Shown: positions 1 through 64,000 of the stretch, in pieces
How the letters are laid out: each line of letters begins with the position of its first letter
Numbering within the stretch: position 1 is the first letter of the stretch
From: Bacillota bacterium
GTDB taxonomy: Bacteria > Bacillota > Sulfobacillia > Sulfobacillales > Sulfobacillaceae
Direction: 5' to 3'
DNA length: 64,000 nt
Assembly (NCBI GenBank): GCA_021797515.1
Contig: JAJZZP010000032.1
Location: 1-64,000 of the forward strand
Position numbers and translations under genes: made by a program
The notes under the pieces: generated by a model
The model's database searches: none
Seen by the model: only the letters and a program-made list of their open reading frames with translations
What the model was told of the DNA's origin: nothing

Positions 1-381
1 TGGGCTATCAAGTGACTCTGAAACCCGCATCCTGAGCGGATTTACGGCCCCGGAACCGCCGATCAGGCCCGGGCCTGAGTGAGATCGGCCATGCCCCGCT
101 TTCTCGGGGGAATTTTTCGGAACAGACACCGAACCCGGAAACAAGCGTGATAACACTGCAGGCGTAAAGTAAAGGGGCGGAGCCTTAACCGCCACTTTTC
201 CACACTCTTCCTCCAACACTGTCACGACTTGGCGCGCCATCTCTTCGGCGGCAAAAATGTCGGTTCCCAGCGGAAGATGCGGCCCATGCTGTTCCGTGGG
301 CCCAATCGTCATCACTAAGACCCGGCGGGACGGATCTACCGCGGCAATATCTGTCCAACTTGACTCCAGCAGATCTATCAT
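1..381 (-). CDS. Creatininase-family amidohydrolase, N-terminal part, runs off the window
   Basis: An open frame of 127 codons starts at the ATG at 381 and is still open at base 1. Residues 20-45 carry the creatininase/MftE signature, with TEQHGPHLPLGTD as the core; the Glu, His and Asp are family metal ligands. Enzymes of this family hydrolyse cyclic amides or cleave peptides with Zn or Mn. After FPGSVSV (about residue 87) the sequence no longer resembles the family and becomes Gly/Ser/Pro-rich, and the break coincides with a small GC-rich hairpin at 94-109. I therefore suspect a truncated or rearranged gene rather than a full enzyme cut by the window edge. It is divergent from the codA-like gene, which would fit a shared role in N-heterocycle breakdown (inference). 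Confidence 0.7.
   Translation of the reverse strand, partial: MIDLLESSWTDIAAVDPSRRVLVMTIGPTEQHGPHLPLGTDIFAAEEMARQVVTVLEEECGKVAVKAPPLYFTPAVLSRLFPGSVSVPKNSPEKAGHGRSHSGPGLIGGSGAVNPLRMRVSESLDSP
94..109. repeat. GC-rich hairpin shared with 31412-31426
   Basis: The bases CCCCGCTTTCTCGGGG form a short hairpin (CCCCG/CGGGG). A 15-base version of the same sequence occurs at 31412-31426. Both copies lie where a recognisable coding sequence loses its family similarity. The repeat may mark ends of lost mobile DNA, or may be coincidence. Confidence 0.4.
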
Positions 382-683
382 GTCTGTCACATCCTATGCT
401 ATCATAGCGCTCTCGTTCTTAGCCTAGCACAATTATCATGTTACCGTGGGGAATGCCTCCTGATTTTCTCAGTTGAGTGGACACCTTATGAAGAAAGCGG
501 TGTCACCGGCAGTCTAATCCCGAGAACTGGCCGACGGTTCTTTGCTGTTTAGCTACCTGAATCACAATAAAACTCCGGATCTCCGGACAAAGTTAGTAGG
601 TTTTTAGAGTTCGACCGTGTAAAATCTTCTTAATTGACTAGATGCATCCGTCACAGATATCTACAAGGGATGGTGACCACTTT
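382..683. other. Divergent intergenic region, no gene seen
   Basis: About 300 bases separate the divergent creatininase-like fragment and the codA-like gene. It must hold both promoters, but I could not single out a convincing -35/-10 pair. The upstream in-frame ATG at 642 has no ribosome site, so I treat 642-683 as leader. Confidence 0.5.
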
Positions 684-2000
684 ATGAACTCTCCTAACGG
701 GGCGTTGTTAATAAGGGATGTGCGCCTGAGGACGTCCTCAGCACCACTGGAGGTGTTGGTAGAAAACGGCCAAATTACGCAGATCGGACAGAATCTGAAC
801 TCCTCTTGTTCGACCATTGATGGAATGGGCGGTGTCATGGTGCCTGCGTTGGTAGATCCCCACGTCCATCTTGACGCTGTTTTAACCGAAGGATTTCCCG
901 CGCCTAACCGGAGCGGCACTCTCATTGAAGGGATTGAGAGATGGAGTCAACGCAAGCCTTACCTAACCGAACAAGACATCATGGACCGAGCCGAAGAAAC
1001 CATTCGGTGGCACATGGGGCACGGAGTTCTTCACATCCGCTCTCATGTGGACGTCTGTGATCCGAATCTCACAGCCCTTCGTGCCCTGATTGCAGTTCGC
1101 GAAAAAGTTCGCCCCTGGGTAACCCTGGAACTGGTAGCATTTCCCCAAGACGGGGTCTTTTGTTTCCCAAATGGCCCGGAACTCATGGAAGAAGCGATGC
1201 GCCTTGGAGCTGACGTAGTAGGGGGAATACCTCATTACGAATGGACCCGAGAAGATGGGATTCGAAACGTAGAGTTCACTTTTAATTTAGCTTTGAAACA
1301 TCAAAAGCCCATCGATATTCATTGTGACGAAACGGACGACGAACAGTCCCGATTCTTGGAAACGGTCGCCAACTTGTGCCGCCGCCACAGTTTGGCCGGG
1401 CGGGTCACCGCAAGCCACACAACTGCCATGGGATCCTATAATGATGCCTATGCATTCAAACTAATCCGGATTTTGGCCCAATCGGGCGTACGGATTATTG
1501 CAAACCCCCTTGACAATATCGTATTACAAGGTCGTTTTGACACCTACCCCAAACGCCGCGGGATGACCCGTGTCAAAGAACTGATGGCAGCCGGAGTCAC
1601 TGTCGCCGCAGGTCATGATTCGATTATGGATCCTTGGTATCCACTGGGAACCGGCAGCCAATTGTTCGTAGCGGCCATGCTCGCGCACGTGGGGCAGTTG
1701 ACCGGATCCGAGGAGCTACAAGAGGCATTTAACAGTGTGACTGACTATGCTGCACGAGTAATGAACCTGCCTCGATATGGCGTTCGTGTGGGAGATCTGG
1801 CGAATCTGGTCATTTTCCCGGTTCCCTCCGCCGTTGACGCTCTACGACTGTTGCCTCGGCCCACATGGGTCATTAGCCATGGCACGGTGGTAGCAAAAAC
1901 ACGTCCCGAAGAGACCACGGTGCAATGGGACGGCAAATTCCAGCCCGTTACCTATCTTAGACCGCCTCAAAATTTGAGGTTGTTAGACGCCCATGAATGA
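684..2000 (+). CDS. codA: Cytosine deaminase-like amidohydrolase (CodA family)
   Basis: This 438-residue protein is colinear with E. coli CodA along its length. It shows the metal motif PHVHLD near residue 60, FEGIERW-like FIEGIERW block, HCDETDDEQSRF, ASHTTAM, LQGRFDTYPKRRG and AGHDSIMDPWYPLGT, so the TIM-barrel metal site (His-X-His, His, His, Asp) is complete. It should deaminate cytosine to uracil; close relatives also act on creatinine or isoguanine, so the substrate is not certain. The start at 684 is preferred to the ATG at 642 because GGATGGTGA precedes it and the length then matches the family. It overlaps the next gene by 8 bases, so the two are probably co-transcribed. Confidence 0.9.
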   Translation: MNSPNGALLIRDVRLRTSSAPLEVLVENGQITQIGQNLNSSCSTIDGMGGVMVPALVDPHVHLDAVLTEGFPAPNRSGTLIEGIERWSQRKPYLTEQDIMDRAEETIRWHMGHGVLHIRSHVDVCDPNLTALRALIAVREKVRPWVTLELVAFPQDGVFCFPNGPELMEEAMRLGADVVGGIPHYEWTREDGIRNVEFTFNLALKHQKPIDIHCDETDDEQSRFLETVANLCRRHSLAGRVTASHTTAMGSYNDAYAFKLIRILAQSGVRIIANPLDNIVLQGRFDTYPKRRGMTRVKELMAAGVTVAAGHDSIMDPWYPLGTGSQLFVAAMLAHVGQLTGSEELQEAFNSVTDYAARVMNLPRYGVRVGDLANLVIFPVPSAVDALRLLPRPTWVISHGTVVAKTRPEETTVQWDGKFQPVTYLRPPQNLRLLDAHE

Positions 2001-2901
2001 TCAAACCACGATTTCGCATTGGACTGCAGAAGACCATCTATCCACCCAAACCCCGACCCGATATCTAAAACCCATGACCGCTGTATGGGTCACCAGCCTC
2101 GGAATTACCGGGGTCGTCCTGGGACTAGCATTGGCGACCTGGCTCCCTCAGGTCTCCTTGTGGACCCGCTGGGCAGAGTACTTTGCCATTGGGTCGTTGG
2201 TTGGATTAGTGACCTCTTGGCTCGGATTGGGCGGGTCCATTATGTTGGTTCCCGCGTTGCTGTCGTTGCCAGGCAATCCGCTGTCGTCGCACCAAATTTC
2301 CACGGCTGCCGCGTTACAGACAACATTTGTCGCCGCGATTGGTTACCTCTCGTACCGCCGCCAAGGATACGGGGTTCCCAAACTATGGTGGCAGTTAGGC
2401 TCCCTGGGCGCCGTGGGAGCAACCTTTGGTGCCTTGTTATCACGGTACTGGTATCCCCTTGAGCTCGATTTTGCATTTGCTTTCGTAACCCTATTGGCTG
2501 CCATAAGCTTGTTTGTGCCACGACGGCTTGGACATTCTCGGGCGCCCCATCCAGGACTATTTGCCATTACCGTTGCCATTGGCATTATCGGTGGGATCAC
2601 CGGTATGCCAGGATCCTTTATCCTGACTCCTGCGGTACTGATGACCACGAGTTTATCCTTGCGCCAATGCCTGGGAACCGTTTTAGGTGCCGTGTTTGTC
2701 ATGGCACTCGTGTCGTCGGTGATTAAGGTGGCCTCCCACCAAGTGGTGTGGCTACCGACACTGGCCTTGCTAGCAGGAGCTATCCCGTTATCCTGGATTG
2801 GTCCCCGACTGGCTGCCGAAACCCCGACTCGATGGATCCGAGTCGGCCTCTTTGTGGCCATCATTTCGGCCACGGTCCTGACCGTTAGTCATGTCGTGTA
2901 A
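1993..2901 (+). CDS. TSUP-family (TauE/SafE) membrane permease
   Basis: The 302-residue protein has about eight hydrophobic segments and the glycine-rich TauE/SafE block GLVTSWLGLGGS around residue 75, repeated in weaker form near residue 200 (GIIGGITGMPGS), as expected of the two-fold repeat in this family. TSUP permeases export sulfite, sulfoacetate and other organic anions. An unusually long hydrophilic N-terminus (about 30 residues) precedes the first membrane segment. Its start overlaps the end of the codA-like gene by 8 bases, which suggests translational coupling and a transport role linked to that deaminase; the substrate cannot be read from sequence. Confidence 0.8.
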   Translation: MNDQTTISHWTAEDHLSTQTPTRYLKPMTAVWVTSLGITGVVLGLALATWLPQVSLWTRWAEYFAIGSLVGLVTSWLGLGGSIMLVPALLSLPGNPLSSHQISTAAALQTTFVAAIGYLSYRRQGYGVPKLWWQLGSLGAVGATFGALLSRYWYPLELDFAFAFVTLLAAISLFVPRRLGHSRAPHPGLFAITVAIGIIGGITGMPGSFILTPAVLMTTSLSLRQCLGTVLGAVFVMALVSSVIKVASHQVVWLPTLALLAGAIPLSWIGPRLAAETPTRWIRVGLFVAIISATVLTVSHVV

Positions 2902-2967
2902 CTAAGCTGTTATCCAAGTCTTGTCAAATCCGGCATAATTCCTAATACTAGTCGGAGAATGCGAAGG

Positions 2968-3558
2968 ATGAATACTGTGGGGCGAGTCGCCGTAAAACAG
3001 GCATGGGCAGTCGGGGGAGCCGGGGCGTTATTAGTCGCTGGTTTATCGGTTGTTGGCTTCCACGCAATCTCCGTAAGGACAGCGACGAAACATCAGCTAA
3101 CTTCTATCGCTCTTCAAGTACTACGTCAAGAGGCCTTGATTGGCAGCCCAACCCCCCTTCACGCCATTCCCAGAATACTGGAGCAACGGTTGGTACCCGG
3201 AAGCCAAGCCTCCCTGTGGACGCAATGGGTCTGGTCGCAGGCCCATCCCCAACCGGCATTGCGCTATCAAGTACGTTCAGTCCTTTTTTCTCCCTCGGGT
3301 ATCTCAGCCACCGTGAATTCATCCACCGATTCCACGGTTTCCTTGGACTTCGTGATCACCCGTAGGTTGATTCCTAAGGGACAAAGCCATGTCACCGGCG
3401 CGGCCACCGTGTTTCTTTCCCGGGACCAAGGCTCATGGCGTGTATATGGTCTCACGTACAACTACTCGCCGACGGCCACTATTGCCCCCCAATCGGCGGC
3501 ATTGCAGTGGGATCTGTGGCACTTGAGCCCTGTTCCCCCTTTGCCACAAGGAACCTAA
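2968..3558 (+). CDS. Membrane-anchored extracellular protein of unknown function
   Basis: I do not recognise this protein of about 196 residues. It has one N-terminal hydrophobic segment (about residues 14-32, AGALLVAGLSVVGFHAI) followed by an extracellular domain rich in Thr, Ser and Val with predicted beta character (VSLDFVITRR, GAATVFLSRDQGSWRVYGL). The layout resembles signal-anchored domains of the NTF2-like or lipoprotein type, but this is only an impression. Starts at 2959 and 2968 are both possible; the second is better spaced from GGAG. It is 66 bases behind the TSUP gene and convergent with spoVT. Confidence 0.6.
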   Translation: MNTVGRVAVKQAWAVGGAGALLVAGLSVVGFHAISVRTATKHQLTSIALQVLRQEALIGSPTPLHAIPRILEQRLVPGSQASLWTQWVWSQAHPQPALRYQVRSVLFSPSGISATVNSSTDSTVSLDFVITRRLIPKGQSHVTGAATVFLSRDQGSWRVYGLTYNYSPTATIAPQSAALQWDLWHLSPVPPLPQGT

Positions 3559-3564
3559 CCCGGG

Positions 3565-3609
3565 AAAAAAGAAACCGCAATGGAACCCGATAACAGGCAG
3601 ACATTGCGG
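3565..3609 (-). terminator. Rho-independent terminator after spoVT
   Basis: CCGCAATG and CATTGCGG (3602-3609 and 3575-3582) form an 8-bp stem. On the minus strand it is followed by TTTCTTTTTT. It lies 36 bases past the spoVT stop. The loop of about 20 bases is larger than usual. Confidence 0.65.
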
Positions 3610-3644
3610 ACTTCCAAACGGTGTTACGGATGGCGATGTCAAAT

Positions 3645-4199
3645 CTATTGCTCCATTTGCTTCGCTAGGAAGCCCGCCGCTGTTTCGGCCAACTTCACTT
3701 CCATTTCTCCCATCTTCACGTCAGGTTCGCGACTGCAGATAACGATCGCGCCGATTGGATCTCCTTCCGCGATAATCGGAGCTATGACTTCAGCCAAAAA
3801 CTTGTCCTCGTCGTCGTCACCGACAACACTTCCTTTGGGCTTGTGATCCCCCCGGTTATAAAATAAGGTTTTGCGCTCTTCCATCGATTTTTCCACCAGG
3901 GCACCTAAAGACTTGTTGAGAAATTCCTTTTTAGGGGCGCCGGCTACCGCTATTACTGCATCGCGGTCGGCAATTAAAGCAATATGTCCTACCGCTTCGT
4001 TGAGTGAGTCGGCGTATTCCTTGGCAAAATCCCCCAATTCACCTATTGGTGAATACTTCTTGAGGATCACCTCGCCATCGCGATCCACAAAAATTTCTAA
4101 CGGATCTCCCTCACGGATTCGCAAAGTCCTCCGTATTTCCTTGGGAATGACCACTCGTCCCAGGTCATCGATCCGGCGTACAATCCCGGTTGCCTTCAC
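3645..4199 (-). CDS. spoVT: Stage V sporulation protein T, AbrB/GAF transcription factor
   Basis: The 184-residue protein has the SpoVT two-domain plan. Residues 1-50 are an AbrB swapped-hairpin DNA-binding domain (MKATGIVRRIDDLGRVVIP), and residues 55-180 are a GAF-like domain. SpoVT modulates sigma-G-dependent genes in the forespore and affects spore coat and germination properties. Length matches the family (178 in B. subtilis), as does the position near mfd. Translation starts at GTG 4199 behind AAAGGAGGG. A candidate sigma-G promoter lies just upstream. The second AbrB paralogue in the window (63562-63810) lacks the GAF domain. Confidence 0.95.
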   Translation of the reverse strand: MKATGIVRRIDDLGRVVIPKEIRRTLRIREGDPLEIFVDRDGEVILKKYSPIGELGDFAKEYADSLNEAVGHIALIADRDAVIAVAGAPKKEFLNKSLGALVEKSMEERKTLFYNRGDHKPKGSVVGDDDEDKFLAEVIAPIIAEGDPIGAIVICSREPDVKMGEMEVKLAETAAGFLAKQMEQ

Positions 4200-4232
4200 T
4201 GAAGACCCTCCTTTCTCTAAGCTCTTCAGAGG

Positions 4233-4263
4233 TAGTATATCGAGCGTTCCACCTCGTTATGCA
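4233..4263 (-). promoter_or_regulatory. Candidate sigma-G promoter of spoVT
   Basis: On the minus strand TGCATA (4258-4263) and TATACTA (4233-4239) are separated by 18 bases. This differs by one base in each box from the forespore sigma-G consensus TGAATA / CATACTA. The -10 box is about 34 bases before the spoVT start. SpoVT is known to be sigma-G-controlled in Bacillus, which makes the match meaningful, but it is a by-eye match. Confidence 0.45.
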
Positions 4264-4294
4264 TTTTTTCCCGTTTCTACCGAATGGTTCTAGA

Positions 4295-5233
4295 TTACCC
4301 GTTTTGGTACAGTTGAACATGCGTCTGTCGCATCAACCCCGAGGCCCAATGCTGGAAGGCCTGGGCTTTTTGATTTTGTATCAATTGCACCTCAATTTCG
4401 GGTCGGACAACACTATAAGGAACGGTAGTTCCCGGTTTTACAGCTTGAACTTCGATAATAGAGTAGCCTAAACGGGTCACGACTATACCATATTGTCCTG
4501 GGGCCAAATGATTGATTGCCGAAGTTACCGTCGTCGGCAATGATGACGCGACTCCAAGTTTGACCCATCCCAAGGATCCACCGGTCTTGAGGCTCGTCTG
4601 ATCTTTGGAATAACGACGAGCCAAGGCACCAAAATCGGCACCTTTTTTGAGTTGAGTTTCGATGGCGAGAGCTTGGTTCCTGGAATTCACTATCATCTCC
4701 CGTGCCAGTTTGGCGGTTGGGGTCACGAACAATGCGGGATTAGCATGATAAAAGGCTGAGCCAGCCCCGGATGGAAGCGCACCGTCGCCCGCCGTCACTC
4801 GGTTGAACGCCGCTTCCAAGATCATTTGATTCGCGAGATAATGACGAAAGTCCCTCATTATCATGTGATGTTGTGATAATGAACGGCTAAGATTCTGGGC
4901 ATTGCCTAGTCGGGGAATCACATGGTGTTGCAGAAAATTTGATGCCTCCTGGGATGCCTTAGTGGACGAGATAACCTTATGGGATAATGCCCAATGTTCC
5001 ACTGCAGTTTGTTGAACCAGTGCCCCAATCTGCGCCTGGCGAGCCTTTGCATTACTAGACAGCGAGGTTCCACTCAAGATTTCGGTCGAACTCACAGCCA
5101 CCATCCAGTCATGTTGAGTAATGGTGGTCCCGTTAACCCGTGCAATGGGGGAGGAGGCCGACTCGCCACATCCGGTGATTAACGTCACGACAGCCACAAC
5201 AGCACCACATTTACCCACTGCGCTCCTGAACAC
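4295..5233 (-). CDS. PrsA-like parvulin peptidyl-prolyl isomerase lipoprotein
   Basis: A signal peptide ends in the lipobox LITGC, so the mature protein should be a lipoprotein on the outer face of the membrane. It is followed by a SurA/PrsA-type helical N-domain and a parvulin domain near residues 190-280, with AREMIV, FGALARRYSKDQTS and GGSLGWVKLG matching the rotamase core. PrsA proteins help secreted proteins fold. I chose GTG 5233 because GGGAGG sits 9 bases before it; the longer frame from ATG 5266 would put that ribosome site inside the gene. The start lies within the 3' end of mfd, so the two are translationally coupled. PrsA-like genes occur elsewhere in Firmicutes; the position between mfd and spoVT is noteworthy. 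Confidence 0.85.
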   Translation of the reverse strand: MFRSAVGKCGAVVAVVTLITGCGESASSPIARVNGTTITQHDWMVAVSSTEILSGTSLSSNAKARQAQIGALVQQTAVEHWALSHKVISSTKASQEASNFLQHHVIPRLGNAQNLSRSLSQHHMIMRDFRHYLANQMILEAAFNRVTAGDGALPSGAGSAFYHANPALFVTPTAKLAREMIVNSRNQALAIETQLKKGADFGALARRYSKDQTSLKTGGSLGWVKLGVASSLPTTVTSAINHLAPGQYGIVVTRLGYSIIEVQAVKPGTTVPYSVVRPEIEVQLIQNQKAQAFQHWASGLMRQTHVQLYQNG

Positions 5234-8200
5234 CAACTGTCGCCTCCCGCATGATGGCCAACCCATCCAACATGAGGTTGAGGGCTTGATCGCTAGTGGC
5301 TCGGGGGGGCAATTTTATCCCCAATTCCGGTGCTTTCCCTATCCCCGGTACAAGTCGTCCAGGAAATTTTTGAGCCAACTGGCTTATGGTCTCCGCACCC
5401 ACCAAAGAGTCGGCAGCACTACGAAATATGACCCGATCCCGTTTATGAACCACTGCGGTGAGCTTGAGTTCCTTTGCCAACGCTCGCACTCTGGCTAAAT
5501 TGTACAATGCCGCTACTTCCACAGGCATCGGCCCAAAACGGTCTGCCATTTCGTCGATCAGCTCTTCTACCTCGTCTAAGTTTTTGGCAGACGCAAACCG
5601 TTTATACAATGAAATTTTATGGCGAGCATCGGGGATATACGTGTCTGGCAAGTAGGCATCCAGTTCGATCTCAATGCTGGGCTCCACGGGAACATCCACT
5701 GCTTCCCCTTTCAACTCCCGAATCGCTTGACCGAGAAGTTCGGTATAGAGATCAAATCCTACCGAAGCGATAAAGCCATGCTGTTCGGCACCAAGCAAAT
5801 TGCCCGCTCCGCGAATTTCCAAATCACGTAACGCCAACTGATACCCGGCGCCCAATTCGGTGAATTCCCGAATCGCATCCAACCGTTTTTCCGCAGCCGG
5901 AGTTAAAACTTTGTCACGGCGGAAAGTGAAATAAGCATAAGCTAACCGCGAAGAACGGCCCACCCGGCCGCGCAATTGGTACAATTGCGCCAGACCCAAA
6001 CGGTCGGCATCTTCCACGATAATCGTGTTGGCATTGGGAATATCAAGTCCCGACTCAATGATGCTGGTCGCTACTAAAACATCATATTCCTGATCGATGA
6101 AGCGGGCCATAACATCTTCGATATGTTGCTCTTCCATTTGCCCATGAACCGCTGCGACTCTGATCTCAGGAAACAGTTTTAACAACCGCATCACCGCCGC
6201 ATCCATTGCCATGATGCGATTTTGCACATAAAACACCTGGCCACCACGATCGATTTCCCGCAGAATCGCTTGACGCACCAAGTCTTCATCAAATTCTGCC
6301 ACCACGGTCTCGACAGGAAGCCGATCTTCCGGAGGAGTCTCGATAAGACTCATGTCGCGAATCCCCACCAGCGCCATGTGCAGGGTGCGTGGAATCGGTG
6401 TTGCCGATAGCGTAAGCACATCGACACTCTCTTTGAGACTCTTAATACGTTCTTTATGCGCTACCCCAAAACGATGTTCTTCATCGATGATCAGAAGGCC
6501 CAAATCGGAGAATTTCACGTCTTTTCCCAATAGGCGATGCGTCCCAATCAATAGGTCAACCTTTCCATGCTTGGTATCCTCGATGATCGCCTTTTGTTGC
6601 TTTGCTGTACGAAAGCGCGACAGGGCTTCCACCGCAATTGGATATCCTGCTAGCCTTGTTTTGGCGGTTTGATAGTGCTGTTCCGCCAACAGGGTGGTCG
6701 GAACTAAAAATGCCACTTGTTTGCCGGCCATAATAGCTTTAAACGCCGCTCGCAATGCTACCTCCGTTTTTCCATAGCCCACATCCCCGCACAAAAGTCG
6801 GTCCATGGGACGACCTCGTTCCATATCCCATTTAATTTCTCGAATGGATCGCAACTGGTCAGGAGTTTCTTCGTAGCCGAAAGCCATCTCAAAATCCGCT
6901 TGCCATGGTGTATCGGGACCAAACATGTGGCCGGGCCGAGCTTCACGCAAGGCATAAAGCTTAACCAGTTCTTCCGCCATTTCTCTAACCGACGCCTTAA
7001 CTTTTTCCTTGACTCGGCTCCACTCAGCTCCTCCCATCCGAGACAGCTTGGGAGCTTGGCCTTCAATCCCGACATATTTTTGCACTAACCCTAATTGATT
7101 AACCGGAACATAGAGCACGTCATCTCCAGCATATTGCACTTGGAGATAGTCTTGATGCTGCGACTGGATTTCCAGGGTCTTAATGCCGACATAGCGTCCA
7201 ACTCCATGGGTAATATGCACCACAAAATCTCCGGGCCGTAAATCTTGAACCCGAACCCCTGTGCGATGAACAGCTTTTCTAGACCCTTGAGGGTGAATTT
7301 CCCTGCCGGTAAGTTCTGTTTCCCCTAAAATCACCAGCCCTAGTTCGGGCAAAACGAACCCATGTCCGACAAATCCCTCGACAATGCCGATTTCTCCCAC
7401 CGCGCCGAGGCCCATTCGAGAGGGCAAGCCCTGTTCCACCAATTGTTGCTGCATTGATCGCGCCGCCCCGGCATCATGCAACACCAAGGCCACCCGCAAG
7501 CGACTACGGGTCAATCGTTGCAATTCGCTTCTCAACACCTCTACCTGTCCATGAACCCGAGGTGCGGGGCGACCAGTCAAAACCATGTTCACTTGCGCAG
7601 TTTTTCTCGTATGTGGCAACAGCGAGAGACTCACATCCCCATGTCCTTTAAAGCGCGATAGAAACGCCTCTTGGGTTAAAGAGGCCTCTACTTCGACGGG
7701 AATTAAATCGCCTCGTTCCAGACGCCGCTGATGATCTTGGATATCTTCTTTATCATTTCCTGCCCAAGTATCAAGAATCCGTGGCCAATCATGGTAAATC
7801 AACAAAGGGGGCGTAGGAAACATCTCAGTTAAGGGGACCATGGGGCCAAATGCTGCCGCAAACCGACCAACCCCAGGGAATCCCCGGCCCTCCGCCAAGT
7901 CATGCAGATAGTGTCCAAATTTTTCTTGCGCTTTCACTGCGGCATCTTTATGGCCCACGGACTCGAGATTCTTTATCAATTGGTTTGACTCGGCGGCAAT
8001 ACGGTCAATTGCACGGCGGCGCTGTTCCTCCGACCATATCGTTTCCCTGGCTTGAGAGATGGTCACTTTCTGGCGCATCGCTTCGGTTCGCTGTGTCCCG
8101 GGATCGAATGTCCTTAGCGAGTCAATCTCATCGCCGAACCATTCTATCCGCAGAGCGTCTGATCCTGGAGGGTACACATCGGCGATCCCCCCACGGACTG

Positions 8201-8720
8201 CATACTGCCCTTCTTGGTCAACCTCGATAACCCGGGTATATCCCAATTGTTCTAACACGGCGACCACTTCGGAAATGGCGATAGTTTGCCCCACCGCCAA
8301 CCGTAAATCTACGCGCCCAGTACGTAAGATTAATTGTCGCGCGGCCGCCACGGGAACCACCAATACGGTTGCCGGGTCCTGTTGCATGGCCGCTAGTGCC
8401 CGGGTTCGGCGCAAACTCCACTCTGGACTTTCGGCGGTAACATCGCCAAGAATTAAGGGGCGCGGTGGCAACAGGTGCACGGGCCGCTGGGGCAGGTATT
8501 GCGCAATCTCCATCTCGAATCGGCGGGCATCTTGGAACCCGGCAGTCAAAACCATCACCGGCCGGTCGATGCCCGCCGCCAATGCGGCGCTAACATACAC
8601 CGGGAGAGCCCCTGATAAGCCATACACTTGGGCCGACTGCCCCTTTTTCAAGGCCCCAAGCAATTCTTTGTACGGTTCAAAATGATCCCATAATCTTACC
8701 AGTTCATTCAGGTGCCCCAC
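5211..8720 (-). CDS. mfd: Transcription-repair coupling factor Mfd
   Basis: At 1169 residues this is full-length Mfd. The N-terminal UvrB-like module is followed by the RNA-polymerase-interacting domain (LRPGDFVVHITHGVGRYVG), then the RecG-like translocase with Walker A GDVGYGKTEVALRAAF and the DEEH box IIDEEHRFG, the helicase C domain (SIIESGLDIPNANT, QLRGRVGRS), and the C-terminal TRCF domain. Mfd removes RNA polymerase stalled at DNA lesions and recruits UvrA. The GTG start at 8720 is preceded by GAGAGGG. It follows fin, as in Bacillus, but a terminator-like hairpin lies between them. Confidence 0.98.
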   Translation of the reverse strand: MGHLNELVRLWDHFEPYKELLGALKKGQSAQVYGLSGALPVYVSAALAAGIDRPVMVLTAGFQDARRFEMEIAQYLPQRPVHLLPPRPLILGDVTAESPEWSLRRTRALAAMQQDPATVLVVPVAAARQLILRTGRVDLRLAVGQTIAISEVVAVLEQLGYTRVIEVDQEGQYAVRGGIADVYPPGSDALRIEWFGDEIDSLRTFDPGTQRTEAMRQKVTISQARETIWSEEQRRRAIDRIAAESNQLIKNLESVGHKDAAVKAQEKFGHYLHDLAEGRGFPGVGRFAAAFGPMVPLTEMFPTPPLLIYHDWPRILDTWAGNDKEDIQDHQRRLERGDLIPVEVEASLTQEAFLSRFKGHGDVSLSLLPHTRKTAQVNMVLTGRPAPRVHGQVEVLRSELQRLTRSRLRVALVLHDAGAARSMQQQLVEQGLPSRMGLGAVGEIGIVEGFVGHGFVLPELGLVILGETELTGREIHPQGSRKAVHRTGVRVQDLRPGDFVVHITHGVGRYVGIKTLEIQSQHQDYLQVQYAGDDVLYVPVNQLGLVQKYVGIEGQAPKLSRMGGAEWSRVKEKVKASVREMAEELVKLYALREARPGHMFGPDTPWQADFEMAFGYEETPDQLRSIREIKWDMERGRPMDRLLCGDVGYGKTEVALRAAFKAIMAGKQVAFLVPTTLLAEQHYQTAKTRLAGYPIAVEALSRFRTAKQQKAIIEDTKHGKVDLLIGTHRLLGKDVKFSDLGLLIIDEEHRFGVAHKERIKSLKESVDVLTLSATPIPRTLHMALVGIRDMSLIETPPEDRLPVETVVAEFDEDLVRQAILREIDRGGQVFYVQNRIMAMDAAVMRLLKLFPEIRVAAVHGQMEEQHIEDVMARFIDQEYDVLVATSIIESGLDIPNANTIIVEDADRLGLAQLYQLRGRVGRSSRLAYAYFTFRRDKVLTPAAEKRLDAIREFTELGAGYQLALRDLEIRGAGNLLGAEQHGFIASVGFDLYTELLGQAIRELKGEAVDVPVEPSIEIELDAYLPDTYIPDARHKISLYKRFASAKNLDEVEELIDEMADRFGPMPVEVAALYNLARVRALAKELKLTAVVHKRDRVIFRSAADSLVGAETISQLAQKFPGRLVPGIGKAPELGIKLPPRATSDQALNLMLDGLAIMREATVGVQERSG

Positions 8721-8749
8721 CGATTTCCCACCCTCTCAAAGGCGAACAA

Positions 8750-8778
8750 AAATGCGGGCCAGTCGTGAGATCGGCCCG
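8750..8778 (-). terminator. Terminator-like hairpin between fin and mfd
   Basis: CGGGCC and GGCCCG (8773-8778, 8755-8760) pair across an 11-base loop. On the minus strand the stem is followed by CATTTTTG. It lies 19 bases past the fin stop and could limit read-through into mfd. Confidence 0.6.
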
Positions 8779-8796
8779 TAAAAATCTCTCTAGAAT

Positions 8797-9003
8797 CTAG
8801 TTATACCATAGATCGTCTATCCATGGTACCGGCAAGCAGTAGTCGCATAAGAGCTTTACCCACACCGTTCCATCTTTTCCGAATTCGATCATTGCAGCCT
8901 GATCTTCCGACGAAAGCTGGACTAGCCCCAACTGTGGATCTGTCCACTCGCCGACAAATTCCCCGATCGATCGGCGGCAATGACGGCACACATAGCGTAC
9001 CAT
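8797..9003 (-). CDS. fin: Anti-sigma-F factor Fin
   Basis: The 68-residue protein matches the Fin (YabK, DUF2757) family. It has an N-terminal CRHC and a C-terminal CDYC that form a zinc-ribbon-like pair, with the conserved LGLVQLSSED block between. Fin is made in the forespore and binds sigma-F, helping the switch to sigma-G. AAAGGAGC precedes the ATG with good spacing. The pth–fin–mfd order is the one found in Bacillus, although an MFS transporter is inserted here between pth and fin. Confidence 0.9.
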   Translation of the reverse strand: MVRYVCRHCRRSIGEFVGEWTDPQLGLVQLSSEDQAAMIEFGKDGTVWVKLLCDYCLPVPWIDDLWYN

Positions 9004-9355
9004 GCAAACGCTCCTTTCTCATTGCTAGTGTGCCCCGGCGGGTAAATGCTCAATCGATGTCCCGATCAAGAGGGTAAAAAATGTGCTCATTGCGCCACCG
9101 CCATTGGCCTATCCGTTTTTGTAACCCCAACGGTTTTTCCCGTCTGACTCAGAAAGTTAGAGAGATCCTGCAGGAATTTTGCCGCGAATGTGGAACTCTG
9201 CCATTGGGACGCAAATCACAGGTATCCGCAATCCCCCAAAGGACACACGGGTTGCGGATAATGCAGAGACCCCCTAGTGTCGGCGCCAGGTCCTCTACTG
9301 CATCTTAGACCTCTTGTGTCCATCCATTCGACAAATTGACAGGAGGGACTAAACC
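9004..9355. other. Intergenic region, no gene supported
   Basis: This 352-base gap separates divergently transcribed fin and the MFS gene. Open frames here lack ribosome sites and show no recognisable motif. Near the right end AGGAGGG (9341-9347) is the ribosome site of the MFS gene. Confidence 0.5.
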
Positions 9356-10675
9356 TTGGTGAATATGAATCGGCTCGGCGACGCGCGTTGGACCCGGAAA
9401 ACCACATGGATGTTTATCTCCTTCGTTCTTGGCTTGGCTCTCGAATCCTATGTGTTTTCGCTGGCCTCCATCGCAATCTATTGGGTGACCATGCCTAAAG
9501 CTCTAGGGGAATTGCTCCTCGCTTGGGCCCCTATCTGGCTTATTATAGGCATCATCCTTGCAGGTCCGTTCTCGGACAAATATGGGAGAAAAATCACGTT
9601 GTACGCTACTTTGGTCCTGTACGCCATCGGAGGCATCGTACTGTTCTTCGGCTATAGCTATGTTGTGATTTTGATCTCCCTTGCCCTCATGCTCATTGCC
9701 GGAGGCGGTGAAATGAACTCGATCATGGTGGCCAGCCACGAGCTCATGCCGCGCAAACACCGCGGAAAAGCTACCATGATGATCATCAACGGCATCAACT
9801 TCGGCGGAACTGTTCTGGCCATCGTGGCATTAGCGACTGCGGCAATTACGGGAAAGTCAGCGGTGGCGGTTCAGCGTGACGTTGTGGCGATTGCCGTGTT
9901 AATCGTCGTTGCGATTCTCTTTGCCACCCGCGTTAGCATGCCAGAATCGTTCCTGTGGCTTCAAAAGAAAGGACGGACCCAGCAGCTTGACAAGACCATC
10001 ACATCATATTTTGGGTCCGAAGTATATGCGGATGCGGTGATAAAAGAAGTCGTCGAGTCGGCGGCTCCACCTATTCGTCCGGCTAGCCCCGGCTATCTTT
10101 GGTTTACCATGATTATCATGATCATCGTAGCGGCCGCCAATACCATCGGCTTTGGGCTGATGGCATACGCACTGGCTTTCGCCTTCTTCCCCCATCTCCA
10201 ACCAGCCATCCTGGCCGTTTTTGAAGGTTCTGGGTTCGTTATCGGATTTCTAGGCCTCATCGCCGACAGGGTATCCCGAAAGAAATTCCTCTTCTGGAGC
10301 TTCCTGGGCACCTTTGCCATGACGGTCATCGTGGGTCTCACCACAAAAGCATGGCAACACGATATGACGCTGTTTTGGTTCCTGCTGATCATCCTGGCCG
10401 GGGTCAACTCGCTGTGCTACTTAACTGAAGATACCGTAAAAGCGGAGGTCTGGCCTACCTTGCACCGGGGCACACTGACCGCGGTAGCTCGATTCATCTC
10501 TATCGGCCTGTACATCCCGACCATTTACATCACCGCCAACATGTCCACCACGCATTACATCCTATTTAATGCCGCGGTATGGCTGGTGGGAACGCTGGCT
10601 GCAGCCGCTTGGCTCATCTGGGGTCGAGAAACCGGGCATGGAGTCAGCATTCAGGTGGCATCAGGAGAAGCTTAA
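9356..10675 (+). CDS. Major facilitator superfamily transporter
   Basis: The 439-residue protein has about 12 hydrophobic segments and the MFS loop 2-3 motif GPFSDKYGRK near residue 66, repeated weakly near residue 300 (GLIADRVSRKK). The overall pattern (ESYVF in helix 1, GGGEMNS in helix 4, MPESFLWL after helix 6) resembles the sugar/organic-acid porter branch. The substrate cannot be assigned. The TTG at 9356 (or GTG 9359) follows AGGAGGG. It is transcribed against its neighbours and ends in its own strong terminator, so it looks like an independent unit inserted between pth and fin. Confidence 0.85.
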   Translation: MVNMNRLGDARWTRKTTWMFISFVLGLALESYVFSLASIAIYWVTMPKALGELLLAWAPIWLIIGIILAGPFSDKYGRKITLYATLVLYAIGGIVLFFGYSYVVILISLALMLIAGGGEMNSIMVASHELMPRKHRGKATMMIINGINFGGTVLAIVALATAAITGKSAVAVQRDVVAIAVLIVVAILFATRVSMPESFLWLQKKGRTQQLDKTITSYFGSEVYADAVIKEVVESAAPPIRPASPGYLWFTMIIMIIVAAANTIGFGLMAYALAFAFFPHLQPAILAVFEGSGFVIGFLGLIADRVSRKKFLFWSFLGTFAMTVIVGLTTKAWQHDMTLFWFLLIILAGVNSLCYLTEDTVKAEVWPTLHRGTLTAVARFISIGLYIPTIYITANMSTTHYILFNAAVWLVGTLAAAAWLIWGRETGHGVSIQVASGEA

Positions 10676-10746
10676 TTACTCTGCAAACTATCGGACAGAC
10701 GCGAAAAACCGATTAAAAGGACTTCGGCCAGCAACAAGACGGCCGA

Positions 10747-10784
10747 AACTAAAGGGCACCTGAACGAGTGCCCTTTAGTTTTTT
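10747..10784 (+). terminator. Strong rho-independent terminator after the MFS gene
   Basis: A perfect 13-bp stem (10747-10759 with 10768-10780), an 8-base loop, and a run of six T ending at 10784. The A-rich left arm also gives a T-rich flank on the minus strand, so it may work in both directions, ending pth as well. Confidence 0.92.
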
Positions 10785-10805
10785 GGCATGATCTATTGAT
10801 TGCGA

Positions 10806-11369
10806 CTAATGGTTAAAACGGTTCATAGCCCGTTCCGCTCCTTCGGTCATTGTGACTTCCAATGCCTCGCGAGCGCGTTTCAAGGTGTCTTCCAACACGG
10901 ACCATTCGTCTTTAGGAAATCGTTGTAAAACCCAATCAATGACCCGAAAATCCTGAGGAGGCCGCCCAATCCCTATTTTCAGTCGGAGAAATTCTTCAGT
11001 ACCCAACTGTTCGATAATGGATTTCAACCCATTGTGACCACCACTGGATCCCGATACCCGTATTCTGATCCGCCCCAATGGAAGGTCAAGGTCATCGGCA
11101 ACCACCATAACCTGGTCAGCGCTCCAGCGATGCCAATGCATCATTGCCGCCACCGCTTCACCACTCCGATTCATGTAGGTCAGGGGTTTTAACAAGAATC
11201 GGTCTTGATAGCGGCATACTAATCCATAGCGGGTCTTCGACCATCCCACTCCACTATCTTTAGCCAATCCGTCAACTGTCATGAATCCCACATTATGACG
11301 TGTCTTGGCATAGTCTAGTCCCGGATTCCCGAGTCCCACAATCAGTTTCAAAGCGTTTAGATTACTCAA
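10806..11369 (-). CDS. pth: Peptidyl-tRNA hydrolase
   Basis: The 187-residue protein is a canonical bacterial Pth (SpoVC in Bacillus). It has LIVGLGNPGLDYAKTRHNVGF with the catalytic His, LLKPLTYMNRSGEAV, VVADDLDLPLGRIR with the catalytic Asp, and GSSGGHNGLKSI. It releases tRNA from prematurely dropped peptidyl-tRNA. Its start overlaps the prs stop by 8 bases, so it is co-transcribed with prs and glmU. The general stress protein gene ctc, between prs and pth in Bacillus, is absent here. Confidence 0.97.
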   Translation of the reverse strand: MSNLNALKLIVGLGNPGLDYAKTRHNVGFMTVDGLAKDSGVGWSKTRYGLVCRYQDRFLLKPLTYMNRSGEAVAAMMHWHRWSADQVMVVADDLDLPLGRIRIRVSGSSGGHNGLKSIIEQLGTEEFLRLKIGIGRPPQDFRVIDWVLQRFPKDEWSVLEDTLKRAREALEVTMTEGAERAMNRFNH

Positions 11370-12306
11370 ACAACTTGGAAACCGACAAATCCTCGTGCAC
11401 CCGCATAATGGCTTCCGCCATCAAACCGGCAACCGAATTCACTTGAATACGCTCCATGGGCCGATGCAATAGGATGGTATCGGTAACCAGCACCTCCTTA
11501 ATAACAGACTCATGCAACAGTCCTAGACAATCACCAGAAAAAACGGGGTGGGTGCAGGCCGCATAAACAGCTTGAGCTCCTAGGTCCATAATGGCAGCTG
11601 CCGCCTTAACAATCGTTCCCCCGGTATCAATCATATCGTCGACGATAACGACCGTCTTGTCTCGAACTTTGCCAATGACATTAACCACTTCGGAAACATT
11701 GGGGGCTGGTCTCCGCTTATCAATAAAGCCTAATGGTGCGCCCAAATCTTTCGCCATCTTGCGTGCCCGGTACACCCCCCCGGCATCCGGAGAAAAAATC
11801 ATAAGGTTGTCCAGATTTTTTGCAGAAATAGCCTCTGACAGGATTCGACTGCCCTGCAGATTATCCACCGGGATATCAAAAAACCCTTGGATTTGCGGAG
11901 CATGCAAGTCCATAGTCAATACTCTCCTCGCGCCAGCCACGGTGATCAAGTTTGCTACCAATTTGGCCGAAATGGGCTCTCGGCCCTGTTCTTTGCGATC
12001 CTGCCGAGCATATCCGTAAAAGGGAACCACCGCGGTAACCCGCCGCGCTGAAGCCCGGCGGGCAGCATCAATTAACAGCAGCAATTCCATTAGGTTATCG
12101 TTGACGGGCCCCGATGTCGGTTGAATGATGTAGACGTCGGCCCCCCGAACATTTTCCAAAAGGCGGACCCGAATTTCTCCATTGGAAAATCGGCCCACGT
12201 GAGCTTGACCTAACATGATACCTAAATTCGAGACAATTTTTTCGGCTAAGGGCCGATTCGCGTTTCCTGTAAAAATCTTTAGTTCGCCTTCTCGTTCGAA
12301 CCCCAT
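11362..12306 (-). CDS. prs: Ribose-phosphate pyrophosphokinase
   Basis: The 314-residue enzyme makes PRPP from ribose-5-phosphate and ATP for nucleotide, His and Trp synthesis. It shows the class I PRPP synthetase features: LKIFTGNANRPLAEKI at the start, FSNGEIRV, PFYGYARQDRK, the Mg-binding TMDLHAPQIQGFFDIPVDNL, and the PRPP-binding loop VIVDDMIDTGGT. It lies between glmU and pth, as in most Firmicutes, and overlaps pth by 8 bases. Confidence 0.97.
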   Translation of the reverse strand: MGFEREGELKIFTGNANRPLAEKIVSNLGIMLGQAHVGRFSNGEIRVRLLENVRGADVYIIQPTSGPVNDNLMELLLLIDAARRASARRVTAVVPFYGYARQDRKEQGREPISAKLVANLITVAGARRVLTMDLHAPQIQGFFDIPVDNLQGSRILSEAISAKNLDNLMIFSPDAGGVYRARKMAKDLGAPLGFIDKRRPAPNVSEVVNVIGKVRDKTVVIVDDMIDTGGTIVKAAAAIMDLGAQAVYAACTHPVFSGDCLGLLHESVIKEVLVTDTILLHRPMERIQVNSVAGLMAEAIMRVHEDLSVSKLFE

Positions 12307-12341
12307 GAGCCCTTAAGTACCCCTTCCTGTGGTTGCCTCGA

Positions 12342-13715
12342 TTATGAGTGTGTTGTGTCTTTTTGCCGCTGCTTACGTTCTTTTGCCCATCCCGGTTTAA
12401 CTTCCTGACGAGAGCGTGCAATGGCCAGACCACCTGGGGGAACATTCTGCGTCACCGTGGATCCCGCCGCCACGTAAGACCCGGAGCCAATTTCCACTGG
12501 AGCCACTAAATTTGCATTACACCCGACAAAAGCCTCATCCCCAATGAAGGTAGGGTGCTTGGTTTTTCCGTCATAGTTGACGATCACTGTGCCAGCGCCG
12601 ATATTGACTCGGCTTCCAATGGTGGCATCGCCCAAATACGAATGATGACCGGCTTTGGTTCCAATGCCCACCCGGGTGTTCTTCAATTCAACGAAATTGC
12701 CAATCTTTACGTTGTGATCCAGGTAGGTTCCTGCCCTCAAATGACTAAATGGCCCTACACTGCATCGACTCGCCAGAGCACTTTGCTCGACCACCGAACG
12801 ATCAACCGTAACGCCATCTCCAATCCGACTTGATACTATTGTGGCCATGGGACCAATGTGACACTCGCGTCCAATTTTGGTTTTCCCGCGAAGAAATGTC
12901 ATCGGATACAGCACGGTATCCTGGCCTACTTCGACATCTGCGTCAACATAGGTCGAAGCAGGATCAACAATAGTCACCCCTTGATCGAAAAGTCGATCCA
13001 ACGTCAATTGTCGCAGCCTGGCCTCGGCCGTCGCCAACTCCCGCCGTGTGTTAATTCCCATAACCAGAGAGGGTTGCGAGAACAGCAGAGTGGAAACTTC
13101 GTCCCCGTTCTGCAACAACAGGGCAACTGCTTCCGTCAAATATCTCTCTCCGTCATGCCACGGCAATTGCTCCAACACTTCGCGCAAGTGTGAGGTACGC
13201 CATACCCCAATTCCGGTATTGATTTCCTGAATGTTTCGCACTTGGGCATCGGCGTCCTTTTCCTCGACGATGGCCCGCAGGGAATTGTCTGGATTGCGCA
13301 CAATCCTTCCGTATCCTTTGGGATCTTCCATATAGGTCGTTACAATGGTGGTCATCGCGTTGCTTTGCTGATGTTGCTGCACCAAATCTTGGATTAATGC
13401 TGGAGGAATCAAGGGACAGTCGCCGACTAAAACCAGGAGATTCTCAACCGAACTAGGCATGACCTCCAAAGCTCTCAAAACTGCGTCGCCCGTGCCATGC
13501 ATTTCGGGCTGGTTGACAAAATCTGCTTTACCCTCTAAGGCCTCTTCTACACGTTCCGCCTGGTATCCCACCACCACATACGGACGGCCCAATCCAGATT
13601 GGCTTATTGCCCGCACGACGTGCTCCACTAGCGGTACCCCGCCAAGTTCGTGTAAGGCTTTGGCTATTGAGGAATGCATACGCTTTCCGCGTCCAGCGGC
13701 CAAAATTACCGGCAT
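12342..13715 (-). CDS. glmU: Bifunctional GlmU: N-acetylglucosamine-1-P uridyltransferase / glucosamine-1-P acetyltransferase
   Basis: The N-terminal nucleotidyltransferase domain begins with VILAAGRGKRMHSS and continues with GTGDAVLRA, VGDCPL and NTGIGVW. The C-terminal half is a left-handed beta helix of hexapeptide repeats with the acetyltransferase sites (YLDHNVKIGNFVELKN, HHSYLGDATIGSRVNIGAGT). It makes UDP-GlcNAc for peptidoglycan. I prefer the ATG at 13715, five bases after GGGAG; the frame also contains an ATG at 13727 that would include that ribosome site. It is 35 bases upstream of prs. Confidence 0.96.
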   Translation of the reverse strand: MPVILAAGRGKRMHSSIAKALHELGGVPLVEHVVRAISQSGLGRPYVVVGYQAERVEEALEGKADFVNQPEMHGTGDAVLRALEVMPSSVENLLVLVGDCPLIPPALIQDLVQQHQQSNAMTTIVTTYMEDPKGYGRIVRNPDNSLRAIVEEKDADAQVRNIQEINTGIGVWRTSHLREVLEQLPWHDGERYLTEAVALLLQNGDEVSTLLFSQPSLVMGINTRRELATAEARLRQLTLDRLFDQGVTIVDPASTYVDADVEVGQDTVLYPMTFLRGKTKIGRECHIGPMATIVSSRIGDGVTVDRSVVEQSALASRCSVGPFSHLRAGTYLDHNVKIGNFVELKNTRVGIGTKAGHHSYLGDATIGSRVNIGAGTVIVNYDGKTKHPTFIGDEAFVGCNANLVAPVEIGSGSYVAAGSTVTQNVPPGGLAIARSRQEVKPGWAKERKQRQKDTTHS

Positions 13716-13803
13716 CGTGTCTCCCATCTAAATTTCCCCCCGATTACCGCGTCCCAAGTACTCAGTCCCTTTTAAGAATACCAAACTTTGCGGGTGCCCT
13801 ACA

Positions 13804-13843
13804 AACCGAAAAAAGGAGCTGCCCTATTCCAGGGCAGCTCCTT
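13804..13843 (-). terminator. Rho-independent terminator after spoVG
   Basis: A perfect 13-bp stem (13813-13825 with 13831-13843) with a 5-base loop, followed on the minus strand by seven T. It lies 21 bases past the spoVG stop and separates spoVG from glmU. Confidence 0.92.
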
Positions 13844-13864
13844 ATGTTCATTACCCCACCGGTG

Positions 13865-14119
13865 TCAAGCCTCCCCTTGAAAGACCTCCAGTACGGCTTT
13901 TTGTATTCGTTCGCGCGCTTGTTGCGTGATCGGATGCGCCACATCCCGGAATTCGCCATCGGGAGTTTTTCTGCTCGGCATGGCCACAAAGAGCCCCTTG
14001 AGTCCCTCAACAACCTTTACGTCATGAATGACGAATTCTCCATCAAGCGTGACCGAAGCCACGGCTTTCATTTTGCCGTCGGTAGTCATTCTGCGCAGTC
14101 GTACGTCTGTAATTTCCAC
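13865..14119 (-). CDS. spoVG: SpoVG, RNA-binding regulator of septation/sporulation
   Basis: The 84-residue protein is a typical Spo[12 protein letters not shown] start, [37 protein letters not shown] and AHPIT. SpoVG binds RNA and DNA and affects asymmetric septation and many other genes. AAGGAGG precedes the GTG start at 14119. A strong terminator follows, so it can be expressed apart from glmU. In Bacillus the upstream gene is yabJ/ridA; here it is a threonine dehydratase. Confidence 0.97.
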
Positions 14120-14242
14120 GGTGAATCCTCCTTGCAGCCTCAGTTACAGTCGACCCAATACTGGGTGACATAACCTTCGCCACTAATACGGCAGATTCCT
14201 CTCAATTGTCGAAATTTTTGTTACGAATGACGTCTTTCGACT

Positions 14243-15460
14243 TTATTGTTGCACCATCACTGTATACCCGTCTTGCCGCAAGGTCTCCAATATCTCATCA
14301 ATATGTTGCTGGTTTCGGGTTTCGACGACAACTTGGATCGAGACCTCCGCCGGAGAAATCCTGGGGTTCCAACGCTCGTGCTCGACCCGTATGACGTTGG
14401 CTTGCAATGTCGCAATTTGGGCTAACAACCGCGACAACTGGCCAGGGCGATCCCCCACCACCGTTCTCATATGCAATTGGCGACCTTCCTCAACCAACCC
14501 TTTTTCAATTATCCGATTTAATAGAGTAACATCAATGTTTCCTCCGCTGACCACAGTGCCTATGGTGCCTAAAGACACTGGCACCACGCCCGACAACAGC
14601 GCAGCCAAGCCTACGGCACCAGCACCTTCGACCACTAATTTGGATCGTTCCAGAAATATTAAGATGGCCCGGGAAATATCGTGTTCCGACACCGTGACAA
14701 TATCGTCGACATATTGCTGGATTAGAGGAAACGTAAGATCTCCCGGCCGTTTGACGGCTATCCCATCAGCAATGGTTCGTACCGATAAAGAAGGCTGAAC
14801 GTTTCCCGCCCTGACCGAATTTACCATCGCCGGGGCGCCTTCAGCCTGTACCCCAATCACCTTGACCAGCGGATGCCTGGCTTTGACAGCCACCGCGATT
14901 CCTGCAATTAAACCCCCACCTCCGATTGGTACAATGATGGCATCGACATTGGGACGTTCATCCAAAATTTCTAATCCTACAGTGCCTTGTCCAGCAATGA
15001 TGTCCTTGTCATCAAACGCTGGCACCAAAACTCGCCCGGTGTCCTCCGAGATTTTAAGCGCCATCTGATACGCATCGTCAAAAGTCTCCCCATATAGGCG
15101 CACTTCCGCACCATAGCTCCGAGTCGCTTCGATTTTGGTCATCGAGGCGCCCTCGGGCATATAAATCAGCGCCGTGGAGCCTACCAATCCTGCAGCCAAC
15201 GCGACCCCTTGCGCATGATTTCCCGCAGAAGCTGCCACCACGCCACGCCGCAATTCGTCGGAGGCCAAATGGCGCAACCGATTATACGCGCCCCGCAATT
15301 TAAATGATCCCGCACGCTGCAAGTTTTCCAATTTGAAAAACACCCTGCCGCCGAGTAAGTCGTTGATATAGCCTGACTCCTGCAGAGGTGTAGTGAAGGT
15401 CACCCCTTTTAGGGCTTCTTGCGCTTGCCGCACATCCTCGATCCTTATCGAGTCTCCCAT
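14243..15460 (-). CDS. ilvA: Threonine dehydratase (PLP-dependent) with C-terminal ACT domain
   Basis: The 405-residue enzyme deaminates threonine to 2-oxobutanoate plus ammonia. The PLP lysine is in SFKLRGAYN (Lys54), the substrate loop is SAGNHAQGVA, and the phosphate-binding glycine loop is VPIGGGGLIAG. Residues 330-405 form an ACT-like domain (MRTVVGDRPGQLSRLLAQI), the arrangement of the roughly 400-residue TdcB-plus-ACT form common in Firmicutes rather than the 514-residue biosynthetic IlvA. The product could feed isoleucine synthesis or degradation. It begins 4 bases after the purR stop, so it is in the purR operon. Confidence 0.92.
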   Translation of the reverse strand: MGDSIRIEDVRQAQEALKGVTFTTPLQESGYINDLLGGRVFFKLENLQRAGSFKLRGAYNRLRHLASDELRRGVVAASAGNHAQGVALAAGLVGSTALIYMPEGASMTKIEATRSYGAEVRLYGETFDDAYQMALKISEDTGRVLVPAFDDKDIIAGQGTVGLEILDERPNVDAIIVPIGGGGLIAGIAVAVKARHPLVKVIGVQAEGAPAMVNSVRAGNVQPSLSVRTIADGIAVKRPGDLTFPLIQQYVDDIVTVSEHDISRAILIFLERSKLVVEGAGAVGLAALLSGVVPVSLGTIGTVVSGGNIDVTLLNRIIEKGLVEEGRQLHMRTVVGDRPGQLSRLLAQIATLQANVIRVEHERWNPRISPAEVSIQVVVETRNQQHIDEILETLRQDGYTVMVQQ

Positions 15461-15464
15461 TTTA

Positions 15465-16304
15465 TTACTCGTCCCCCTTTGCCTTGGGTGCGTCCATCCC
15501 CAGTTGCCACGCCCAGTCGCTGGGTTTCACTGCTTGGCTCTCGAATTCGGTCCACTCCAGACAGCTTGAATATTCATCGACGAGTTTTTGTTGCGGTTTG
15601 ACAGTAGCGACCAATATACCTACTCCTACCACTTGGGCGTCAAAATCGTTCAATAAGTCCTGGGCTGCCTTGACCGTACCACCGGCTTTCATAAAGTCAT
15701 CCACAAACAGAATGCGACTGCCGCGCACGGGAGAGCGGCGTGACAAGGTCATTGATTGAATGCGACGCGAAGAGCCCGACAAGTAATTGATGGACAATGA
15801 CGATCCCTCGGAAAGTCGGTTATCTCTCCGCAGCAAAACCACTTCTACCCCAAGAAATCGTGCACAGGCCAGAGCCAGCGGAATCCCTTTGGTTTCCACT
15901 GTGGCGACAAATTGTATAGAAACGTCCCGAAATCGGTGCGCTAACAATTGGCCCATAGGATCAATCCAACTTGGATTAAACAGCAAATCCGTCATGTAGA
16001 GAAATCCATCGGTCATCATGCGACTTGGGTCCGCTAACGCTTGACTCCATTCTTTTAGAGACTTGCGAATACTTGCCCGTTCAATCGCCGGGACGTAACA
16101 AATGCCTCCTTGCACCCCTACCTGGGAGTCAATGCGGCCCAATCTCTGGAGATCGAAAGTGTCTTTGACATCCACCAAGTCTTCGCTAAGAGTGGATTTG
16201 GCAACGCCAAACACTTGACTCAATTCCGTTAGACTGACTTGGGTCAATGGATGTGCCACCAGATACTGGGTTAACATGATCAGGCGTCGATGCCGTTCGT
16301 TCAT
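15465..16304 (-). CDS. purR: Pur operon repressor PurR
   Basis: The 279-residue protein has the Bacillus PurR plan. Residues 1-75 are a winged-helix domain (RRLIMLTQYLVAHPL, FGVAKSTLSEDL). The rest is a phosphoribosyltransferase-like domain with the PRPP-binding loop ILFVDDFMKAGGT. PurR represses purine genes and is released by PRPP, so linkage with prs in the same chromosomal block is sensible. Start ATG 16304 lies downstream of GAGGGAGG. Confidence 0.95.
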   Translation of the reverse strand: MNERHRRLIMLTQYLVAHPLTQVSLTELSQVFGVAKSTLSEDLVDVKDTFDLQRLGRIDSQVGVQGGICYVPAIERASIRKSLKEWSQALADPSRMMTDGFLYMTDLLFNPSWIDPMGQLLAHRFRDVSIQFVATVETKGIPLALACARFLGVEVVLLRRDNRLSEGSSLSINYLSGSSRRIQSMTLSRRSPVRGSRILFVDDFMKAGGTVKAAQDLLNDFDAQVVGVGILVATVKPQQKLVDEYSSCLEWTEFESQAVKPSDWAWQLGMDAPKAKGDE

Positions 16305-16357
16305 TTGCTTGTCGATTCCTCCCTCAATCTTGCGATATTTATCGGATCGACATCGCG

Positions 16358-17092
16358 CTACGTTCGTAAAAGTTGTTCTACCAACGCTAAATCTTGCGGT
16401 TTGTCCACATCAACACCCACTTCCGGGTAAGAAAAGATGAGCGCCCGTCCTTTCACATTTAACAACTTGGCTATCCGCATCTCCGCATCTTGTATAGTAA
16501 GCCGCCCTAAGGCAAATCGAATTAACGTTTTGATGCCAATATCCTTGGCTAATCTAATTGGTGATTTACGATGCCCTAAAAAGACTTTGATTTGGTCCCG
16601 AATTGCTAAGAACTTGGCTGGATTGATCAAAAAGATGTTGCCGCCGGTAAAGGAACCATCCTTTAATCGAACATAAGTTCTCTCGGTCGTTGGATACGTT
16701 GTTTGGGTGAGACTCTTTTCAATAATGGGATAAACCACATCCACATTTTTCGGAGCTTGAGCTAAAAATGTCTCCAAAATCTGAGTAGTGATTAAGGGAA
16801 TGTCTGCCGTCACGACCAATGCGGGTGACGTAGCGTCACTGAGAGTATTAATGCCCGAAAGCAGGTTGCCGACCAGGTCTGTTCCCATAGGAGCTAGCAC
16901 AGTGCCTTCCCGCCATACAGGTTCCGGTCCTACTACAACGATTTGTTCAATGCCGTGAATCCCTTTAATGGCATCCACCACATAGTCCACCATGGGACGT
17001 CCTGCCACCCTGATTTCCGCCTCATATTGCGATGGCGAAACTTCTCTTAGAGCTCCCTGGTTTACTTGCCCTGCCAGTATAATGGCGTGCAC
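16358..17092 (-). CDS. MobA-like nucleotidyltransferase domain protein
   Basis: The 244-residue protein starts with the nucleotidyltransferase loop AIILAGQVNQGALRE, then has VAGRPMVDYVVDAI and VVTADIPLIT, the usual sugar-nucleotide/MobA-like Rossmann core with a metal-binding Asp. The closest assignable group is the NTP_transf_3 (molybdenum cofactor guanylyltransferase-like) family. Proteins of this type recur between ispE and purR in Clostridia, but the reaction is not established. The first loop lacks the classic GxGTRM, so substrate binding may differ. GTG 17092 follows AGAGGAAGGG. Confidence 0.8.
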   Translation of the reverse strand: MHAIILAGQVNQGALREVSPSQYEAEIRVAGRPMVDYVVDAIKGIHGIEQIVVVGPEPVWREGTVLAPMGTDLVGNLLSGINTLSDATSPALVVTADIPLITTQILETFLAQAPKNVDVVYPIIEKSLTQTTYPTTERTYVRLKDGSFTGGNIFLINPAKFLAIRDQIKVFLGHRKSPIRLAKDIGIKTLIRFALGRLTIQDAEMRIAKLLNVKGRALIFSYPEVGVDVDKPQDLALVEQLLRT

Positions 17093-17160
17093 AACGTTCC
17101 CTTCCTCTAGGTGAAAGATTTCCTCAGCATCTTGCGGCTGGGCCTAAAAATGGCGCGCTA

Positions 17161-18078
17161 CTAAGAGTTCAACGGATGCTGCGCGATCGCTTCAGACAAT
17201 TGGGTTGCCGCCACCCATGGCACCTGATTTATGATTAATTTCTCTCGATACCACGCAATCTGGTCAGGATCCATACCCAGGCAGTAATAAGTTCCACCGC
17301 TTCCTGACATGATGCAGGAAAACGGACTGAGCCAACGGCTCACTGCGTCTCTGAAGTCCTTGAGTGGCGGTGATACCCGCCAAGCCGCCGGCTCCAACAC
17401 GTTGCATATCGGGTCGGGTATTATTTGGCGGCACCAGGTACTAACAATCCTATCTACCGAACATTCCTCCTGATTATCCATTATATCGTAGGCCTGGTAA
17501 ACCATTTTGGTAGAGACAGCAAAGCCCGGATTCATCAGCAGTACTCCAAGTTTAGGCCACGCGGTTAGCGATTCATACTGGTTGCCGAATCCAGTAGCCC
17601 GCGCAGCACCTCCCTGCAAGAAAAATGGTGTATCCATTCCGAGTTCGGCGGGCATCGTTCCCCAGTGCAAGCCTAAGCTTTGGGCCCAACGCAACAGTGC
17701 AGCTCCATCGCTACTGCCTCCTCCAAGTCCAGCGCCAACCGGTATCTGTTTCCGCAAGGTCACCTCCACTGGCGGCACTGCGAAGTTTTGCGACAATAGC
17801 CACGCATAGACCCGTTGTATCAGATTAGACTCGGTTTCTAATTCGGGATGGTCCGGCACCACCACCCGAAAGCGGTGATGCGGCACAATCACGACCTCGT
17901 CAGCCAATGCTACGGAATGCAAAATGGTATCAATGGGGTGATATCCGCTAGCGGTACGCGGACCCACCCATAACCCAATGTTAATTTTTGCTCCGGCCCG
18001 CAAGGTTATCGCGGAATCTGGTAGGATATCGTTCATCATAATGCTTAGTATAGCAAACCGCCTATTAAGCGCGATCAC
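17161..18078 (-). CDS. ispE: 4-diphosphocytidyl-2-C-methyl-D-erythritol kinase IspE
   Basis: This GHMP kinase phosphorylates CDP-methylerythritol in the MEP isoprenoid pathway. It shows AKINIGLWVGPRTASGYHPIDT at the start (the Lys is conserved), the ATP loop PVGAGLGGGSSDGAA and the C-terminal SGSGGTYYCL. About 291-305 residues is normal. The frame's GTG at 18078 overlaps the cyanophycin synthetase stop; the ATG pair at 18039/18036 is an equally plausible start. A second MEP gene, ispF, is at 45103-45588. Confidence 0.94.
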   Translation of the reverse strand: MIALNRRFAILSIMMNDILPDSAITLRAGAKINIGLWVGPRTASGYHPIDTILHSVALADEVVIVPHHRFRVVVPDHPELETESNLIQRVYAWLLSQNFAVPPVEVTLRKQIPVGAGLGGGSSDGAALLRWAQSLGLHWGTMPAELGMDTPFFLQGGAARATGFGNQYESLTAWPKLGVLLMNPGFAVSTKMVYQAYDIMDNQEECSVDRIVSTWCRQIIPDPICNVLEPAAWRVSPPLKDFRDAVSRWLSPFSCIMSGSGGTYYCLGMDPDQIAWYREKLIINQVPWVAATQLSEAIAQHPLNS

Positions 18079-20704
18079 GAGCCAAGATCAGTGACTGCAT
18101 GCGGACTGCACTGGCCTGGTTTATTGCGTCTTTGACTATGTTATAGCGTTCATAGAAGACCACCACCAACGATTTTGGTACAGCCTCCAATATCGCTTGA
18201 TGCACAGCCTGGCCCTCATCAGGGATAATTTGGATTCGGTTCGCATCCACACCTGAGGACCTGAGTGCCTGACGGATCAGTTCTGCCATTTCCCCAGGCT
18301 GACGTCCCCGCAAGTCGTTATCTTCTCGTATGATGACGCGATGGCAAAACTGAGCGGCGGCTCTTGCCGCATCCTGCAAATCTTGATTGCGCCGATCGCC
18401 AGGCAACCCCAACACGCACAGCACTTCTTTAGCCTTGAGTTTGCGAACAAAATCGCCCAGTGCCGAAATTGCCGGCGCATTGTGCCCATAATCCAGCAAC
18501 ACCCGGATATCTCCCACGAGAGATAGCTCTAGGCGCCCACGGTTTACTCCTTCACCCCCTGCGGGAAAGGTGGCGAGCCCACGACTCACTTGCCGCGTCG
18601 AGAGTCCCATAGCTAGTCCCGCGGCAGCGGCGGCAGCCGCATTGGCGATGTTCATACGGGCGACGCCACCTAGGGCTGCGGGCAAGACACGGGTACCTAA
18701 CAGTCGAGTCTCCTTTCTCTGTGTGCAATACACTAAGTTGCCGCGTTTGACAAATACGGCACTCCCCCCTGCCGCAATATGCTGGGCAATGGCGATATTG
18801 GCCTCCTGTCCCGAAAACAACACAACACGTCCTCTAGATCTGCCTGCCATAGAGAGCACTGCCGGATCATCCGCGTTTAATACGGCCGCTCCTGAGGGTC
18901 GCACCACGTCCACCACCAGGGCCTTTAAGTGGACCAAATCCTTTAAACTGTCTATGCCATCCTGACCTAAATGGTCCGTGCCAATATTAGTAACCACGCC
19001 CACGTCGCACGCATCAAAGCCCAGTCCTCCACGAACCATGCCTCCCCGTGCCGTCTCCAATATCGCTACCTCGACCGTAGGGTCGTTTAGTACCAACCGA
19101 GCCGACCAAGGGCCTGTCAAATCTCCCTGCTGTACTAATTGGGAATTAATTAAAATGCCATCGGTGCTCGCCATCCCGACCCGTTTCCCACACTGGCTCC
19201 AAATATGTGCCAACATTCGCGTCACCGTGGTCTTGCCATTGGTTCCCGTAATGGCGGCCACCGGAATACGCCCTGTGCTTTGGCCAAAGAGGTAAGAAAC
19301 AATGTGATCCCCTACGGGCCTGGCTTCGCCCTCACTTGGATATAAGTGCATGCGCAGACCCGGCGCTGCATTGACTTCTACAATGGCCCCATTGGATGAA
19401 CCAAGCCCACTACTCAAATCATCGGTCACCAAATCTACCCCAGCAACATCCAGTCCCAAAGCTTCTGCGGCACGAACAGCGGCCATCCGAACACCGGATC
19501 CAATCTCATCGGTAACGTCCACCGCGGTCGCCCCCGTCGACATGTTGGCAGTCTGCCGGATCCACACTCGGCTTCCCGACGGCAGCACCTGGTCCGGATG
19601 ATATCCCTGCTGCCCTAGTGTTAAAAGGGCAACCGAGTCCAACGTCACGTATGACATGGGAAAGTCGTGACCCGGCCCTCGACGAGGGTCTTGGTTCAAC
19701 ACCTGTACCAATTCGGACACCGTGTGTATCCCGTCTCCAACAACAAATGGAGGTTGACGCATCGTGGCGGCCACCGCTTCACCGTGAACCACCAGTACGC
19801 GGTACGCAGTGCCGGAAATTTCCTGTTCCACAATCACTTTACCCTCACCGTGGATAGCGGCGGCGTCAAAGGCACGGTGCACTTCTGCATCAGTAGTTAA
19901 ATGCATACTTACCCCATCGCCATGATGCCCCCCCAAGGGTTTTGCCACGACCGGGTAACCTAAGTCCTTTGCCGCGTTCACCGCTTCGTCAGCGGATTCC
20001 ACCAATGCCCCCAACGGCACCGGAATTCCTGCCGCTAGCAATACCTGTTTGGTCCACATCTTGTCCTGGCAAATATCCCCCGAAATAATGGAGGTGGCGT
20101 CGGTCATAGTACCAATAATTCGGCGCTGCGCCACACCTTGGCCTAAGCGCACATAACTTTGGGAATCCAGTCTGTCCCACGGAATATCGGCGCGAGCTGC
20201 CGCCTCGACAATAGCCCGGGTGCTAGGCCCCAATTGCGCCGACGCCACGTCCCTACGGGTCTCCCACGCTGCCTGTTCAATAACACACTCTTTGCCATCC
20301 CATAATAGAGTGACGATAGCCGCGGCATTTTGCAGCGCTGCTAATCCCCCGGCTTCGGTTCCGGTTTCGATCACAATCAACACCTTCAAAGGTGAGCCCT
20401 GTTCGCGAGTTTTGCCGTAAATGCCCCGTTCTCCGGCTAAATACAATAATTCTAAGGCGACATGTTCGGTAACGTGGCCCAAATAGGTACCCTGGACCAA
20501 ACGTTGGCAAAATCCTCCCGGCATTCCCAGTGAACAATGATGGCGCCGTAGTCCTGGCAAGGCGTCCGTCAGTCGCCTGATAAATTCAGGGCGCTCGATG
20601 GTACTGTGATTTCCCCACTCTTTAAGATCCATGATAACTTCCAAAGCACTCGTTAAAGTATGACGATTAGGTCCTGGAAAGAAACGATGGGACAAAATCT
20701 CCAC
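18065..20704 (-). CDS. cphA: Cyanophycin synthetase
   Basis: The 879-residue protein has the three CphA parts. The N-terminal domain (to about 160) contains GMPGGFCQRLVQGTYLGHVT. An ATP-grasp domain (about 210-470) has AKPLGGHHGDGVSMHL and VEVNAAPGLRMHLYPSEG. A Mur-ligase-like domain (about 480-870) has the P-loop ITGTNGKTTVTRMLAH, VLNADDP and LDYGHNA. It polymerises arginine and aspartate into cyanophycin, an insoluble nitrogen reserve. GTG 20704 follows AAGGAGG. It is 32 bases behind cphB and overlaps ispE, so storage genes have entered a housekeeping operon. Confidence 0.95.
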   Translation of the reverse strand: MEILSHRFFPGPNRHTLTSALEVIMDLKEWGNHSTIERPEFIRRLTDALPGLRRHHCSLGMPGGFCQRLVQGTYLGHVTEHVALELLYLAGERGIYGKTREQGSPLKVLIVIETGTEAGGLAALQNAAAIVTLLWDGKECVIEQAAWETRRDVASAQLGPSTRAIVEAAARADIPWDRLDSQSYVRLGQGVAQRRIIGTMTDATSIISGDICQDKMWTKQVLLAAGIPVPLGALVESADEAVNAAKDLGYPVVAKPLGGHHGDGVSMHLTTDAEVHRAFDAAAIHGEGKVIVEQEISGTAYRVLVVHGEAVAATMRQPPFVVGDGIHTVSELVQVLNQDPRRGPGHDFPMSYVTLDSVALLTLGQQGYHPDQVLPSGSRVWIRQTANMSTGATAVDVTDEIGSGVRMAAVRAAEALGLDVAGVDLVTDDLSSGLGSSNGAIVEVNAAPGLRMHLYPSEGEARPVGDHIVSYLFGQSTGRIPVAAITGTNGKTTVTRMLAHIWSQCGKRVGMASTDGILINSQLVQQGDLTGPWSARLVLNDPTVEVAILETARGGMVRGGLGFDACDVGVVTNIGTDHLGQDGIDSLKDLVHLKALVVDVVRPSGAAVLNADDPAVLSMAGRSRGRVVLFSGQEANIAIAQHIAAGGSAVFVKRGNLVYCTQRKETRLLGTRVLPAALGGVARMNIANAAAAAAAGLAMGLSTRQVSRGLATFPAGGEGVNRGRLELSLVGDIRVLLDYGHNAPAISALGDFVRKLKAKEVLCVLGLPGDRRNQDLQDAARAAAQFCHRVIIREDNDLRGRQPGEMAELIRQALRSSGVDANRIQIIPDEGQAVHQAILEAVPKSLVVVFYERYNIVKDAINQASAVRMQSLILARDRA

Positions 20705-20736
20705 ACGCCAAATCCTCCTTGACGAAATATCTGGGC

Positions 20737-21561
20737 TTAGGTAAACACCCGAATTGGCTCTCGCTGCTCTAAATTCAGCCCGTATCCTCGGCTCAGTATG
20801 TGAACCATAACATGGGTTAAGGTTAGCGGCTCTCCGGGTTGCGCTTCCGATGCGTTATTCATTGTTGTCTTCTGGCCGTCCACCACCAGAACGGTACCTT
20901 CTCCCCACACCGTTAACTGATGATTGTTCAATTCCACGATGACCGCAGTGTTCTCGTCAATCCCAACCCCTAAGGTTTGCGGGTTTTGTGCTACGGCCGC
21001 CAACAAGCGGCCAACCCGGCCTCTTTGGCTAAAATGTTGGTCAATCACCGCATCTTCCCACAAACCCATACCTCGAGCCATGTTAACCGTGTTTTTGGCC
21101 GGAGTTCGTTCCGCATCGCCCGCCACAATCATGGTCCCCGACATCATCGATGCTCCTGCCGATGTTCCCGCCACTACCAATCCCCGACCCCAAGATTCCA
21201 TTAGCGCATGGTGAAAAGGGGTACCGCCCAGCACGCTGGTAATTCGCAACTGGTCGCCGCCGGTAAAGAAAATTCCCGAAGCCTGCGCCAACATCTGGCT
21301 GGCATAGGGCAGATCCGCTTGCTGTCGGCTGTCAATGCGCAACGGGAATACCTTTAAACCAAATTGCCTAAACGCATTATGGTAGGTAGCAAAACTGAGG
21401 TTCCCGTGATGGGACGCGGTAGTTACCACCGCCAGCGGAAGGTCGGGGTGATGTTGATGAGCTAACGTGGCAATACGTTCTAAGATTTCCGGGTGCCCAA
21501 ATTTATCTTCGTGACCGCCAACGATGACCAAAGGACCGATGATGGTTGCCCCCTCGACCAA
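20737..21561 (-). CDS. cphB: Cyanophycinase
   Basis: The 274-residue protein belongs to the S51 serine peptidase family. The nucleophile is Ser134 in AGTSAGASMM; FFTGGDQLR and VIDQHFSQRGRVGRL are the other family blocks. It cuts cyanophycin to beta-Asp-Arg dipeptides. The gene directly precedes cphA in the same direction, giving a make-and-break pair. No signal peptide is seen, consistent with an intracellular enzyme. Confidence 0.95.
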   Translation of the reverse strand: MVEGATIIGPLVIVGGHEDKFGHPEILERIATLAHQHHPDLPLAVVTTASHHGNLSFATYHNAFRQFGLKVFPLRIDSRQQADLPYASQMLAQASGIFFTGGDQLRITSVLGGTPFHHALMESWGRGLVVAGTSAGASMMSGTMIVAGDAERTPAKNTVNMARGMGLWEDAVIDQHFSQRGRVGRLLAAVAQNPQTLGVGIDENTAVIVELNNHQLTVWGEGTVLVVDGQKTTMNNASEAQPGEPLTLTHVMVHILSRGYGLNLEQREPIRVFT

Positions 21562-21615
21562 ACTTCTCCATGGAATTTCCGACGCAACCTAGTCTGGCTT
21601 AACCGAGAGGTTTTA

Positions 21616-21646
21616 TGCAAAAAGGGAGGCTTTGGACAAGCCTCCC
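21616..21646 (-). terminator. Second terminator downstream of veg
   Basis: GGGAGGCTT and AAGCCTCCC (21624-21632, 21638-21646) pair across 5 bases. On the minus strand TTTTTGCATAAAA follows. It lies just before cphB and isolates it from veg. Confidence 0.85.
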
Positions 21647-21653
21647 CCAAAAT

Positions 21654-21676
21654 GAAAAAGCCTCGAATATCGAGGC
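21654..21676 (-). terminator. First terminator downstream of veg
   Basis: A short perfect hairpin (21660-21666 with 21670-21676) starts 10 bases past the veg stop and is followed on the minus strand by TTTTTC. With the next hairpin it makes a tandem terminator, as expected below a strong promoter. Confidence 0.8.
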
Positions 21677-21686
21677 GCCAAAATTT

Positions 21687-21947
21687 TTAAGTGGATAATT
21701 CGGGAAGGATCAGCTCTACGGTTTCCGTTAAAACATCCGTGTAAGAGTAAGAGATTCGACGTTCGGTACGCTCATCCACATGCCCTTCTTCAATCTTGAC
21801 TACAAAAATGTGGGGATAGGTTTTTTCCAGAATTCCCTCTTTTTCATCAATCTTCTTTCGTCCCTTATTCGCCTTTACACGAATTTTTTCACCAACGTGG
21901 GAATCCAGTTCTTTTTTGATATCTTCTAGAACACTTTTAGCCGCCAC
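21687..21947 (-). CDS. veg: Veg protein
   Basis: The 86-residue protein matches Veg of Bacillus (DUF1021): DIKKELDSHVGEKIRVKAN, GRKK, EGILEKTYPHIFVV and SYSYTDVLTETVEL. Veg is abundant and reported to stimulate biofilm matrix genes by acting on SinR in Bacillus; whether that applies here is unknown. GTG 21947 is preceded by GGAAGGAAG. It has a near-consensus sigma-A promoter and tandem terminators, so it is a monocistronic, strongly expressed unit. Confidence 0.95.
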   Translation of the reverse strand: MAAKSVLEDIKKELDSHVGEKIRVKANKGRKKIDEKEGILEKTYPHIFVVKIEEGHVDERTERRISYSYTDVLTETVELILPELST

Positions 21948-21989
21948 GCGTGCTCACTTCCTTCCTCACTAATGAAGGGCAACAAACAG

Positions 21990-22018
21990 ATTTTAGCACT
22001 TGGGACCATTCTTGTCAA
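21990..22018 (-). promoter_or_regulatory. Strong sigma-A promoter of veg
   Basis: On the minus strand TTGACA (22013-22018) and TAAAAT (21990-21995) are separated by exactly 17 bases, about 43 bases before the veg start. The veg promoter of Bacillus is a classic strong promoter, so the match is expected. Confidence 0.85.
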
Positions 22019-22271
22019 GAAAAGTACCTATTTTACCAATACCAACTATCATAGGTCAATAGCGATTTTCCTGTTGCGCCTATAAAATTTTTAAATGGCT
22101 GTTATCTCATCCGCTGAACAACGGCTGAAAAATTTATTGAATATTTCCAGGTGAGACACAACAACCGCCACCACAGTATGGTCATAAGCCCTGCGGAGAT
22201 ACTAGACCTGGGCGAGGTAAAGACCCAGATCACAGCCGTGTTCAAGCAAAAGGGAGTTCCGATTTCGCGCT

Positions 22272-23162
22272 TCACTTGCTCACGTCAGTCGCTCCATATT
22301 GCCCCCATCTCACCAGGCACAGTCGCTCATAGGGCGTAGTTCCCGGGCACGACTCACCCGTGGTCAATGCCTGCCGCCACATGTTTATAGCGAGCCGAAG
22401 TTCCACCGGATGGCGGCGGGAATCCCGTTCAATCTTGTTTAATATTTTAATAGCCCCAGAATATCGCCCCTGCGACCAATGGACAAATAGGGCGGCAAAC
22501 CAAATCGCGCTTTGTTGTCTTATGTCATGCGAGCACCGCCATAATCCTTCCAAAATCTCATGGGCGGCGAAGTATTGTCCGGAGGCCATGGCCACTGCAT
22601 AGGCTGACCAAATGTCCGTCTCCTCAGAGCCATTCGGTACAATCATGTGATCCGTCACCAGTCGCATAGGGCCCTCAAATTTCACGATTATCAGATCGGT
22701 AATGAGTGCTCTCACCGAAGCAAAGGAGCCAACCACCGTCATCGCATTGGCTAAATTAACCGGAGAAAGTTGGTCAGCCAAGGTTACATGGGGTGTCCAA
22801 CCACCAGGCAAATAGCGAGGATCGATTCCAAACAATAATTGGGATACTTGTTGGCAGAGGTCTTGGTGCAGCGCATATAACGGGGCATCGGGTTGGGGAA
22901 CCAAATATATTACGCCAGGATTGGCATCAAATCGCCCCAGTGATGCCAGGGTAACGGCGAGTGGAGAAGGATATCGATAGGCGAAAAGACTTTTCATCAA
23001 GGGCTGGCGTTGGATTTCCTTTGCCACAAAAAGGGATATATGCGGGTATTCCGGATCCGCAACTCGGGGTGGACGCATGCCGGCCCGGGACAGGCGATCC
23101 CACAGACCGAAGACAGCCTTTGTGGAGGTATCATCAAACAATAGTTCCACGGCGTATCCCAT
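22272..23162 (-). CDS. Fusion of 2H phosphoesterase-like domain and DUF309
   Basis: The N-terminal 165 residues form a 2'-5' RNA ligase/LigT-like 2H domain, with the two catalytic motifs HIS (His41, in YPHISLFV) and HVT (His125, in TPHVTLAD). The C-terminal 110 residues (about 185-296) match DUF309, whose hallmark HEXLEXXW is seen as HEILEGLWR from His201. 2H enzymes act on cyclic phosphates or 2'-5' RNA bonds; DUF309 has no established activity. I see no frameshift between the domains, so the fusion appears real. AGGAGG lies 6 bases before ATG 23162. It is a lone gene. Confidence 0.8.
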   Translation of the reverse strand: MGYAVELLFDDTSTKAVFGLWDRLSRAGMRPPRVADPEYPHISLFVAKEIQRQPLMKSLFAYRYPSPLAVTLASLGRFDANPGVIYLVPQPDAPLYALHQDLCQQVSQLLFGIDPRYLPGGWTPHVTLADQLSPVNLANAMTVVGSFASVRALITDLIIVKFEGPMRLVTDHMIVPNGSEETDIWSAYAVAMASGQYFAAHEILEGLWRCSHDIRQQSAIWFAALFVHWSQGRYSGAIKILNKIERDSRRHPVELRLAINMWRQALTTGESCPGTTPYERLCLVRWGQYGATDVSK

Positions 23163-23359
23163 CTCACGCCTCCTATTACGTATTGATTTTCATTATACTC
23201 GCCTTCAATGGTCCCATTGGACCATTGCCCTTTGGGTCGTTTGGAACGCCATCCTGCTACTAATGAGCCATGACAAAATTTTGGCTTCGGGTGACACTTA
23301 AGATGCTAAGAAAAGGCGTTTGCGGTCTAGGTGGTTCGACAATTAGGGAGGTTATTATC

Positions 23360-23671
23360 GTGGCTAGCCATATCTCACTGCTATGGGGTATGATTGGCAT
23401 CATTGCTGGAATCCCCTTTGCAGTGGTGACCATATATTTGGTTTGGGAAAAACGCCATGCGGTGCCAAAGAGGCATTCACCTACTTCGCCTCGGCCCAAC
23501 CGGCGCCGCATTTTGAGATTCCCATCACGGTATGCCCGTTGGGTGCGACGGGCACAAACAGCCCAAAGTTTTGCGCCCAGATCGCGCTCCACCCGTTATC
23601 CTCAACGCCATCGGGCAAAACATAATCGTGTAGTGCAGTTTTCTGATCCACATTCTCACGCTGGTCATTAA
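23360..23671 (+). CDS. Small single-span membrane protein with basic Arg-rich tail
   Basis: From GTG 23360, behind AGGGAGG with 8-base spacing, this gives 103 residues. One hydrophobic segment (about residues 5-27, LLWGMIGIIAGIPFAVVTIY) is followed by a cytoplasmic-type tail very rich in Arg, Pro and His. I recognise no family. A terminator lies 20 bases past the stop, which supports a real gene. The longer frame from 23270 has no ribosome site. Confidence 0.5.
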   Translation: MASHISLLWGMIGIIAGIPFAVVTIYLVWEKRHAVPKRHSPTSPRPNRRRILRFPSRYARWVRRAQTAQSFAPRSRSTRYPQRHRAKHNRVVQFSDPHSHAGH

Positions 23672-23690
23672 TATCCAATATGCAAACGTG

Positions 23691-23717
23691 AAGCCTGGTT
23701 GATAAACCGGGCTTTTA
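23691..23717 (+). terminator. Terminator after the small membrane protein gene
   Basis: AAGCCTGGTT pairs with AACCGGGCTT (one G-T pair) across a small loop, followed by TTAT. The T run is short, so strength is uncertain. Confidence 0.6.
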
Positions 23718-23821
23718 TGTCTTCTAAGACCCTTCCCGATTAAACCCAGCCATGATTTGGCAGGATACTCACGCCCTCATAGCGAATTAGTTAGAAAAAC
23801 TCTCAGCAAGGAGCATGCTCA

Positions 23822-25576
23822 ATGTCCAATCAGATTCAAGTAGCCATAGACGTGCCCGCCACTATGCGTGATGGCACGGTGCTTCGTGCCAATATTTACC
23901 AGCCACAAGGGGCGACGGATCTGCCTGTGCTGTTAACCCGGTTGCCATATGGGAAAGATTACCCAATGGGTACCGGCTTTTTAGATCCATTACGTGCTGC
24001 CCAAGCCGGCTATATTGTGGTGGTTCAGGATGTGCGCGGACGATACCATTCGGAAGGAGAATGGGAGCCCTTCGTCGCAGAATTTAATGATGGCTATGAC
24101 ACCGTTGAATGGTGTGCGACCCTACCCGGCAGCAATGCAAGAGTTGCCATGTTCGGCGCATCCTATTTCGGCATGACTCAATGGCAGGCCGCAGTCGAAA
24201 AACCTCCACACCTAGTTTCTCTATTCCCCGCCATTAGCTGGGGCAATCACCTAAATGGCACCTCCCGCCGGGGCGGCGTCTATGAATGGGGCTTGTCAGC
24301 CTATTGGATGCTCAGTGCGCTGTCCTTAGATACCGTCAGCAGAATTTGGCGCAACCAACCGGAACAGATGCGTGTCGCCATGTGGGAGGCAGTTCATCAT
24401 ATCGATGGTCTGGGAAGTAAAGGCTACGGTACGCTTCCACTTGCAGATCTTCCGGGGCTCAAGGATATCGCTCCCTATTTCAAGAAAAACCTGGCACAGC
24501 CGCTGGATTCTCCCTACTGGAAACAACTTAATATTACTGGTCGATTTGACCAAGTTGGGGTTCCCGCATATTTACTGGGAGGATGGTACGATATCTTTTT
24601 AGGAGAAACGCTAAATATTTTTCAAGCGCTTAAGGCTAATCGCATACCCGGATCACCTCGACTTATTATTGGCCCCTGGGCCCACGGCTTTCCTGGCAAT
24701 GTCGTCGGCGATCAGGATTTCGGGTTGGCCACCTCAGGTCTTTTCATCAACTATCGTGAGGATCTTACAGCACTCCAATTAAGGTGGTTTGATGCCACCG
24801 TGAAACGACTGCCCAACGGATTAACGGAAGAACCGCCCGTGCAGTTATTTGTTATGGGTGCAAACCAATGGCGTTATTTTACTGATTGGCCTCCACCGGA
24901 AGCAAAATCCTTTGATCTCTTTCTAGATAGTGCTGGCCACGCCAACACATCCCGTGGCGACGGGGCGTTATCCGTTTCCCAACCGATACAAGGTGTGCCA
25001 GATCGCTATCTCTATGACCCAATGAACCCGGTTCCCACAACAGGCGGATCATTGCTCATGCCAGGGGTGTTCCCGCCAGGACCCAAGGATCAGTCGGTAA
25101 TTGAAGTACGATCCGATGTTATGAGTTATCGCACCGCACCTTTAAGCCATGAAATTACCGTAATTGGTCCAGTCACCGTCACGTTATATGTTTCCAGCAG
25201 CGCTCCCGACACGGATTTTGTCGCCCGCTTGGTCGATGTGTACCCTGATGGTCGGGTCTACAATTTAACCGATGGCGTAGTACGCGCCAGTTTTCGTAAC
25301 GCGGATTGGAGCAAACCCGAAACCGTGCAACAACAATTCCTCAACCCAGGGCAAGTTTACGAACTCACTATCGATTTATGGGCAACCGCTAACACTTTTT
25401 TTCCGGGTCATCGCATCGGTCTCGATATTACCAGCAGCAACTTTCCCAGGTGGGATCGCAATCTCAATACCGGGCTAAGCGGACTCGAGAATGCCAAAGC
25501 TCAAATCGCGCAACAAATCATCTATCATGATAATCGTCATTTAAGCGTATTGCATCTGATGACGATCTTAAACTAG
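23822..25576 (+). CDS. CocE/NonD family hydrolase (X-Pro dipeptidyl-peptidase S15 type)
   Basis: The 584-residue protein has an alpha/beta-hydrolase core, with VVQDVRGRYHSEGEW near residue 70 and the nucleophile elbow GASYFG (Ser114). The C-terminal third (about 400-584) is the jelly-roll PepX_C domain (HEITVIGPVTVTLYV, PDTDFVARLVDVYPDG). Members cleave acyl, ester or X-Pro peptide bonds, so the substrate is open. No signal peptide is seen. AAGGAG precedes ATG 23822 with 8-base spacing. No co-directional neighbour gives a functional hint. Confidence 0.88.
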   Translation: MSNQIQVAIDVPATMRDGTVLRANIYQPQGATDLPVLLTRLPYGKDYPMGTGFLDPLRAAQAGYIVVVQDVRGRYHSEGEWEPFVAEFNDGYDTVEWCATLPGSNARVAMFGASYFGMTQWQAAVEKPPHLVSLFPAISWGNHLNGTSRRGGVYEWGLSAYWMLSALSLDTVSRIWRNQPEQMRVAMWEAVHHIDGLGSKGYGTLPLADLPGLKDIAPYFKKNLAQPLDSPYWKQLNITGRFDQVGVPAYLLGGWYDIFLGETLNIFQALKANRIPGSPRLIIGPWAHGFPGNVVGDQDFGLATSGLFINYREDLTALQLRWFDATVKRLPNGLTEEPPVQLFVMGANQWRYFTDWPPPEAKSFDLFLDSAGHANTSRGDGALSVSQPIQGVPDRYLYDPMNPVPTTGGSLLMPGVFPPGPKDQSVIEVRSDVMSYRTAPLSHEITVIGPVTVTLYVSSSAPDTDFVARLVDVYPDGRVYNLTDGVVRASFRNADWSKPETVQQQFLNPGQVYELTIDLWATANTFFPGHRIGLDITSSNFPRWDRNLNTGLSGLENAKAQIAQQIIYHDNRHLSVLHLMTILN

Positions 25577-26280
25577 CCGATTAGATTTACGAAGTAAACA
25601 CTACAGTGGAAAGGGCTCACGAAGGAGTTGGTTTTACCAGTTTAAGAGCCTTTGGTCGCGGACGGCGAAAGAAAGCCACCTCTATCAGGGAAAACTCAGA
25701 GTGGTGCCTTTTGATGTTCAGAACGTTTCCGAACGGCGCTTTGGCGACCGAGACGATTCGGCGTCAGTTCGCCACCGGCACCCCGTCGGCACGACGGGTG
25801 TAGTGATAGCCATAGGGGACCCCATCGACAGACGGTCCTAGAATGGGACGTCATCTATCCAGCCGATGGCAGCGATAAAAATGAAGGCGTGCCGACCGCG
25901 AACGCGGTCGGCTCATGATTTTTGGTGGGATAATACGCGATGCGCGTCGGGAAGTTTTTTTCGCGACGATGTCCCTGGGTGCCCGTCGGCCTCCCGGGGC
26001 GGACAAATGACCTCATGGTTCAAGGATGAGGAGTTTCTGTGTCATGTAGGCACGATTCGACATCGCGTAAACCTTTCCCTGCATCCATTTGTGCAGTAGG
26101 CCAAAACTCAGTTTCCATCGTCTGGGTGGTCGCTATGGTCGTCTGGGGAACGGAAACGCTCGACCGAGCACGGCAGATCGAGAAGGCGCCGTAACTCCAA
26201 CAAAACCCGCCATAAGGCAACGGCCTGGGAGTTTTATGCACTCCTCTGCTTTCTCTCTCAAACGGCCTCGCACCGCGACG
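25577..26280. other. Decayed DNA, no intact gene
   Basis: Fragments of open frame occur on the plus strand, but no frame has a ribosome site or a clear motif over its length. This part directly precedes a transposase remnant and probably belongs to the same dead mobile element. Confidence 0.4.
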
Positions 26281-26575
26281 CCAATCGGACGATGACGGGT
26301 GTCACCCTGGCGAATACCCTGCACCAAGTCTTTCCCGAGATCTATTCCATTCCTCATTTCGATACCTAGAACGGTTTCTCGAAACCATTGCGGAAGACAC
26401 GGCGAACATCCTGCTAAACCGCATCCAGGTGTTGTTAAGCCAGCTCCAGGTGCAGCAGTTCTTGGTCCAGCACGCCTGGGTCGTCGCCATTGTTGGCACC
26501 CAAAAATTGGTGCGGAATCAACTGTGGGATCCCCATCGTGCATCCGTACTGAACACGAACATTTCCTATTGCTGA
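26281..26575 (+). pseudogene. Transposase remnant (IS4-like, H-repeat-associated type)
   Basis: Broken plus-strand frames read TLHQVFPEIYSIPHFDT, then after an in-frame stop or frame change ERFLETIAEDTANILL and VVAIVGTQKLVRNQLWD. This order (Pro-His-x-Asp-Thr, then a helix, then a DGTQ-like block) is the N-terminus of a DDE transposase family in which the first catalytic Asp sits in the DGTQ motif; here it reads VGTQ, so the key residue is lost. Stops and frame changes make it non-functional. Confidence 0.5.
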
Positions 26576-26670
26576 TATCTTTTTTGTCGATTATACTACC
26601 GTTACAATTTATTTTTATCAGACCCAATTGTCAGAATTGTCATTCTTTTTGAGCGTGGTCAAGGGGGCCA

Positions 26671-29600
26671 TTGCGAGACATGAAACAGGCATGGGGTCGA
26701 ATTTTAGCGATAAAAAGGCTGGGGACGACATGTGTCCTTTTTACGATCGCGATGTTGGCGGGTCTTTTAGCCTTCGGGTTGCACCAAAACGTGTCACCCG
26801 TTGCTTCTGTAGCGGAACACCCTCACCACTCACTTACCATCGTGGGCCCACACTTGGCGGTCAGCAACCGAACCACTTGGTTTGACTTGACGGCAGCCGA
26901 ACGCGACCGTATGTTGAGAAAACTCGCGATGATCGACGCCCATTTTAATCCCAGGATTGTTCAACAGCGTCATTCCTCCCTACTAACCGTGAACGTGACG
27001 CACTCCTTGCTGAGCGCCAGCCCTCTCGTATCCCACGTTCAGCGAGTAGGCACTGATCCCCAAGTGGTAACCACTTACGGTGCCTTTGCCAATCCTTTCA
27101 ACATTGCGGGCCCCTTGTCGACCCACGTTGACATCCCGTGTGTTTCCTCGTATGGAGTGACTGCCTGCTCGGGGGTTGCCTCGGCAGGACTAGGAGGAAT
27201 TAACCCCGCCGAGGGTTCGTTGTCGCTGGGAACGGCGGCTTTCGGCGTAGCTACGGCGGAAGCCGACGACTGGCTTGGTGCACTGTATTCTAGCCATGCT
27301 CCGCCTGGAGTCTCTTCTCAAGTGTCGGTGACGGCTACCATTTCACTGGAAGACATGGCTGGCGGGCTGAGCGGGATAGGGGTCAGTTGTGCCCCGACCT
27401 ATCTCAACTCCTCGGTCGGGTTGGCCACCAGCCCGACGCAGCAGAGCCAAACCGTCACGTCGTGCCTCAATAGTCTGGGAGTGTCGATCCCGGTGGTGGA
27501 TGCCACGGAAGCGGATCCTTTGGCTGCTCGCGCCTTTACCACCTTGATGGATCAAGTGGGAAATGCCACCTCGGTCCAAGGTATCGTATCCCAATGGCCC
27601 AGCCACAATACGGAGACAATCACCTGGTCGGGCACGTTGGATGGGGGCAACAATCTTTTGATTGAAGTCGATCCGCAAGTTTACGCCGCCGATTCGGGAG
27701 CGGGCACGGAGGTGCATGCGCTGAATGCCCTGGTTTCGGTCCAAGTCACCGAATCTTACCAATCTCCCTCGCCGGTCAGCGCCGAGCCGTGTGATGTCGG
27801 CCAGGCTTGCCGATCCGATACCTCCTTTCCCTGGAGCGGATACACGACGATTGACGGCATCCACGTCACCCAAGGCCAGCTCCCGCCCGGACTATCCTTG
27901 AGTCTGAACCCGGCCGGCACCGGATTTTTGTTGGTCGGGACCCCATCGACCGTTGGCACTTATCATTTCATATTGCAAGCCATTGACAGCCAAAATCAAC
28001 GCTTTGATGCCACGGTGACGGCGTCGGTGAATCCCGCCCCCGCTTATTTGGCGAATCCGAGTTCGGAATCCTATGCGGAGGTGGGAGTTCCCTATACCCA
28101 GGCGGTGACGGCCATCGATGGCACGCCGCCGTACACGCGGTGGGCCGTCACTCAAGGGCGGCTCCCACCTGGCATGCGATTGCAAACAGGGCCCGGCGGC
28201 ATGGTGTGGGTGCTGGGCACTCCAACACAGGCAGGCACGTACCTGTATGCGTTACAGGTAACCGACAGCGTCGGGGATCAAGGATACCAGGATGATCAGC
28301 AGATAATCGTGAAGTCCCGCCCAATCCTCACCGGTACCAGTGCCGGATCGATTGCTGGCAATACCACGACCTTGCCGCCTGCTGAGGAAGGGCAATATTA
28401 TCATCCGGTGACATTTGACGTGTCCGGTGGCGTCGCTCCCTACCAATGGCATTGGGGAGCCTGCTCCGGAACATTGCCACCGGGCCTCACGTTATCCCCC
28501 AACGGCGTGCTCGAAGGAACGCCGACCCAACCCGGAACCTACTGTTTCGCGGCTTGGGCAACGGACGGGAACGGGGTGACGGCGACCGCACCGGGATTAA
28601 TCAGCGCACCCGACTATACGCTGGTGGTTCATCGCCCGCTGACGTGGACCACCCCCAGCCTCCCGCCCGCCGAAATCGGGGCACCTTATCATGCCGCCTT
28701 ACAGGCTCAGCACGGGATTAAGCCCTATTCGTGGGGTTTGGAAAGTGCCAGTCTTCCGCCGGGCCTACACCTTAACTCCGTGACGGGCATAATCAGCGGT
28801 GTGCCGACTGGTCCCGCGGGATGTGCCAGTGCCGGGGGCGACTGGCAATATCTGCCGAACTTTGTGGTGTCCGACGCGTTGCAACCTTTAGGTGCCGAGG
28901 CCTTTCCATCCCATGCTCTGACCCTCACGGTCTATCCGGACCCCTGCGTTCACTCCGTGCTACCTGTGCTTGCACCTATCGGCCAAGCTTATTCAGGTTT
29001 TTTCGGGGTGGCGGCGGGAACAGGGGTGTCCCCTTTTCACTGGACCATAACCGGAAAGTTGCCGGCTGGACTTTCTTGGCATTCGGTGGCAGTCACGGGC
29101 CAACAGTGGGCAAGCCGAATCGCCATTATCGGCACACCGACCGCTGCAGCTACCAACACGAACATCACCGTCCGCATGACAGATGGGGCGGGCGGAACCT
29201 GGTCCCAAAGTTTTCCAGTCGGCGTGCCAGTGGCGTTGGTTTCCGGCTCGGCTCCCGGAGCCGACTGGGGAGCGGCTTACCGTTATCAAGCCCAAGCGGG
29301 TGGCGGGAACGGGGGCCCCTATATACTATCGCTGATTGCCGGAACACTCCCCCCGGGGTTACGCTTTGACCCTGCCACAGGCTACATTTCCGGGACGCCT
29401 ACGGTCCCAGTCGGACTCTATCCGTCTACGCCTCGCTCATATGCGTTCATACTGCAAGCGGCGGCAAATTCTCGTCTTGCCGGGGTTGACGTGCCGGCGC
29501 AAGGCCAAACTGTCTTCACGATTGTCGTGTCGCCCCCGCCCACGGTGACAACCACCGCCTTGCCCCTCGCGACCATCGGCCAAGGATATCAGGCGCAGTT

Positions 29601-31533
29601 GTCCGCCAGGGGCGGCACCGCCCCTGACACCTGGGCGGTGGTGGCCGGGAAATTGCCAGCAGGACTCTCGCTAAACCCCGCCACGGGAGAGATTTCGGGT
29701 ACGCCCACGGCCTCCGCCGTAACGCGCTCATTCACGGTCGCCGTTACCGATCGCTGGGGCGAAACGAGTCGAAGCTCCTCTTTGACGCTCCCGGTTACCC
29801 TGGCCATTTTGACACGTCATCTGCCATTAGCCGATCCCGGCGCAATCTACCACAGCGTCTTGGCGGCCGGAGGCGGGATCCCTCCTTACCATTGGGCATG
29901 GGCTTCCGGTTGCAACGTTCCGCCGTGGCTGACCCTGACTACCTCCGGCATCTTGTCCGGCCAGCCAGGAGCCGAGGCTGCGGGCCAATCTTTGTGTGTC
30001 CCCGTCGCGATCACGGATGCCTCCGGGCAAACGGCAACCAGCCGCCTGACGCTGACGGTTGCGACAGCCATACGGATAACCGCACCTCCCATATCATCTG
30101 CGGAAGTCGGGATACCGGCTGATATTCAAGAGACGGCAACGGGCGGCATTCCGCCTTACGTTTGGACCATCGCCCACAGAATTCTCCCGCCCGGCCTGTC
30201 CCTCACCCCAAGTGGGGCAATACGCGGCACCCCTACTAGGGCAGGATCATGGTCCGTGACATTGGCGGTGGCCGACAGCGAAGGCCAAACCGTGAAAACC
30301 CCCGTCACGGTGAATGTGGCCCCCCGATTGACATTTACCCAAGGGATTCTGACCCCGCCTGGATGCAAAACCGTTACGATCCACGGATATACGGCGCAAG
30401 TGTGTGCCGGCGTGTTCCCCCCGGCAGAAATCGGCGTACCCTATTCTTTCCGCCCAGAGGTGTCTGGCGGATTGCCTCCCTACGTATGGACAGTGTTGCC
30501 GGAGGCCCCACTTCCGTCCGGCCTCACAGTCGATCCTCAAACCGGTCACGTGTCCGGCATTCCCAGGGAAGCGATAGGATGTAACGTGATGGGAACCAGC
30601 GCCTGCCATGAGACCGTAGCTTTAGTGGTCACTGATCAGTTGGGGGCACATGCCGTCTTGGCCGCCGGAACTCAGGACGGAGCGGAACCGTTTGTCCTTT
30701 ATCCGCGCTTACGCCTAATCCCGGACTTTCCTACCAATCTCCAATGGACTTCGCCGAGCTTCCCCACTGGGGAGAGTCCGAACTCTCTGGCTCCGGCGTT
30801 TAACGAACCCGCGTCAGGAGTGCCGTACAACCTTTTGAACTCTGCCATTTTGACGCCGAATATGCCCATCACAGTGCATCTAGTCGCGGTGGGAGGAGAT
30901 CCAGCCGCGAATGACGTCTGGTCCGTGGTCCAAAGCCCCGCCAATCCGGTCTCGTTCATGACCTTTGCCAGTGGACCTCATCACGCGACATTGGTGGCGA
31001 CCACTGGCAATCAGTTGCTGATGCCGGGGATTTACAACGGTCAGGTCACAGTGACCGATGGTTTGGGGGGAACCGCCATGCTCGGGTTCAGTAATGTGAC
31101 ATTGTGGCCTTCAAACACTTTGCCATTACGCATTGTGACACCGGTGGTGCCCCCCGCCATCGTAGACGCCCCATATTTTGCTAATCTATTTGCCATTGGC
31201 GGTAATGGGCCCTATCGTTGGTCGTGGGCACCTGCTTCTGGATCCGCCATGCCGCCCGGTTTATCGCTCAACCCCCAAAATGGGACGGTAACGGGTCTTC
31301 CGACCCATGCGGGTTCGTACACTGTAATCGTAACCGCTACCGATAGCTTCCAGCAAATTCAAACCCAGATCTTGAAAGTCGTGGTGTCGCCCGGATCAAA
31401 TCGTCGGGTAACCCGCTTTCTCGGGGAAAGTAGGGATCGTTCCCCCATGGTCTCGGTCGATTTTCGCAACGGAATGGGGATAATCGACCAAAAAAAGTGC
31501 AATAACGCATTCCTACGAGATCGAGATAGGTGA
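26671..31533 (+). CDS. Giant secreted protein with about 11 Ig-like putative-adhesin (He_PIG type) repeats
   Basis: The 1620-residue protein has an N-terminal hydrophobic segment (about residues 17-37, a signal or anchor). A 330-residue region follows that I do not recognise. From about residue 370 on it consists of repeats of some 90-100 residues with the core LPPGLSLNPATGEISGTPT, then GTYxFxLxVTD. I count eleven such cores, plus a divergent stretch near 1350-1480. Such domains occur in large bacterial surface proteins that bind partners or build fibres. No sortase or S-layer motif is seen. The last 45 residues leave the repeat pattern and start at the hairpin at 31412, so the original C-terminus may be lost. 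TTG 26671 and ATG 26680 are alternative starts behind AAGGGGG. Confidence 0.8.
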   Translation: MRDMKQAWGRILAIKRLGTTCVLFTIAMLAGLLAFGLHQNVSPVASVAEHPHHSLTIVGPHLAVSNRTTWFDLTAAERDRMLRKLAMIDAHFNPRIVQQRHSSLLTVNVTHSLLSASPLVSHVQRVGTDPQVVTTYGAFANPFNIAGPLSTHVDIPCVSSYGVTACSGVASAGLGGINPAEGSLSLGTAAFGVATAEADDWLGALYSSHAPPGVSSQVSVTATISLEDMAGGLSGIGVSCAPTYLNSSVGLATSPTQQSQTVTSCLNSLGVSIPVVDATEADPLAARAFTTLMDQVGNATSVQGIVSQWPSHNTETITWSGTLDGGNNLLIEVDPQVYAADSGAGTEVHALNALVSVQVTESYQSPSPVSAEPCDVGQACRSDTSFPWSGYTTIDGIHVTQGQLPPGLSLSLNPAGTGFLLVGTPSTVGTYHFILQAIDSQNQRFDATVTASVNPAPAYLANPSSESYAEVGVPYTQAVTAIDGTPPYTRWAVTQGRLPPGMRLQTGPGGMVWVLGTPTQAGTYLYALQVTDSVGDQGYQDDQQIIVKSRPILTGTSAGSIAGNTTTLPPAEEGQYYHPVTFDVSGGVAPYQWHWGACSGTLPPGLTLSPNGVLEGTPTQPGTYCFAAWATDGNGVTATAPGLISAPDYTLVVHRPLTWTTPSLPPAEIGAPYHAALQAQHGIKPYSWGLESASLPPGLHLNSVTGIISGVPTGPAGCASAGGDWQYLPNFVVSDALQPLGAEAFPSHALTLTVYPDPCVHSVLPVLAPIGQAYSGFFGVAAGTGVSPFHWTITGKLPAGLSWHSVAVTGQQWASRIAIIGTPTAAATNTNITVRMTDGAGGTWSQSFPVGVPVALVSGSAPGADWGAAYRYQAQAGGGNGGPYILSLIAGTLPPGLRFDPATGYISGTPTVPVGLYPSTPRSYAFILQAAANSRLAGVDVPAQGQTVFTIVVSPPPTVTTTALPLATIGQGYQAQLSARGGTAPDTWAVVAGKLPAGLSLNPATGEISGTPTASAVTRSFTVAVTDRWGETSRSSSLTLPVTLAILTRHLPLADPGAIYHSVLAAGGGIPPYHWAWASGCNVPPWLTLTTSGILSGQPGAEAAGQSLCVPVAITDASGQTATSRLTLTVATAIRITAPPISSAEVGIPADIQETATGGIPPYVWTIAHRILPPGLSLTPSGAIRGTPTRAGSWSVTLAVADSEGQTVKTPVTVNVAPRLTFTQGILTPPGCKTVTIHGYTAQVCAGVFPPAEIGVPYSFRPEVSGGLPPYVWTVLPEAPLPSGLTVDPQTGHVSGIPREAIGCNVMGTSACHETVALVVTDQLGAHAVLAAGTQDGAEPFVLYPRLRLIPDFPTNLQWTSPSFPTGESPNSLAPAFNEPASGVPYNLLNSAILTPNMPITVHLVAVGGDPAANDVWSVVQSPANPVSFMTFASGPHHATLVATTGNQLLMPGIYNGQVTVTDGLGGTAMLGFSNVTLWPSNTLPLRIVTPVVPPAIVDAPYFANLFAIGGNGPYRWSWAPASGSAMPPGLSLNPQNGTVTGLPTHAGSYTVIVTATDSFQQIQTQILKVVVSPGSNRRVTRFLGESRDRSPMVSVDFRNGMGIIDQKKCNNAFLRDRDR
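31412..31426. repeat. Second copy of the GC-rich hairpin at 94-109
   Basis: CCCGCTTTCTCGGGG, identical over 15 bases to the sequence near the left end of the window. It lies where the giant repeat protein stops looking like its own family. Confidence 0.4.
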
Positions 31534-32045
31534 TTGGTAAGACTGCCGAGTAATCCGCAAGCGCAAGTTAGGAAGTCTGGAGTGTGGAGAACCCGACTCG
31601 CAATTCGTAGGCCATCGGCGTTCAGGATATCAGAGATTTTTATAGCGACCAAACGGCTCGTTCATCCGGCCAATTGCCGCATCCACTCGCCACAAGCCAT
31701 TGTAGGCGGTCTTTAAAAGGAAGATAAACCGTAACTACTCAGTGGGGGGCACGAGCATCATCAAGTAGGGGTACTATGTACCCCTACTTGGACGAATTGG
31801 CGTAAGAATCATTGCATTACGGAACTTTAGGCGGCTCTGGCATCAACGGTTTGCCCTGAAAGGCTTTCTGAACATATTCAGATACACGAACGACGACGGG
31901 GTTAACGGTCCAAGCAGAACTGGATACGACGGCCTACCCGACGGGCTGGTCCATCTCAATTGGGTGCCCGAGAACTTTCATGGCGAGTGGAATTATGTGA
32001 TCGCCCCACAACCCCAAAAGTAGTAAGTTATTTTGCCGGCAGTCC
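31534..32045. other. Intergenic region with a 12-bp hairpin and an orphan coding fragment
   Basis: A perfect 12-bp inverted repeat (31762-31773 with 31779-31790, loop 5) lacks a T run, so it is not an obvious terminator. From about 31802 to 32023 a plus-strand frame without a start codon ends in NWVPENFHGEWNYVIAPQPQK and a TAG. It looks like the C-terminus of a lost protein that I do not recognise. Confidence 0.4.
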
Positions 32046-34106
32046 TTAGTGGCTGTTTAAAACCCCAACCACAATCGCTACAATGAGTGCCATCCAGATA
32101 TAGGCCACATATTGAGTGACACGTCCGGACTGAATTTGTCTTAAGTAACCGGCAACCCATCGTGCAGTCACCAAAATGGGACGGTAAAGATGCTCCTCTA
32201 GACGATAGACGATGGTGTGCCGATAGAAACGAACTCCTTCGACATCTACCCGAGAACGTTTCAAACCATAAAACGCTCCGAATGCAAGCCGGATGGGATG
32301 CACAAACCCTTCGGCAGAAAAACTGGTCTTGCCGCTATACGGCTCGAATCCCCCGGTCCACGGTGCTACCCTTCGCACTTTCCTACCGTGTCGAGCCCAT
32401 TGTCTAAGCAACCATACTAGTCCTACCAGGACAATGCCCATTCCTAGAAGAACGTAAGGATCTCCTACGGAAAACGCCTGAGGAAAAAGCACTGTGCCAG
32501 ATGCTCCAGGAGCCGGAACCAAATTGACCCCAATGGGTATCAATGGAGGCGCTGCGTGAGGATTGACGAAAGTGTCAGCCAATACATTTCCTGGGGTACT
32601 CAGTATAAACGCCAGAGAACGATTAAGCCAGGGTAGAAACCAAGGAATGCCCGGGCCACTAATGAATCCAAGGATTAAGGGCAACGCGAGGCCGTAACGA
32701 AAACTTGCCTTTGGTTCCGCTGCATCTTCCCACCCTGTTTGATGCAAAGGGCCCAAAAAGATGAATGCAAACCAACGAAGATATGTGGCTACTCCCAATG
32801 CCACGGCAATCGCAATCAAAACCCCCGCGATAACCAAAGCCAAATGCGTCAGCTTATCCGGTGTTCCCGGACTTAATGGTTTTAGAATAGACTCCAGTAA
32901 AAACCATTCGCCTAAGAATCCTCCCAGAGGCGGGACGGCAGCTAGTGTGACGGCAGCCCCTAACGTCCATCCCCCGGTCCAGGGAGCCCTGCGCATAAGA
33001 CCGCCTAGTCGATCCAAAGTATGCCCCCACTGCCCCGTAAAATCAGTGGCAGTAAACAATGTGAATTTAGCCCCTGCATGCATCACCAAGAGGGTAATGG
33101 CTCCGTCAAGTGCCATAGTAGCGGCGATATTACCCGGATCCAAACGAGTTTCGATATGCCAAACGCCTAGTGCGGCAAACACCAATCCCATAATCTCCAA
33201 TGTCGAATACGCTAGAATACGCTTAACGTGACGGGAAATGACACCATACAAAGCACCAGTAAGGGCCCCCAAGGTGCCTAGCACCAACAGCACCACACCC
33301 CAGGTGATTCCTGGATGTGTCAAATTGTCTAATGCCAAGATGCCGCTGATGGCCAAGGCCGTCAGAAGACCGGAGTATATCCCAGCAACCACTCCTGGGG
33401 CCTCAGGTTCCGCCATGGGGATCCACACCATAACCGGAAACAGACCCGCCTTAACCCCAAAGGCAATCAAAGCCAGTACCATGATGCCGTTAATAGCCCA
33501 TGGTTTTATGGTCCCGGCCGCAAATTTTAATGCGCCGAACCCGTCTCGAAGATTGCTCATTGCATGGGGCATGACCCAAGCCAAAGCCAACAACAAAAAC
33601 ATGCCCCCCAGTTCGGACAGCGCTAAAAGCGCCCATCCGGCATTCCATACCGGACGAGCACGTCGGACCGACACTAATCCAAGGTAGCTCAGTCCTGAAA
33701 TAAGCTCCCATGTAATCAACAGCATTAATCCACTGCCACTCCATAAGTAAAGACCCACCGATACCTCGAGCGGCAACAATGCGTATAGAATTTTCCGCCG
33801 AGCTGGGTGAGACAACAGAGCCAGATCCGACGCGAGAAACAACAGCCCGGCAACAGGAGACCACAATTGAGCCAACGGTAGCGGTGCTAATCGCAAACTA
33901 GACCAAGGTGCTGGCAAGGCGAGGTTTTGCGCCGTCAATGGATTTAAAGAAAAGGTCATCACCATCAGCGCCACAGCTCCCGCGCCGAACCACAGCGCAA
34001 GCCAACCTGAGGACCGTCTCGACGCCAGGGAATCCAGCCACGCTGCCGCCAGTAAACCGATAAGTAAAAAGACCAGCCACCCTAGAACCCACAATTCTGG
34101 TGTCAT
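32046..34106 (-). CDS. Ehr complex antiporter-like subunit (HyfB/NuoL-like)
   Basis: The 686-residue protein is a polytopic membrane subunit of the Mrp/NuoL/HyfB family: about 14-16 hydrophobic segments, with the family core VWIPMAEPEAPGVVAGIYSG (normally WLPDAHxxAPSPVSALLSG). In such complexes these subunits conduct protons or Na+. The usual Asp/His of the core are replaced by Met/Glu, so ion translocation may be altered. ATG 34106 is chosen because AGGAGG precedes it and it follows the small-subunit stop by one base; the frame opens further upstream inside that gene. Last gene of the operon. Confidence 0.85.
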   Translation of the reverse strand: MTPELWVLGWLVFLLIGLLAAAWLDSLASRRSSGWLALWFGAGAVALMVMTFSLNPLTAQNLALPAPWSSLRLAPLPLAQLWSPVAGLLFLASDLALLSHPARRKILYALLPLEVSVGLYLWSGSGLMLLITWELISGLSYLGLVSVRRARPVWNAGWALLALSELGGMFLLLALAWVMPHAMSNLRDGFGALKFAAGTIKPWAINGIMVLALIAFGVKAGLFPVMVWIPMAEPEAPGVVAGIYSGLLTALAISGILALDNLTHPGITWGVVLLVLGTLGALTGALYGVISRHVKRILAYSTLEIMGLVFAALGVWHIETRLDPGNIAATMALDGAITLLVMHAGAKFTLFTATDFTGQWGHTLDRLGGLMRRAPWTGGWTLGAAVTLAAVPPLGGFLGEWFLLESILKPLSPGTPDKLTHLALVIAGVLIAIAVALGVATYLRWFAFIFLGPLHQTGWEDAAEPKASFRYGLALPLILGFISGPGIPWFLPWLNRSLAFILSTPGNVLADTFVNPHAAPPLIPIGVNLVPAPGASGTVLFPQAFSVGDPYVLLGMGIVLVGLVWLLRQWARHGRKVRRVAPWTGGFEPYSGKTSFSAEGFVHPIRLAFGAFYGLKRSRVDVEGVRFYRHTIVYRLEEHLYRPILVTARWVAGYLRQIQSGRVTQYVAYIWMALIVAIVVGVLNSH

Positions 34107-34107
34107 T

Positions 34108-34650
34108 CTAAGTAGCCTCCTGCGCCAGACGAGGGTCACGCCCGTCGACAGCCCATAACAACCCTCGGATGATATCACCAGGTGACGGTGGACAGCCTTC
34201 AATAGACAAAGTGACAGGAATGATTCCAGATAATGACCCTATAACACCCGGTGCAGTTTTGAAGATGCCTCCAGAAATAGCGCATGCCCCTAATGCGATC
34301 ACGCGCTTCGGTTCGGTCATTTGTTCATAAACCTCCCTAATAATTGGCGCCATGGTCTCCGTAATCACCCCGGTTATCACTAAAATATCTGCGTGTTTCG
34401 GCGATGGGGTAAAGCTAAAACCGTAGCGGGTAAAATCATAATCGGGCCCCGACAATAAGCTAAGTTCAGATTCACATCCCTGACAAGACCCGGAATCTAG
34501 TTGACGTACCGCCATAGCCCGCCGAATGTAACGAGCTGGCATAGTGCCCGGCTGTATTCCCGAGTCATCCTGATGGAGCATCTGTTCCACCGTCAGATCT
34601 TGTTGAGTGGGAAATCCGGTCGTGTGTGGCCGCCGCACAATATTACGCAA
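34108..34650 (-). CDS. Ehr complex small Fe-S subunit (HyfI/HycG/NuoB-like)
   Basis: The 180-residue protein keeps all four cysteines of the proximal/N2 4Fe-4S cluster: Cys56 and Cys59 in SGSCQGCESE, Cys123 in GACAISGG, and Cys153 in EGCPPSPGD. Electron transfer through this subunit is therefore possible even though the partner large subunit has lost its NiFe site. The start is unclear: TTG 34650 lies 26 bases from the AGGAGGG ribosome site, and the upstream codons of the same frame (YYWHW before LRNIVRRP) look coding. Its stop is one base from the hyfB-like start. Confidence 0.88.
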   Translation of the reverse strand: MRNIVRRPHTTGFPTQQDLTVEQMLHQDDSGIQPGTMPARYIRRAMAVRQLDSGSCQGCESELSLLSGPDYDFTRYGFSFTPSPKHADILVITGVITETMAPIIREVYEQMTEPKRVIALGACAISGGIFKTAPGVIGSLSGIIPVTLSIEGCPPSPGDIIRGLLWAVDGRDPRLAQEAT

Positions 34651-34715
34651 CCAATGCCAATAATACGTAGCAAGCCCTCCTTTTTAGCGTTATCGCGCCA
34701 TATCAGGCAATACCT

Positions 34716-36152
34716 CTAACCATCCCATCCAGCCACGGTGTAGTTAAAGCTCGCTTCGATTATCGGAAAATCTTGCAGGATATTCTTATTGGCCATGGCC
34801 GGAGGGACCACATACCAGTTGCGAGCCGACGGTGTTGCCATATCTAGATGCTCTATCGTCAAGTTACAGGGATTAACCACCACGCGATATACCAGAAGGC
34901 CACGAGGTGCTTCCACAATTCCCACGCCCACTGCAACGTCGTCAGCAATTTCGGATTGCTCTTCGAATCCACCCAATGAACGAAGGGCATCCGGGTTCCA
35001 TCCTCCGATAAGGCGCCGTAGAAGCCCCAAACTTTGTTGGAGTTCAATGGCCTTAACAGAAAATCGGGCATACGAATCAGCCCCAGATTCCAACGGAGGC
35101 GCCAAGTCGGTTTCTGCATATCGCAAATAAGGACGGATGATCCGCATATCGCAGGCCCGTCCAGAAGACCGTCCTGTCGGCCCCACCGGTCTCACAAATT
35201 CTATCGTGGTTTTGGGAATGGTTCCCGCTCCGTGTAACCGATCCAAAAATGACGTCGTATTCTCCAGTCCATCGTGGATTCGATGAATATCATCTAAGAT
35301 TTCTACTATCTCGTGTCCGATCATTGCGGCGTTTTCTTGGAAAAACGATTTTGGCAGGCGAATCCCCCCTATTGCCAAGACGTCTCTAAGATACCGGTGG
35401 CCAAACAGGCGAAAATTCAAACGCAAAATCGATTCTTTATGGTGGAGATATTCCATCTGGGGCACTGGAAGTCCCGTGGACACGGAAAGCGCGGCCAAAT
35501 CTCCCAAATGGCTGTAGCTCCGCTCCAGTTCGGCCATAATCATTCTCGTGAGCGTCACTTCCGGGTCGACCCCTATCTGCAGCGCATTCTCCACAGCAAG
35601 ACAATACGCTAACCCGTGCGCAAACGCCGATGTCCCGGTTACTCTCTGTGCTAGCCCCAGCACGTCGGCCAACGCCTTTCCCTGACTCAGTTCCCGAATA
35701 TGGCGCTTCTTGAACCCATTCGCCAACTCCAGGTGGATGATTTCGTCTCCCATCACATGCAGCCGATACATCAAAGATTCAGACACATCTGCACGCACCG
35801 GGCCCAGCGGGTATAAAAAGACGCCTTTTCCGTGAACACGCCTTTCGACATGTTCTTCGCTGTTCCACGACAACGCGGGCAAAGTATCTTTTAATATTCG
35901 TTCAGCTGCAAGGATATCCCCGGCTCCAAAGTGGGATGGCCTAGGTACTTCCGATAAATCGCCGGTCAGCCGCCACTCATGTAATATCCCCGTGGTTGGG
36001 GATAACAGCAACGCAATTAACTGGTCGAGATGTCCTGTCAACAACACCACATCATGATCTTGTCGAAGCGCGACCAGACGTTTTTGCCAGTTATTGGGGT
36101 TGTCTGTTTGCTCAACAACATGCGGACTTTGAGCTTGCAATAGTGTCGCCAC
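34716..36152 (-). CDS. Ehr complex large subunit (HyfG/HycE/NuoD-like) lacking NiFe-site cysteines
   Basis: The 478-residue protein has the fused layout of HycE/HyfG: an N-terminal NuoC-like part (to about 120) and a NuoD/NiFe-hydrogenase large-subunit part. In true hydrogenases two CxxC pairs hold the NiFe centre. Here the first is QRVTGTSAFAHG (Thr172 and Ser175 in the cysteine places, His179 kept). The C-terminal DPCxxC is replaced by FPIIEASFNYTVAGWDG, and there is no maturation-peptidase tail. No hydrogenase activity is expected. This is the defining property of Ehr (energy-converting-hydrogenase-related) complexes. GTG 36152 follows GGGAGG. Confidence 0.9.
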   Translation of the reverse strand: MATLLQAQSPHVVEQTDNPNNWQKRLVALRQDHDVVLLTGHLDQLIALLLSPTTGILHEWRLTGDLSEVPRPSHFGAGDILAAERILKDTLPALSWNSEEHVERRVHGKGVFLYPLGPVRADVSESLMYRLHVMGDEIIHLELANGFKKRHIRELSQGKALADVLGLAQRVTGTSAFAHGLAYCLAVENALQIGVDPEVTLTRMIMAELERSYSHLGDLAALSVSTGLPVPQMEYLHHKESILRLNFRLFGHRYLRDVLAIGGIRLPKSFFQENAAMIGHEIVEILDDIHRIHDGLENTTSFLDRLHGAGTIPKTTIEFVRPVGPTGRSSGRACDMRIIRPYLRYAETDLAPPLESGADSYARFSVKAIELQQSLGLLRRLIGGWNPDALRSLGGFEEQSEIADDVAVGVGIVEAPRGLLVYRVVVNPCNLTIEHLDMATPSARNWYVVPPAMANKNILQDFPIIEASFNYTVAGWDG

Positions 36153-36178
36153 AACAAAATACCTCCCGAATTCCTGGG

Positions 36179-37621
36179 TTATATCGGACTTTTCAACAGT
36201 TCATGCGCTAAATGATGCCAAAGGGGGTGCACGACCAGTGGCATCCCGACTCCCCCCACAAGGACGAGCAGTGCCAACACCAAATTCGGTGCCACCAGTG
36301 CCCAAGGTTCCCTAATTTTCGCCAGCCGGTCCTGAGTCCCCGGTACCCAAAGCCAATTGGGGATGCGCAATGCAATCCCAGAAAATATAACTATCAACAA
36401 ACCCACCGCGATAATATCGGGGATCCGGTTACTGGCAGACTGGAATCCGCCCACCAAAATCAGCCATTCGCTCCAAAATGGGGCGAATGGCGGCAAACCC
36501 ACGATCGCGGCGGATCCAAGCGCCAGCATGCCCCCGGTCCATGGCGTGCGTGCCAAAAGCGCCTTAGCTCCTTGGGTCGACTCGGACGTGTGGTACAAAA
36601 GGCGCACCGTGCCGGCATTTTGAAACAATAAGGTTTTGCTAGAGGCATGGGTCCAAATATGAAACACCGCGCCTACTAGAGCAATACCGCCAAATCCTAT
36701 CCCCAGGCTGATAAGTCCAATGTGCTCAATACTGGAATACGCCCACAATCTTTTCAGGTCCGTCTGAAATGCGACAAACGCGGCTGCCACTAACAATGAT
36801 AGCAGTCCCAAAATAATTAACCCGTCTTTCAAGTCTTGGGCCGGCACCGTAGGGGTTAAAACACCGAACAGGTGGTATACAATGACGACAGCTCCCGCGA
36901 GCTTCAACCCAGAAAGCAATGCAGAAACCGGAGCTGGGGCTTGACTGTGGGCGTCAGGCAACCAGGTGTGAAATGGTGCGAGACCAGCTTTGGTTGCATA
37001 GCCAATCATCGCCATATAAGCGCCAATTAAGATCCACCGCGCTTTTCCCATATGATGACCAATTGCCGTCCAAGTAGCATAGTCCCACTGACTGATCGGA
37101 TGGCCGGTAGCCGCCAAAGCCACTGCCGTGCCCACCAAAGCAGCTAAACCGCCCGCCTCAGTCACCAAAAGATATTTCCAGGCCGCTTCAATCGCGCCCC
37201 GATCCCTGGGCGTTCCAACCAGAAACACGGAACTCAAGGTTGCTGCTTCAATTCCCAGCCATAACCACAAGAAGTTGGTCCAAATCGCAACTGCCACTAG
37301 CGACGCGATAAAGATCAGAAGAAGACTGCCATACTGTTTGATTTGTGCGTCGTTCCAGTGCAAATGTTTCGCTTCCGCCCGTACATACGGCTCAGAAAAC
37401 CATAGCGCTATCACCGAAATTACGGCCACAACCAAGTAAAACCACGTCGCCAAAGCATCGGGCAGGTGCCACTGATCACCTGCTAACAAGGCCAAAGAAA
37501 CGACCAATACCCCGATAGCCGTTCGCTCCAACCATATGGCCCACGATGCCGGCATTACCAGAACGAACACCGCAAGGACAACCAACACCACTACTGGTAG
37601 TGCAAGCGAAATGCTCATCAC
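36179..37621 (-). CDS. Ehr complex antiporter-like subunit (HyfF/NuoN-like)
   Basis: The 480-residue polytopic protein of the NuoN/M/L family shows the core FHTWLPDAHSQAPAPVSALLSG with the functional Asp and His kept, and the Lys-containing loop AFQTDLKRLWAYSSIEHIG. It is the more canonical of the two ion-channel subunits in this operon. It starts at GTG 37621/ATG 37618 overlapping the stop of the preceding gene, so translation is coupled. Confidence 0.88.
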   Translation of the reverse strand: MMSISLALPVVVLVVLAVFVLVMPASWAIWLERTAIGVLVVSLALLAGDQWHLPDALATWFYLVVAVISVIALWFSEPYVRAEAKHLHWNDAQIKQYGSLLLIFIASLVAVAIWTNFLWLWLGIEAATLSSVFLVGTPRDRGAIEAAWKYLLVTEAGGLAALVGTAVALAATGHPISQWDYATWTAIGHHMGKARWILIGAYMAMIGYATKAGLAPFHTWLPDAHSQAPAPVSALLSGLKLAGAVVIVYHLFGVLTPTVPAQDLKDGLIILGLLSLLVAAAFVAFQTDLKRLWAYSSIEHIGLISLGIGFGGIALVGAVFHIWTHASSKTLLFQNAGTVRLLYHTSESTQGAKALLARTPWTGGMLALGSAAIVGLPPFAPFWSEWLILVGGFQSASNRIPDIIAVGLLIVIFSGIALRIPNWLWVPGTQDRLAKIREPWALVAPNLVLALLVLVGGVGMPLVVHPLWHHLAHELLKSPI

Positions 37622-38253
37622 CCTGTCAACTCCTCTACATCTCTGACGTCCGTCGTATGCAGCAGGGTGAAAATTTTACGCGATAGCCACGCGAGTAAAA
37701 CAGCGATAGCCAAGGCGGCCAGTTCCATGCCCACCCCTGCGAATTCCGGAAGCGGCCCAGCCACGGATACGGCCAGGACACCGGAAACGGTGTCCAAACT
37801 CAAGAGCGCCCAAGAAAGACTCCAGGTTTCATACCGCGCCGAAAGATGAATGAAACTTATAAACCAAGCCCCTATTAAAATCCCCGACATCAAGGGGCGA
37901 TCCAGCCCGGGCACCTCACCTAGAGCCAGTCCTGCTGCAGTGACGATTGCGGCTACCATCAATAAAAAGGCCATACCTACTGCGCTTTTCGCTCCATAGT
38001 CTTTGGACGCCACTTCGCCGTGAGAAGACAGAATCCGCGGGATAACGATTTCTTTGATGGCCAGTACCAACCCGACATCAAGCCACAGCCATGGTTCATT
38101 ATTAAGAGCCAGAACCGCCAATAGACCTGCCTCTCCCACCGCCTGCAACCGATAACTGGCTTGGGCCGATCGATGAGCCTTTACCAACAACAAAGATATC
38201 GTCATAATCCAGATTAATGAAGCGAACATTCTCCCTAATAACTGTTCTGTCAT
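37618..38253 (-). CDS. Ehr complex membrane subunit (HyfE/NuoK-like)
   Basis: About 211 residues with six to seven hydrophobic segments. The central DVGLVLAIKEIVIPRIL matches the HyfE/HycD-neighbour family related to NuoK, and NNEPWLWLDVGLV carries the acidic residue. ATG 38253 is preceded by GAGGGAG; the frame extends to 38310 without a better ribosome site. It overlaps the hyfF-like gene by four bases. Confidence 0.82.
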   Translation of the reverse strand: MTEQLLGRMFASLIWIMTISLLLVKAHRSAQASYRLQAVGEAGLLAVLALNNEPWLWLDVGLVLAIKEIVIPRILSSHGEVASKDYGAKSAVGMAFLLMVAAIVTAAGLALGEVPGLDRPLMSGILIGAWFISFIHLSARYETWSLSWALLSLDTVSGVLAVSVAGPLPEFAGVGMELAALAIAVLLAWLSRKIFTLLHTTDVRDVEELTG

Positions 38254-38338
38254 CACCCGGTATCTCCCTCTGCAACAACATGTTTCTTGGTACGGCAAAG
38301 TTCCGCACAACCAAATGTGCCGCTACCGTCGCTGTCGT

Positions 38339-39295
38339 TTAAATGCCGATCCCGATAGCCGCGCTAATCGCACCGACGAAAGCCAGCACGACGGCAGCAG
38401 CTAGAAAATCCACATTCCGAATCAGCCGTAATTTAGCAAACCCTGCCTCAATAGTGACCAGTATCAGCCCTGCCGCAATAATTTTTAGCGCCACCAAAAA
38501 CATGGCTAAGAGTATCGCCATCGGAGCTAGTGAGGTGGACAATCCCCATGGGGTCAGCAATACATTCATCATGATGATGTTTAACACCAAAAATTTCATC
38601 CACCCTCCCCACTCGTAAAGAGCCAAGTCTTGGCCGCTGGACTCAAAGGTCCGCGCAGGATCAATCATCGAGAGTTCTTGGCTCGATGAGGGATTGTCTA
38701 CAGGAATTCGGCCTGTCTCCGCAATCAGCAACATAAACCAACCGGCCACTACCAATATATGGGCCGGGCTCAAATTCCACGGTGAGTGTGCCAATGCCTG
38801 ATTGACAACAAATGGAATGGTGGCTCCTGCCGTACTCGCCGCAATAAATATCAGCAAGAGGACCAAAGGTTCGGTAAATGTGGCAATGAGGCGAATGCGG
38901 CTAACCCCGAGCGCAGGATAGACACTACCGCTGTCCAGAGATGCCAGCAAGAGTGCAAGTCCGCCGCCTGCTAAAATCATCCCTCCGCCCAACATATCTC
39001 CCATCCAAGCAAACGGTAGTGGAAATGAGGTGAGAACCGGTATCAACATGGCAACAATGGGCGGTGCCACAAAATACAATATGGGTGCCCACTCGGAGAC
39101 CCAACTGGTTTGGTGGGAACGCACTGTCTCTTTATGCCACCACTTCCACAAGTCCCGATAAGGCTGCCAAATGGGAGGGCCATATCGCCGGGCCAAGCGC
39201 GCGCGATAACGTTCTAAAATACCTTTTAACAAAGGCGAAAAGAACAACACAAATAAAACCTGGAGCGCTTGAACGACATATTGATTCACACCCAT
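38339..39295 (-). CDS. Ehr complex membrane subunit (HyfC/NuoH-like)
   Basis: About 318 residues with eight hydrophobic segments. The NuoH/HycD family blocks are GPPIWQPYRDLWKWWHKE near residue 40 and AETGRIPVDNPSSSQELSMI near residue 205; the latter is the acidic loop that links quinone or redox chemistry to ion movement. The frame opens at 39454, but the family N-terminus begins at about 39295 (ATG, or GTG 39289), just after GGGGG. It is the first gene of the six-gene operon. Confidence 0.87.
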   Translation of the reverse strand: MGVNQYVVQALQVLFVLFFSPLLKGILERYRARLARRYGPPIWQPYRDLWKWWHKETVRSHQTSWVSEWAPILYFVAPPIVAMLIPVLTSFPLPFAWMGDMLGGGMILAGGGLALLLASLDSGSVYPALGVSRIRLIATFTEPLVLLLIFIAASTAGATIPFVVNQALAHSPWNLSPAHILVVAGWFMLLIAETGRIPVDNPSSSQELSMIDPARTFESSGQDLALYEWGGWMKFLVLNIIMMNVLLTPWGLSTSLAPMAILLAMFLVALKIIAAGLILVTIEAGFAKLRLIRNVDFLAAAVVLAFVGAISAAIGIGI

Positions 39296-39525
39296 CCCCC
39301 GCTCACAATCGGATATCCCCACGAAAAAGCGAAACGGCCCCTGTACACCATAAGTGTCAGGAGTCATTAACCGCCACTGGGGGTAGTTTCGGACTGCTGA
39401 GTCCGGGGCGGATTCCATCGCCCATAAATCCATGTAATAATCGCAGTGTAGCAAGTCACGCTATAGTCGTCAACGGTGGTGTTGCACTCTTTTGATTTAA
39501 AGCGATAAACCAAGGTGCCCCCCAG

Positions 39526-39996
39526 TTATTTGGTGTACCTATCGGCCACTTTGGACGCACCAAAGGAATACGGTTTGATCGCAGCATGATAACCGCTACC
39601 CACAACCATTCCCACAATCTCCCGAATCAACTCCTTGGTGTCCCCTTGTTGTCCTACGTCAATGTGAATTTCCACATCGATGTCCCCAAAGCCGGATCGC
39701 TCCAACCAGGTCGTTAGACCAGCCGCAACAGTCAAGCTCATGGATGTTTCATACATAATTTTCTGCCGCAAACTTTTTATCGCCCGACGCCGGGACTTGT
39801 GAAAGTAATATCGGCCACCTTTACCCAAATGGTGCACCACGATAGCAGTGACAAATATAGTTTCTTGGCGCGTGTGAGAATCCGTGCCAATAATCAATTT
39901 GTACCGATCATTAGGGCTTTCTGTCATATACGCGAGCAAATCCGTATAGGTATCTTCCACCGTTAACCGCCCTTTGGTGGGACTTTCGAACACCAT
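39526..39996 (-). CDS. RNase H-like protein of the YkuK/DUF458 family
   Basis: The 156-residue protein has the DUF458 pattern: KLIIGTDSHTRQE with a conserved Asp in the first strand, FVTAIVVHHLGKGGRYYFHK, and IHIDVGQQGDTKELIREIVGMV with further acidic residues. The fold is RNase H-like; the substrate is unknown, with a link to sporulation or RNA metabolism suggested only by distribution in spore formers. It follows rsmA by 7 bases, so it belongs to the rsmA operon. Confidence 0.85.
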   Translation of the reverse strand: MVFESPTKGRLTVEDTYTDLLAYMTESPNDRYKLIIGTDSHTRQETIFVTAIVVHHLGKGGRYYFHKSRRRAIKSLRQKIMYETSMSLTVAAGLTTWLERSGFGDIDVEIHIDVGQQGDTKELIREIVGMVVGSGYHAAIKPYSFGASKVADRYTK

Positions 39997-40003
39997 TCCT
40001 CCA

Positions 40004-40867
40004 TCACCTCGTTTGGCTCGGCAGTAACCGAGCTAACACAACCCACTCCTCGATGGTAAGATTTTCAGCACGTGCGGTAGGGCTTAGGCCTACCCCTCGC
40101 ATTAAGCTTTCCCATTGTTCAGCCGGATATGGAGACTTTTCGCCTTGAGCTAAGGCTTGGCGCAACATTTTACGGCGATGGGTGAATCCGGAATGCACAA
40201 CCCAGTGAAATTCTGGAAATCCAACTGGCAAATCTCTCCCATGAGTTAATTTTATCACTGTAGAGTCCACTTCGGGAACTGGATAGAAGTGAGACTGGGA
40301 TATGGGAAACTCCCTTTCTATTTTTGCATTGTAGCGCAAAATGACGCCCAAGGCATTGCTCTGGCGTGAGCCCGGTTCAGTGGTCAGACGTTCGGCCACT
40401 TCTTTTTGGACCATCAGGACCGCTGTATCCCACGGTACACCATCCCCAGCGAATTTTGCCAACAGCGGCCCAGTAATATAGTAAGGAAGGTTGCCGATAA
40501 AGGTCAGCGGCGCCGTCAAACCGTACTGTTGAGGCACATCCGACCAATCCAGCGCCAACGCGTCTGCTTCCACCACGGTAAGTCGACCATCAAATTGGCC
40601 TCCCCAGGTTTGGGATAGAAACCGAGCCCAGCGGCGATCCAATTCGATAGCCACCACTCGCCAATCCTGTTCCAAGAGGGTCAGTGTCAATCCCCCGGGA
40701 CCTGGCCCAATTTCCACCACTTCGTGGGATCTTTTGGGCAATAGATCGGTGATGCGTTGAATCATCCCGAAATTTACCAAGAAATGCTGTCCCAACGGCT
40801 TATAAGGCCCCAATCCTTGATTTTGCACAAGGTCCAATATGCCGGTACGGGTTCTGGGATCGATCAC
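40004..40867 (-). CDS. rsmA: 16S rRNA dimethyladenosine transferase RsmA (KsgA)
   Basis: The 287-residue SAM-dependent enzyme dimethylates two adjacent adenosines in helix 45 of 16S rRNA. It has GQHFLVNFGMIQRI, the SAM loop VVEIGPGPGGLTLTLL and the catalytic NLPYYITGPLL. In Bacillus rnmV (ribonuclease M5) lies between yabE and this gene; it is missing here. Confidence 0.97.
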   Translation of the reverse strand: MIDPRTRTGILDLVQNQGLGPYKPLGQHFLVNFGMIQRITDLLPKRSHEVVEIGPGPGGLTLTLLEQDWRVVAIELDRRWARFLSQTWGGQFDGRLTVVEADALALDWSDVPQQYGLTAPLTFIGNLPYYITGPLLAKFAGDGVPWDTAVLMVQKEVAERLTTEPGSRQSNALGVILRYNAKIEREFPISQSHFYPVPEVDSTVIKLTHGRDLPVGFPEFHWVVHSGFTHRRKMLRQALAQGEKSPYPAEQWESLMRGVGLSPTARAENLTIEEWVVLARLLPSQTR

Positions 40868-40889
40868 GTGTCGTATGCTACCGCCTGTT

Positions 40890-41879
40890 CTAGTTGAGAA
40901 TGAAAACCGTCACATCCCGCACACCCCAGTTGATCGCCTGCCATCCACTATTAAAGCACAGGTCAATTCGGTCTCCGATTATTGCAGACCCAGTGTCCGC
41001 CGCAATGGCAAATCCGTACCCGGGGATATAGAGGCGAGTTCCTAGGGGAATCACCGCCGGATCAACCGCCACTACACCGTATTGTGCTTTGAGTCCCGTC
41101 GCGGTATACCCATTGGACCATGACGGATCCGGCCAATATCCTGTACTGATCATAGATATTTTTTGGGAAAATTGAACAACTTGGCCTCCCCGTGCGATGA
41201 GCTGCGAAGTACCATAGAGCACCACCCGATTACGAGGTGGTTTTACCACCTTGGACGTTAATGTTTTTTGAGACACAGGGCGGCCATCTTGATAAAGCAC
41301 TTGAATCGTGGTCACTTTCTCACCAGGCTGTCCCGGTCTGCTAATCTCATCGTGCCCTCGAAAAAGATTGGGATCGGGTTGGTATTGGGTAGCAAATGGC
41401 AATGATGCCGTCACCGTCTTATCACTAAGCCAACGTCGAATCACATCCAATCTTGATCCAGCCGTCACCACATGGTTCAAACTAGGGTACACCGAATCCA
41501 GCGGCCCTAAATGAATTTTTAAGGATTGCAAGATATCCCGCACGCGATAGTCAGTTGTCCAATATTGAAAATGGCGATGTGCCGTTCGAACCCATATCGG
41601 AACTGCTTGTTTCACGTACAGAGTGATATTGCCGGAAACTTTCTGGCTGAGACCTTGGGAGACGAAATTATGTGTATTGATGGGGATCTTCGCTTCAGCC
41701 AAAATCCGCCGCACGGTGGTTCGAAAAGTCAAAAACTTAATGGTGTGTTCTCCCTGAGGTCGATAATATGTAATGTCGACGTGACGAAGTTGAGTTGCGA
41801 CCAGCCCAGTTCCTATGGCGGTAGCGGCAGCGGCCCCTAAAAACCACATCCGCAATCCTTGAGATTTCCATATTGTCAA
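40890..41879 (-). CDS. yabE: YabE-like cell-wall protein with DUF348, G5 and 3D domains
   Basis: The 329-residue protein has an N-terminal membrane segment (about residues 12-30), two DUF348-like repeats (HTIKFLTFRTTVRRILAEA and a second near 110), a G5-like domain, and a C-terminal 3D domain with Asp residues in VAVDPAVIPLGTRLYIPGYG and AADTGSAIIGDRIDLCF. 3D domains resemble lytic transglycosylases (MltA type), and related proteins cut peptidoglycan in growth or spore revival. TTG 41879 is chosen because AGGAGG lies 7 bases before it; an ATG at 41933 would place that site inside the gene. Confidence 0.9.
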   Translation of the reverse strand: MTIWKSQGLRMWFLGAAAATAIGTGLVATQLRHVDITYYRPQGEHTIKFLTFRTTVRRILAEAKIPINTHNFVSQGLSQKVSGNITLYVKQAVPIWVRTAHRHFQYWTTDYRVRDILQSLKIHLGPLDSVYPSLNHVVTAGSRLDVIRRWLSDKTVTASLPFATQYQPDPNLFRGHDEISRPGQPGEKVTTIQVLYQDGRPVSQKTLTSKVVKPPRNRVVLYGTSQLIARGGQVVQFSQKISMISTGYWPDPSWSNGYTATGLKAQYGVVAVDPAVIPLGTRLYIPGYGFAIAADTGSAIIGDRIDLCFNSGWQAINWGVRDVTVFILN

Positions 41880-42009
41880 AAGCCGTCCTCCTTTACCCGT
41901 CTTTTTCAGATTTTCCAGAAAATTACAACCCACGCCCGAATTTTAGCCTCAGGTGCTCATCCCTGTCAATCCGAAACAAACCACTCCTTCCCAAATAAGG
42001 CAAATATTT

Positions 42010-42786
42010 CTATTCGCAAGACACCCGCGAAAAGAGGGTATAAGCATTCGACATCGTGAACGCAAATACCTCTTTTGTGGAGCAATTTTTTTGAGCTGCT
42101 ATAATTTCGGCATTACGAATGACCCGCAACGGCTCATTTCGCTGCCCCCGCCAAGGCGCCGGAGATAAATATGGCGCGTCGGTTTCCACCAACAACCGAT
42201 CGGTGGGAACCCTGGCAGCGACTTCACGTAATGCCTGCGCATTTTTAAACGAGATCGGTCCGGCAAACGAAATATAAAAGCCTCGAGAAAGTAGAGCTTC
42301 GGCAAATTCCCAGGAACCAGTAAAGCAGTGCAGTACCCCTCTAATGCCTGGCACCTCATCTAAAAGATCTAGGGTATCTCGCTCCGCTTCCCGCGAATGA
42401 ACAGATACCGGCAAGCCTAATTCGCGAGCCAGCCGCAGTTGTTGCCCAAACGCGGCGCGCTGAGTCTCCATCGGGCTATTCATATAATGGTAATCCAGCC
42501 CAATTTCCCCAATGCCCACCACTTTGGGGTCGGAGCTCCATTCTCGTAGTGTCTCCAAATCTGCTGCATCCACTTCTTTTGCATCATGCGGATGCACGCC
42601 AATCAGCGCAGAGATTAACTCAAATTGGCTTGCTAATGCAACTGCACGCTCGGACGTTATCATCGAATAGCCCGGAACCACCATCCCAATGCCTTGAGCT
42701 CGAGCCCTCTGATATACAGCCTCCCGATCCTTATCAAACGCCTCATCTTGAAGATGGCAGTGACTGTCACAAAGTTGGAGGTTCAT
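42010..42786 (-). CDS. tatD: TatD family metal-dependent DNase
   Basis: The 258-residue TIM-barrel protein shows CDSHCHLQDEAFD with the two metal His residues, GEIGLDYHY, LPVSVHSREAERDTLDLL, GVLHCFTGS and LLVETDAPYLSP. TatD enzymes are 3'-5' exonucleases acting on DNA or D-aminoacyl-tRNA-like substrates. Its ATG overlaps the metG stop (ATGA), as is usual in Firmicutes. Confidence 0.96.
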   Translation of the reverse strand: MNLQLCDSHCHLQDEAFDKDREAVYQRARAQGIGMVVPGYSMITSERAVALASQFELISALIGVHPHDAKEVDAADLETLREWSSDPKVVGIGEIGLDYHYMNSPMETQRAAFGQQLRLARELGLPVSVHSREAERDTLDLLDEVPGIRGVLHCFTGSWEFAEALLSRGFYISFAGPISFKNAQALREVAARVPTDRLLVETDAPYLSPAPWRGQRNEPLRVIRNAEIIAAQKNCSTKEVFAFTMSNAYTLFSRVSCE

Positions 42787-44645
42787 TTTACCCGTGCCCC
42801 TTCTGCGAGCGGTGATATCGGGGTTACAATGCTCAAATTCCCCTCAGCCGAACCTGCCAGCAACATCCCTTCGCTTAAAATCCCCCGAAGTTTGACGGGT
42901 TTCAAATTAGCTACTAACACGACCTGTTTGCCGATTAAATCCGCCGGTTGATAGGTGGCCCTGATCCCCGACACAATGGTGCGTTCCCGCTCCCCGTCGA
43001 ACACCGTCAGTTTTAACAGCCGATCTGCACCCGATACAATTTCCGCATAGCGGATAGTGCCTACCCGCAAGTCTATTTTTTGAAAATCATCCAACGTAAT
43101 CCACTCGGGTTCTGCCGCAGCGAGTTCAATGCGGGGAAACAAGGGTTGCCCCCGTCTGACGCGAATCCCCCTGGGAAATCCGCCAAACGCCGCCTCTTGA
43201 AATGCCTTCACCGGGTTATCGAGTCCCAGTTGCTGGCGAATTTTTTGCGGGGTTTCCACGAGAAACGGCGTCAACAGCACTGAGAGCACGCGGCAAACCT
43301 CCGCCAAATTGTACAACACCGTGTTCAACTGGGGCCGCAGTTCGGGTTTTCGTGCCAAAGCCCAAGGCTGTTGATCTTCAATATATTTGTTGGCCACGCG
43401 TACCAACTCGTTAATTGTCTGTAGCGCATCCGAAATTTGCAGATTTTCCATAGCTGATTCTACCGAACGATAAACACGTGCCACTTCGGCTTCTAACACC
43501 CCGTTATCTTCCGAAACATCCAACTCCGGGACCACCCCTTCAGTGAACCGTTCAATCATGGCGATAGTGCGACTTAAAAGGTTTCCCAAATCGTTGGCCA
43601 AATCCACATTAATACGCAAAATCAATGCATCCTCAGTGTAATTGCCATCGGCACCAAAAGGCACTTCTTTCAGCAGATAATAACGGACCGCGTCGACCCC
43701 GTATTTGTCAATCAGGGTCAAGGGATCAACCACATTGCCGCGAGATTTGGACATTTTGGTATCTCCTAAAAGTACCCAACCATGACCGAAAACGTGCCGG
43801 GGTAAGGGTAGTCCTAAGGCCATCAGCATAATGGGCCATATAATCGTGTGAAATCTAACGATTTCTTTGCCCACCAACTGCACATCGGGGGGCCAGGTAC
43901 GGGAAAATTGCTCCGGATTAGACGTGTACCCAGCAGCAGTCAAATAGTTGGACAAGGCATCGAACCACACATAAATGACGTGGTCGGGATCATCAGGCAC
44001 CGGGATTCCCCACTTCAATCCGGTCCGCGAAATCGATAAGTCTTCCAAACCGGCTCGCAAAAATGCTAGCATCTCATTTTTCCGCGAAACCGGTTGAATA
44101 AAGTGCGGGTGAGTTTCAATGTATTGAATCATGTCCTCTTGATAATGGCTCATCCGGAAAAAATAACTCTCTTGTTGCACCCGCTCTACCGGTCGACCAC
44201 AGTCAGGACACTTACCATCAACTAATTTAGATTCGGTCCAAAAGGACTCATCCGGCAGGCAGTACCAGCCTTCGTAAACCCCTTTGTAGACATCGCCCTT
44301 TTCACGCAGTTGGGAAAAGATTGACTGAACCACCTGATAATGTCGGGACTCTGTAGTGCGAATAAAATCATCGTAGGAAATTCCCAGGCGTGCCCATAGA
44401 GGATCTTGAATCCGGCCCACGATTTGATCCACTAATTGTCGCGGAGACATTCCCGCTTTCTCCGCACTCTTGGCAATTTTTTGGCCATGTTCATCGGTTC
44501 CGGTTACAAACAATACCGGTTCTCCCAGCAAGCGGTGAAACCGGGCTAAGGCGTCTGCGGCCACCGTGGTGTAGGCATGGCCTATATGCAAATCTTCACT
44601 GGGATAATAAATCGGGGTAGTAACATACCACACAGGGCTCCCCAT
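42783..44645 (-). CDS. metG: Methionyl-tRNA synthetase
   Basis: The enzyme charges tRNA-Met. The HIGH motif is seen as HIGHAYT near the start, KMSKSRGN is intact, and GKCPDCGRPVE is the zinc knuckle. The last 100 residues are a tRNA-binding OB fold (KIDLRVGTIRYAEIV). About 620 residues is normal. The frame opens at 44699, but that stretch is the T-box terminator; the ATG at 44645 (or 44654) lies just behind AGAAAGGA. A T-box leader controls it. Confidence 0.97.
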   Translation of the reverse strand: MGSPVWYVTTPIYYPSEDLHIGHAYTTVAADALARFHRLLGEPVLFVTGTDEHGQKIAKSAEKAGMSPRQLVDQIVGRIQDPLWARLGISYDDFIRTTESRHYQVVQSIFSQLREKGDVYKGVYEGWYCLPDESFWTESKLVDGKCPDCGRPVERVQQESYFFRMSHYQEDMIQYIETHPHFIQPVSRKNEMLAFLRAGLEDLSISRTGLKWGIPVPDDPDHVIYVWFDALSNYLTAAGYTSNPEQFSRTWPPDVQLVGKEIVRFHTIIWPIMLMALGLPLPRHVFGHGWVLLGDTKMSKSRGNVVDPLTLIDKYGVDAVRYYLLKEVPFGADGNYTEDALILRINVDLANDLGNLLSRTIAMIERFTEGVVPELDVSEDNGVLEAEVARVYRSVESAMENLQISDALQTINELVRVANKYIEDQQPWALARKPELRPQLNTVLYNLAEVCRVLSVLLTPFLVETPQKIRQQLGLDNPVKAFQEAAFGGFPRGIRVRRGQPLFPRIELAAAEPEWITLDDFQKIDLRVGTIRYAEIVSGADRLLKLTVFDGERERTIVSGIRATYQPADLIGKQVVLVANLKPVKLRGILSEGMLLAGSAEGNLSIVTPISPLAEGARVK

Positions 44646-44683
44646 AATCTTCATTCCTTTCTCTGACGAATTGTGCCAACGAC

Positions 44684-44935
44684 AAAAAAATACCGCCACC
44701 TCGTTCTAGGGGCGATGTAATCGCGGTACCACCCTATTCGCTGTCAAAAAGACAGCCTTAAGTGTTCGTTAACGGGAACCCCCGGGGATCTTACTCTTGG
44801 TTCGCATCCCGACTCCAGGGCCATAATCAGTTCGGTTTTGGGTTCCGGGCTTTCACCACCCCCCGGCTCGCTTTCACCCGTTCCCAACCGACGCTCCCCT
44901 TCCGCGTCTTAGTGTTGATATTCTACCAATAGTCT
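44684..44935 (-). promoter_or_regulatory. T-box riboswitch upstream of metG
   Basis: The minus strand carries the T-box core AGGGTGGTACCGCGA (44720-44734). Upstream are stem I elements: AGCGAGCCGGGGGGTGGTG, followed by ACTGATTATGGCCCTGGAG, in which ATG is the likely methionine specifier just before the 3' side of stem I. Downstream, a GC-rich stem around 44691-44716 followed by seven T (44684-44690) is the terminator. Uncharged tRNA-Met would favour read-through into metG. Confidence 0.88.
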
Positions 44936-45102
44936 GATGGCACGTCAAATATGTCGCCCCGAGGGGGGTGGTCTCGTTCAACGAGTTGCGATATACCGTA
45001 TCTGCGAAAAAAGGTGATTCCAGTGTACCGATCACAAAGTCATTAGATTACGCGAAATGTGCGTATGCGAATGGATTCCTCGTTAAGAAGACGCGGAGAG
45101 TG

Positions 45103-45588
45103 TCAAATTAACGGCCACAGCAAGATTACAGCTTGAGCCATGATTCCTTCTTCACGGCCCAGCATCCCTAAATGGTCGGTAGTCGTCGCTTTAATGGAGA
45201 TCTGACTCGGCGCAATATCCATCGCTTGAGCCAACATTTCTTGCATTTGCTTCCGATAGGGCGCCAGTTTTGGCATCTCGGCCACCACCGTAGCATCGAC
45301 ATTTCCTATAACGTATTGGTTTTCTTTCATCATATCGCACACTCGTTGCAACAAAGTTATGGAATGGGCCCCATCAACCTCCGGCTGGCCCCGTCGAAAA
45401 TATTGGCCTAAATCGCCCAGCGCCAGTGCTCCTAAAAGCGCATCCATAATCGCGTGCGTTAATACGTCTCCATCTGTATCGCCTTCTAGTCCGAAACGAT
45501 GGGGAATGGTTACCCCCCCTAACACCAGATCCCGTCCCGCAACCAAAGGATGAACATCGATTCCCTGGCCAATTCGTGCCTGCACCAT
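45103..45588 (-). CDS. ispF: 2-C-methyl-D-erythritol 2,4-cyclodiphosphate synthase IspF
   Basis: The protein of about 161 residues has the IspF signature: GIDVHPL with the zinc Asp and His, GDTDGDVLTHAIMDALLGA, GDLGQYF, and the C-terminal IKATTTDHLGMLGREEGI. It makes the cyclic diphosphate in the MEP pathway; ispE is elsewhere in the window. The frame opens at 45654, but the family N-terminus begins at ATG 45588. It is alone, without ispD, just beyond the metG T-box. Confidence 0.94.
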   Translation of the reverse strand: MVQARIGQGIDVHPLVAGRDLVLGGVTIPHRFGLEGDTDGDVLTHAIMDALLGALALGDLGQYFRRGQPEVDGAHSITLLQRVCDMMKENQYVIGNVDATVVAEMPKLAPYRKQMQEMLAQAMDIAPSQISIKATTTDHLGMLGREEGIMAQAVILLWPLI

Positions 45589-45669
45589 GGGGTTTACCCG
45601 CCTTCCAGTACCAGCCCACATCTTGAGACGTCGTTGAAAATAGCCGATTTCCAATAATTATACGCCTAA

Positions 45670-45873
45670 TCAGTGAGGTTCATTTTCTTCCCGCAGGCGA
45701 AAAGAACAACAGCGTTTTTTGAGCAACTCACGGGCCCTAATCAGGGCAACCTCCATTTCGTCAACCGTTTCCATGGGATGGCGCCCTTATTCCGCGAGAT
45801 AGTTCAGCGCCACTGTGATTGTCTCTACAAGATTCTCTAAGTCCAGCCCCACATTGCTGCAATCCATCGACAT
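45670..45873 (-). other. Two tandem tiny open frames, unproven
   Basis: Minus-strand frames of 28 residues (from ATG 45873) and 34 residues (from ATG 45774, METVDEMEVALIRAREL start) lie in tandem upstream of ispF. The second has AAGGG about ten bases before it. They have a coding-like acidic/hydrophobic pattern but match nothing I know; they could be one small protein broken by a stop. Confidence 0.25.
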
Positions 45874-45936
45874 GGAATAGACAACCCATAATATATTGGG
45901 CGATTTCTCAACACCTCCAAACCGCCTACAGTTAAT

Positions 45937-46392
45937 TTACCCTAACTGATATTGCCGAGCCGACGCAACAAACGCAGCAAACAGAGATTTGGCCTCAGAT
46001 TCTTTGTCAGCTAAGTCCTCTGGATGCGCCTGAACACCGAGGATAAACCGGGAATGAGAGTCGCGGACGCTCAAGAGCCAGCCAACACCATTCGTCCCGC
46101 TTGATGGATCAGATCGGCAATCCGGTGTCAATCGTTGCAAATACCCAAGATTCTCAATTTCCCGACCTACCAGGGCGCTGTTCAGCGGATTTGCCGTAAC
46201 CCAGGCCGCGTCCCGCACCCTGTTTGCCTTGAGTCGGGATAATGTCCTGCTTCCCGCATTAGCCAAAATCATCCTGATAGATATCGGCCACGGCCGGGGC
46301 CTCTTCTCCAAGGCGGCGTATAGAGTTTGGAGCGCTCCCGCCAGTTCTTGTTTTTGCAAAAATGTTTGGATGTGGCTCCCCTGGAGGGACAA
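45937..46392 (-). pseudogene. C-terminal remnant of a class I glutamine amidotransferase / peptidase C26 protein
   Basis: Only the last 45 residues are convincing: SRFILGVQAHPEDLA matches the VLGVQWHPE block that carries the catalytic His and Glu of gamma-glutamyl-GABA hydrolase (PuuD)-like proteins, and SLFAAFVASARQY is the usual C-terminal helix. The N-terminal 100 residues do not fit the fold and the nucleophile Cys region is missing. I read it as a decayed gene. Confidence 0.5.
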
Positions 46393-46469
46393 GTGCGGAG
46401 CGCACGGTCCGAATCACGTTACAGAGTTCCTTATGCTTCCCCCCAAAGGACCGCCCTCAGACCCCGTTA

Positions 46470-46513
46470 AAAAAACAAAGGGCCCATACCACGCGATTCT
46501 CGGCTGTGGGCCC
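46470..46513 (-). terminator. Orphan terminator-like hairpin
   Basis: GGGCCCA and TGGGCCC (46480-46486, 46507-46513) pair, and on the minus strand the stem is followed by TTTGTTTTTTT. No minus-strand gene ends here, so it is either an attenuator before the decayed amidotransferase gene or left from a deleted gene. Confidence 0.6.
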
Positions 46514-46643
46514 CGTCTTGCATAAAACATTGCTACCGAGTCCTCCGGCACGCTCGCTGTATCCGACACCTCTTGTTGTTATACTCAAAGCAGTACCACT
46601 AACCATCGTAGCGTGGCGGAACATGTCTCGAAAGGCGGGAGAT

Positions 46644-47156
46644 ATGAAACGAATAGCCATTATTGGTTCGCCCGGAGCGGGTAAATCTACTTTGGCTCGG
46701 CAATTAGGCGAGATTTCGGGACTTCCGGTGTTTCATCTGGACCGTCTCTTTTGGAAACCGGGATGGATACAGTCGCCTAAACCCCTTTGGATTGCCTTGC
46801 AATCCGCACTCGTCGCCCAAGATTCCTGGATTATCGATGGGAATTATGGAGCAACATTGCAAATTCGGCTTGCTGCCGCTGACACCGCCATTTTTCTGGA
46901 TTTTCCGCGCTATCTTTGCTTGGGTCAAGCTGTAAAGCGAGCATGGCAATATCGAGGAACTATTCGGCCTGATATGGCACCGGGATGTCCTGAAAAAATC
47001 GACAGAGAATTCCTCCGATACATCTGGAGATTTCCCGCATACGAACGGCCGAATATTCTATCCCAGTTGCGTCTTGCCTCTGAACAGGGAACATCAGTGA
47101 TACAATTGACCGGGCGACAGCAAATGACCCAGTATATTAAAACCATAGAAAGGTGA
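46644..47156 (+). CDS. Adenylate kinase/topology-modulation (FlaR-like) P-loop protein
   Basis: The 170-residue P-loop NTPase has Walker A IIGSPGAGKSTLARQLG, then FHLDRLFWKPGW and WIIDGNYGATLQIRL, the standard pattern of the so-called topology modulation protein FlaR family, which is related to adenylate and shikimate kinases. The real substrate is not established. ATG 46644 has AAAGG 8 bases before it; the frame's earlier part from 46362 is non-coding. Confidence 0.85.
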   Translation: MKRIAIIGSPGAGKSTLARQLGEISGLPVFHLDRLFWKPGWIQSPKPLWIALQSALVAQDSWIIDGNYGATLQIRLAAADTAIFLDFPRYLCLGQAVKRAWQYRGTIRPDMAPGCPEKIDREFLRYIWRFPAYERPNILSQLRLASEQGTSVIQLTGRQQMTQYIKTIER

Positions 47157-47479
47157 GTCGACAAGCAGCGTCGGGTCACGACATGGCAGTTCCCGCCTGG
47201 GAGGGCGCTCCGTCTCCCAAAAGAATGGGAATCTCAGCAGAAGACCGTCCTGTGCTAGGAATTTTTCATCGCTGCTTTTCCTGAGAGTAAAAGATCGGTT
47301 GACGAGTTATTTTTAAATGGACTGTATTCCTTGGCAATTGCCAACAAGTTTTTCAGTGCTGCACCAGGAGAGACAGCGCCACAAAGCATCGAAGTTTTTG
47401 GCTGGTGAACCGCAAACCATAAGTAGTACTCCATTTCGCGAGTTCGTTCCCTCATTGGGCATTCATTCCCACGGTCTTT
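47157..47479. other. Gap, no gene supported
   Basis: A minus-strand frame (47255-47566) of 103 codons runs through here, but its start lies inside a better coding trace in another frame and it has no ribosome site. I do not annotate it. Confidence 0.35.
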
Positions 47480-48000
47480 TACCAGTCTGACAACACAAAG
47501 CCAAACTGGCTCAGTAAAGTCGCTATCAGGTCCTCGACCGACCCGGTTTCTCCGGTGTTCGTCCATCGGCCGTACCGATCGGCCACCCCGAAGGTAAAGA
47601 TCTGTCCATGATTCCCACTGAATCGGACCCGATTGGCCTTGGAACCGAATGCATCAAACCCTGCGCCCGCAAGCGGGCGCTCATGGCGTCGCCATAGGCT
47701 GCTAACATGATGGGATTCAGCTTACATCGGTTAGCCCCGAAGTTGTCCAGTTAAAGGCATGGCCGTCTACGACATTCCAGGGCTTGATATCCGCCAGAAT
47801 TCGGGTCGCGAGGTCATCCTTGTTTGAGACGATATTCCGTGCGCTGCTCCCGCATCATCGCTCGAATACGTTCTCGGACGTATTCCGTCGACCGTCTCTC
47901 GTTCCGATGGCGAACCACCGCGTTCTCCCCCGTTCTGACCGCCCTGCACGCACGGTTCCACTCCAGCATAGTGAACCGGTCCGACTTTGTTCACTCCTAT
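47480..48000 (-). pseudogene. Decayed gene of unknown function, traceable across frames
   Basis: Three frame segments on the minus strand join into one protein-like trace: a charged helical stretch (VRERIRAMMREQRTEYRLK), then DLATRILADIKPWNVVDGHA, then SKANRVRFSGNHGQIFTFG and SVEDLIATLLSQFGFVLSDW before a TAA at 47480-47482. Stops and frame changes at about 47720 and 47820 separate them. I recognise no family; the beta-rich tail (GVADRYGRWTNTG) looks like a single small domain. Confidence 0.45.
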
Positions 48001-48315
48001 TGGCCGAGAGAATATAAAGATGCCAATGCAGGGAACGGACTTGCGAAATTGAGTACTAGTGACACAAAAATCCATGAAAGTCGCTAGACCATCCTTATCA
48101 TCATGCCCATCGCCCGATTATTGAGGGAAATCGCGGAGAAAAACAAAATAACAATACGAAAAATAATGTAGGAAGGCTAGAGCAAATTCTCCTTGTCAGC
48201 CTCTTGGCTGAACATAAATTACCGTGAGGCACCCACCCCTAGCGAAACGAGCATCAGTGCCCCCGCCATATCCGGCATTATCGGGGGACTCCAATGTAAG
48301 CATATAAATCTGCTG
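48001..48315. other. AT-richer gap, no gene supported
   Basis: No frame with a ribosome site or motif. It separates the decayed gene from the next small gene. Confidence 0.4.
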
Positions 48316-48606
48316 TTAGGATTCCGTGACTCTAGACTTCAGTACGTAATCAAAATACCGCTCGGTCACGCCGTGACCAGTCCAAGAGGCCCGAATCTGG
48401 GTTTTTTTGACCACGCGCCGCATTGCTGATAGCAGATGCCGATTACAATCCTGGGCTGTGGCTCCCGTTAACGCGCCTTCGATGTGAAACCCACCAGCCA
48501 CCGCCTTTATGGCGGCGTCCCCAAGAAGCGATACGACCACAGGTTTTATCGCTTCACTGTTTTCCGTAGTGACATCGGCGACCACCGAAAAGCTATTCTC
48601 TTCCAT
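48316..48606 (-). CDS. Small conserved-looking protein of unknown function
   Basis: The 96-residue protein starts at ATG 48606 with AGGAGG 6 bases before it. It is soluble, with an N-terminal acidic part (MEENSFSVVADVTTEN), a central LLGDAAIKAVAGGFHIEG and a basic C-terminal half (AMRRVVKKTQIRASW). I recognise no family. The good ribosome site and full frame support a real gene. Confidence 0.55.
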   Translation of the reverse strand: MEENSFSVVADVTTENSEAIKPVVVSLLGDAAIKAVAGGFHIEGALTGATAQDCNRHLLSAMRRVVKKTQIRASWTGHGVTERYFDYVLKSRVTES

Positions 48607-48948
48607 CGGCACCCTCCTGATTCAGAGTCTTCTGTTGTCTATGATATCACATTCCTCGCGGGAACCCTATGCGACCAGCTCACCTCGAGCCCAGTCCTCT
48701 CCCAAATCTCATTCCATATACGCAGGGTACATCTCAAAATATCGTGAAAACAACCTGTTTGGATCCTCTTCCATTGGTGGCAGCGAGACCAATGCCGTTG
48801 CAGGAAATTGCGGCAAGCGATTAAATAAAGGAGGACTGATACAAGCCGACCGGATGAAGGTCTTCTCGGCTTAATATGGCCACAGTTTGTGCAAAGTCGT
48901 GAGGATCATGCCCTAGGTTCATCTGCCAGACGGATGTGATCCCGCAAT
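48607..48948. other. Gap, no gene supported
   Basis: Upstream region of the minus-strand gene at 48316-48606. A plus-strand frame (48509-48874) overlaps that gene and lacks a ribosome site. Confidence 0.4.
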
Positions 48949-49275
48949 ATGCAAAAAGCCCGTCAGCGTGGGGAAGAACTGGTGTTGTCGGATGCCGAAC
49001 TGGCGTTCTATGACGCCTTGGAGGTCAACGACTCCGCCGTGAAGATTCTCGGTGACCAAGCCTTGCGGGCCATTGCGCGGGAATTAGTCGAAACCGTGCG
49101 ACGCAACACCACGATTGATTGGACAGTGCGGGAGAGTGCCAAAACCAAGTTGCGGGTAATGGTCAAACACGTGTTGCGACGCCACGCCTATCCGCCGGAC
49201 AAGCAGGAACAAGCGACACAAACCGTGGTGTTACAAGCGGAAATGATGGCAGGGAATGTGGAGAAGGACGCGTGA
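48949..49275 (+). pseudogene. C-terminal stump of a type I restriction endonuclease subunit HsdR
   Basis: The 108 codons match only the HsdR C-terminal domain (DUF3387): [59 protein letters not shown] and [10 protein letters not shown]. The nuclease and helicase parts, some 900 residues, are missing. No hsdM or hsdS is present. It is a remnant that cannot restrict DNA alone. Confidence 0.85.
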
Positions 49276-49360
49276 CCAGCATCGCAGACTGCACGGTATA
49301 TTTGCCCAGACCCTGGCCGTTTCAAGTTGCGGTTCCATGAGGAGATTTTATTTTCCTGTT

Positions 49361-49390
49361 GTGTATCAATATCGCTTTTTTGCGATACAC
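49361..49390. promoter_or_regulatory. Inverted repeat, candidate operator of the toxin-antitoxin operon
   Basis: GTGTATC (49361-49367) and GATACAC (49384-49390) are a perfect 7-bp inverted repeat 16 bases apart; inside it TATCGC and GCGATA frame a T6 tract. It lies just before AAGGAGG (49392-49398) and the HigB-like frame, the usual place for an operator bound by the antitoxin. Confidence 0.5.
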
Positions 49391-49438
49391 TAAGGAGGGA
49401 AGGAAACGGACGATCAATTTTGTGAGACGGATCAGTTC

Positions 49439-49819
49439 GTGAAGGACATCAGAAGGTTTGATCAGTACATTTTTGCCCAGCTCTATGCGACGCAACAACG
49501 CTTTGAAACATCGTGGCATCAGGCTAAGACGCCAGCCGAGATTCCCCGACTGTTTCGGTACAAACCGCTGGGAAAGAAACAAGGACCGTGCTTGACCTCG
49601 GAGATTAGGGCGGTGAGCGATAATCATCGATTAACCCTATGCCGAGTACCTGCCATTGGGGATGCGACACCATATGTGTACTGGGTTTCGGTGTGGCGCA
49701 AGCATTCCAATAATGACCGATCAGAAGTCAATGCCGCTCGAGATGTATGCAAGTCGCTGTGTTCAAGGGAGGTTGGAAACCATGATCCGCAATTTGCCAC
49801 AAGAAATTGTCAACGATGA
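49439..49819 (+). CDS. HigB/RelE-like toxin candidate
   Basis: The frame of 126 codons has the order seen in the HigB/phage Gp49-like RelE branch: FDQYIFAQLYATQQRFE (helices), FRYKPLGKK, LTSEIRAVSDNHRLTLCRV, YVYWVSVWRKHSN (the strand before the basic KK-T motif) and SEVNAAR (C-terminal helix). These toxins are mRNA interferases on the ribosome. Similarity is by eye and moderate. The start is uncertain: the AAGGAGG site is 40 bases before GTG 49439. The end overlaps the downstream antitoxin gene by 38 bases. Confidence 0.5.
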   Translation: MKDIRRFDQYIFAQLYATQQRFETSWHQAKTPAEIPRLFRYKPLGKKQGPCLTSEIRAVSDNHRLTLCRVPAIGDATPYVYWVSVWRKHSNNDRSEVNAARDVCKSLCSREVGNHDPQFATRNCQR

Positions 49820-50213
49820 CCAAGCGCTACGTGAATTCATAAAGACCGATTGGATCTTAAGTATGATGTTAAATCTAGAAAAAGTTCGGAAGGATAGTCA
49901 TTACTCGCAAAAAGATTTGGCAGAACGTCTGGGCACAACCCAATCGGTGATCTCAAGAACCGAGAGCGATAGTACAGGTGGGATCTCTGTACGTCGCTAT
50001 GTGGAGTGGCTCTTAGCCTGTAACGTTGTGCCAAAGGAACTGGCCGTGAACCCCTGGATCAAAGTGAAAGCGGAAGCTTATATGACCAATAATGCTTCAC
50101 CGTTGTCGGGAGAAAACTTCGCGCCGAACTCAAACATGTCCATTGACGTCTCTTCATCTTTCACAAGTCCCGACAATAACGCGACCCCGGATATTCCCGT
50201 GGTGGCGGCCTAA
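49782..50213 (+). CDS. XRE-family helix-turn-helix protein (HigA-like antitoxin)
   Basis: From ATG 49782 (AAGGGAGG 9 bases before) this gives 143 residues. Residues 34-95 are a Cro/C1 HTH: LEKVRKDSHYSQKDLAERLG, TTQSVISRTESD, with a following helix. The C-terminal 50 residues are low-complexity and Ser/Asn/Pro-rich. Toxin-first order and HTH antitoxin second is the higBA layout. Its stop shares one base with the start of the next gene (TAATG), so the third gene is translationally coupled. Confidence 0.8.
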   Translation: MIRNLPQEIVNDDQALREFIKTDWILSMMLNLEKVRKDSHYSQKDLAERLGTTQSVISRTESDSTGGISVRRYVEWLLACNVVPKELAVNPWIKVKAEAYMTNNASPLSGENFAPNSNMSIDVSSSFTSPDNNATPDIPVVAA

Positions 50214-50926
50214 TGACAAACCTCACTCTGCTGTCCGCCAGTCAGGCCTTTCACTATCAGCCCGATGATATTCGCCTGTCCTATTTGTCAATGGTGGAGC
50301 CATTTAACACCATCCAACACGTCTTTCAATTTCGTTCAGCCAGTTTGAGTACCCCCCGTGCAACATTTGCTCCGGTGGAGTTGACCAATCCCCCCGGGTT
50401 GCAATATGAATGGGGACAAGGAAACATAGATAATATCACGTTCCCCATTCGACTATTGACCGTGGATAATCGTCGCGTTGTGTGGGAAATTGCGGGTGCG
50501 CACACGGAACATATCGACGGCTTAATGAGCCAGTTGCTTGAGATCTGCAGTATGTTTCAACCGGAGGATGGCGATGCAACGCTAGGTCCATGGCAGTCAA
50601 CGAGTTGGTTTTCCGAATTATCGTTTACACTTGACGTGAGTATCGCTAGGTGGAAGGAGAAAATGGCGATTCTCAAAATAATCGACGAAGCACTCTATCA
50701 GGTAATCCCGGCAGAAAAGCACACCTTTCCGTCTATTTATGTTCACAATTACTTAGAACACGAATCCTACCCGGGAGACTTTCGACCATGGTATGGATCC
50801 AGATATACTCTGTCCTTGCGCCAAGGAACAACCGTAGGAGACAATACGTTTTATAGCGCAGCTCCTCTAACGACTCATCAGCATATTACGCTGATAGAGC
50901 GTATTGAAAAATTTTTGAAAGGTTAA
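50213..50926 (+). CDS. Unrecognised third gene of the toxin-antitoxin-like operon
   Basis: The 237-residue soluble protein has no motif I know. The N-terminal half is beta-rich (DIRLSYLSMVEPFN, QHVFQFRSAS, FPIRLLTVDNRRVVWEIAG) and the middle is helical (RWKEKMAILKIIDEALYQVI). It begins on the last base of the antitoxin stop, so expression is coupled to it. By position it parallels the chaperone of toxin-antitoxin-chaperone (TAC) systems, but I see no SecB signature. Function unknown. Confidence 0.75.
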   Translation: MTNLTLLSASQAFHYQPDDIRLSYLSMVEPFNTIQHVFQFRSASLSTPRATFAPVELTNPPGLQYEWGQGNIDNITFPIRLLTVDNRRVVWEIAGAHTEHIDGLMSQLLEICSMFQPEDGDATLGPWQSTSWFSELSFTLDVSIARWKEKMAILKIIDEALYQVIPAEKHTFPSIYVHNYLEHESYPGDFRPWYGSRYTLSLRQGTTVGDNTFYSAAPLTTHQHITLIERIEKFLKG

Positions 50927-51021
50927 GATTGCTAGGGTCATTTATCGCAAGATGCCCCTATTAGACAATACGCTACTCACTGTTGCGATCGTTTCGGAGC
51001 CCATGAGCAGATATTCGGGAC

Positions 51022-51042
51022 ACCTTGCCATTGAGGCAAGGT
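51022..51042. other. 8-bp perfect hairpin after the three-gene module
   Basis: ACCTTGCC and GGCAAGGT pair across 5 bases. There is no T run on either side, so it is at best a weak or factor-dependent terminator. Confidence 0.4.
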
Positions 51043-51054
51043 CGGTCTCGAATG

Positions 51055-51222
51055 TTTCATGGATCGGTATCAGTTCAAGACGGCCAAGGACAGTGGTATT
51101 CTCAACGACCCCACGAGTGGTCGGATGACGCGCGATATATTGTGGATTTGTTGAAACGGGTGGTGCGGGTCCGCATGGAAACGTTGCGGATTGTGGAGAA
51201 GCTCCCTTCGTGGGAGAGATAG
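51055..51222 (+). pseudogene. C-terminal stump of a type ISP restriction-modification/helicase protein
   Basis: One frame reads DRYQFKTAKDSGILNDPT, and after a frameshift another reads EWSDDARYIVDLLKRVVRVR and METLRIVEKLPSW. Together they are the last 55 residues of the large type ISP (LlaBIII-like) or DEAD-helicase restriction proteins (family pattern: RYQ-KTDK-SGI-NDPNDW, RYI-DL-KRV, ET--IV--LP). The rest of the gene is gone. Confidence 0.75.
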
Positions 51223-51224
51223 CC

Positions 51225-51755
51225 ATGGTCACCGGGCTTACCATTGTTGCGTTGGTGTTGGCTGCCCTGAACGCATGGGTCGCGGTTCGCACTTACAGAT
51301 CACAACAGGGTAGCGAAAAACTCTTTGGCCAGATGAACGACGTCTTACACCAGATGGAGCTGCTCCAAAAAGCGATGAATGCCCGGGATCTGCATTTGCG
51401 GCAAGAATGGGCCCGCACGGCGGTTCACACACTGATTACAGCCCTCCGTCGGCAAGTGTCAGTGCTTGACGGTCAGTGGCAGGGGGTTCCTCCCGAACTC
51501 GATCCATTGGAGCCGATACGCGTGTATGAAACGGAATTATCGTGGATTCCCACGTGTGCATGGAAAGAAAAATGCCAAGACATCTTGCGTGCAGTAGGAC
51601 CCCTGCCGCTGGGGTCGGGAGCAGGCCTGCGTGCTGGCCAATGGAACACTTTAACAAACGGTTGCCGTGATTTGGTGCCAGCAGGCCAGTCGCCTCTTTG
51701 CGAGACTTGTCTTCAAGCTATTGACGAAATGCAGGGCTTTTTGCAAGGCTTTTAA
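51225..51755 (+). CDS. Single-span membrane protein of unknown function with Cys motifs
   Basis: From ATG 51225 (GGGAGAG 6 bases before) this gives 176 residues. One N-terminal hydrophobic segment (about residues 2-22, GLTIVALVLAALNAWVAV) is followed by a coiled-coil-like stretch (EKLFGQMNDVLHQMELLQKA) and a C-terminal part with six cysteines, including LCETC. It overlaps nothing but starts only 3 bases after the restriction stump. No family recognised. Confidence 0.6.
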   Translation: MVTGLTIVALVLAALNAWVAVRTYRSQQGSEKLFGQMNDVLHQMELLQKAMNARDLHLRQEWARTAVHTLITALRRQVSVLDGQWQGVPPELDPLEPIRVYETELSWIPTCAWKEKCQDILRAVGPLPLGSGAGLRAGQWNTLTNGCRDLVPAGQSPLCETCLQAIDEMQGFLQGF

Positions 51756-52636
51756 GACCCCAAAATCTTCGCAGCCTGGACACCATGTCGGGTGGTCACG
51801 TTCGTATCCGGATCATATCGATATTCATCACGTTCCCCACTTTACGTCAACAGTCCACAAATCTTCCACAGTAATTTGGCATGCCGTCATGCTTGCGAAA
51901 ACCTTTGATCTTGTCTCCGACGCCCAGATGTTGCGCCAAGAGACCGGCCACCTGACCAGAATAGCTTTGTTCCACGACGATAATCTCCCTGGATTCCCTA
52001 AGTCCTCGCAAACTCTCACTGGGAAAGGGCCTTAGCAGGTGCAAGGCTATAACCGACGAGTTATCCTGTTCCTCTGCCGGTAAAGCGAGCCACCATTCTA
52101 ACAGTGGAAAGACAGAGCTTCCCACCGAGATTTCTGCATTTGGGCTCGGATCGCAGGATCTTCTTGCCAGCTCCGGTGTCATGCTCGTCGCCCGAGGTAA
52201 CAAAGGGAGTTTTCATGGGAGTGCCCGGAAGAATTCGGAGCCCGGGCTCACGGTGATCTGTCCGCCAATAACGCGCATGCACGTCACCTGCGTCAGAATA
52301 GATATTCCGATCTACCGACACCGTCGGAAACTCAAAGTCTCGCAGGGTTACCGATCCGCTAAATTGAAGGCCGTTTGCATATCCAAGAGTGCAGTACCGG
52401 GGTCGATCGGGGCCAAAACAATGCGGCCAAAGTCGCCATGTCCCGCATAAATCATATGGGCTAGGTCTCCTTGTTCATGCTTCGTGGGCATTCCGGCGCT
52501 GGGCCCTGGCCGTTGGGTATCAACAATGACCGCCGGGGTTCCCGTCATTGCTGCATATCCTAATGATTCGGTCATCAGCGAAAGTCCCGGTCCTTAGGTC
52601 GCCGTCATGGCGCGTCCCCCGGTCTCAACTTTGAAG

Positions 52637-54100
52637 AATTTCGTAAAATTCGACACTGTTTTTGGGGGGTGACAAACAGGAGTTCCGAGTGGCATGATGT
52701 CGGTAGGGATTACCAAAAATTACCACTCGGAGGTTCTTCTATTATGGCATCATAAGAATCTTGATGCAACCCCCTCCGAGTTTCCAGGAGGAATGTGGTG
52801 ATGGAGATATGGATGACGTTGTTGGTGAGCCTGTTTTCGTCGGCAGTGACCGCTCCCGGTTTTGCGCAATTAGCGCACGATTTCAGTGCGTGGATCCGGT
52901 ATCCGGGTCGGCATACGTGGACGCATTTGTGGCGGATTATGCCGGCTGATCGGCAACCCAGCTATGCGAGTGTCGTCGGTTGGATTCGGTGTGGACACTG
53001 GGATCCGACGCGGTTGTGGGAGGGTTGGGTCCGGTGGGCGGATGCCCACCTGTTGCCAGCAGGGGACTTGCTTGGGGCGGCGGATGATACGCTGTGGCAT
53101 AAAACCGGTCGGCATGTGGCGCATGCAGGATACTGGCGCGATGCGGTGCGGTCAACGGAGACGCAAGTGGTGAAAGCGTGGGGCCTGAATGTCGTCCTGT
53201 TGGTGGTAATTTGGAGCCCGCCCTGGGGCGGGCATCCCATTGCCTTACCGATTAATCTCCGGATTCATCGCAAAGGAGGCCCCACGCCAGTGGAATTGGT
53301 GGCCGTCATGATTCAGGAGGTGGCGACATGGCTGCCGCACCGGAGGTGGACCTGGGTCGTGGATAGCGGGTACACCGCATTGGTCGGGTATCCTTTGCCT
53401 GAAGGGCACATCATCGAGTCACGGATGCGGAAAAACACCGTCGTCTACGACCTCCCCCCAACGCGACGGCGGGGCCAACGGGGACGTCCGCGAGTGCGAG
53501 GGAAACGTCTTCCCCCATTGTCGGGCATTGCTGCGGGCTTGTCCGTGGCGGTGTGGAAGACCGTGATCGTGTTACTCGGAGGGAAGGTGCAGGGGAGCGG
53601 CAAGTCGCGACGCTCCCGGTCATTTGGTATCCCCATCAGGTGGCGCGCCGCATTCTGTTGGTCTTCGTGAGGGACCCCGCTGATCCGGCCACAGTGACCG
53701 TGTTTTTTACCACAGACCTGACCCGCCCGGGTTCGGCAGTCGTCCAGACCTATGTCTTGCGCTGGCCCATCGAGGTCGCCTTCCACGATGTGAAGCAATA
53801 TTTAGGGGGCGAGGACCCGCAGTCGTGGGTGGATCCGGCGCCGGATCGCAACGTCGCGTGAGGATTTCTCACGTATACGCTGGTGTGGGCCTGGGTGGGA
53901 CAAGCTCTCTCCCGTGACCGCTCCGGCCACCACGGCCACCTGAGCTTTCATGAGGCACTGGCGGCCTTACGGACGGTCCTCTGGACCGGGGAATATTTCC
54001 AAAAAGGCCCCGATGGGGCCTATGCCGACGAAATTCTCGCTAATCTCCAGCACATCTTAGCGTACGCCAGTTAGAGCCGGGTCGAATATTGCGTAAACCG
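52637..54100 (+). mobile_element. Insertion sequence of IS701/IS4-like type inside korA
   Basis: About 1.46 kb interrupting korA. Imperfect terminal repeats are visible: GAATTTCGTAAAATTCGACAC at the left reads against GGTTTACGCAATATTCGACCC (reverse complement of the right end). The korA reading (QYTGLK / KVETGGR) resumes across it. AACTT appears at both junctions, but I cannot fix the target duplication. Confidence 0.75.
52795..54074 (+). pseudogene. DDE transposase of the IS, broken by a frameshift and a stop
   Basis: Segment 1 (52795 to about 53575) has the first catalytic region GAADDTLWHKTGRHVAHAG and VVDSGYTALVG. Segment 2 (about 53590-53861) is in another frame and has VRDPADPATVTVFFTTDL and FHDVKQYLGGEDPQSW with the catalytic Glu region. 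A TGA at 53859-53861 interrupts before segment 3 (to 54074). Joined, this is a full-length IS701-like transposase of about 425 residues. A programmed frameshift cannot be ruled out, but the extra stop argues for inactivation. Confidence 0.8.
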
Positions 54101-54932
54101 CTAAACTTGAGCCCGGTATATTGTGCTCCAATTACCATCATTAAAGCCGCGATTTCATCCTCCGCCTGAACCACAGCACCGCCAACCGCTGGCAACTCCT
54201 TGGCCATCCATTCCAAAATATCGCTCGCCGGAGTAATAGGATAGCCGAAAAATAGTCGACAATTGGCCATTAGGGCTCCCACGGCCATTGCCTCATTGCC
54301 AGACAACACGGGGGCAGTCTGACCTAAAGGAGGCAAGTTTATGATGGGTACGCCGACTTCTCTGGCCCACCGATATCCAGCCTGTACGCCTCTAAGGTTA
54401 CTCTCAGCCACCGCCTTACCTTTGTCGTGAAACTGACGACGGACTTCACCCGTGATAAGGTTCAATGGAATGCCTAACAAAAAGGCGGATATACCTAACG
54501 CCACAGCGTTGCGGTAAGTTTTGCCGCGAACACTTTTGCCCAACGCCGACAAAAAGGCGGAAGCCATCTCGCTTGCGTCATCCACCATGACCCGTGTCCC
54601 CGACCCAATCCGAGGAGAATAATGGGATAAAAATTCTGCCTCTCCCAAAATAACAAGAGCACTGTGTTTCCTATGCCCATTTTTAGCTTGGTCGGTAATC
54701 CGTACCTCATGAGAGGTCGTGCCGCCCCTGATGATGGAGGGAAATTCCCTGAAGGTGACGACTCAATACCCGAGACGGCTTACGCAGCGCTCCATAATTT
54801 CTCCCGCACTGTCAACGCCTTCGCCTGTTCGCGCGACAAAACATCCAGGTAAAGTCGCTTCATTGATCCGTCGCTCCCTCAGTGTGGGAATGGGGCCTGA
54901 TGCCCCAATCTTCATATTAGATGTCATAGTGC

Positions 54933-55463
54933 TTATTGTTCTAATAAGAAAAACTCCACCATCTCATCTTGCTCCACACCTAGCTGAGAAAAATATTGCC
55001 CCCGGTAAAAAATGAGCGGGGTATGGTGTTCTTGCTCCCCAAAGTCCTGAACACGCCCAATAATAATGGTGTGGTCTCCGGCCACGATCCCTTGATCTTT
55101 TTGGCATAAAAACCATGCGGCCGCGTCATGCACCACGGGAACTCCTCCCAACACTGCAGCCAACTGCGGTTGGGCTTCGGGATGATGCTGCCGACGGCCA
55201 AAGATTTCGGAGACCAGCTTCTGCCCTGAATGCAAGATACTAATGGTAAACACCGCATCTGGGGACGCCAAATAGCGGTGCATTTGGCTCACATTGCTCA
55301 CCGATACCGCCACCAACAACGGATCCAGCGACACGGACATAAATGCATTAGCAGTCATCCCGTGAATTTCCGATCCTTGTTTGGCCATAATCACCGTAAT
55401 ACCGGTCGCAAATTTACTACAGGCCTGGCGAAAGTTCCGCTGTCGGTCTATGAAATGGTTCAT
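54933..55463 (-). CDS. hpaC: Flavin reductase component of 4-hydroxyphenylacetate 3-monooxygenase
   Basis: The 176-residue protein belongs to the HpaC/flavin reductase-like domain family: RQACSKFATGITVI, HGMTANAFMSVSLDPLLVAV and the flavin-binding FTISILHSGQ. It supplies reduced FAD to the HpaB oxygenase. It is 28 bases behind hpaD and is the last gene of the operon. Confidence 0.92.
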   Translation of the reverse strand: MNHFIDRQRNFRQACSKFATGITVIMAKQGSEIHGMTANAFMSVSLDPLLVAVSVSNVSQMHRYLASPDAVFTISILHSGQKLVSEIFGRRQHHPEAQPQLAAVLGGVPVVHDAAAWFLCQKDQGIVAGDHTIIIGRVQDFGEQEHHTPLIFYRGQYFSQLGVEQDEMVEFFLLEQ

Positions 55464-55491
55464 CTGGATCGATCCCTCCCTGGGCTATGCC

Positions 55492-56484
55492 CTAATCGAC
55501 CATAATCGGTCGATCCGGCAATATCGGATTCGTTGTCGGCATGGGGTTTTCGTTCCAATCAAAAGTGACCATCGATTCATCAAACCACCGCTTTGGAGCT
55601 GGTGCTCCCCAAAACGTTTGTCTTTGTGGATCGTCGAGATCCCACCGTATTGGCTCCCAGTCAGGATCTGCCAGTAAATAGTCGCCGGTAAAAAGTTCAA
55701 TGCGGTTGCCATCCGGATCTCTTAAGTACAAAAAGAAGGCGTTAGTGGTTCCGTGGCGTCCCGGCCCGCGTTCGATGTTGTCCACATAGCCAAGCGCGGC
55801 CAGACGATCCGCCGCCGCCAAGATCTGATCTTTTGATGAAGCAATAAAGGAGGCATGGTGGAACCGTGGCCCTTTGCCGTTGGATATAGCCAGATCATGC
55901 GATGTTTGCTTGCGATGCAGCCATGCCCCCCAAAGTCGGTCTTTGCCATTTTCCACACTGACGGTATACTCACTCATTTGAAATCCCAAGTGTTCTTGAT
56001 ACCAGTGCGCCGCCTCCTCCACGTGGGGAGTAATATAGTTGACATGGTCTAGCCGCATCACCTCGGCACCCCGATATTGCTCGAACCGCTGCAGCAACCA
56101 CGGTACCTGGTCGACTTGATAAAAAAATTCTATCGGGAAACCGAAGGGGTCTTGCGCCCGCAGCACACGGCCGAGCGCCCGCTCTACACCGATCTCCCAG
56201 TACACGTCAACTCCCAGTGTCCCGAGATATTGGGCTACGACATCTAGATCGTTTTCGCTGGAGACGCGAAATCCCACATGAGCCACGCCAGGTTCCGAAG
56301 CCTGTCGCAGTATCAGGTTATGGTGCGTCCGATCTTCGAGGCCTCGTAAATAGAGACGATCGGCATCGCGTTCGGTCACCGTAAGCCCGACCGCGTCGAC
56401 ATAAAATGCTTGGGCGCGATCCAAATCGGTCACCCGATACTCGACATGGTGCGTTCGCAGCACATTGAATGCGTTGCCACCCAT
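55492..56484 (-). CDS. hpaD: 3,4-dihydroxyphenylacetate 2,3-dioxygenase
   Basis: The 330-residue type I extradiol dioxygenase consists of two vicinal-oxygen-chelate modules. Metal ligands are seen in RLDHVNY (His), PRFHHASF (His) and NRIELFTGDY (Glu) of the second module. The C-terminal tail (after residue 290) with WGAPAPKRWFDE is typical of homoprotocatechuate dioxygenases. It opens the ring of 3,4-dihydroxyphenylacetate. It starts 3 bases after the hpaB stop. Confidence 0.93.
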   Translation of the reverse strand: MGGNAFNVLRTHHVEYRVTDLDRAQAFYVDAVGLTVTERDADRLYLRGLEDRTHHNLILRQASEPGVAHVGFRVSSENDLDVVAQYLGTLGVDVYWEIGVERALGRVLRAQDPFGFPIEFFYQVDQVPWLLQRFEQYRGAEVMRLDHVNYITPHVEEAAHWYQEHLGFQMSEYTVSVENGKDRLWGAWLHRKQTSHDLAISNGKGPRFHHASFIASSKDQILAAADRLAALGYVDNIERGPGRHGTTNAFFLYLRDPDGNRIELFTGDYLLADPDWEPIRWDLDDPQRQTFWGAPAPKRWFDESMVTFDWNENPMPTTNPILPDRPIMVD

Positions 56485-56487
56485 GGA

Positions 56488-57966
56488 CTATCCCTCCTGT
56501 CCTAATAGGGGATCCGGGGTTTCATTCAGCAAATCCCGAATCAGTTGTTTTGCCGGCTCCTTGTCATAGTTGTGGTACAATGCTCCGGCCATACGGACCG
56601 GGTCTCCGAAGAAGAAGCGTTCGTACAGTACTTGCCGATTGCCAAAGGTAGAGATAGCCGTATCCCAAGCCAGTCGAAAGAGCCGGGTCCGATCCACTGC
56701 ACTGGTGTTCTTGGCTTGATAAAACCGATCAATGTCGGGTCTCAGCTCTGGATTAGTAAAATCTCTTTCCGACGGGATCGCCATCAATCCGCCGGCTGCC
56801 AACTGCTGCACAATCTCCACCAAACGCGGATACACTTTAGGGAATGTATTGCGGGCAATATTCAAAGGCGTCCAGTCAGGAGTCATGATCCCCCATTGGT
56901 TTAACTTGGCATTGGTTTCACTGGCCACCAAAAAAGCCTTCATGGTTTCCAGCGCAATCACCACTTCTGCCACTTTCTCCTGCACGTGTTGGAATTGCTC
57001 AATGCCAATAGTGTCCACGATAAGACTCGTCACGCCGAGGACAAACTCGGCTTTCGCCGTATTTTTAACGATCACCTGATGGGTCATGTGCGGTGTGGCA
57101 TCTGTATCCGCATACAGCTTATTGCATAGGTCGCCATCTTCCAACACAAAGATCCGTTCCCATGGCACTAATACATCATGAAACACCATCACGGCATCCA
57201 TTTCTTCAAAGCGGGATCCTAACGGGTGGTCAAAGTGGGACTTGCCATAATCAAAGGTTTCCCGGCAAATCAGCCGCAGTCCCGGGGTCGAAAGCGGCAA
57301 TGCAAAAGCAAACGCGTAGGGTCGGTCTTCCTCGTTATTGCGTATCACTGTTGAGGGAAAAACCAGAATTTCATCAGCTAACGGCAAAGTGGCTAACATT
57401 CGAGCTCCGCGGATAATGACCCCCTCCGAGGTTTTTTCCACGACGCGGGCGGCCAGATACGGATCCGCCTGCTGTGCCGCTGATACCCCCCGGTTGGCTT
57501 GGGGCAAAATCAAGGTATGTGTCAAGCATAGATCATTTTCACGCACATATTCGTAGTATTTGCGGACATTATCGCTATAGCGCGAATCTTCCGTGCCAAA
57601 AAAAGGCGCCGCGGCGGCAATCGCCATGAGTTCGCTATTGAGATAATCGGGTGCGCGTCCCATCATTCCGTGGGCGTAACGGGCCCAGTGCTGCATCATG
57701 GTTCGCCGTCGGGCCAGATCTTCTTTCGTGTGCGGCTGCATAAAGGAGAGTCCTACTAGATTGCCGGTCGAAGGCGATCGGTACGTCATGTCCGGCTGCA
57801 AATGCGGATCATGCTGCATGTCATAAAGATGTGCCATGGATTGAGCTATATTGCGAAACGCCGGATGTTCCGTAATTTTTCCCTCTACCTTCTCGCCATC
57901 AATCCATAGATCGCGTACAGCGCCATCTAGGTCATTTAGATATTGCTGTCCGGTACGAATTCCCAT
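56488..57966 (-). CDS. hpaB: 4-hydroxyphenylacetate 3-monooxygenase, oxygenase component
   Basis: The 492-residue FADH2-using enzyme has the HpaB/acyl-CoA-dehydrogenase-like layout: TGQQYLNDLD start, NDLCLTHTLILPQANRG, the active-site region GARMLATLPLADEILVFPS, HDVLVPWERIFV, and GDPVRMAGALY. It hydroxylates 4-hydroxyphenylacetate to the catechol that HpaD cleaves. AAGGGGG precedes ATG 57966. Its flavin reductase partner HpaC is two genes downstream. Confidence 0.96.
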   Translation of the reverse strand: MGIRTGQQYLNDLDGAVRDLWIDGEKVEGKITEHPAFRNIAQSMAHLYDMQHDPHLQPDMTYRSPSTGNLVGLSFMQPHTKEDLARRRTMMQHWARYAHGMMGRAPDYLNSELMAIAAAAPFFGTEDSRYSDNVRKYYEYVRENDLCLTHTLILPQANRGVSAAQQADPYLAARVVEKTSEGVIIRGARMLATLPLADEILVFPSTVIRNNEEDRPYAFAFALPLSTPGLRLICRETFDYGKSHFDHPLGSRFEEMDAVMVFHDVLVPWERIFVLEDGDLCNKLYADTDATPHMTHQVIVKNTAKAEFVLGVTSLIVDTIGIEQFQHVQEKVAEVVIALETMKAFLVASETNAKLNQWGIMTPDWTPLNIARNTFPKVYPRLVEIVQQLAAGGLMAIPSERDFTNPELRPDIDRFYQAKNTSAVDRTRLFRLAWDTAISTFGNRQVLYERFFFGDPVRMAGALYHNYDKEPAKQLIRDLLNETPDPLLGQEG

Positions 57967-58002
57967 GAAAAATCCCCCTTAAGTTTTGATGTTACTGTTG
58001 AA

Positions 58003-59496
58003 TCACGAGGTGCCCACCCGTGGAATGGGATGGGTGCCCAAAGCCACGTGGACGGTTTTCCATTCGGTGTAGAAATCAAAGCTATAGACACCGCCTTCAC
58101 GGCCAATGCCACTCCACTTGGATCCGCCAAACGGTGTCCGCAGATCCCGTACATTGTGTGAGTTCAGCCACACCATGCCAGATTCTACTGCTTGCGACAC
58201 CCGATTCGCCCGAGCCACGTCGCGTGTCCAGACATAGGCAGCAAGTCCGTAGCGAACCTGGTTGGCCATGGCCATGGCCTCTGCTTCATCGTGAAACCGA
58301 AGCACCGTCAGAACAGGGCCAAAGATTTCTTCCTGCGCTACCCGCATGTAGGGAAGAACCTTCGTTAACAAAGTCGCTTCTAAGAAATTTCCCTGAAGCC
58401 ATCCAGATGGACGATTCCCTCCAACGACCACCTGAAAACCTTCAGATTCAGCCAGGTCAATATAACTTTTGACCCGTTGCCAATGCTCCGCGTGAATCAA
58501 AGGACCCAGTTCGGTTGTTTCATCAAATGGATTGCCTACGCGGACTCGGCGGATGCGCTCCGCTAGCGCCGCTTCAAAACGATCCGCGATGCTGTCTTGG
58601 ATCAATAATCGAGAACCCGCCGTGCAGCGTTCTCCATTTAACGTAAACATGCCAAACAAGGTCGCGTCTAGCGCACGGTCAAAATCTGCATCCTCAAAGA
58701 CGATAACTGGTGATTTCCCGCCCAATTCCATGGAAAACCGTTTTAAGTACTGGGCGCCGTTGCGCAAGATTTCTTGACCCGTAGTGGTTTCACCGGTGAA
58801 CGAAATCAGCGGTACATCGGGATGGGAAACCAATGCCGCTCCCGCAGTCTCGCCGAGTCCGTGGATCACGTTAAACACCCCGGGAGGCAAATCGGCTTCC
58901 TGGATAATGCGGCTCAAACGTTCTGCGGTAATCGGAGACCACTCGGCGGGCTTCAGTACCGCCGTATCACCAGATGCCAAACAAGGGGCAATTTTCCAGG
59001 TTTCCAGCATTAAGGGCGTGTTCCAGGGAGTAATCAAACCCGCCACCCCCACGGGTTGACGAATGGCATAGTTTTGAAAGTGAGGCGGGTTGGGGAAGGC
59101 TTCTCCGGTCATACGTGTCGCCATTTCGGCAAAGAACCGAAAATTCTCTGCCGCTCGTTCGATTTGGCCCAAGGTTTGTCCAATGGGGATGCCGGTATCC
59201 AATGTTTCCAGAGAAGCCAAAGCCTCCCGGTCCTGGATCATGCCGTCGGCAATGCGATTCAAGTATCGTGCGCGTTCCCGGCCGGGCATATCGCGCCACA
59301 CCACAAAAAATGCCTCCCGTGCAGCACGCACCGCCTTATCCACCGCCGCGACGTCTCCTGACGCTACCTGAGTCAGCGGTTGATTAGTGGCAGGATCCCA
59401 ATCATCAAACCAGGCATCGCTGTTGTCCACAAATTCTCCATTGATGAAATGACGAATTTTATGGGGCACCAATGCTAGTGTATCGTTCCGGGTCAT
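58003..59496 (-). CDS. hpaE: 5-carboxymethyl-2-hydroxymuconate semialdehyde dehydrogenase
   Basis: The 497-residue aldehyde dehydrogenase has ITPWNTPLMLETWKIAPCLA, the NAD-binding FTGETTTGQEI, catalytic Glu in MELGGKSPVIVFEDAD and Cys in NGERCTAGSRLL. Context in the hpa operon gives the substrate, the semialdehyde formed by HpaD. Its start overlaps the hpaG stop by four bases. Confidence 0.92.
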   Translation of the reverse strand: MTRNDTLALVPHKIRHFINGEFVDNSDAWFDDWDPATNQPLTQVASGDVAAVDKAVRAAREAFFVVWRDMPGRERARYLNRIADGMIQDREALASLETLDTGIPIGQTLGQIERAAENFRFFAEMATRMTGEAFPNPPHFQNYAIRQPVGVAGLITPWNTPLMLETWKIAPCLASGDTAVLKPAEWSPITAERLSRIIQEADLPPGVFNVIHGLGETAGAALVSHPDVPLISFTGETTTGQEILRNGAQYLKRFSMELGGKSPVIVFEDADFDRALDATLFGMFTLNGERCTAGSRLLIQDSIADRFEAALAERIRRVRVGNPFDETTELGPLIHAEHWQRVKSYIDLAESEGFQVVVGGNRPSGWLQGNFLEATLLTKVLPYMRVAQEEIFGPVLTVLRFHDEAEAMAMANQVRYGLAAYVWTRDVARANRVSQAVESGMVWLNSHNVRDLRTPFGGSKWSGIGREGGVYSFDFYTEWKTVHVALGTHPIPRVGTS

Positions 59497-60245
59497 GAAT
59501 CAGACTCCTCCTTAACAACCAGGTTAGTTAATACACCCAGTTTTTCTACACTGCATTCCATGAGATCCCCGGGCACCACGGGCGAAATGCCGTCGGGAGT
59601 GCCAGTAAGAATAACGTCGCCAGGGGCCAAGGTCATAAACGTCGAGAGATACCCAATAATGTCGGGAATAGAGTGGATTAGGTGCTCGGTATTGCCGTGC
59701 TGCCGGGTGACGCCGTTGACCCGGGTAGTAATGGCCAAGTGGCCGGGGTCTCCAATCTCATCTGCGGTCACCAAGACAGGGCCTAGCGGGCAGAATGTAT
59801 CAAATCCCTTGGCTCTTACCGGAGGGCGAAAGGTATTGCGGATGTAGTCGCGGCAGGTGAAGTCATTGGCAACGGTATACCCCAGAACATATTCGAGGGC
59901 CTGTTCCGGCGGTACTCGCCGGCACTCACGGCCAATAACCACGGCCACCTCAGTTTCGTAATGACAATGGGTGGCCCCAGCGGGATATTGGACCGGAGAC
60001 TGATGCCCGGTCACCGATGATGTCGGTTTAAAAAACAACGCTGGTTCAGGGGGCTCTTCCAATCCCAATTCCGCCGCGTGACCGCCATAATTCAAGGCTA
60101 GGCCAATAATGTTTCGCGGTTCTACGGGAGCTAGCCAATGAACCTGGTCCCATTCAAGGCGCCTATGGTCGGGAGTTATCAGTACATTGTCGATGACTTG
60201 GGCCGACTTAATGCGTCCTTCGGCAAAAAATCGTGCTAACCGCAT
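59493..60245 (-). CDS. hpaG: HpaG-type isomerase/decarboxylase (fumarylacetoacetate hydrolase family)
   Basis: The 250-residue protein has the FAH-family core: NIIGLALNYGGHAAELG, PALFFKPTSSVTGH, HYETEVAVVIGRECRRV (metal-binding Glu residues), GYTVANDFTCRDYI, LGPVLVTADEIGDPGHL and LTGTPDGISPVVPGD. In the hpa pathway this enzyme decarboxylates and isomerises the ring-cleavage acid. It is one FAH domain, whereas E. coli HpaG has two. It shares one base (TAATG) with the upstream gene. Confidence 0.88.
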   Translation of the reverse strand: MRLARFFAEGRIKSAQVIDNVLITPDHRRLEWDQVHWLAPVEPRNIIGLALNYGGHAAELGLEEPPEPALFFKPTSSVTGHQSPVQYPAGATHCHYETEVAVVIGRECRRVPPEQALEYVLGYTVANDFTCRDYIRNTFRPPVRAKGFDTFCPLGPVLVTADEIGDPGHLAITTRVNGVTRQHGNTEHLIHSIPDIIGYLSTFMTLAPGDVILTGTPDGISPVVPGDLMECSVEKLGVLTNLVVKEESDS

Positions 60246-61162
60246 TAATCACTCCCTCCTTCTTCCGGCAATACCCCATATTTCCGTAAAATTTTTTCTA
60301 GTCCTTGATAATGTTCGTGAGAAATCGGAGCCAGTGGCAGTCGGAGATGCGGACGAATTTTGCCCATCATGCCCAAAGCCGCCTTGAGAGGACCGGGATT
60401 GGTTTCCCAAAACAGAGCGTCATTTAAAGAATAAAGATAATAGTGGAGTTCCCGCGCCCTTTCCCATTCGCCTTGGACGACCAAATTGTACAAATCGGCC
60501 ACCTGACGCGGCAAGATGTTGGCGGTCGCGCTAATGTGGCCAGCTCCCCCTAAGGTCAGCATGGGATAGCATAAGGCTTCAATGCCGGAATAGACGAGAA
60601 AGCCCCGACCCATGAGATGTAATACTTTGGTCACTTGCTCGAAATCACGGTTGGATTCTTTAATCCCAATGACGTTGTCTGCCACTTGACAAATCCGCTT
60701 CACCGTTGCTGGTTCAATATTTGTGGCTGTGCGCCCTGGGATGTTGTAAATCACGATAGGTAAATTGGTAGACCGGGCCACGGTGGTAAAATATTGGTAT
60801 AGTCCTTCTTGCGAAGGGCGGTTGTAATACGGCACAATAACCAATACCCCGTCGGCGCCCGCCATCTCAGCGCTATGAGTCAGGCGCAGGGTTTCGTCTA
60901 AATTCGTGCTGCCGCTTCCTAACAGTACCGGTACCCTCCCGGCCACGGTGGCCACCGTGGTACGAAAGATGGCTTCGCGCTCGTCCAAGGTCAAAGAGCT
61001 TGGCTCCCCAGTCGTACCGGTTACCGAAATGCCATGACTGCCTTCTTGAATTTGCCAATTTATCAGATGCGTAAGAGTGTCATGGTCTACTTGATTGGCA
61101 TCGGTAAACGGTGTAACCACCGGGGTAATGGAACCGCGTAAGCGTTCCTGGATGGATTTCAT
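60245..61162 (-). CDS. DapA-family pyruvate aldolase/synthase in the hpa operon
   Basis: The 305-residue TIM barrel shows the Schiff-base lysine in GIKES (Lys168), the proton-relay Tyr139 in IYNIPGRT, and GTTGEPSSL. Arg144 and the paired Thr are as in true dihydrodipicolinate synthase. Yet the gene is the first structural gene of the hpa operon and overlaps hpaG by one base, so it may be the pyruvate-releasing aldolase that replaces HpaI (inference). Sequence alone cannot decide between lysine synthesis and the catabolic role. Confidence 0.85.
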   Translation of the reverse strand: MKSIQERLRGSITPVVTPFTDANQVDHDTLTHLINWQIQEGSHGISVTGTTGEPSSLTLDEREAIFRTTVATVAGRVPVLLGSGSTNLDETLRLTHSAEMAGADGVLVIVPYYNRPSQEGLYQYFTTVARSTNLPIVIYNIPGRTATNIEPATVKRICQVADNVIGIKESNRDFEQVTKVLHLMGRGFLVYSGIEALCYPMLTLGGAGHISATANILPRQVADLYNLVVQGEWERARELHYYLYSLNDALFWETNPGPLKAALGMMGKIRPHLRLPLAPISHEHYQGLEKILRKYGVLPEEGGSD

Positions 61163-61202
61163 CTATCGTTGTCACTCCTCTTGGCATGTGTAATGCTTAA
61201 TC

Positions 61203-61868
61203 CTAGTCCTTCGTCACAGCCGTCAGCCGGCGTTGCCGGCGATGCGAGCGATAGGACTCCAAGGTTTGTAGCTGATGGCCCTCGACAAGACGTTCGAGCA
61301 CTTCTGCGGGAGCTTTTTCCACCAGCGACTGCAAAATTTGATAATGTTCTTGTAACGATGCCCGTGCGCGCTCGGGAACCAGAGTAAACATATTGGAGCG
61401 AACTCGGTCCAATTTTGCCGCACACGTCGCAATCAGTTCCACCAGATAACGGTTGGGGCAACGTTGGCGGATCGTTTGGTGAAATTGACGGTTTAATTCT
61501 CCATATGTCCGCAAATCGGCGTCATCCAGCGTTTGGTCCATGTGCCGTGCTACCGTGCGCAATATCTGATAATCGTCGGGGGTTAAATGCGGTGCGGCGA
61601 GTGCGGTCGCCCAGCCCTCCAATCGTGCCTCTACTGTCAAGACTTCTTCATAGGTCTTTTCATCGATGCGGCTGACTTGGGCACCAACATTGGGTTGGAA
61701 ATCCACTAAATCTTCCGCTTCTAGGCGACGAATCGCTTCCCGCACTGGAATCGGGCTGACACCGAATTCGCGGGCCAAGGCGTCAATCACCAAACGATAA
61801 CCTGCGACCAACTCTCCGGATAAAATGCGGCGCCGTAATTCTTGATAAACATCTTCGGTCTTTGACAC
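61203..61868 (-). CDS. GntR-family (FCD/FadR type) regulator of the hpa operon
   Basis: The 221-residue protein has an N-terminal winged helix (DVYQELRRRILSGELVAGYR, VSPIPVREAIRRLEAEDLV) and a helical FCD domain with metal-ligand-like residues (EARLEGWATALAA, NRQFHQTI). It is first in the operon, 40 bases before the DapA-like gene. It probably senses 4-hydroxyphenylacetate or a pathway acid and binds the palindromes upstream. GTG 61868 follows AAAGGAG. Confidence 0.88.
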   Translation of the reverse strand: MSKTEDVYQELRRRILSGELVAGYRLVIDALAREFGVSPIPVREAIRRLEAEDLVDFQPNVGAQVSRIDEKTYEEVLTVEARLEGWATALAAPHLTPDDYQILRTVARHMDQTLDDADLRTYGELNRQFHQTIRQRCPNRYLVELIATCAAKLDRVRSNMFTLVPERARASLQEHYQILQSLVEKAPAEVLERLVEGHQLQTLESYRSHRRQRRLTAVTKD

Positions 61869-61997
61869 AGGGCATAAACTCCTTTACCTACGAGATTTTC
61901 ATCCCAACAGAGAGGATGGTGAACTGGATTGAGGTTCTCCTCTCAACAATACTACGCCGACTGTCTCAAGAAACCTTGATGGCATCGTCTCGTGATT

Positions 61998-62014
61998 GGG
62001 ATTAGGATAATCCC
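61998..62014. promoter_or_regulatory. Inverted repeat upstream of the hpa regulator
   Basis: GGGATTA-GGA-TAATCCC, a perfect 7-bp inverted repeat 130 bases before the gntR-type gene. Could be an operator. Confidence 0.35.
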
Positions 62015-62035
62015 TTGTGTTCAATAAAATATTAC

Positions 62036-62047
62036 ATCATATATGAT
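62036..62047. promoter_or_regulatory. Palindrome ATCATATATGAT, candidate GntR operator
   Basis: A perfect 12-bp palindrome about 170 bases before the hpa regulator start. FCD-type GntR proteins usually bind AT-rich palindromes of this size. Together with the repeat at 61998 it makes a plausible control region. Confidence 0.4.
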
Positions 62048-62095
62048 AAGATATTCAACTGTGAAGATTACCTATCTCTATGCTAATCAAAAAAT

Positions 62096-62281
62096 CTACC
62101 CCATCGCCAAGTATCCTTCTGATAGCGCGTGATGTGCCTCCCCGGACGAGCCCTTAAATACCATTCGGCCATGAACCATGATGTAGGCCCGTGACGCCAG
62201 TGCCAGCGCTTGCGAGACGTTTTGTTGACAATCAATATAGTTAGACCAGTTTCTTTGGGCTCCCCGAAAAATAATTTCCAA
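62096..62281 (-). pseudogene. C-terminal remnant of a LivF-type ABC transporter ATPase
   Basis: The frame reads QNVSQALALASRAYIMVHGR and MVFKGSSGEAHHALSEGYLA before a stop, the last segment of branched-chain amino acid ABC ATPases (EQN-- AL-LADRAYVL--GRIV--G). A preceding TGLTILIVN lies in another frame. All of the nucleotide-binding motifs are gone. Confidence 0.65.
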
Positions 62282-62742
62282 ATCTGAAAAGGTGAATGCC
62301 TGATCGCATCACCACGAGAATCTCTGGATGTACTATGCAATGGGTACTGGTCGGCTGGCTAAGACTGTGATGGCTCCTTTCGCTACCGATTTTTTGCGCT
62401 TGCCATGCAATGCGACGGGCCGCGTGGTAGACTATGAGCAACAGGTCTGACAACCGGGGTGGGGGTTGCCCACCGGAGGGACTACCTCTATTACGTGAAG
62501 TTCCCCGCGTTTTGGGACGCGATCTCCACGTGTTTGGCCAACACGTCAACAGAGCACCAATCACGTCTCGATGCCTTGCTGAACCTCCAGTTTCAGCGGT
62601 TTATGTCCGTTGCCTAAAACGTTAAATTGGACGCGCACAGTATAATTAACCTGTCTTTTTTCCCTTAATCTTTCGTGCTCAAGGTATAATGAAGTAATGC
62701 TACTCCACAGGGATGTTAGTTGATTGCAAAGAGGGTGAAGTC
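62282..62742. other. Gap with coding debris and the hxlR leader
   Basis: A plus-strand frame without a start ends at about 62619 with RRDYLYYVKFPAFWDAIS and RLDALLNLQFQRF, which looks like the C-terminus of a transposase-like protein, not securely assigned. TATAAT at 62685-62690 may be the -10 box of the hxlR-type gene. Confidence 0.35.
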
Positions 62743-63087
62743 ATGGGCGATGAAGTCTGCCCCGTAGAAACCGCGCTTAGGGTCATCGGCGGCAAATGGA
62801 CGTTGCTGATTTTAAGAGACCTAATGACGGGTCCCAAGCGTTTTGGCGAATTGCGCAAATCTTTGGGTGGTGTGAGCCCCAAGACGCTTTCACTGCGACT
62901 GCGTGAATTAGAACAGGATGGTATTTTAACCCGTACGGTATATCCCGAGGTCCCTTTACGGGTAGAATATGCGTTAACGGATGCTGGCGCTACCCTGTCC
63001 GATGTCATAGATGTACTTCGTCAATGGGGCGCACAATGGGTCAGGCCTCCTCAGCCGATGTCGACGATTCATCCGATCCCAAAATAA
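62743..63087 (+). CDS. HxlR-family transcriptional regulator
   Basis: The 114-residue protein has the HxlR winged helix: CPVETALRVIGGKWTLLILR with the usual N-terminal Cys, GPKRFGELRKSLGGVSPKTL, LRLRELEQDGILTRTVYPE and VEYALTDAG. Members sense aldehydes, quinones or redox stress, often through that Cys. ATG 62743 with AGAGGG 7 bases before is preferred to ATG 62713. No obvious target gene is adjacent. Confidence 0.9.
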   Translation: MGDEVCPVETALRVIGGKWTLLILRDLMTGPKRFGELRKSLGGVSPKTLSLRLRELEQDGILTRTVYPEVPLRVEYALTDAGATLSDVIDVLRQWGAQWVRPPQPMSTIHPIPK

Positions 63088-63494
63088 ACTGGACATGCAC
63101 TCCGGGTAGCAGGAGTGTTAGCCTACCTATACAAAATGAAAGTTCCAAGGCATGCGCAGTCCATCAGCCAAATCAGTTGTTCTGAAAGAGGATGCCCGCA
63201 GTATCAACGCTCCCGAAGCATACCTCAGCGCTTAAGCCAATCCCCCTTCGCGCGGGTGGGTCTGGGACCACAGGACCGCCTTCTCGAGCGACTGAGTTGC
63301 GTTTGGGTCATTTAGCCCTGCTTCATTCCAGAAACAAAATTGCCGACTTTCGTAATCCACACCCCAGGTTCGATCTCGTCGACCGCTGGTTAGGCCCAGC
63401 ATAGAGTGCGCCCAATGTAAAATCGTTGTCTTGATTTGCACGGGTATCAGGTTCCTATAAATTTCGCCTTTCGTCGACAAATACCAACAAGGGA
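63088..63494. other. Gap, no gene supported
   Basis: About 400 bases between the hxlR-type gene and the abrB promoter. A minus-strand frame at 63232-63480 lacks a ribosome site and any motif. Confidence 0.45.
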
Positions 63495-63524
63495 TTGACT
63501 ATAAATTGGAATTTCTGGTATAGT
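63495..63524 (+). promoter_or_regulatory. Sigma-A promoter of abrB
   Basis: TTGACT (63495-63500) and TATAGT (63519-63524), 18 bases apart, some 38 bases before the abrB start. Confidence 0.7.
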
Positions 63525-63561
63525 CCTGGTAGCCAAATGTCGAAGAAGTGAGGTGAACAGA

Positions 63562-63810
63562 ATGAAGTCAACCGGCATTGTCCGTCGGGTGGACGAGCTA
63601 GGCCGCGTAGTATTGCCTATCGAACTCCGACGCACACTGAACATCAGCGACAAGGATTCTTTGGAAATATACGTAGACGGTGAAAAAATCATCCTACGCA
63701 AATATGAGCCCGCTTGCATTTTTTGTGGTAACGCGGAGAACATCGAAGTATATCGCGGGAAAAACGTTTGCCACGACTGTGTCGTCAATCTGAACATCGA
63801 AGCCGTTTAA
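63562..63810 (+). CDS. abrB: AbrB-family transition-state regulator
   Basis: The 82-residue protein has the AbrB N-terminal domain (MKSTGIVRRVDELGRVVLPI) and a C-terminal tail with two CxxC pairs (CIFCGN and CHDC) as in clostridial AbrB, possibly a metal knuckle. It should repress stationary-phase genes. ATG 63562 follows GAGGTG. As in Bacillus it is convergent or adjacent to rsmI, but metG, its usual other neighbour, is 19 kb away. Confidence 0.92.
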   Translation: MKSTGIVRRVDELGRVVLPIELRRTLNISDKDSLEIYVDGEKIILRKYEPACIFCGNAENIEVYRGKNVCHDCVVNLNIEAV

Positions 63811-64000
63811 TGCTCTTGGCTAACGACAAAACGATAGAGTTCTCGTTTAGACAGAGAAAATTCGGAGGCGATGCGACGTATCGCCTCTTTTTGCGCGACG
63901 CCTTGTGCTACCAATTCTAGGACACGTAACCGCAAATCGCTCCACTCCGGCACAAACACCGGCGCGGGATCGCTGGGCCCTATTACTAACACAATTTCTC
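63807..64000 (-). CDS. rsmI: C-terminal part of 16S rRNA 2'-O-ribose methyltransferase RsmI, cut by the window end
   Basis: The frame is open to base 64000 and encodes the last 64 residues: EIVLVIGPSDP (family: GE-VLV--G), then LRLRVLELVAQGVAQKEAIR and LSKRELYRFV, the small C-terminal helical domain of RsmI. RsmI methylates C1402 of 16S rRNA. Its stop overlaps the end of abrB on the opposite strand by four bases. The internal GTG at 63992 is not the start. Confidence 0.85.
   Translation of the reverse strand, partial: EIVLVIGPSDPAPVFVPEWSDLRLRVLELVAQGVAQKEAIRRIASEFSLSKRELYRFVVSQEH

Follow-up and report, generated by a model that had tools for sequence, protein, structure and literature searches.

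A fluoride riboswitch precedes the operon of a NiFe-free Ehr complex and suggests a role in hydrogen fluoride survival

Organisation of the ehr operon

The 64,000-nucleotide stretch of DNA analysed here (the window), from a member of the Sulfobacillaceae, contains six ehr genes on the minus strand, transcribed in the order C-E-F-G-I-B from 39295 to 32046. All six open reading frames were found. ehrC (38339..39295, minus strand, with its ATG at 39295) encodes a NuoH/HyfC-like membrane anchor (Pfam NADHdh, 3.7e-26). ehrF (36179..37621, minus strand) and ehrB (32046..34106, minus strand) encode antiporter-type subunits that resemble HyfF/NuoN and HyfB/NuoL, respectively (Pfam Proton_antipo_M, 1.3e-46 and 7.6e-29). 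The NuoD/NiFe-like large subunit, in which the NiFe ligands are replaced, is the product of ehrG (34716..36152, minus strand; assigned by Pfam, NCBIfam and alignments), and a NuoB-like small subunit with one [4Fe-4S] site is the product of ehrI (34108..34668, minus strand; Pfam Oxidored_q6, 1e-27). Finally, ehrE (37618..38253, minus strand) encodes a HyfE-like membrane subunit, for which the match is weak (NCBIfam PRK11492, 1.3e-4) and the operon position is conserved.

The initial annotation had described a six-gene Ehr-type complex at 32046-39295, and Pfam and NCBIfam now assign five of its six genes. Its NuoH-, NuoN- and NuoL-like membrane subunits stand, but "NuoK-like" is a loose description of the weakly HyfE-like sixth. 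The small-subunit gene, previously placed at 34108-34650, is likewise present, though it may begin upstream: the orthologous proteins start with MYYWHW, a position at which the window has ACG (34668), TTG at 34650 being the alternative start. Many orthologous operons have 4 bp overlaps at the E/F and I/B junctions. For all six genes dN/dS is 0.06-0.15 relative to the sister species, which matches the Sulfobacillus AMDSBA4 record, indicating purifying selection.

The large subunit lacks a NiFe site

[NiFe] hydrogenases and formate hydrogenlyases carry the ligand motifs RxCGxCxxxH and DPCxxC, and neither is present in the large subunit of the window. In place of the first CxxC it has T172-G-T-S175, followed by H179 (CGxCxxxH in hydrogenases), and its C-terminus, FNYTVAGWDG, contains no CxxC, with T and G at the ligand positions. 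Both substitutions had been noticed in the initial annotation, which named sequencing errors as a way in which its reading could fail; they are common to all orthologs. Across 23 aligned orthologs of the window type (hereafter Ehr-1), T172, T174, S175 and H179 are invariant, and the four NiFe cysteines are absent from all. E125, H179 and R417 are retained in the window protein, E125 being invariant in Ehr-1 and aligning with E21 of MbhL, the proton-transfer glutamate. An AlphaFold model of the large subunit (pLDDT 84) has as its best PDB match HycE of formate hydrogenlyase (7z0s_E, TM 0.85).

The genome carries three Ehr operons and two nuo loci. A second, intact large subunit would also have undermined the earlier reading; the five large-subunit matches in the genome are three Ehr and two NuoD proteins, none of them an intact hydrogenase large subunit. 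No HypD was found in this genome (93.5% complete) or in other genomes of its genus, so none of its three Ehr operons could acquire a NiFe site via the known Hyp route. Most Ehr-1 carriers also lack HypD. The loss of the ligands, the absence of HypD from the genome and a clade apart from HycE/HyfG and NuoD support the Ehr-type, non-hydrogenase filing, as does the combination of a group-4-like large subunit lacking the NiFe CxxC with HyfB-, HyfC-, HyfE- and HyfF-like membrane subunits and a NuoB-like small subunit. At the level of sequence, hydrogenase activity of the window complex is already refuted. Quinone-pocket residues were sought by alignment as well; in place of H38 and Y87 of Nqo4, Ehr has S/A124 and G/T/A173.

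Membrane arm and redox centres

The charged residues of the membrane arm are well preserved. EhrC keeps E142, E193, R196 and E207, as HyfC and NuoH do; in EhrF, E125, E145, K211, H218, K290, H325, K329 and E385 are invariant; and in EhrB H343, K347 and a glutamate are conserved. Such residues of the antiporter- and NuoH-like subunits persist throughout the riboswitch-linked complexes described below, including that of M. branderi. Because these pump residues are conserved, the coupling to ion movement that had been proposed for the complex is plausible. The other half of that proposal, an exchange of electrons with some partner, is weakened for Ehr-1, since its operons contain no ferredoxin-like subunit and the riboswitch-linked complexes have no redox centre in common.

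The four cluster cysteines reported for the small subunit are indeed kept (C56, C59, C123 and C153, numbered from 34650). Among 47 Ehr-1 small subunits C59 is replaced by Pro in four and C56 by Ser in two, so that three or four cluster cysteines remain in 47/47. The membrane subunits of Ehr-1 have no conserved cysteine in the ortholog alignment, and no electron donor gene is encoded near the window operon. By eye, the N-terminal part of the Ehr-1 small subunit seemed to hold a remnant of a ferredoxin subunit, but profile comparison, in which only the core aligned, did not support this.

Other complexes differ in what they retain. In a group from Alicyclobacillus, Desulfosporosinus and Ammonifex the 2x[4Fe-4S] subunit is separate, or fused as in loci L118 and L129. 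Ehr-2, a second type in this genome, keeps exactly the four cysteines of one cluster of a ferredoxin domain (CP...CxxCxxC), the other cluster being lost, and two ferredoxin clusters remain in the complexes of Burkholderia and Caballeronia. All four small-subunit cluster cysteines are gone from the riboswitch-linked complex on an M. branderi plasmid. No single redox centre is therefore common to the riboswitch-linked members, given that Ehr-1 has only the proximal cluster and M. branderi only one ferredoxin cluster. Judged from these alignments, redox centres are repeatedly lost in riboswitch-linked Ehr complexes while the membrane charges persist.

A fluoride riboswitch in the operon leader

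A fluoride riboswitch aptamer (RF01734, crcB motif) occupies 39351..39431 of the minus strand, with some 55 nt between its end and the first start codon of the operon. It scores 31.1 bits against a gathering score of 34, over the full length of the model (1-64) and with an E-value of 5e-6 in a 3.1-kb search with all Rfam families. A default Rfam scan at the gathering cut misses it because of this shortfall; it was revealed by a permissive Rfam scan and a genome search. With a model built from Ehr leaders, the window sequence included, the score is 70.9 bits, and Rfam's own model agreed with that model where both were run, except for scores near the cut.

Ortholog leaders score up to 49.4 bits. 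The alignment of the window aptamer with 27 others shows covariation in each of the three helices, that of the pseudoknot among them, with seven pairs changed on both sides and 0 of 500 shuffles scoring as high. One pseudoknot pair is non-standard in 15/28 sequences, and the window has an A-C mismatch there. An aptamer that falls below the gathering cut, but is full-length, in place and covarying, puts the operon in the fluoride-riboswitch regulon, and fluoride regulation of the ehr genes is well supported by these comparisons. The initial annotation, sound in its anatomy of the operon, had overlooked the riboswitch, the best indication of what the complex does.

Just upstream of the riboswitch lies a sigma-70-like promoter candidate (39445..39473, minus strand; TTGACG-17-TACACT with TG before the second hexamer), a pattern match and the sole site found where 0.3 were expected. 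Downstream, a hairpin, CTCCTGACAC / GTGTaCAGGGG, followed by a T run (39323..39363, minus strand), is tentatively assigned as the expression platform; it was read from the sequence and is also present in the MFE fold. The hairpin would compete for the CTCC of the pseudoknot. A consensus terminator scan found no terminator.

Distribution of the riboswitch among Ehr types

In a tree drawn from 41 relatives, Ehr-1, Ehr-2 and Ehr-3 form separate clades, with the Alicyclobacillus/Desulfosporosinus/Ammonifex group alongside and all of them apart from HycE/HyfG and NuoD. The Ehr-2 large subunit has lost all four NiFe cysteines; Ehr-3 invariantly keeps three (one before an Asp, plus CYSC). In these relatives the riboswitch lies on the strand of G, 3.1-3.9 kb ahead of that gene, at 27 of the 30 Ehr-1 operons, or 27/27 testable ones, the three misses being too near a contig end, and at 9/9 Ehr-2 operons. 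It precedes none of the 13 Ehr-3, 31 nuoD and two intact group-4 loci. In 57 records from named genomes, some of them the same genomes as in the 41-relative sample, the riboswitch is present at 38/38 testable Ehr-1 and 9/12 Alicyclobacillus-type operons. It also precedes Ehr relatives in Alicyclobacillus, Desulfosporosinus, Burkholderia, Caballeronia and Mycobacterium.

Riboswitch presence thus splits Ehr complexes into two sets. Among the loci read, the gene order C-E-F-G-I-B goes with the riboswitch, except in one near-clonal lineage (L125-L127), and the orders B-C-E-F-G-I and I-B-C-E-F-G, Ehr-3 included, go without it; outside the Bacillota this correlation covers about a dozen plasmid loci.

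The neighbourhoods point in the same direction. Riboswitches also head pyrophosphatase-enolase and MutS-pair operons in this genome, together with a second Ehr operon. On annotated plasmids, Ehr relatives sit in islands that also contain crcB, pyrophosphatase, enolase and MutS pairs; fluoride riboswitches directly precede these Ehr operons (Rfam), and a CLC-family channel gene and DUF190 are carried there too. The genes crcB, pyrophosphatase, enolase and MutS pairs are a set known for fluoride resistance. crcB is close to Ehr-1 in four relatives. CrcB has no match in the present genome; CLC-family matches are present.

Several candidate partners were rejected. glpABC-like genes, considered as the source of an electron donor, directly follow Ehr-3, the riboswitch-free type, and do so in the window's genus only. 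A pyridine-nucleotide oxidoreductase upstream of Ehr is a separate gene confined to the near-clonal lineage mentioned above. No conserved neighbour that might serve as a redox partner of Ehr-1 was found outside the genus, and a co-occurrence of HypD with Ehr-1 fails in the many Ehr-1 genomes that lack HypD.

Proposed function of Ehr-1

At low pH fluoride is present as HF, which crosses membranes, releases H+ and F- inside and acidifies the cell, and this is assumed to force proton export (PMC12831704). Such release would collapse the internal pH and the proton-motive force. We propose, with somewhat better than even confidence, that Ehr-1 is a NiFe-free, complex-I-like membrane complex made in response to intracellular fluoride, which translocates ions and probably expels the protons brought in by HF. 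It would move ions across the membrane, most likely H+ outward, and so restore pH and proton-motive force. A fluoride-induced complex consisting mostly of antiporter-type subunits would fit the need for proton export, and Na+/H+ antiporters are the next commonest riboswitch-linked class after exporters (PMC11139923). In the HF study, S. thermosulfidooxidans was fully inhibited on sulfur, but on iron it remained active at 1.5 mM F- (PMC12831704). The whole analysis works from sequence, mostly of metagenome-assembled genomes, and the transport function and its driving force are inferred from it.

The driving force would probably be electrons that leave a soluble low-potential carrier, cross the one cluster of the small subunit and reach an acceptor in the cavity of the former active site. 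This step is made probable by the three or four cluster cysteines kept in every Ehr-1 ortholog, and is weakened by the lack of a donor encoded nearby and by redox centres that are not conserved across riboswitch-linked Ehr. Their repeated loss means that Ehr-1 may not be redox-driven in all members. For the Ehr class as a whole, a redox reaction coupled to ion translocation is suspected.

The complex might instead be induced by fluoride and yet redox-silent, a secondary transporter like the Mrp Na+/H+ antiporters that exchanges H+, Na+/K+ or even F-; we consider this unlikely, though the likeliest of the alternatives. It would account for the absence of NiFe from every member, of a ferredoxin domain from Ehr-1 and of one whole ferredoxin cluster from Ehr-2, for the Pro and Ser substitutions at C59 and C56, and for an M. 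branderi complex that retains its membrane charges without small-subunit cluster cysteines and shares no redox centre with Ehr-1. The at least three cluster cysteines in every Ehr-1 protein read, and the two ferredoxin clusters of Burkholderia and Caballeronia, nevertheless make redox use likely in those complexes, and M. branderi contributes only one, long-branched sequence. Slightly less likely still is that the whole riboswitch-linked clade has been "unplugged" from redox, as an HF-defence transporter of protons, cations or fluoride in which the hydrogenase-like subunit would serve as a coupling or ligand-binding part. An energy-conserving respiratory complex unrelated to fluoride, passing electrons from ferredoxin or a similar carrier to menaquinone, comes near the initial annotation and would suit the fold, the subunits and the charges shared with complex I and formate hydrogenlyase. 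We regard it as improbable given that the genome also has complex I, that the Nqo4 quinone residues and a ferredoxin subunit are missing, and that a fluoride riboswitch precedes every testable ortholog.

A reduction of sulfane sulfur or polysulfide at a cluster with an open iron, as in Pyrococcus MBS, is very improbable. Some Ehr-1 orthologs do have a three-cysteine proximal cluster like that of MBS (PMC7684303), and Sulfobacillus metabolises sulfur (PMC4378227); however, most orthologs keep the CxxC, E125 of the large subunit is invariant in Ehr-1 and absent in MBS, and the ligand of the riboswitch is fluoride. Least credible, and next to negligible, is the identity that the riboswitch literature gives to homologs, formate hydrogenlyase or hydrogenase: against the homology to HycE/HyfG stand the missing NiFe ligands and HypD and an operon with no formate dehydrogenase or HycB-like gene.

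Relation to known systems

Compared with E. coli FHL-1 and FHL-2 (Hyc/Hyf), whose HycE is the closest solved fold, the window complex shares homologs of HyfB, C, E, F, G and I but lacks the NiFe site, formate dehydrogenase and, in the operon, homologs of HyfA, HyfD and HyfH. With complex I it has the NuoB, D, H and L/N modules and their charged residues in common, although its small subunit has CxxC rather than the tandem CC of NuoB, NuoE, F, G and I are missing, and His38 and Tyr87 of Nqo4 are absent. Pyrococcus MBS (PMC7684303) is likewise derived from group 4 and has no working NiFe site; it keeps two of the four NiFe cysteines, has two more clusters and lacks an equivalent of MbhL E21, whereas Ehr-1 keeps E125. 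The window small subunit has four cysteines, not a three-cysteine proximal cluster, and the operon encodes no further cluster protein.

The clusters themselves are not new. Justice et al. (2014) reported them in all Sulfobacillus, noted their resemblance to Ehr, and described them as lacking NiFe motifs and of unknown function (PMC4378227), so the Ehr finding of the initial annotation, as stated, was already known. These are the same six-gene clusters; one of the genomes in that set is AMDSBA4, and its large subunit shares 86% identity with that of the window. A riboswitch, three orthologous types and their differing regulation are not mentioned in the available passages of that paper.

"Formate hydrogen lyase" has been named as a common fluoride-riboswitch-linked enzyme and interpreted in terms of formate oxidation (Weinberg 2010, PMC2864571; PMC11139923). 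The same RNA class lies upstream of those genes, and their neighbours (mutS, enolase, pyrophosphatase, crcB) are alike. In contrast to that naming, the NiFe cysteines are missing from all of the riboswitch-linked large subunits that we aligned; on this alignment the name is wrong for all riboswitch-linked loci read, each encoding a NiFe-less complex. Our literature search found no paper linking Ehr complexes to these genes, though priority is not certain.

The proposal joins two loose ends, the Ehr complexes, to which no function had been assigned, and the puzzling "formate hydrogenlyase" genes of the riboswitch regulon, which, if it is true, would be one thing. It suggests that Ehr complexes help acid-loving bacteria to survive hydrogen fluoride, a simple role in HF stress that would matter for fluoride toxicity in bioleaching and would bear on the repurposing of complex-I-type machines.

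The small-subunit gene (ehr I) of the window carries an ACG codon at 34668, the position at which its orthologues begin with ATG (MYYWHW). A GGAGG motif lies 7 nt ahead of this ACG, and TTG at 34650 provides an alternative start. The ACG may be a rare start codon or else an error in the assembly. Next to the Ehr-1 operon, with no obvious relation to it, lies a GC-rich gene (26671-31533) encoding a putative secreted protein of 1620 aa with repeated units. Elsewhere in the window, a T-box leader (44705-44913; Rfam, 96 bits) lies 5' of a metG-like gene, and the genes at 54933-61868 resemble, by eye only, an aromatic (4-hydroxyphenylacetate-type) degradation cluster.

Among relatives, the small subunit encoded on an M. 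branderi plasmid (L135, 13126-13917) has all four proximal-cluster cysteines substituted, though it still has one ferredoxin cluster. The Allomeiothermus locus (L139) shows the same cysteine pattern, but without a riboswitch.

Ehr-3 retains three of the four NiFe cysteines, plus an invariant aspartate, and its operons have no fluoride riboswitch. Within the window's genus, three genomes have glpA-, glpB-, and glpC-like genes directly after this operon: the window's own (L007, contig C31, 7289-3570) and those carrying L062 and L071. A short contig of that genome (C164) holds a second nuoB/nuoD-like copy (L008), apart from the larger nuo operon (L009).

Plasmids of Burkholderia isolates carry fluoride-resistance islands that contain several fluoride riboswitches (L156 and L136); one of these plasmids is typed as conjugative. 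In the aptamer alignment, the Ehr-1 riboswitches of the window's family (39351-39431 in the window) have A or U facing C in one pair of the pseudoknot; the switch may be weaker or altered.
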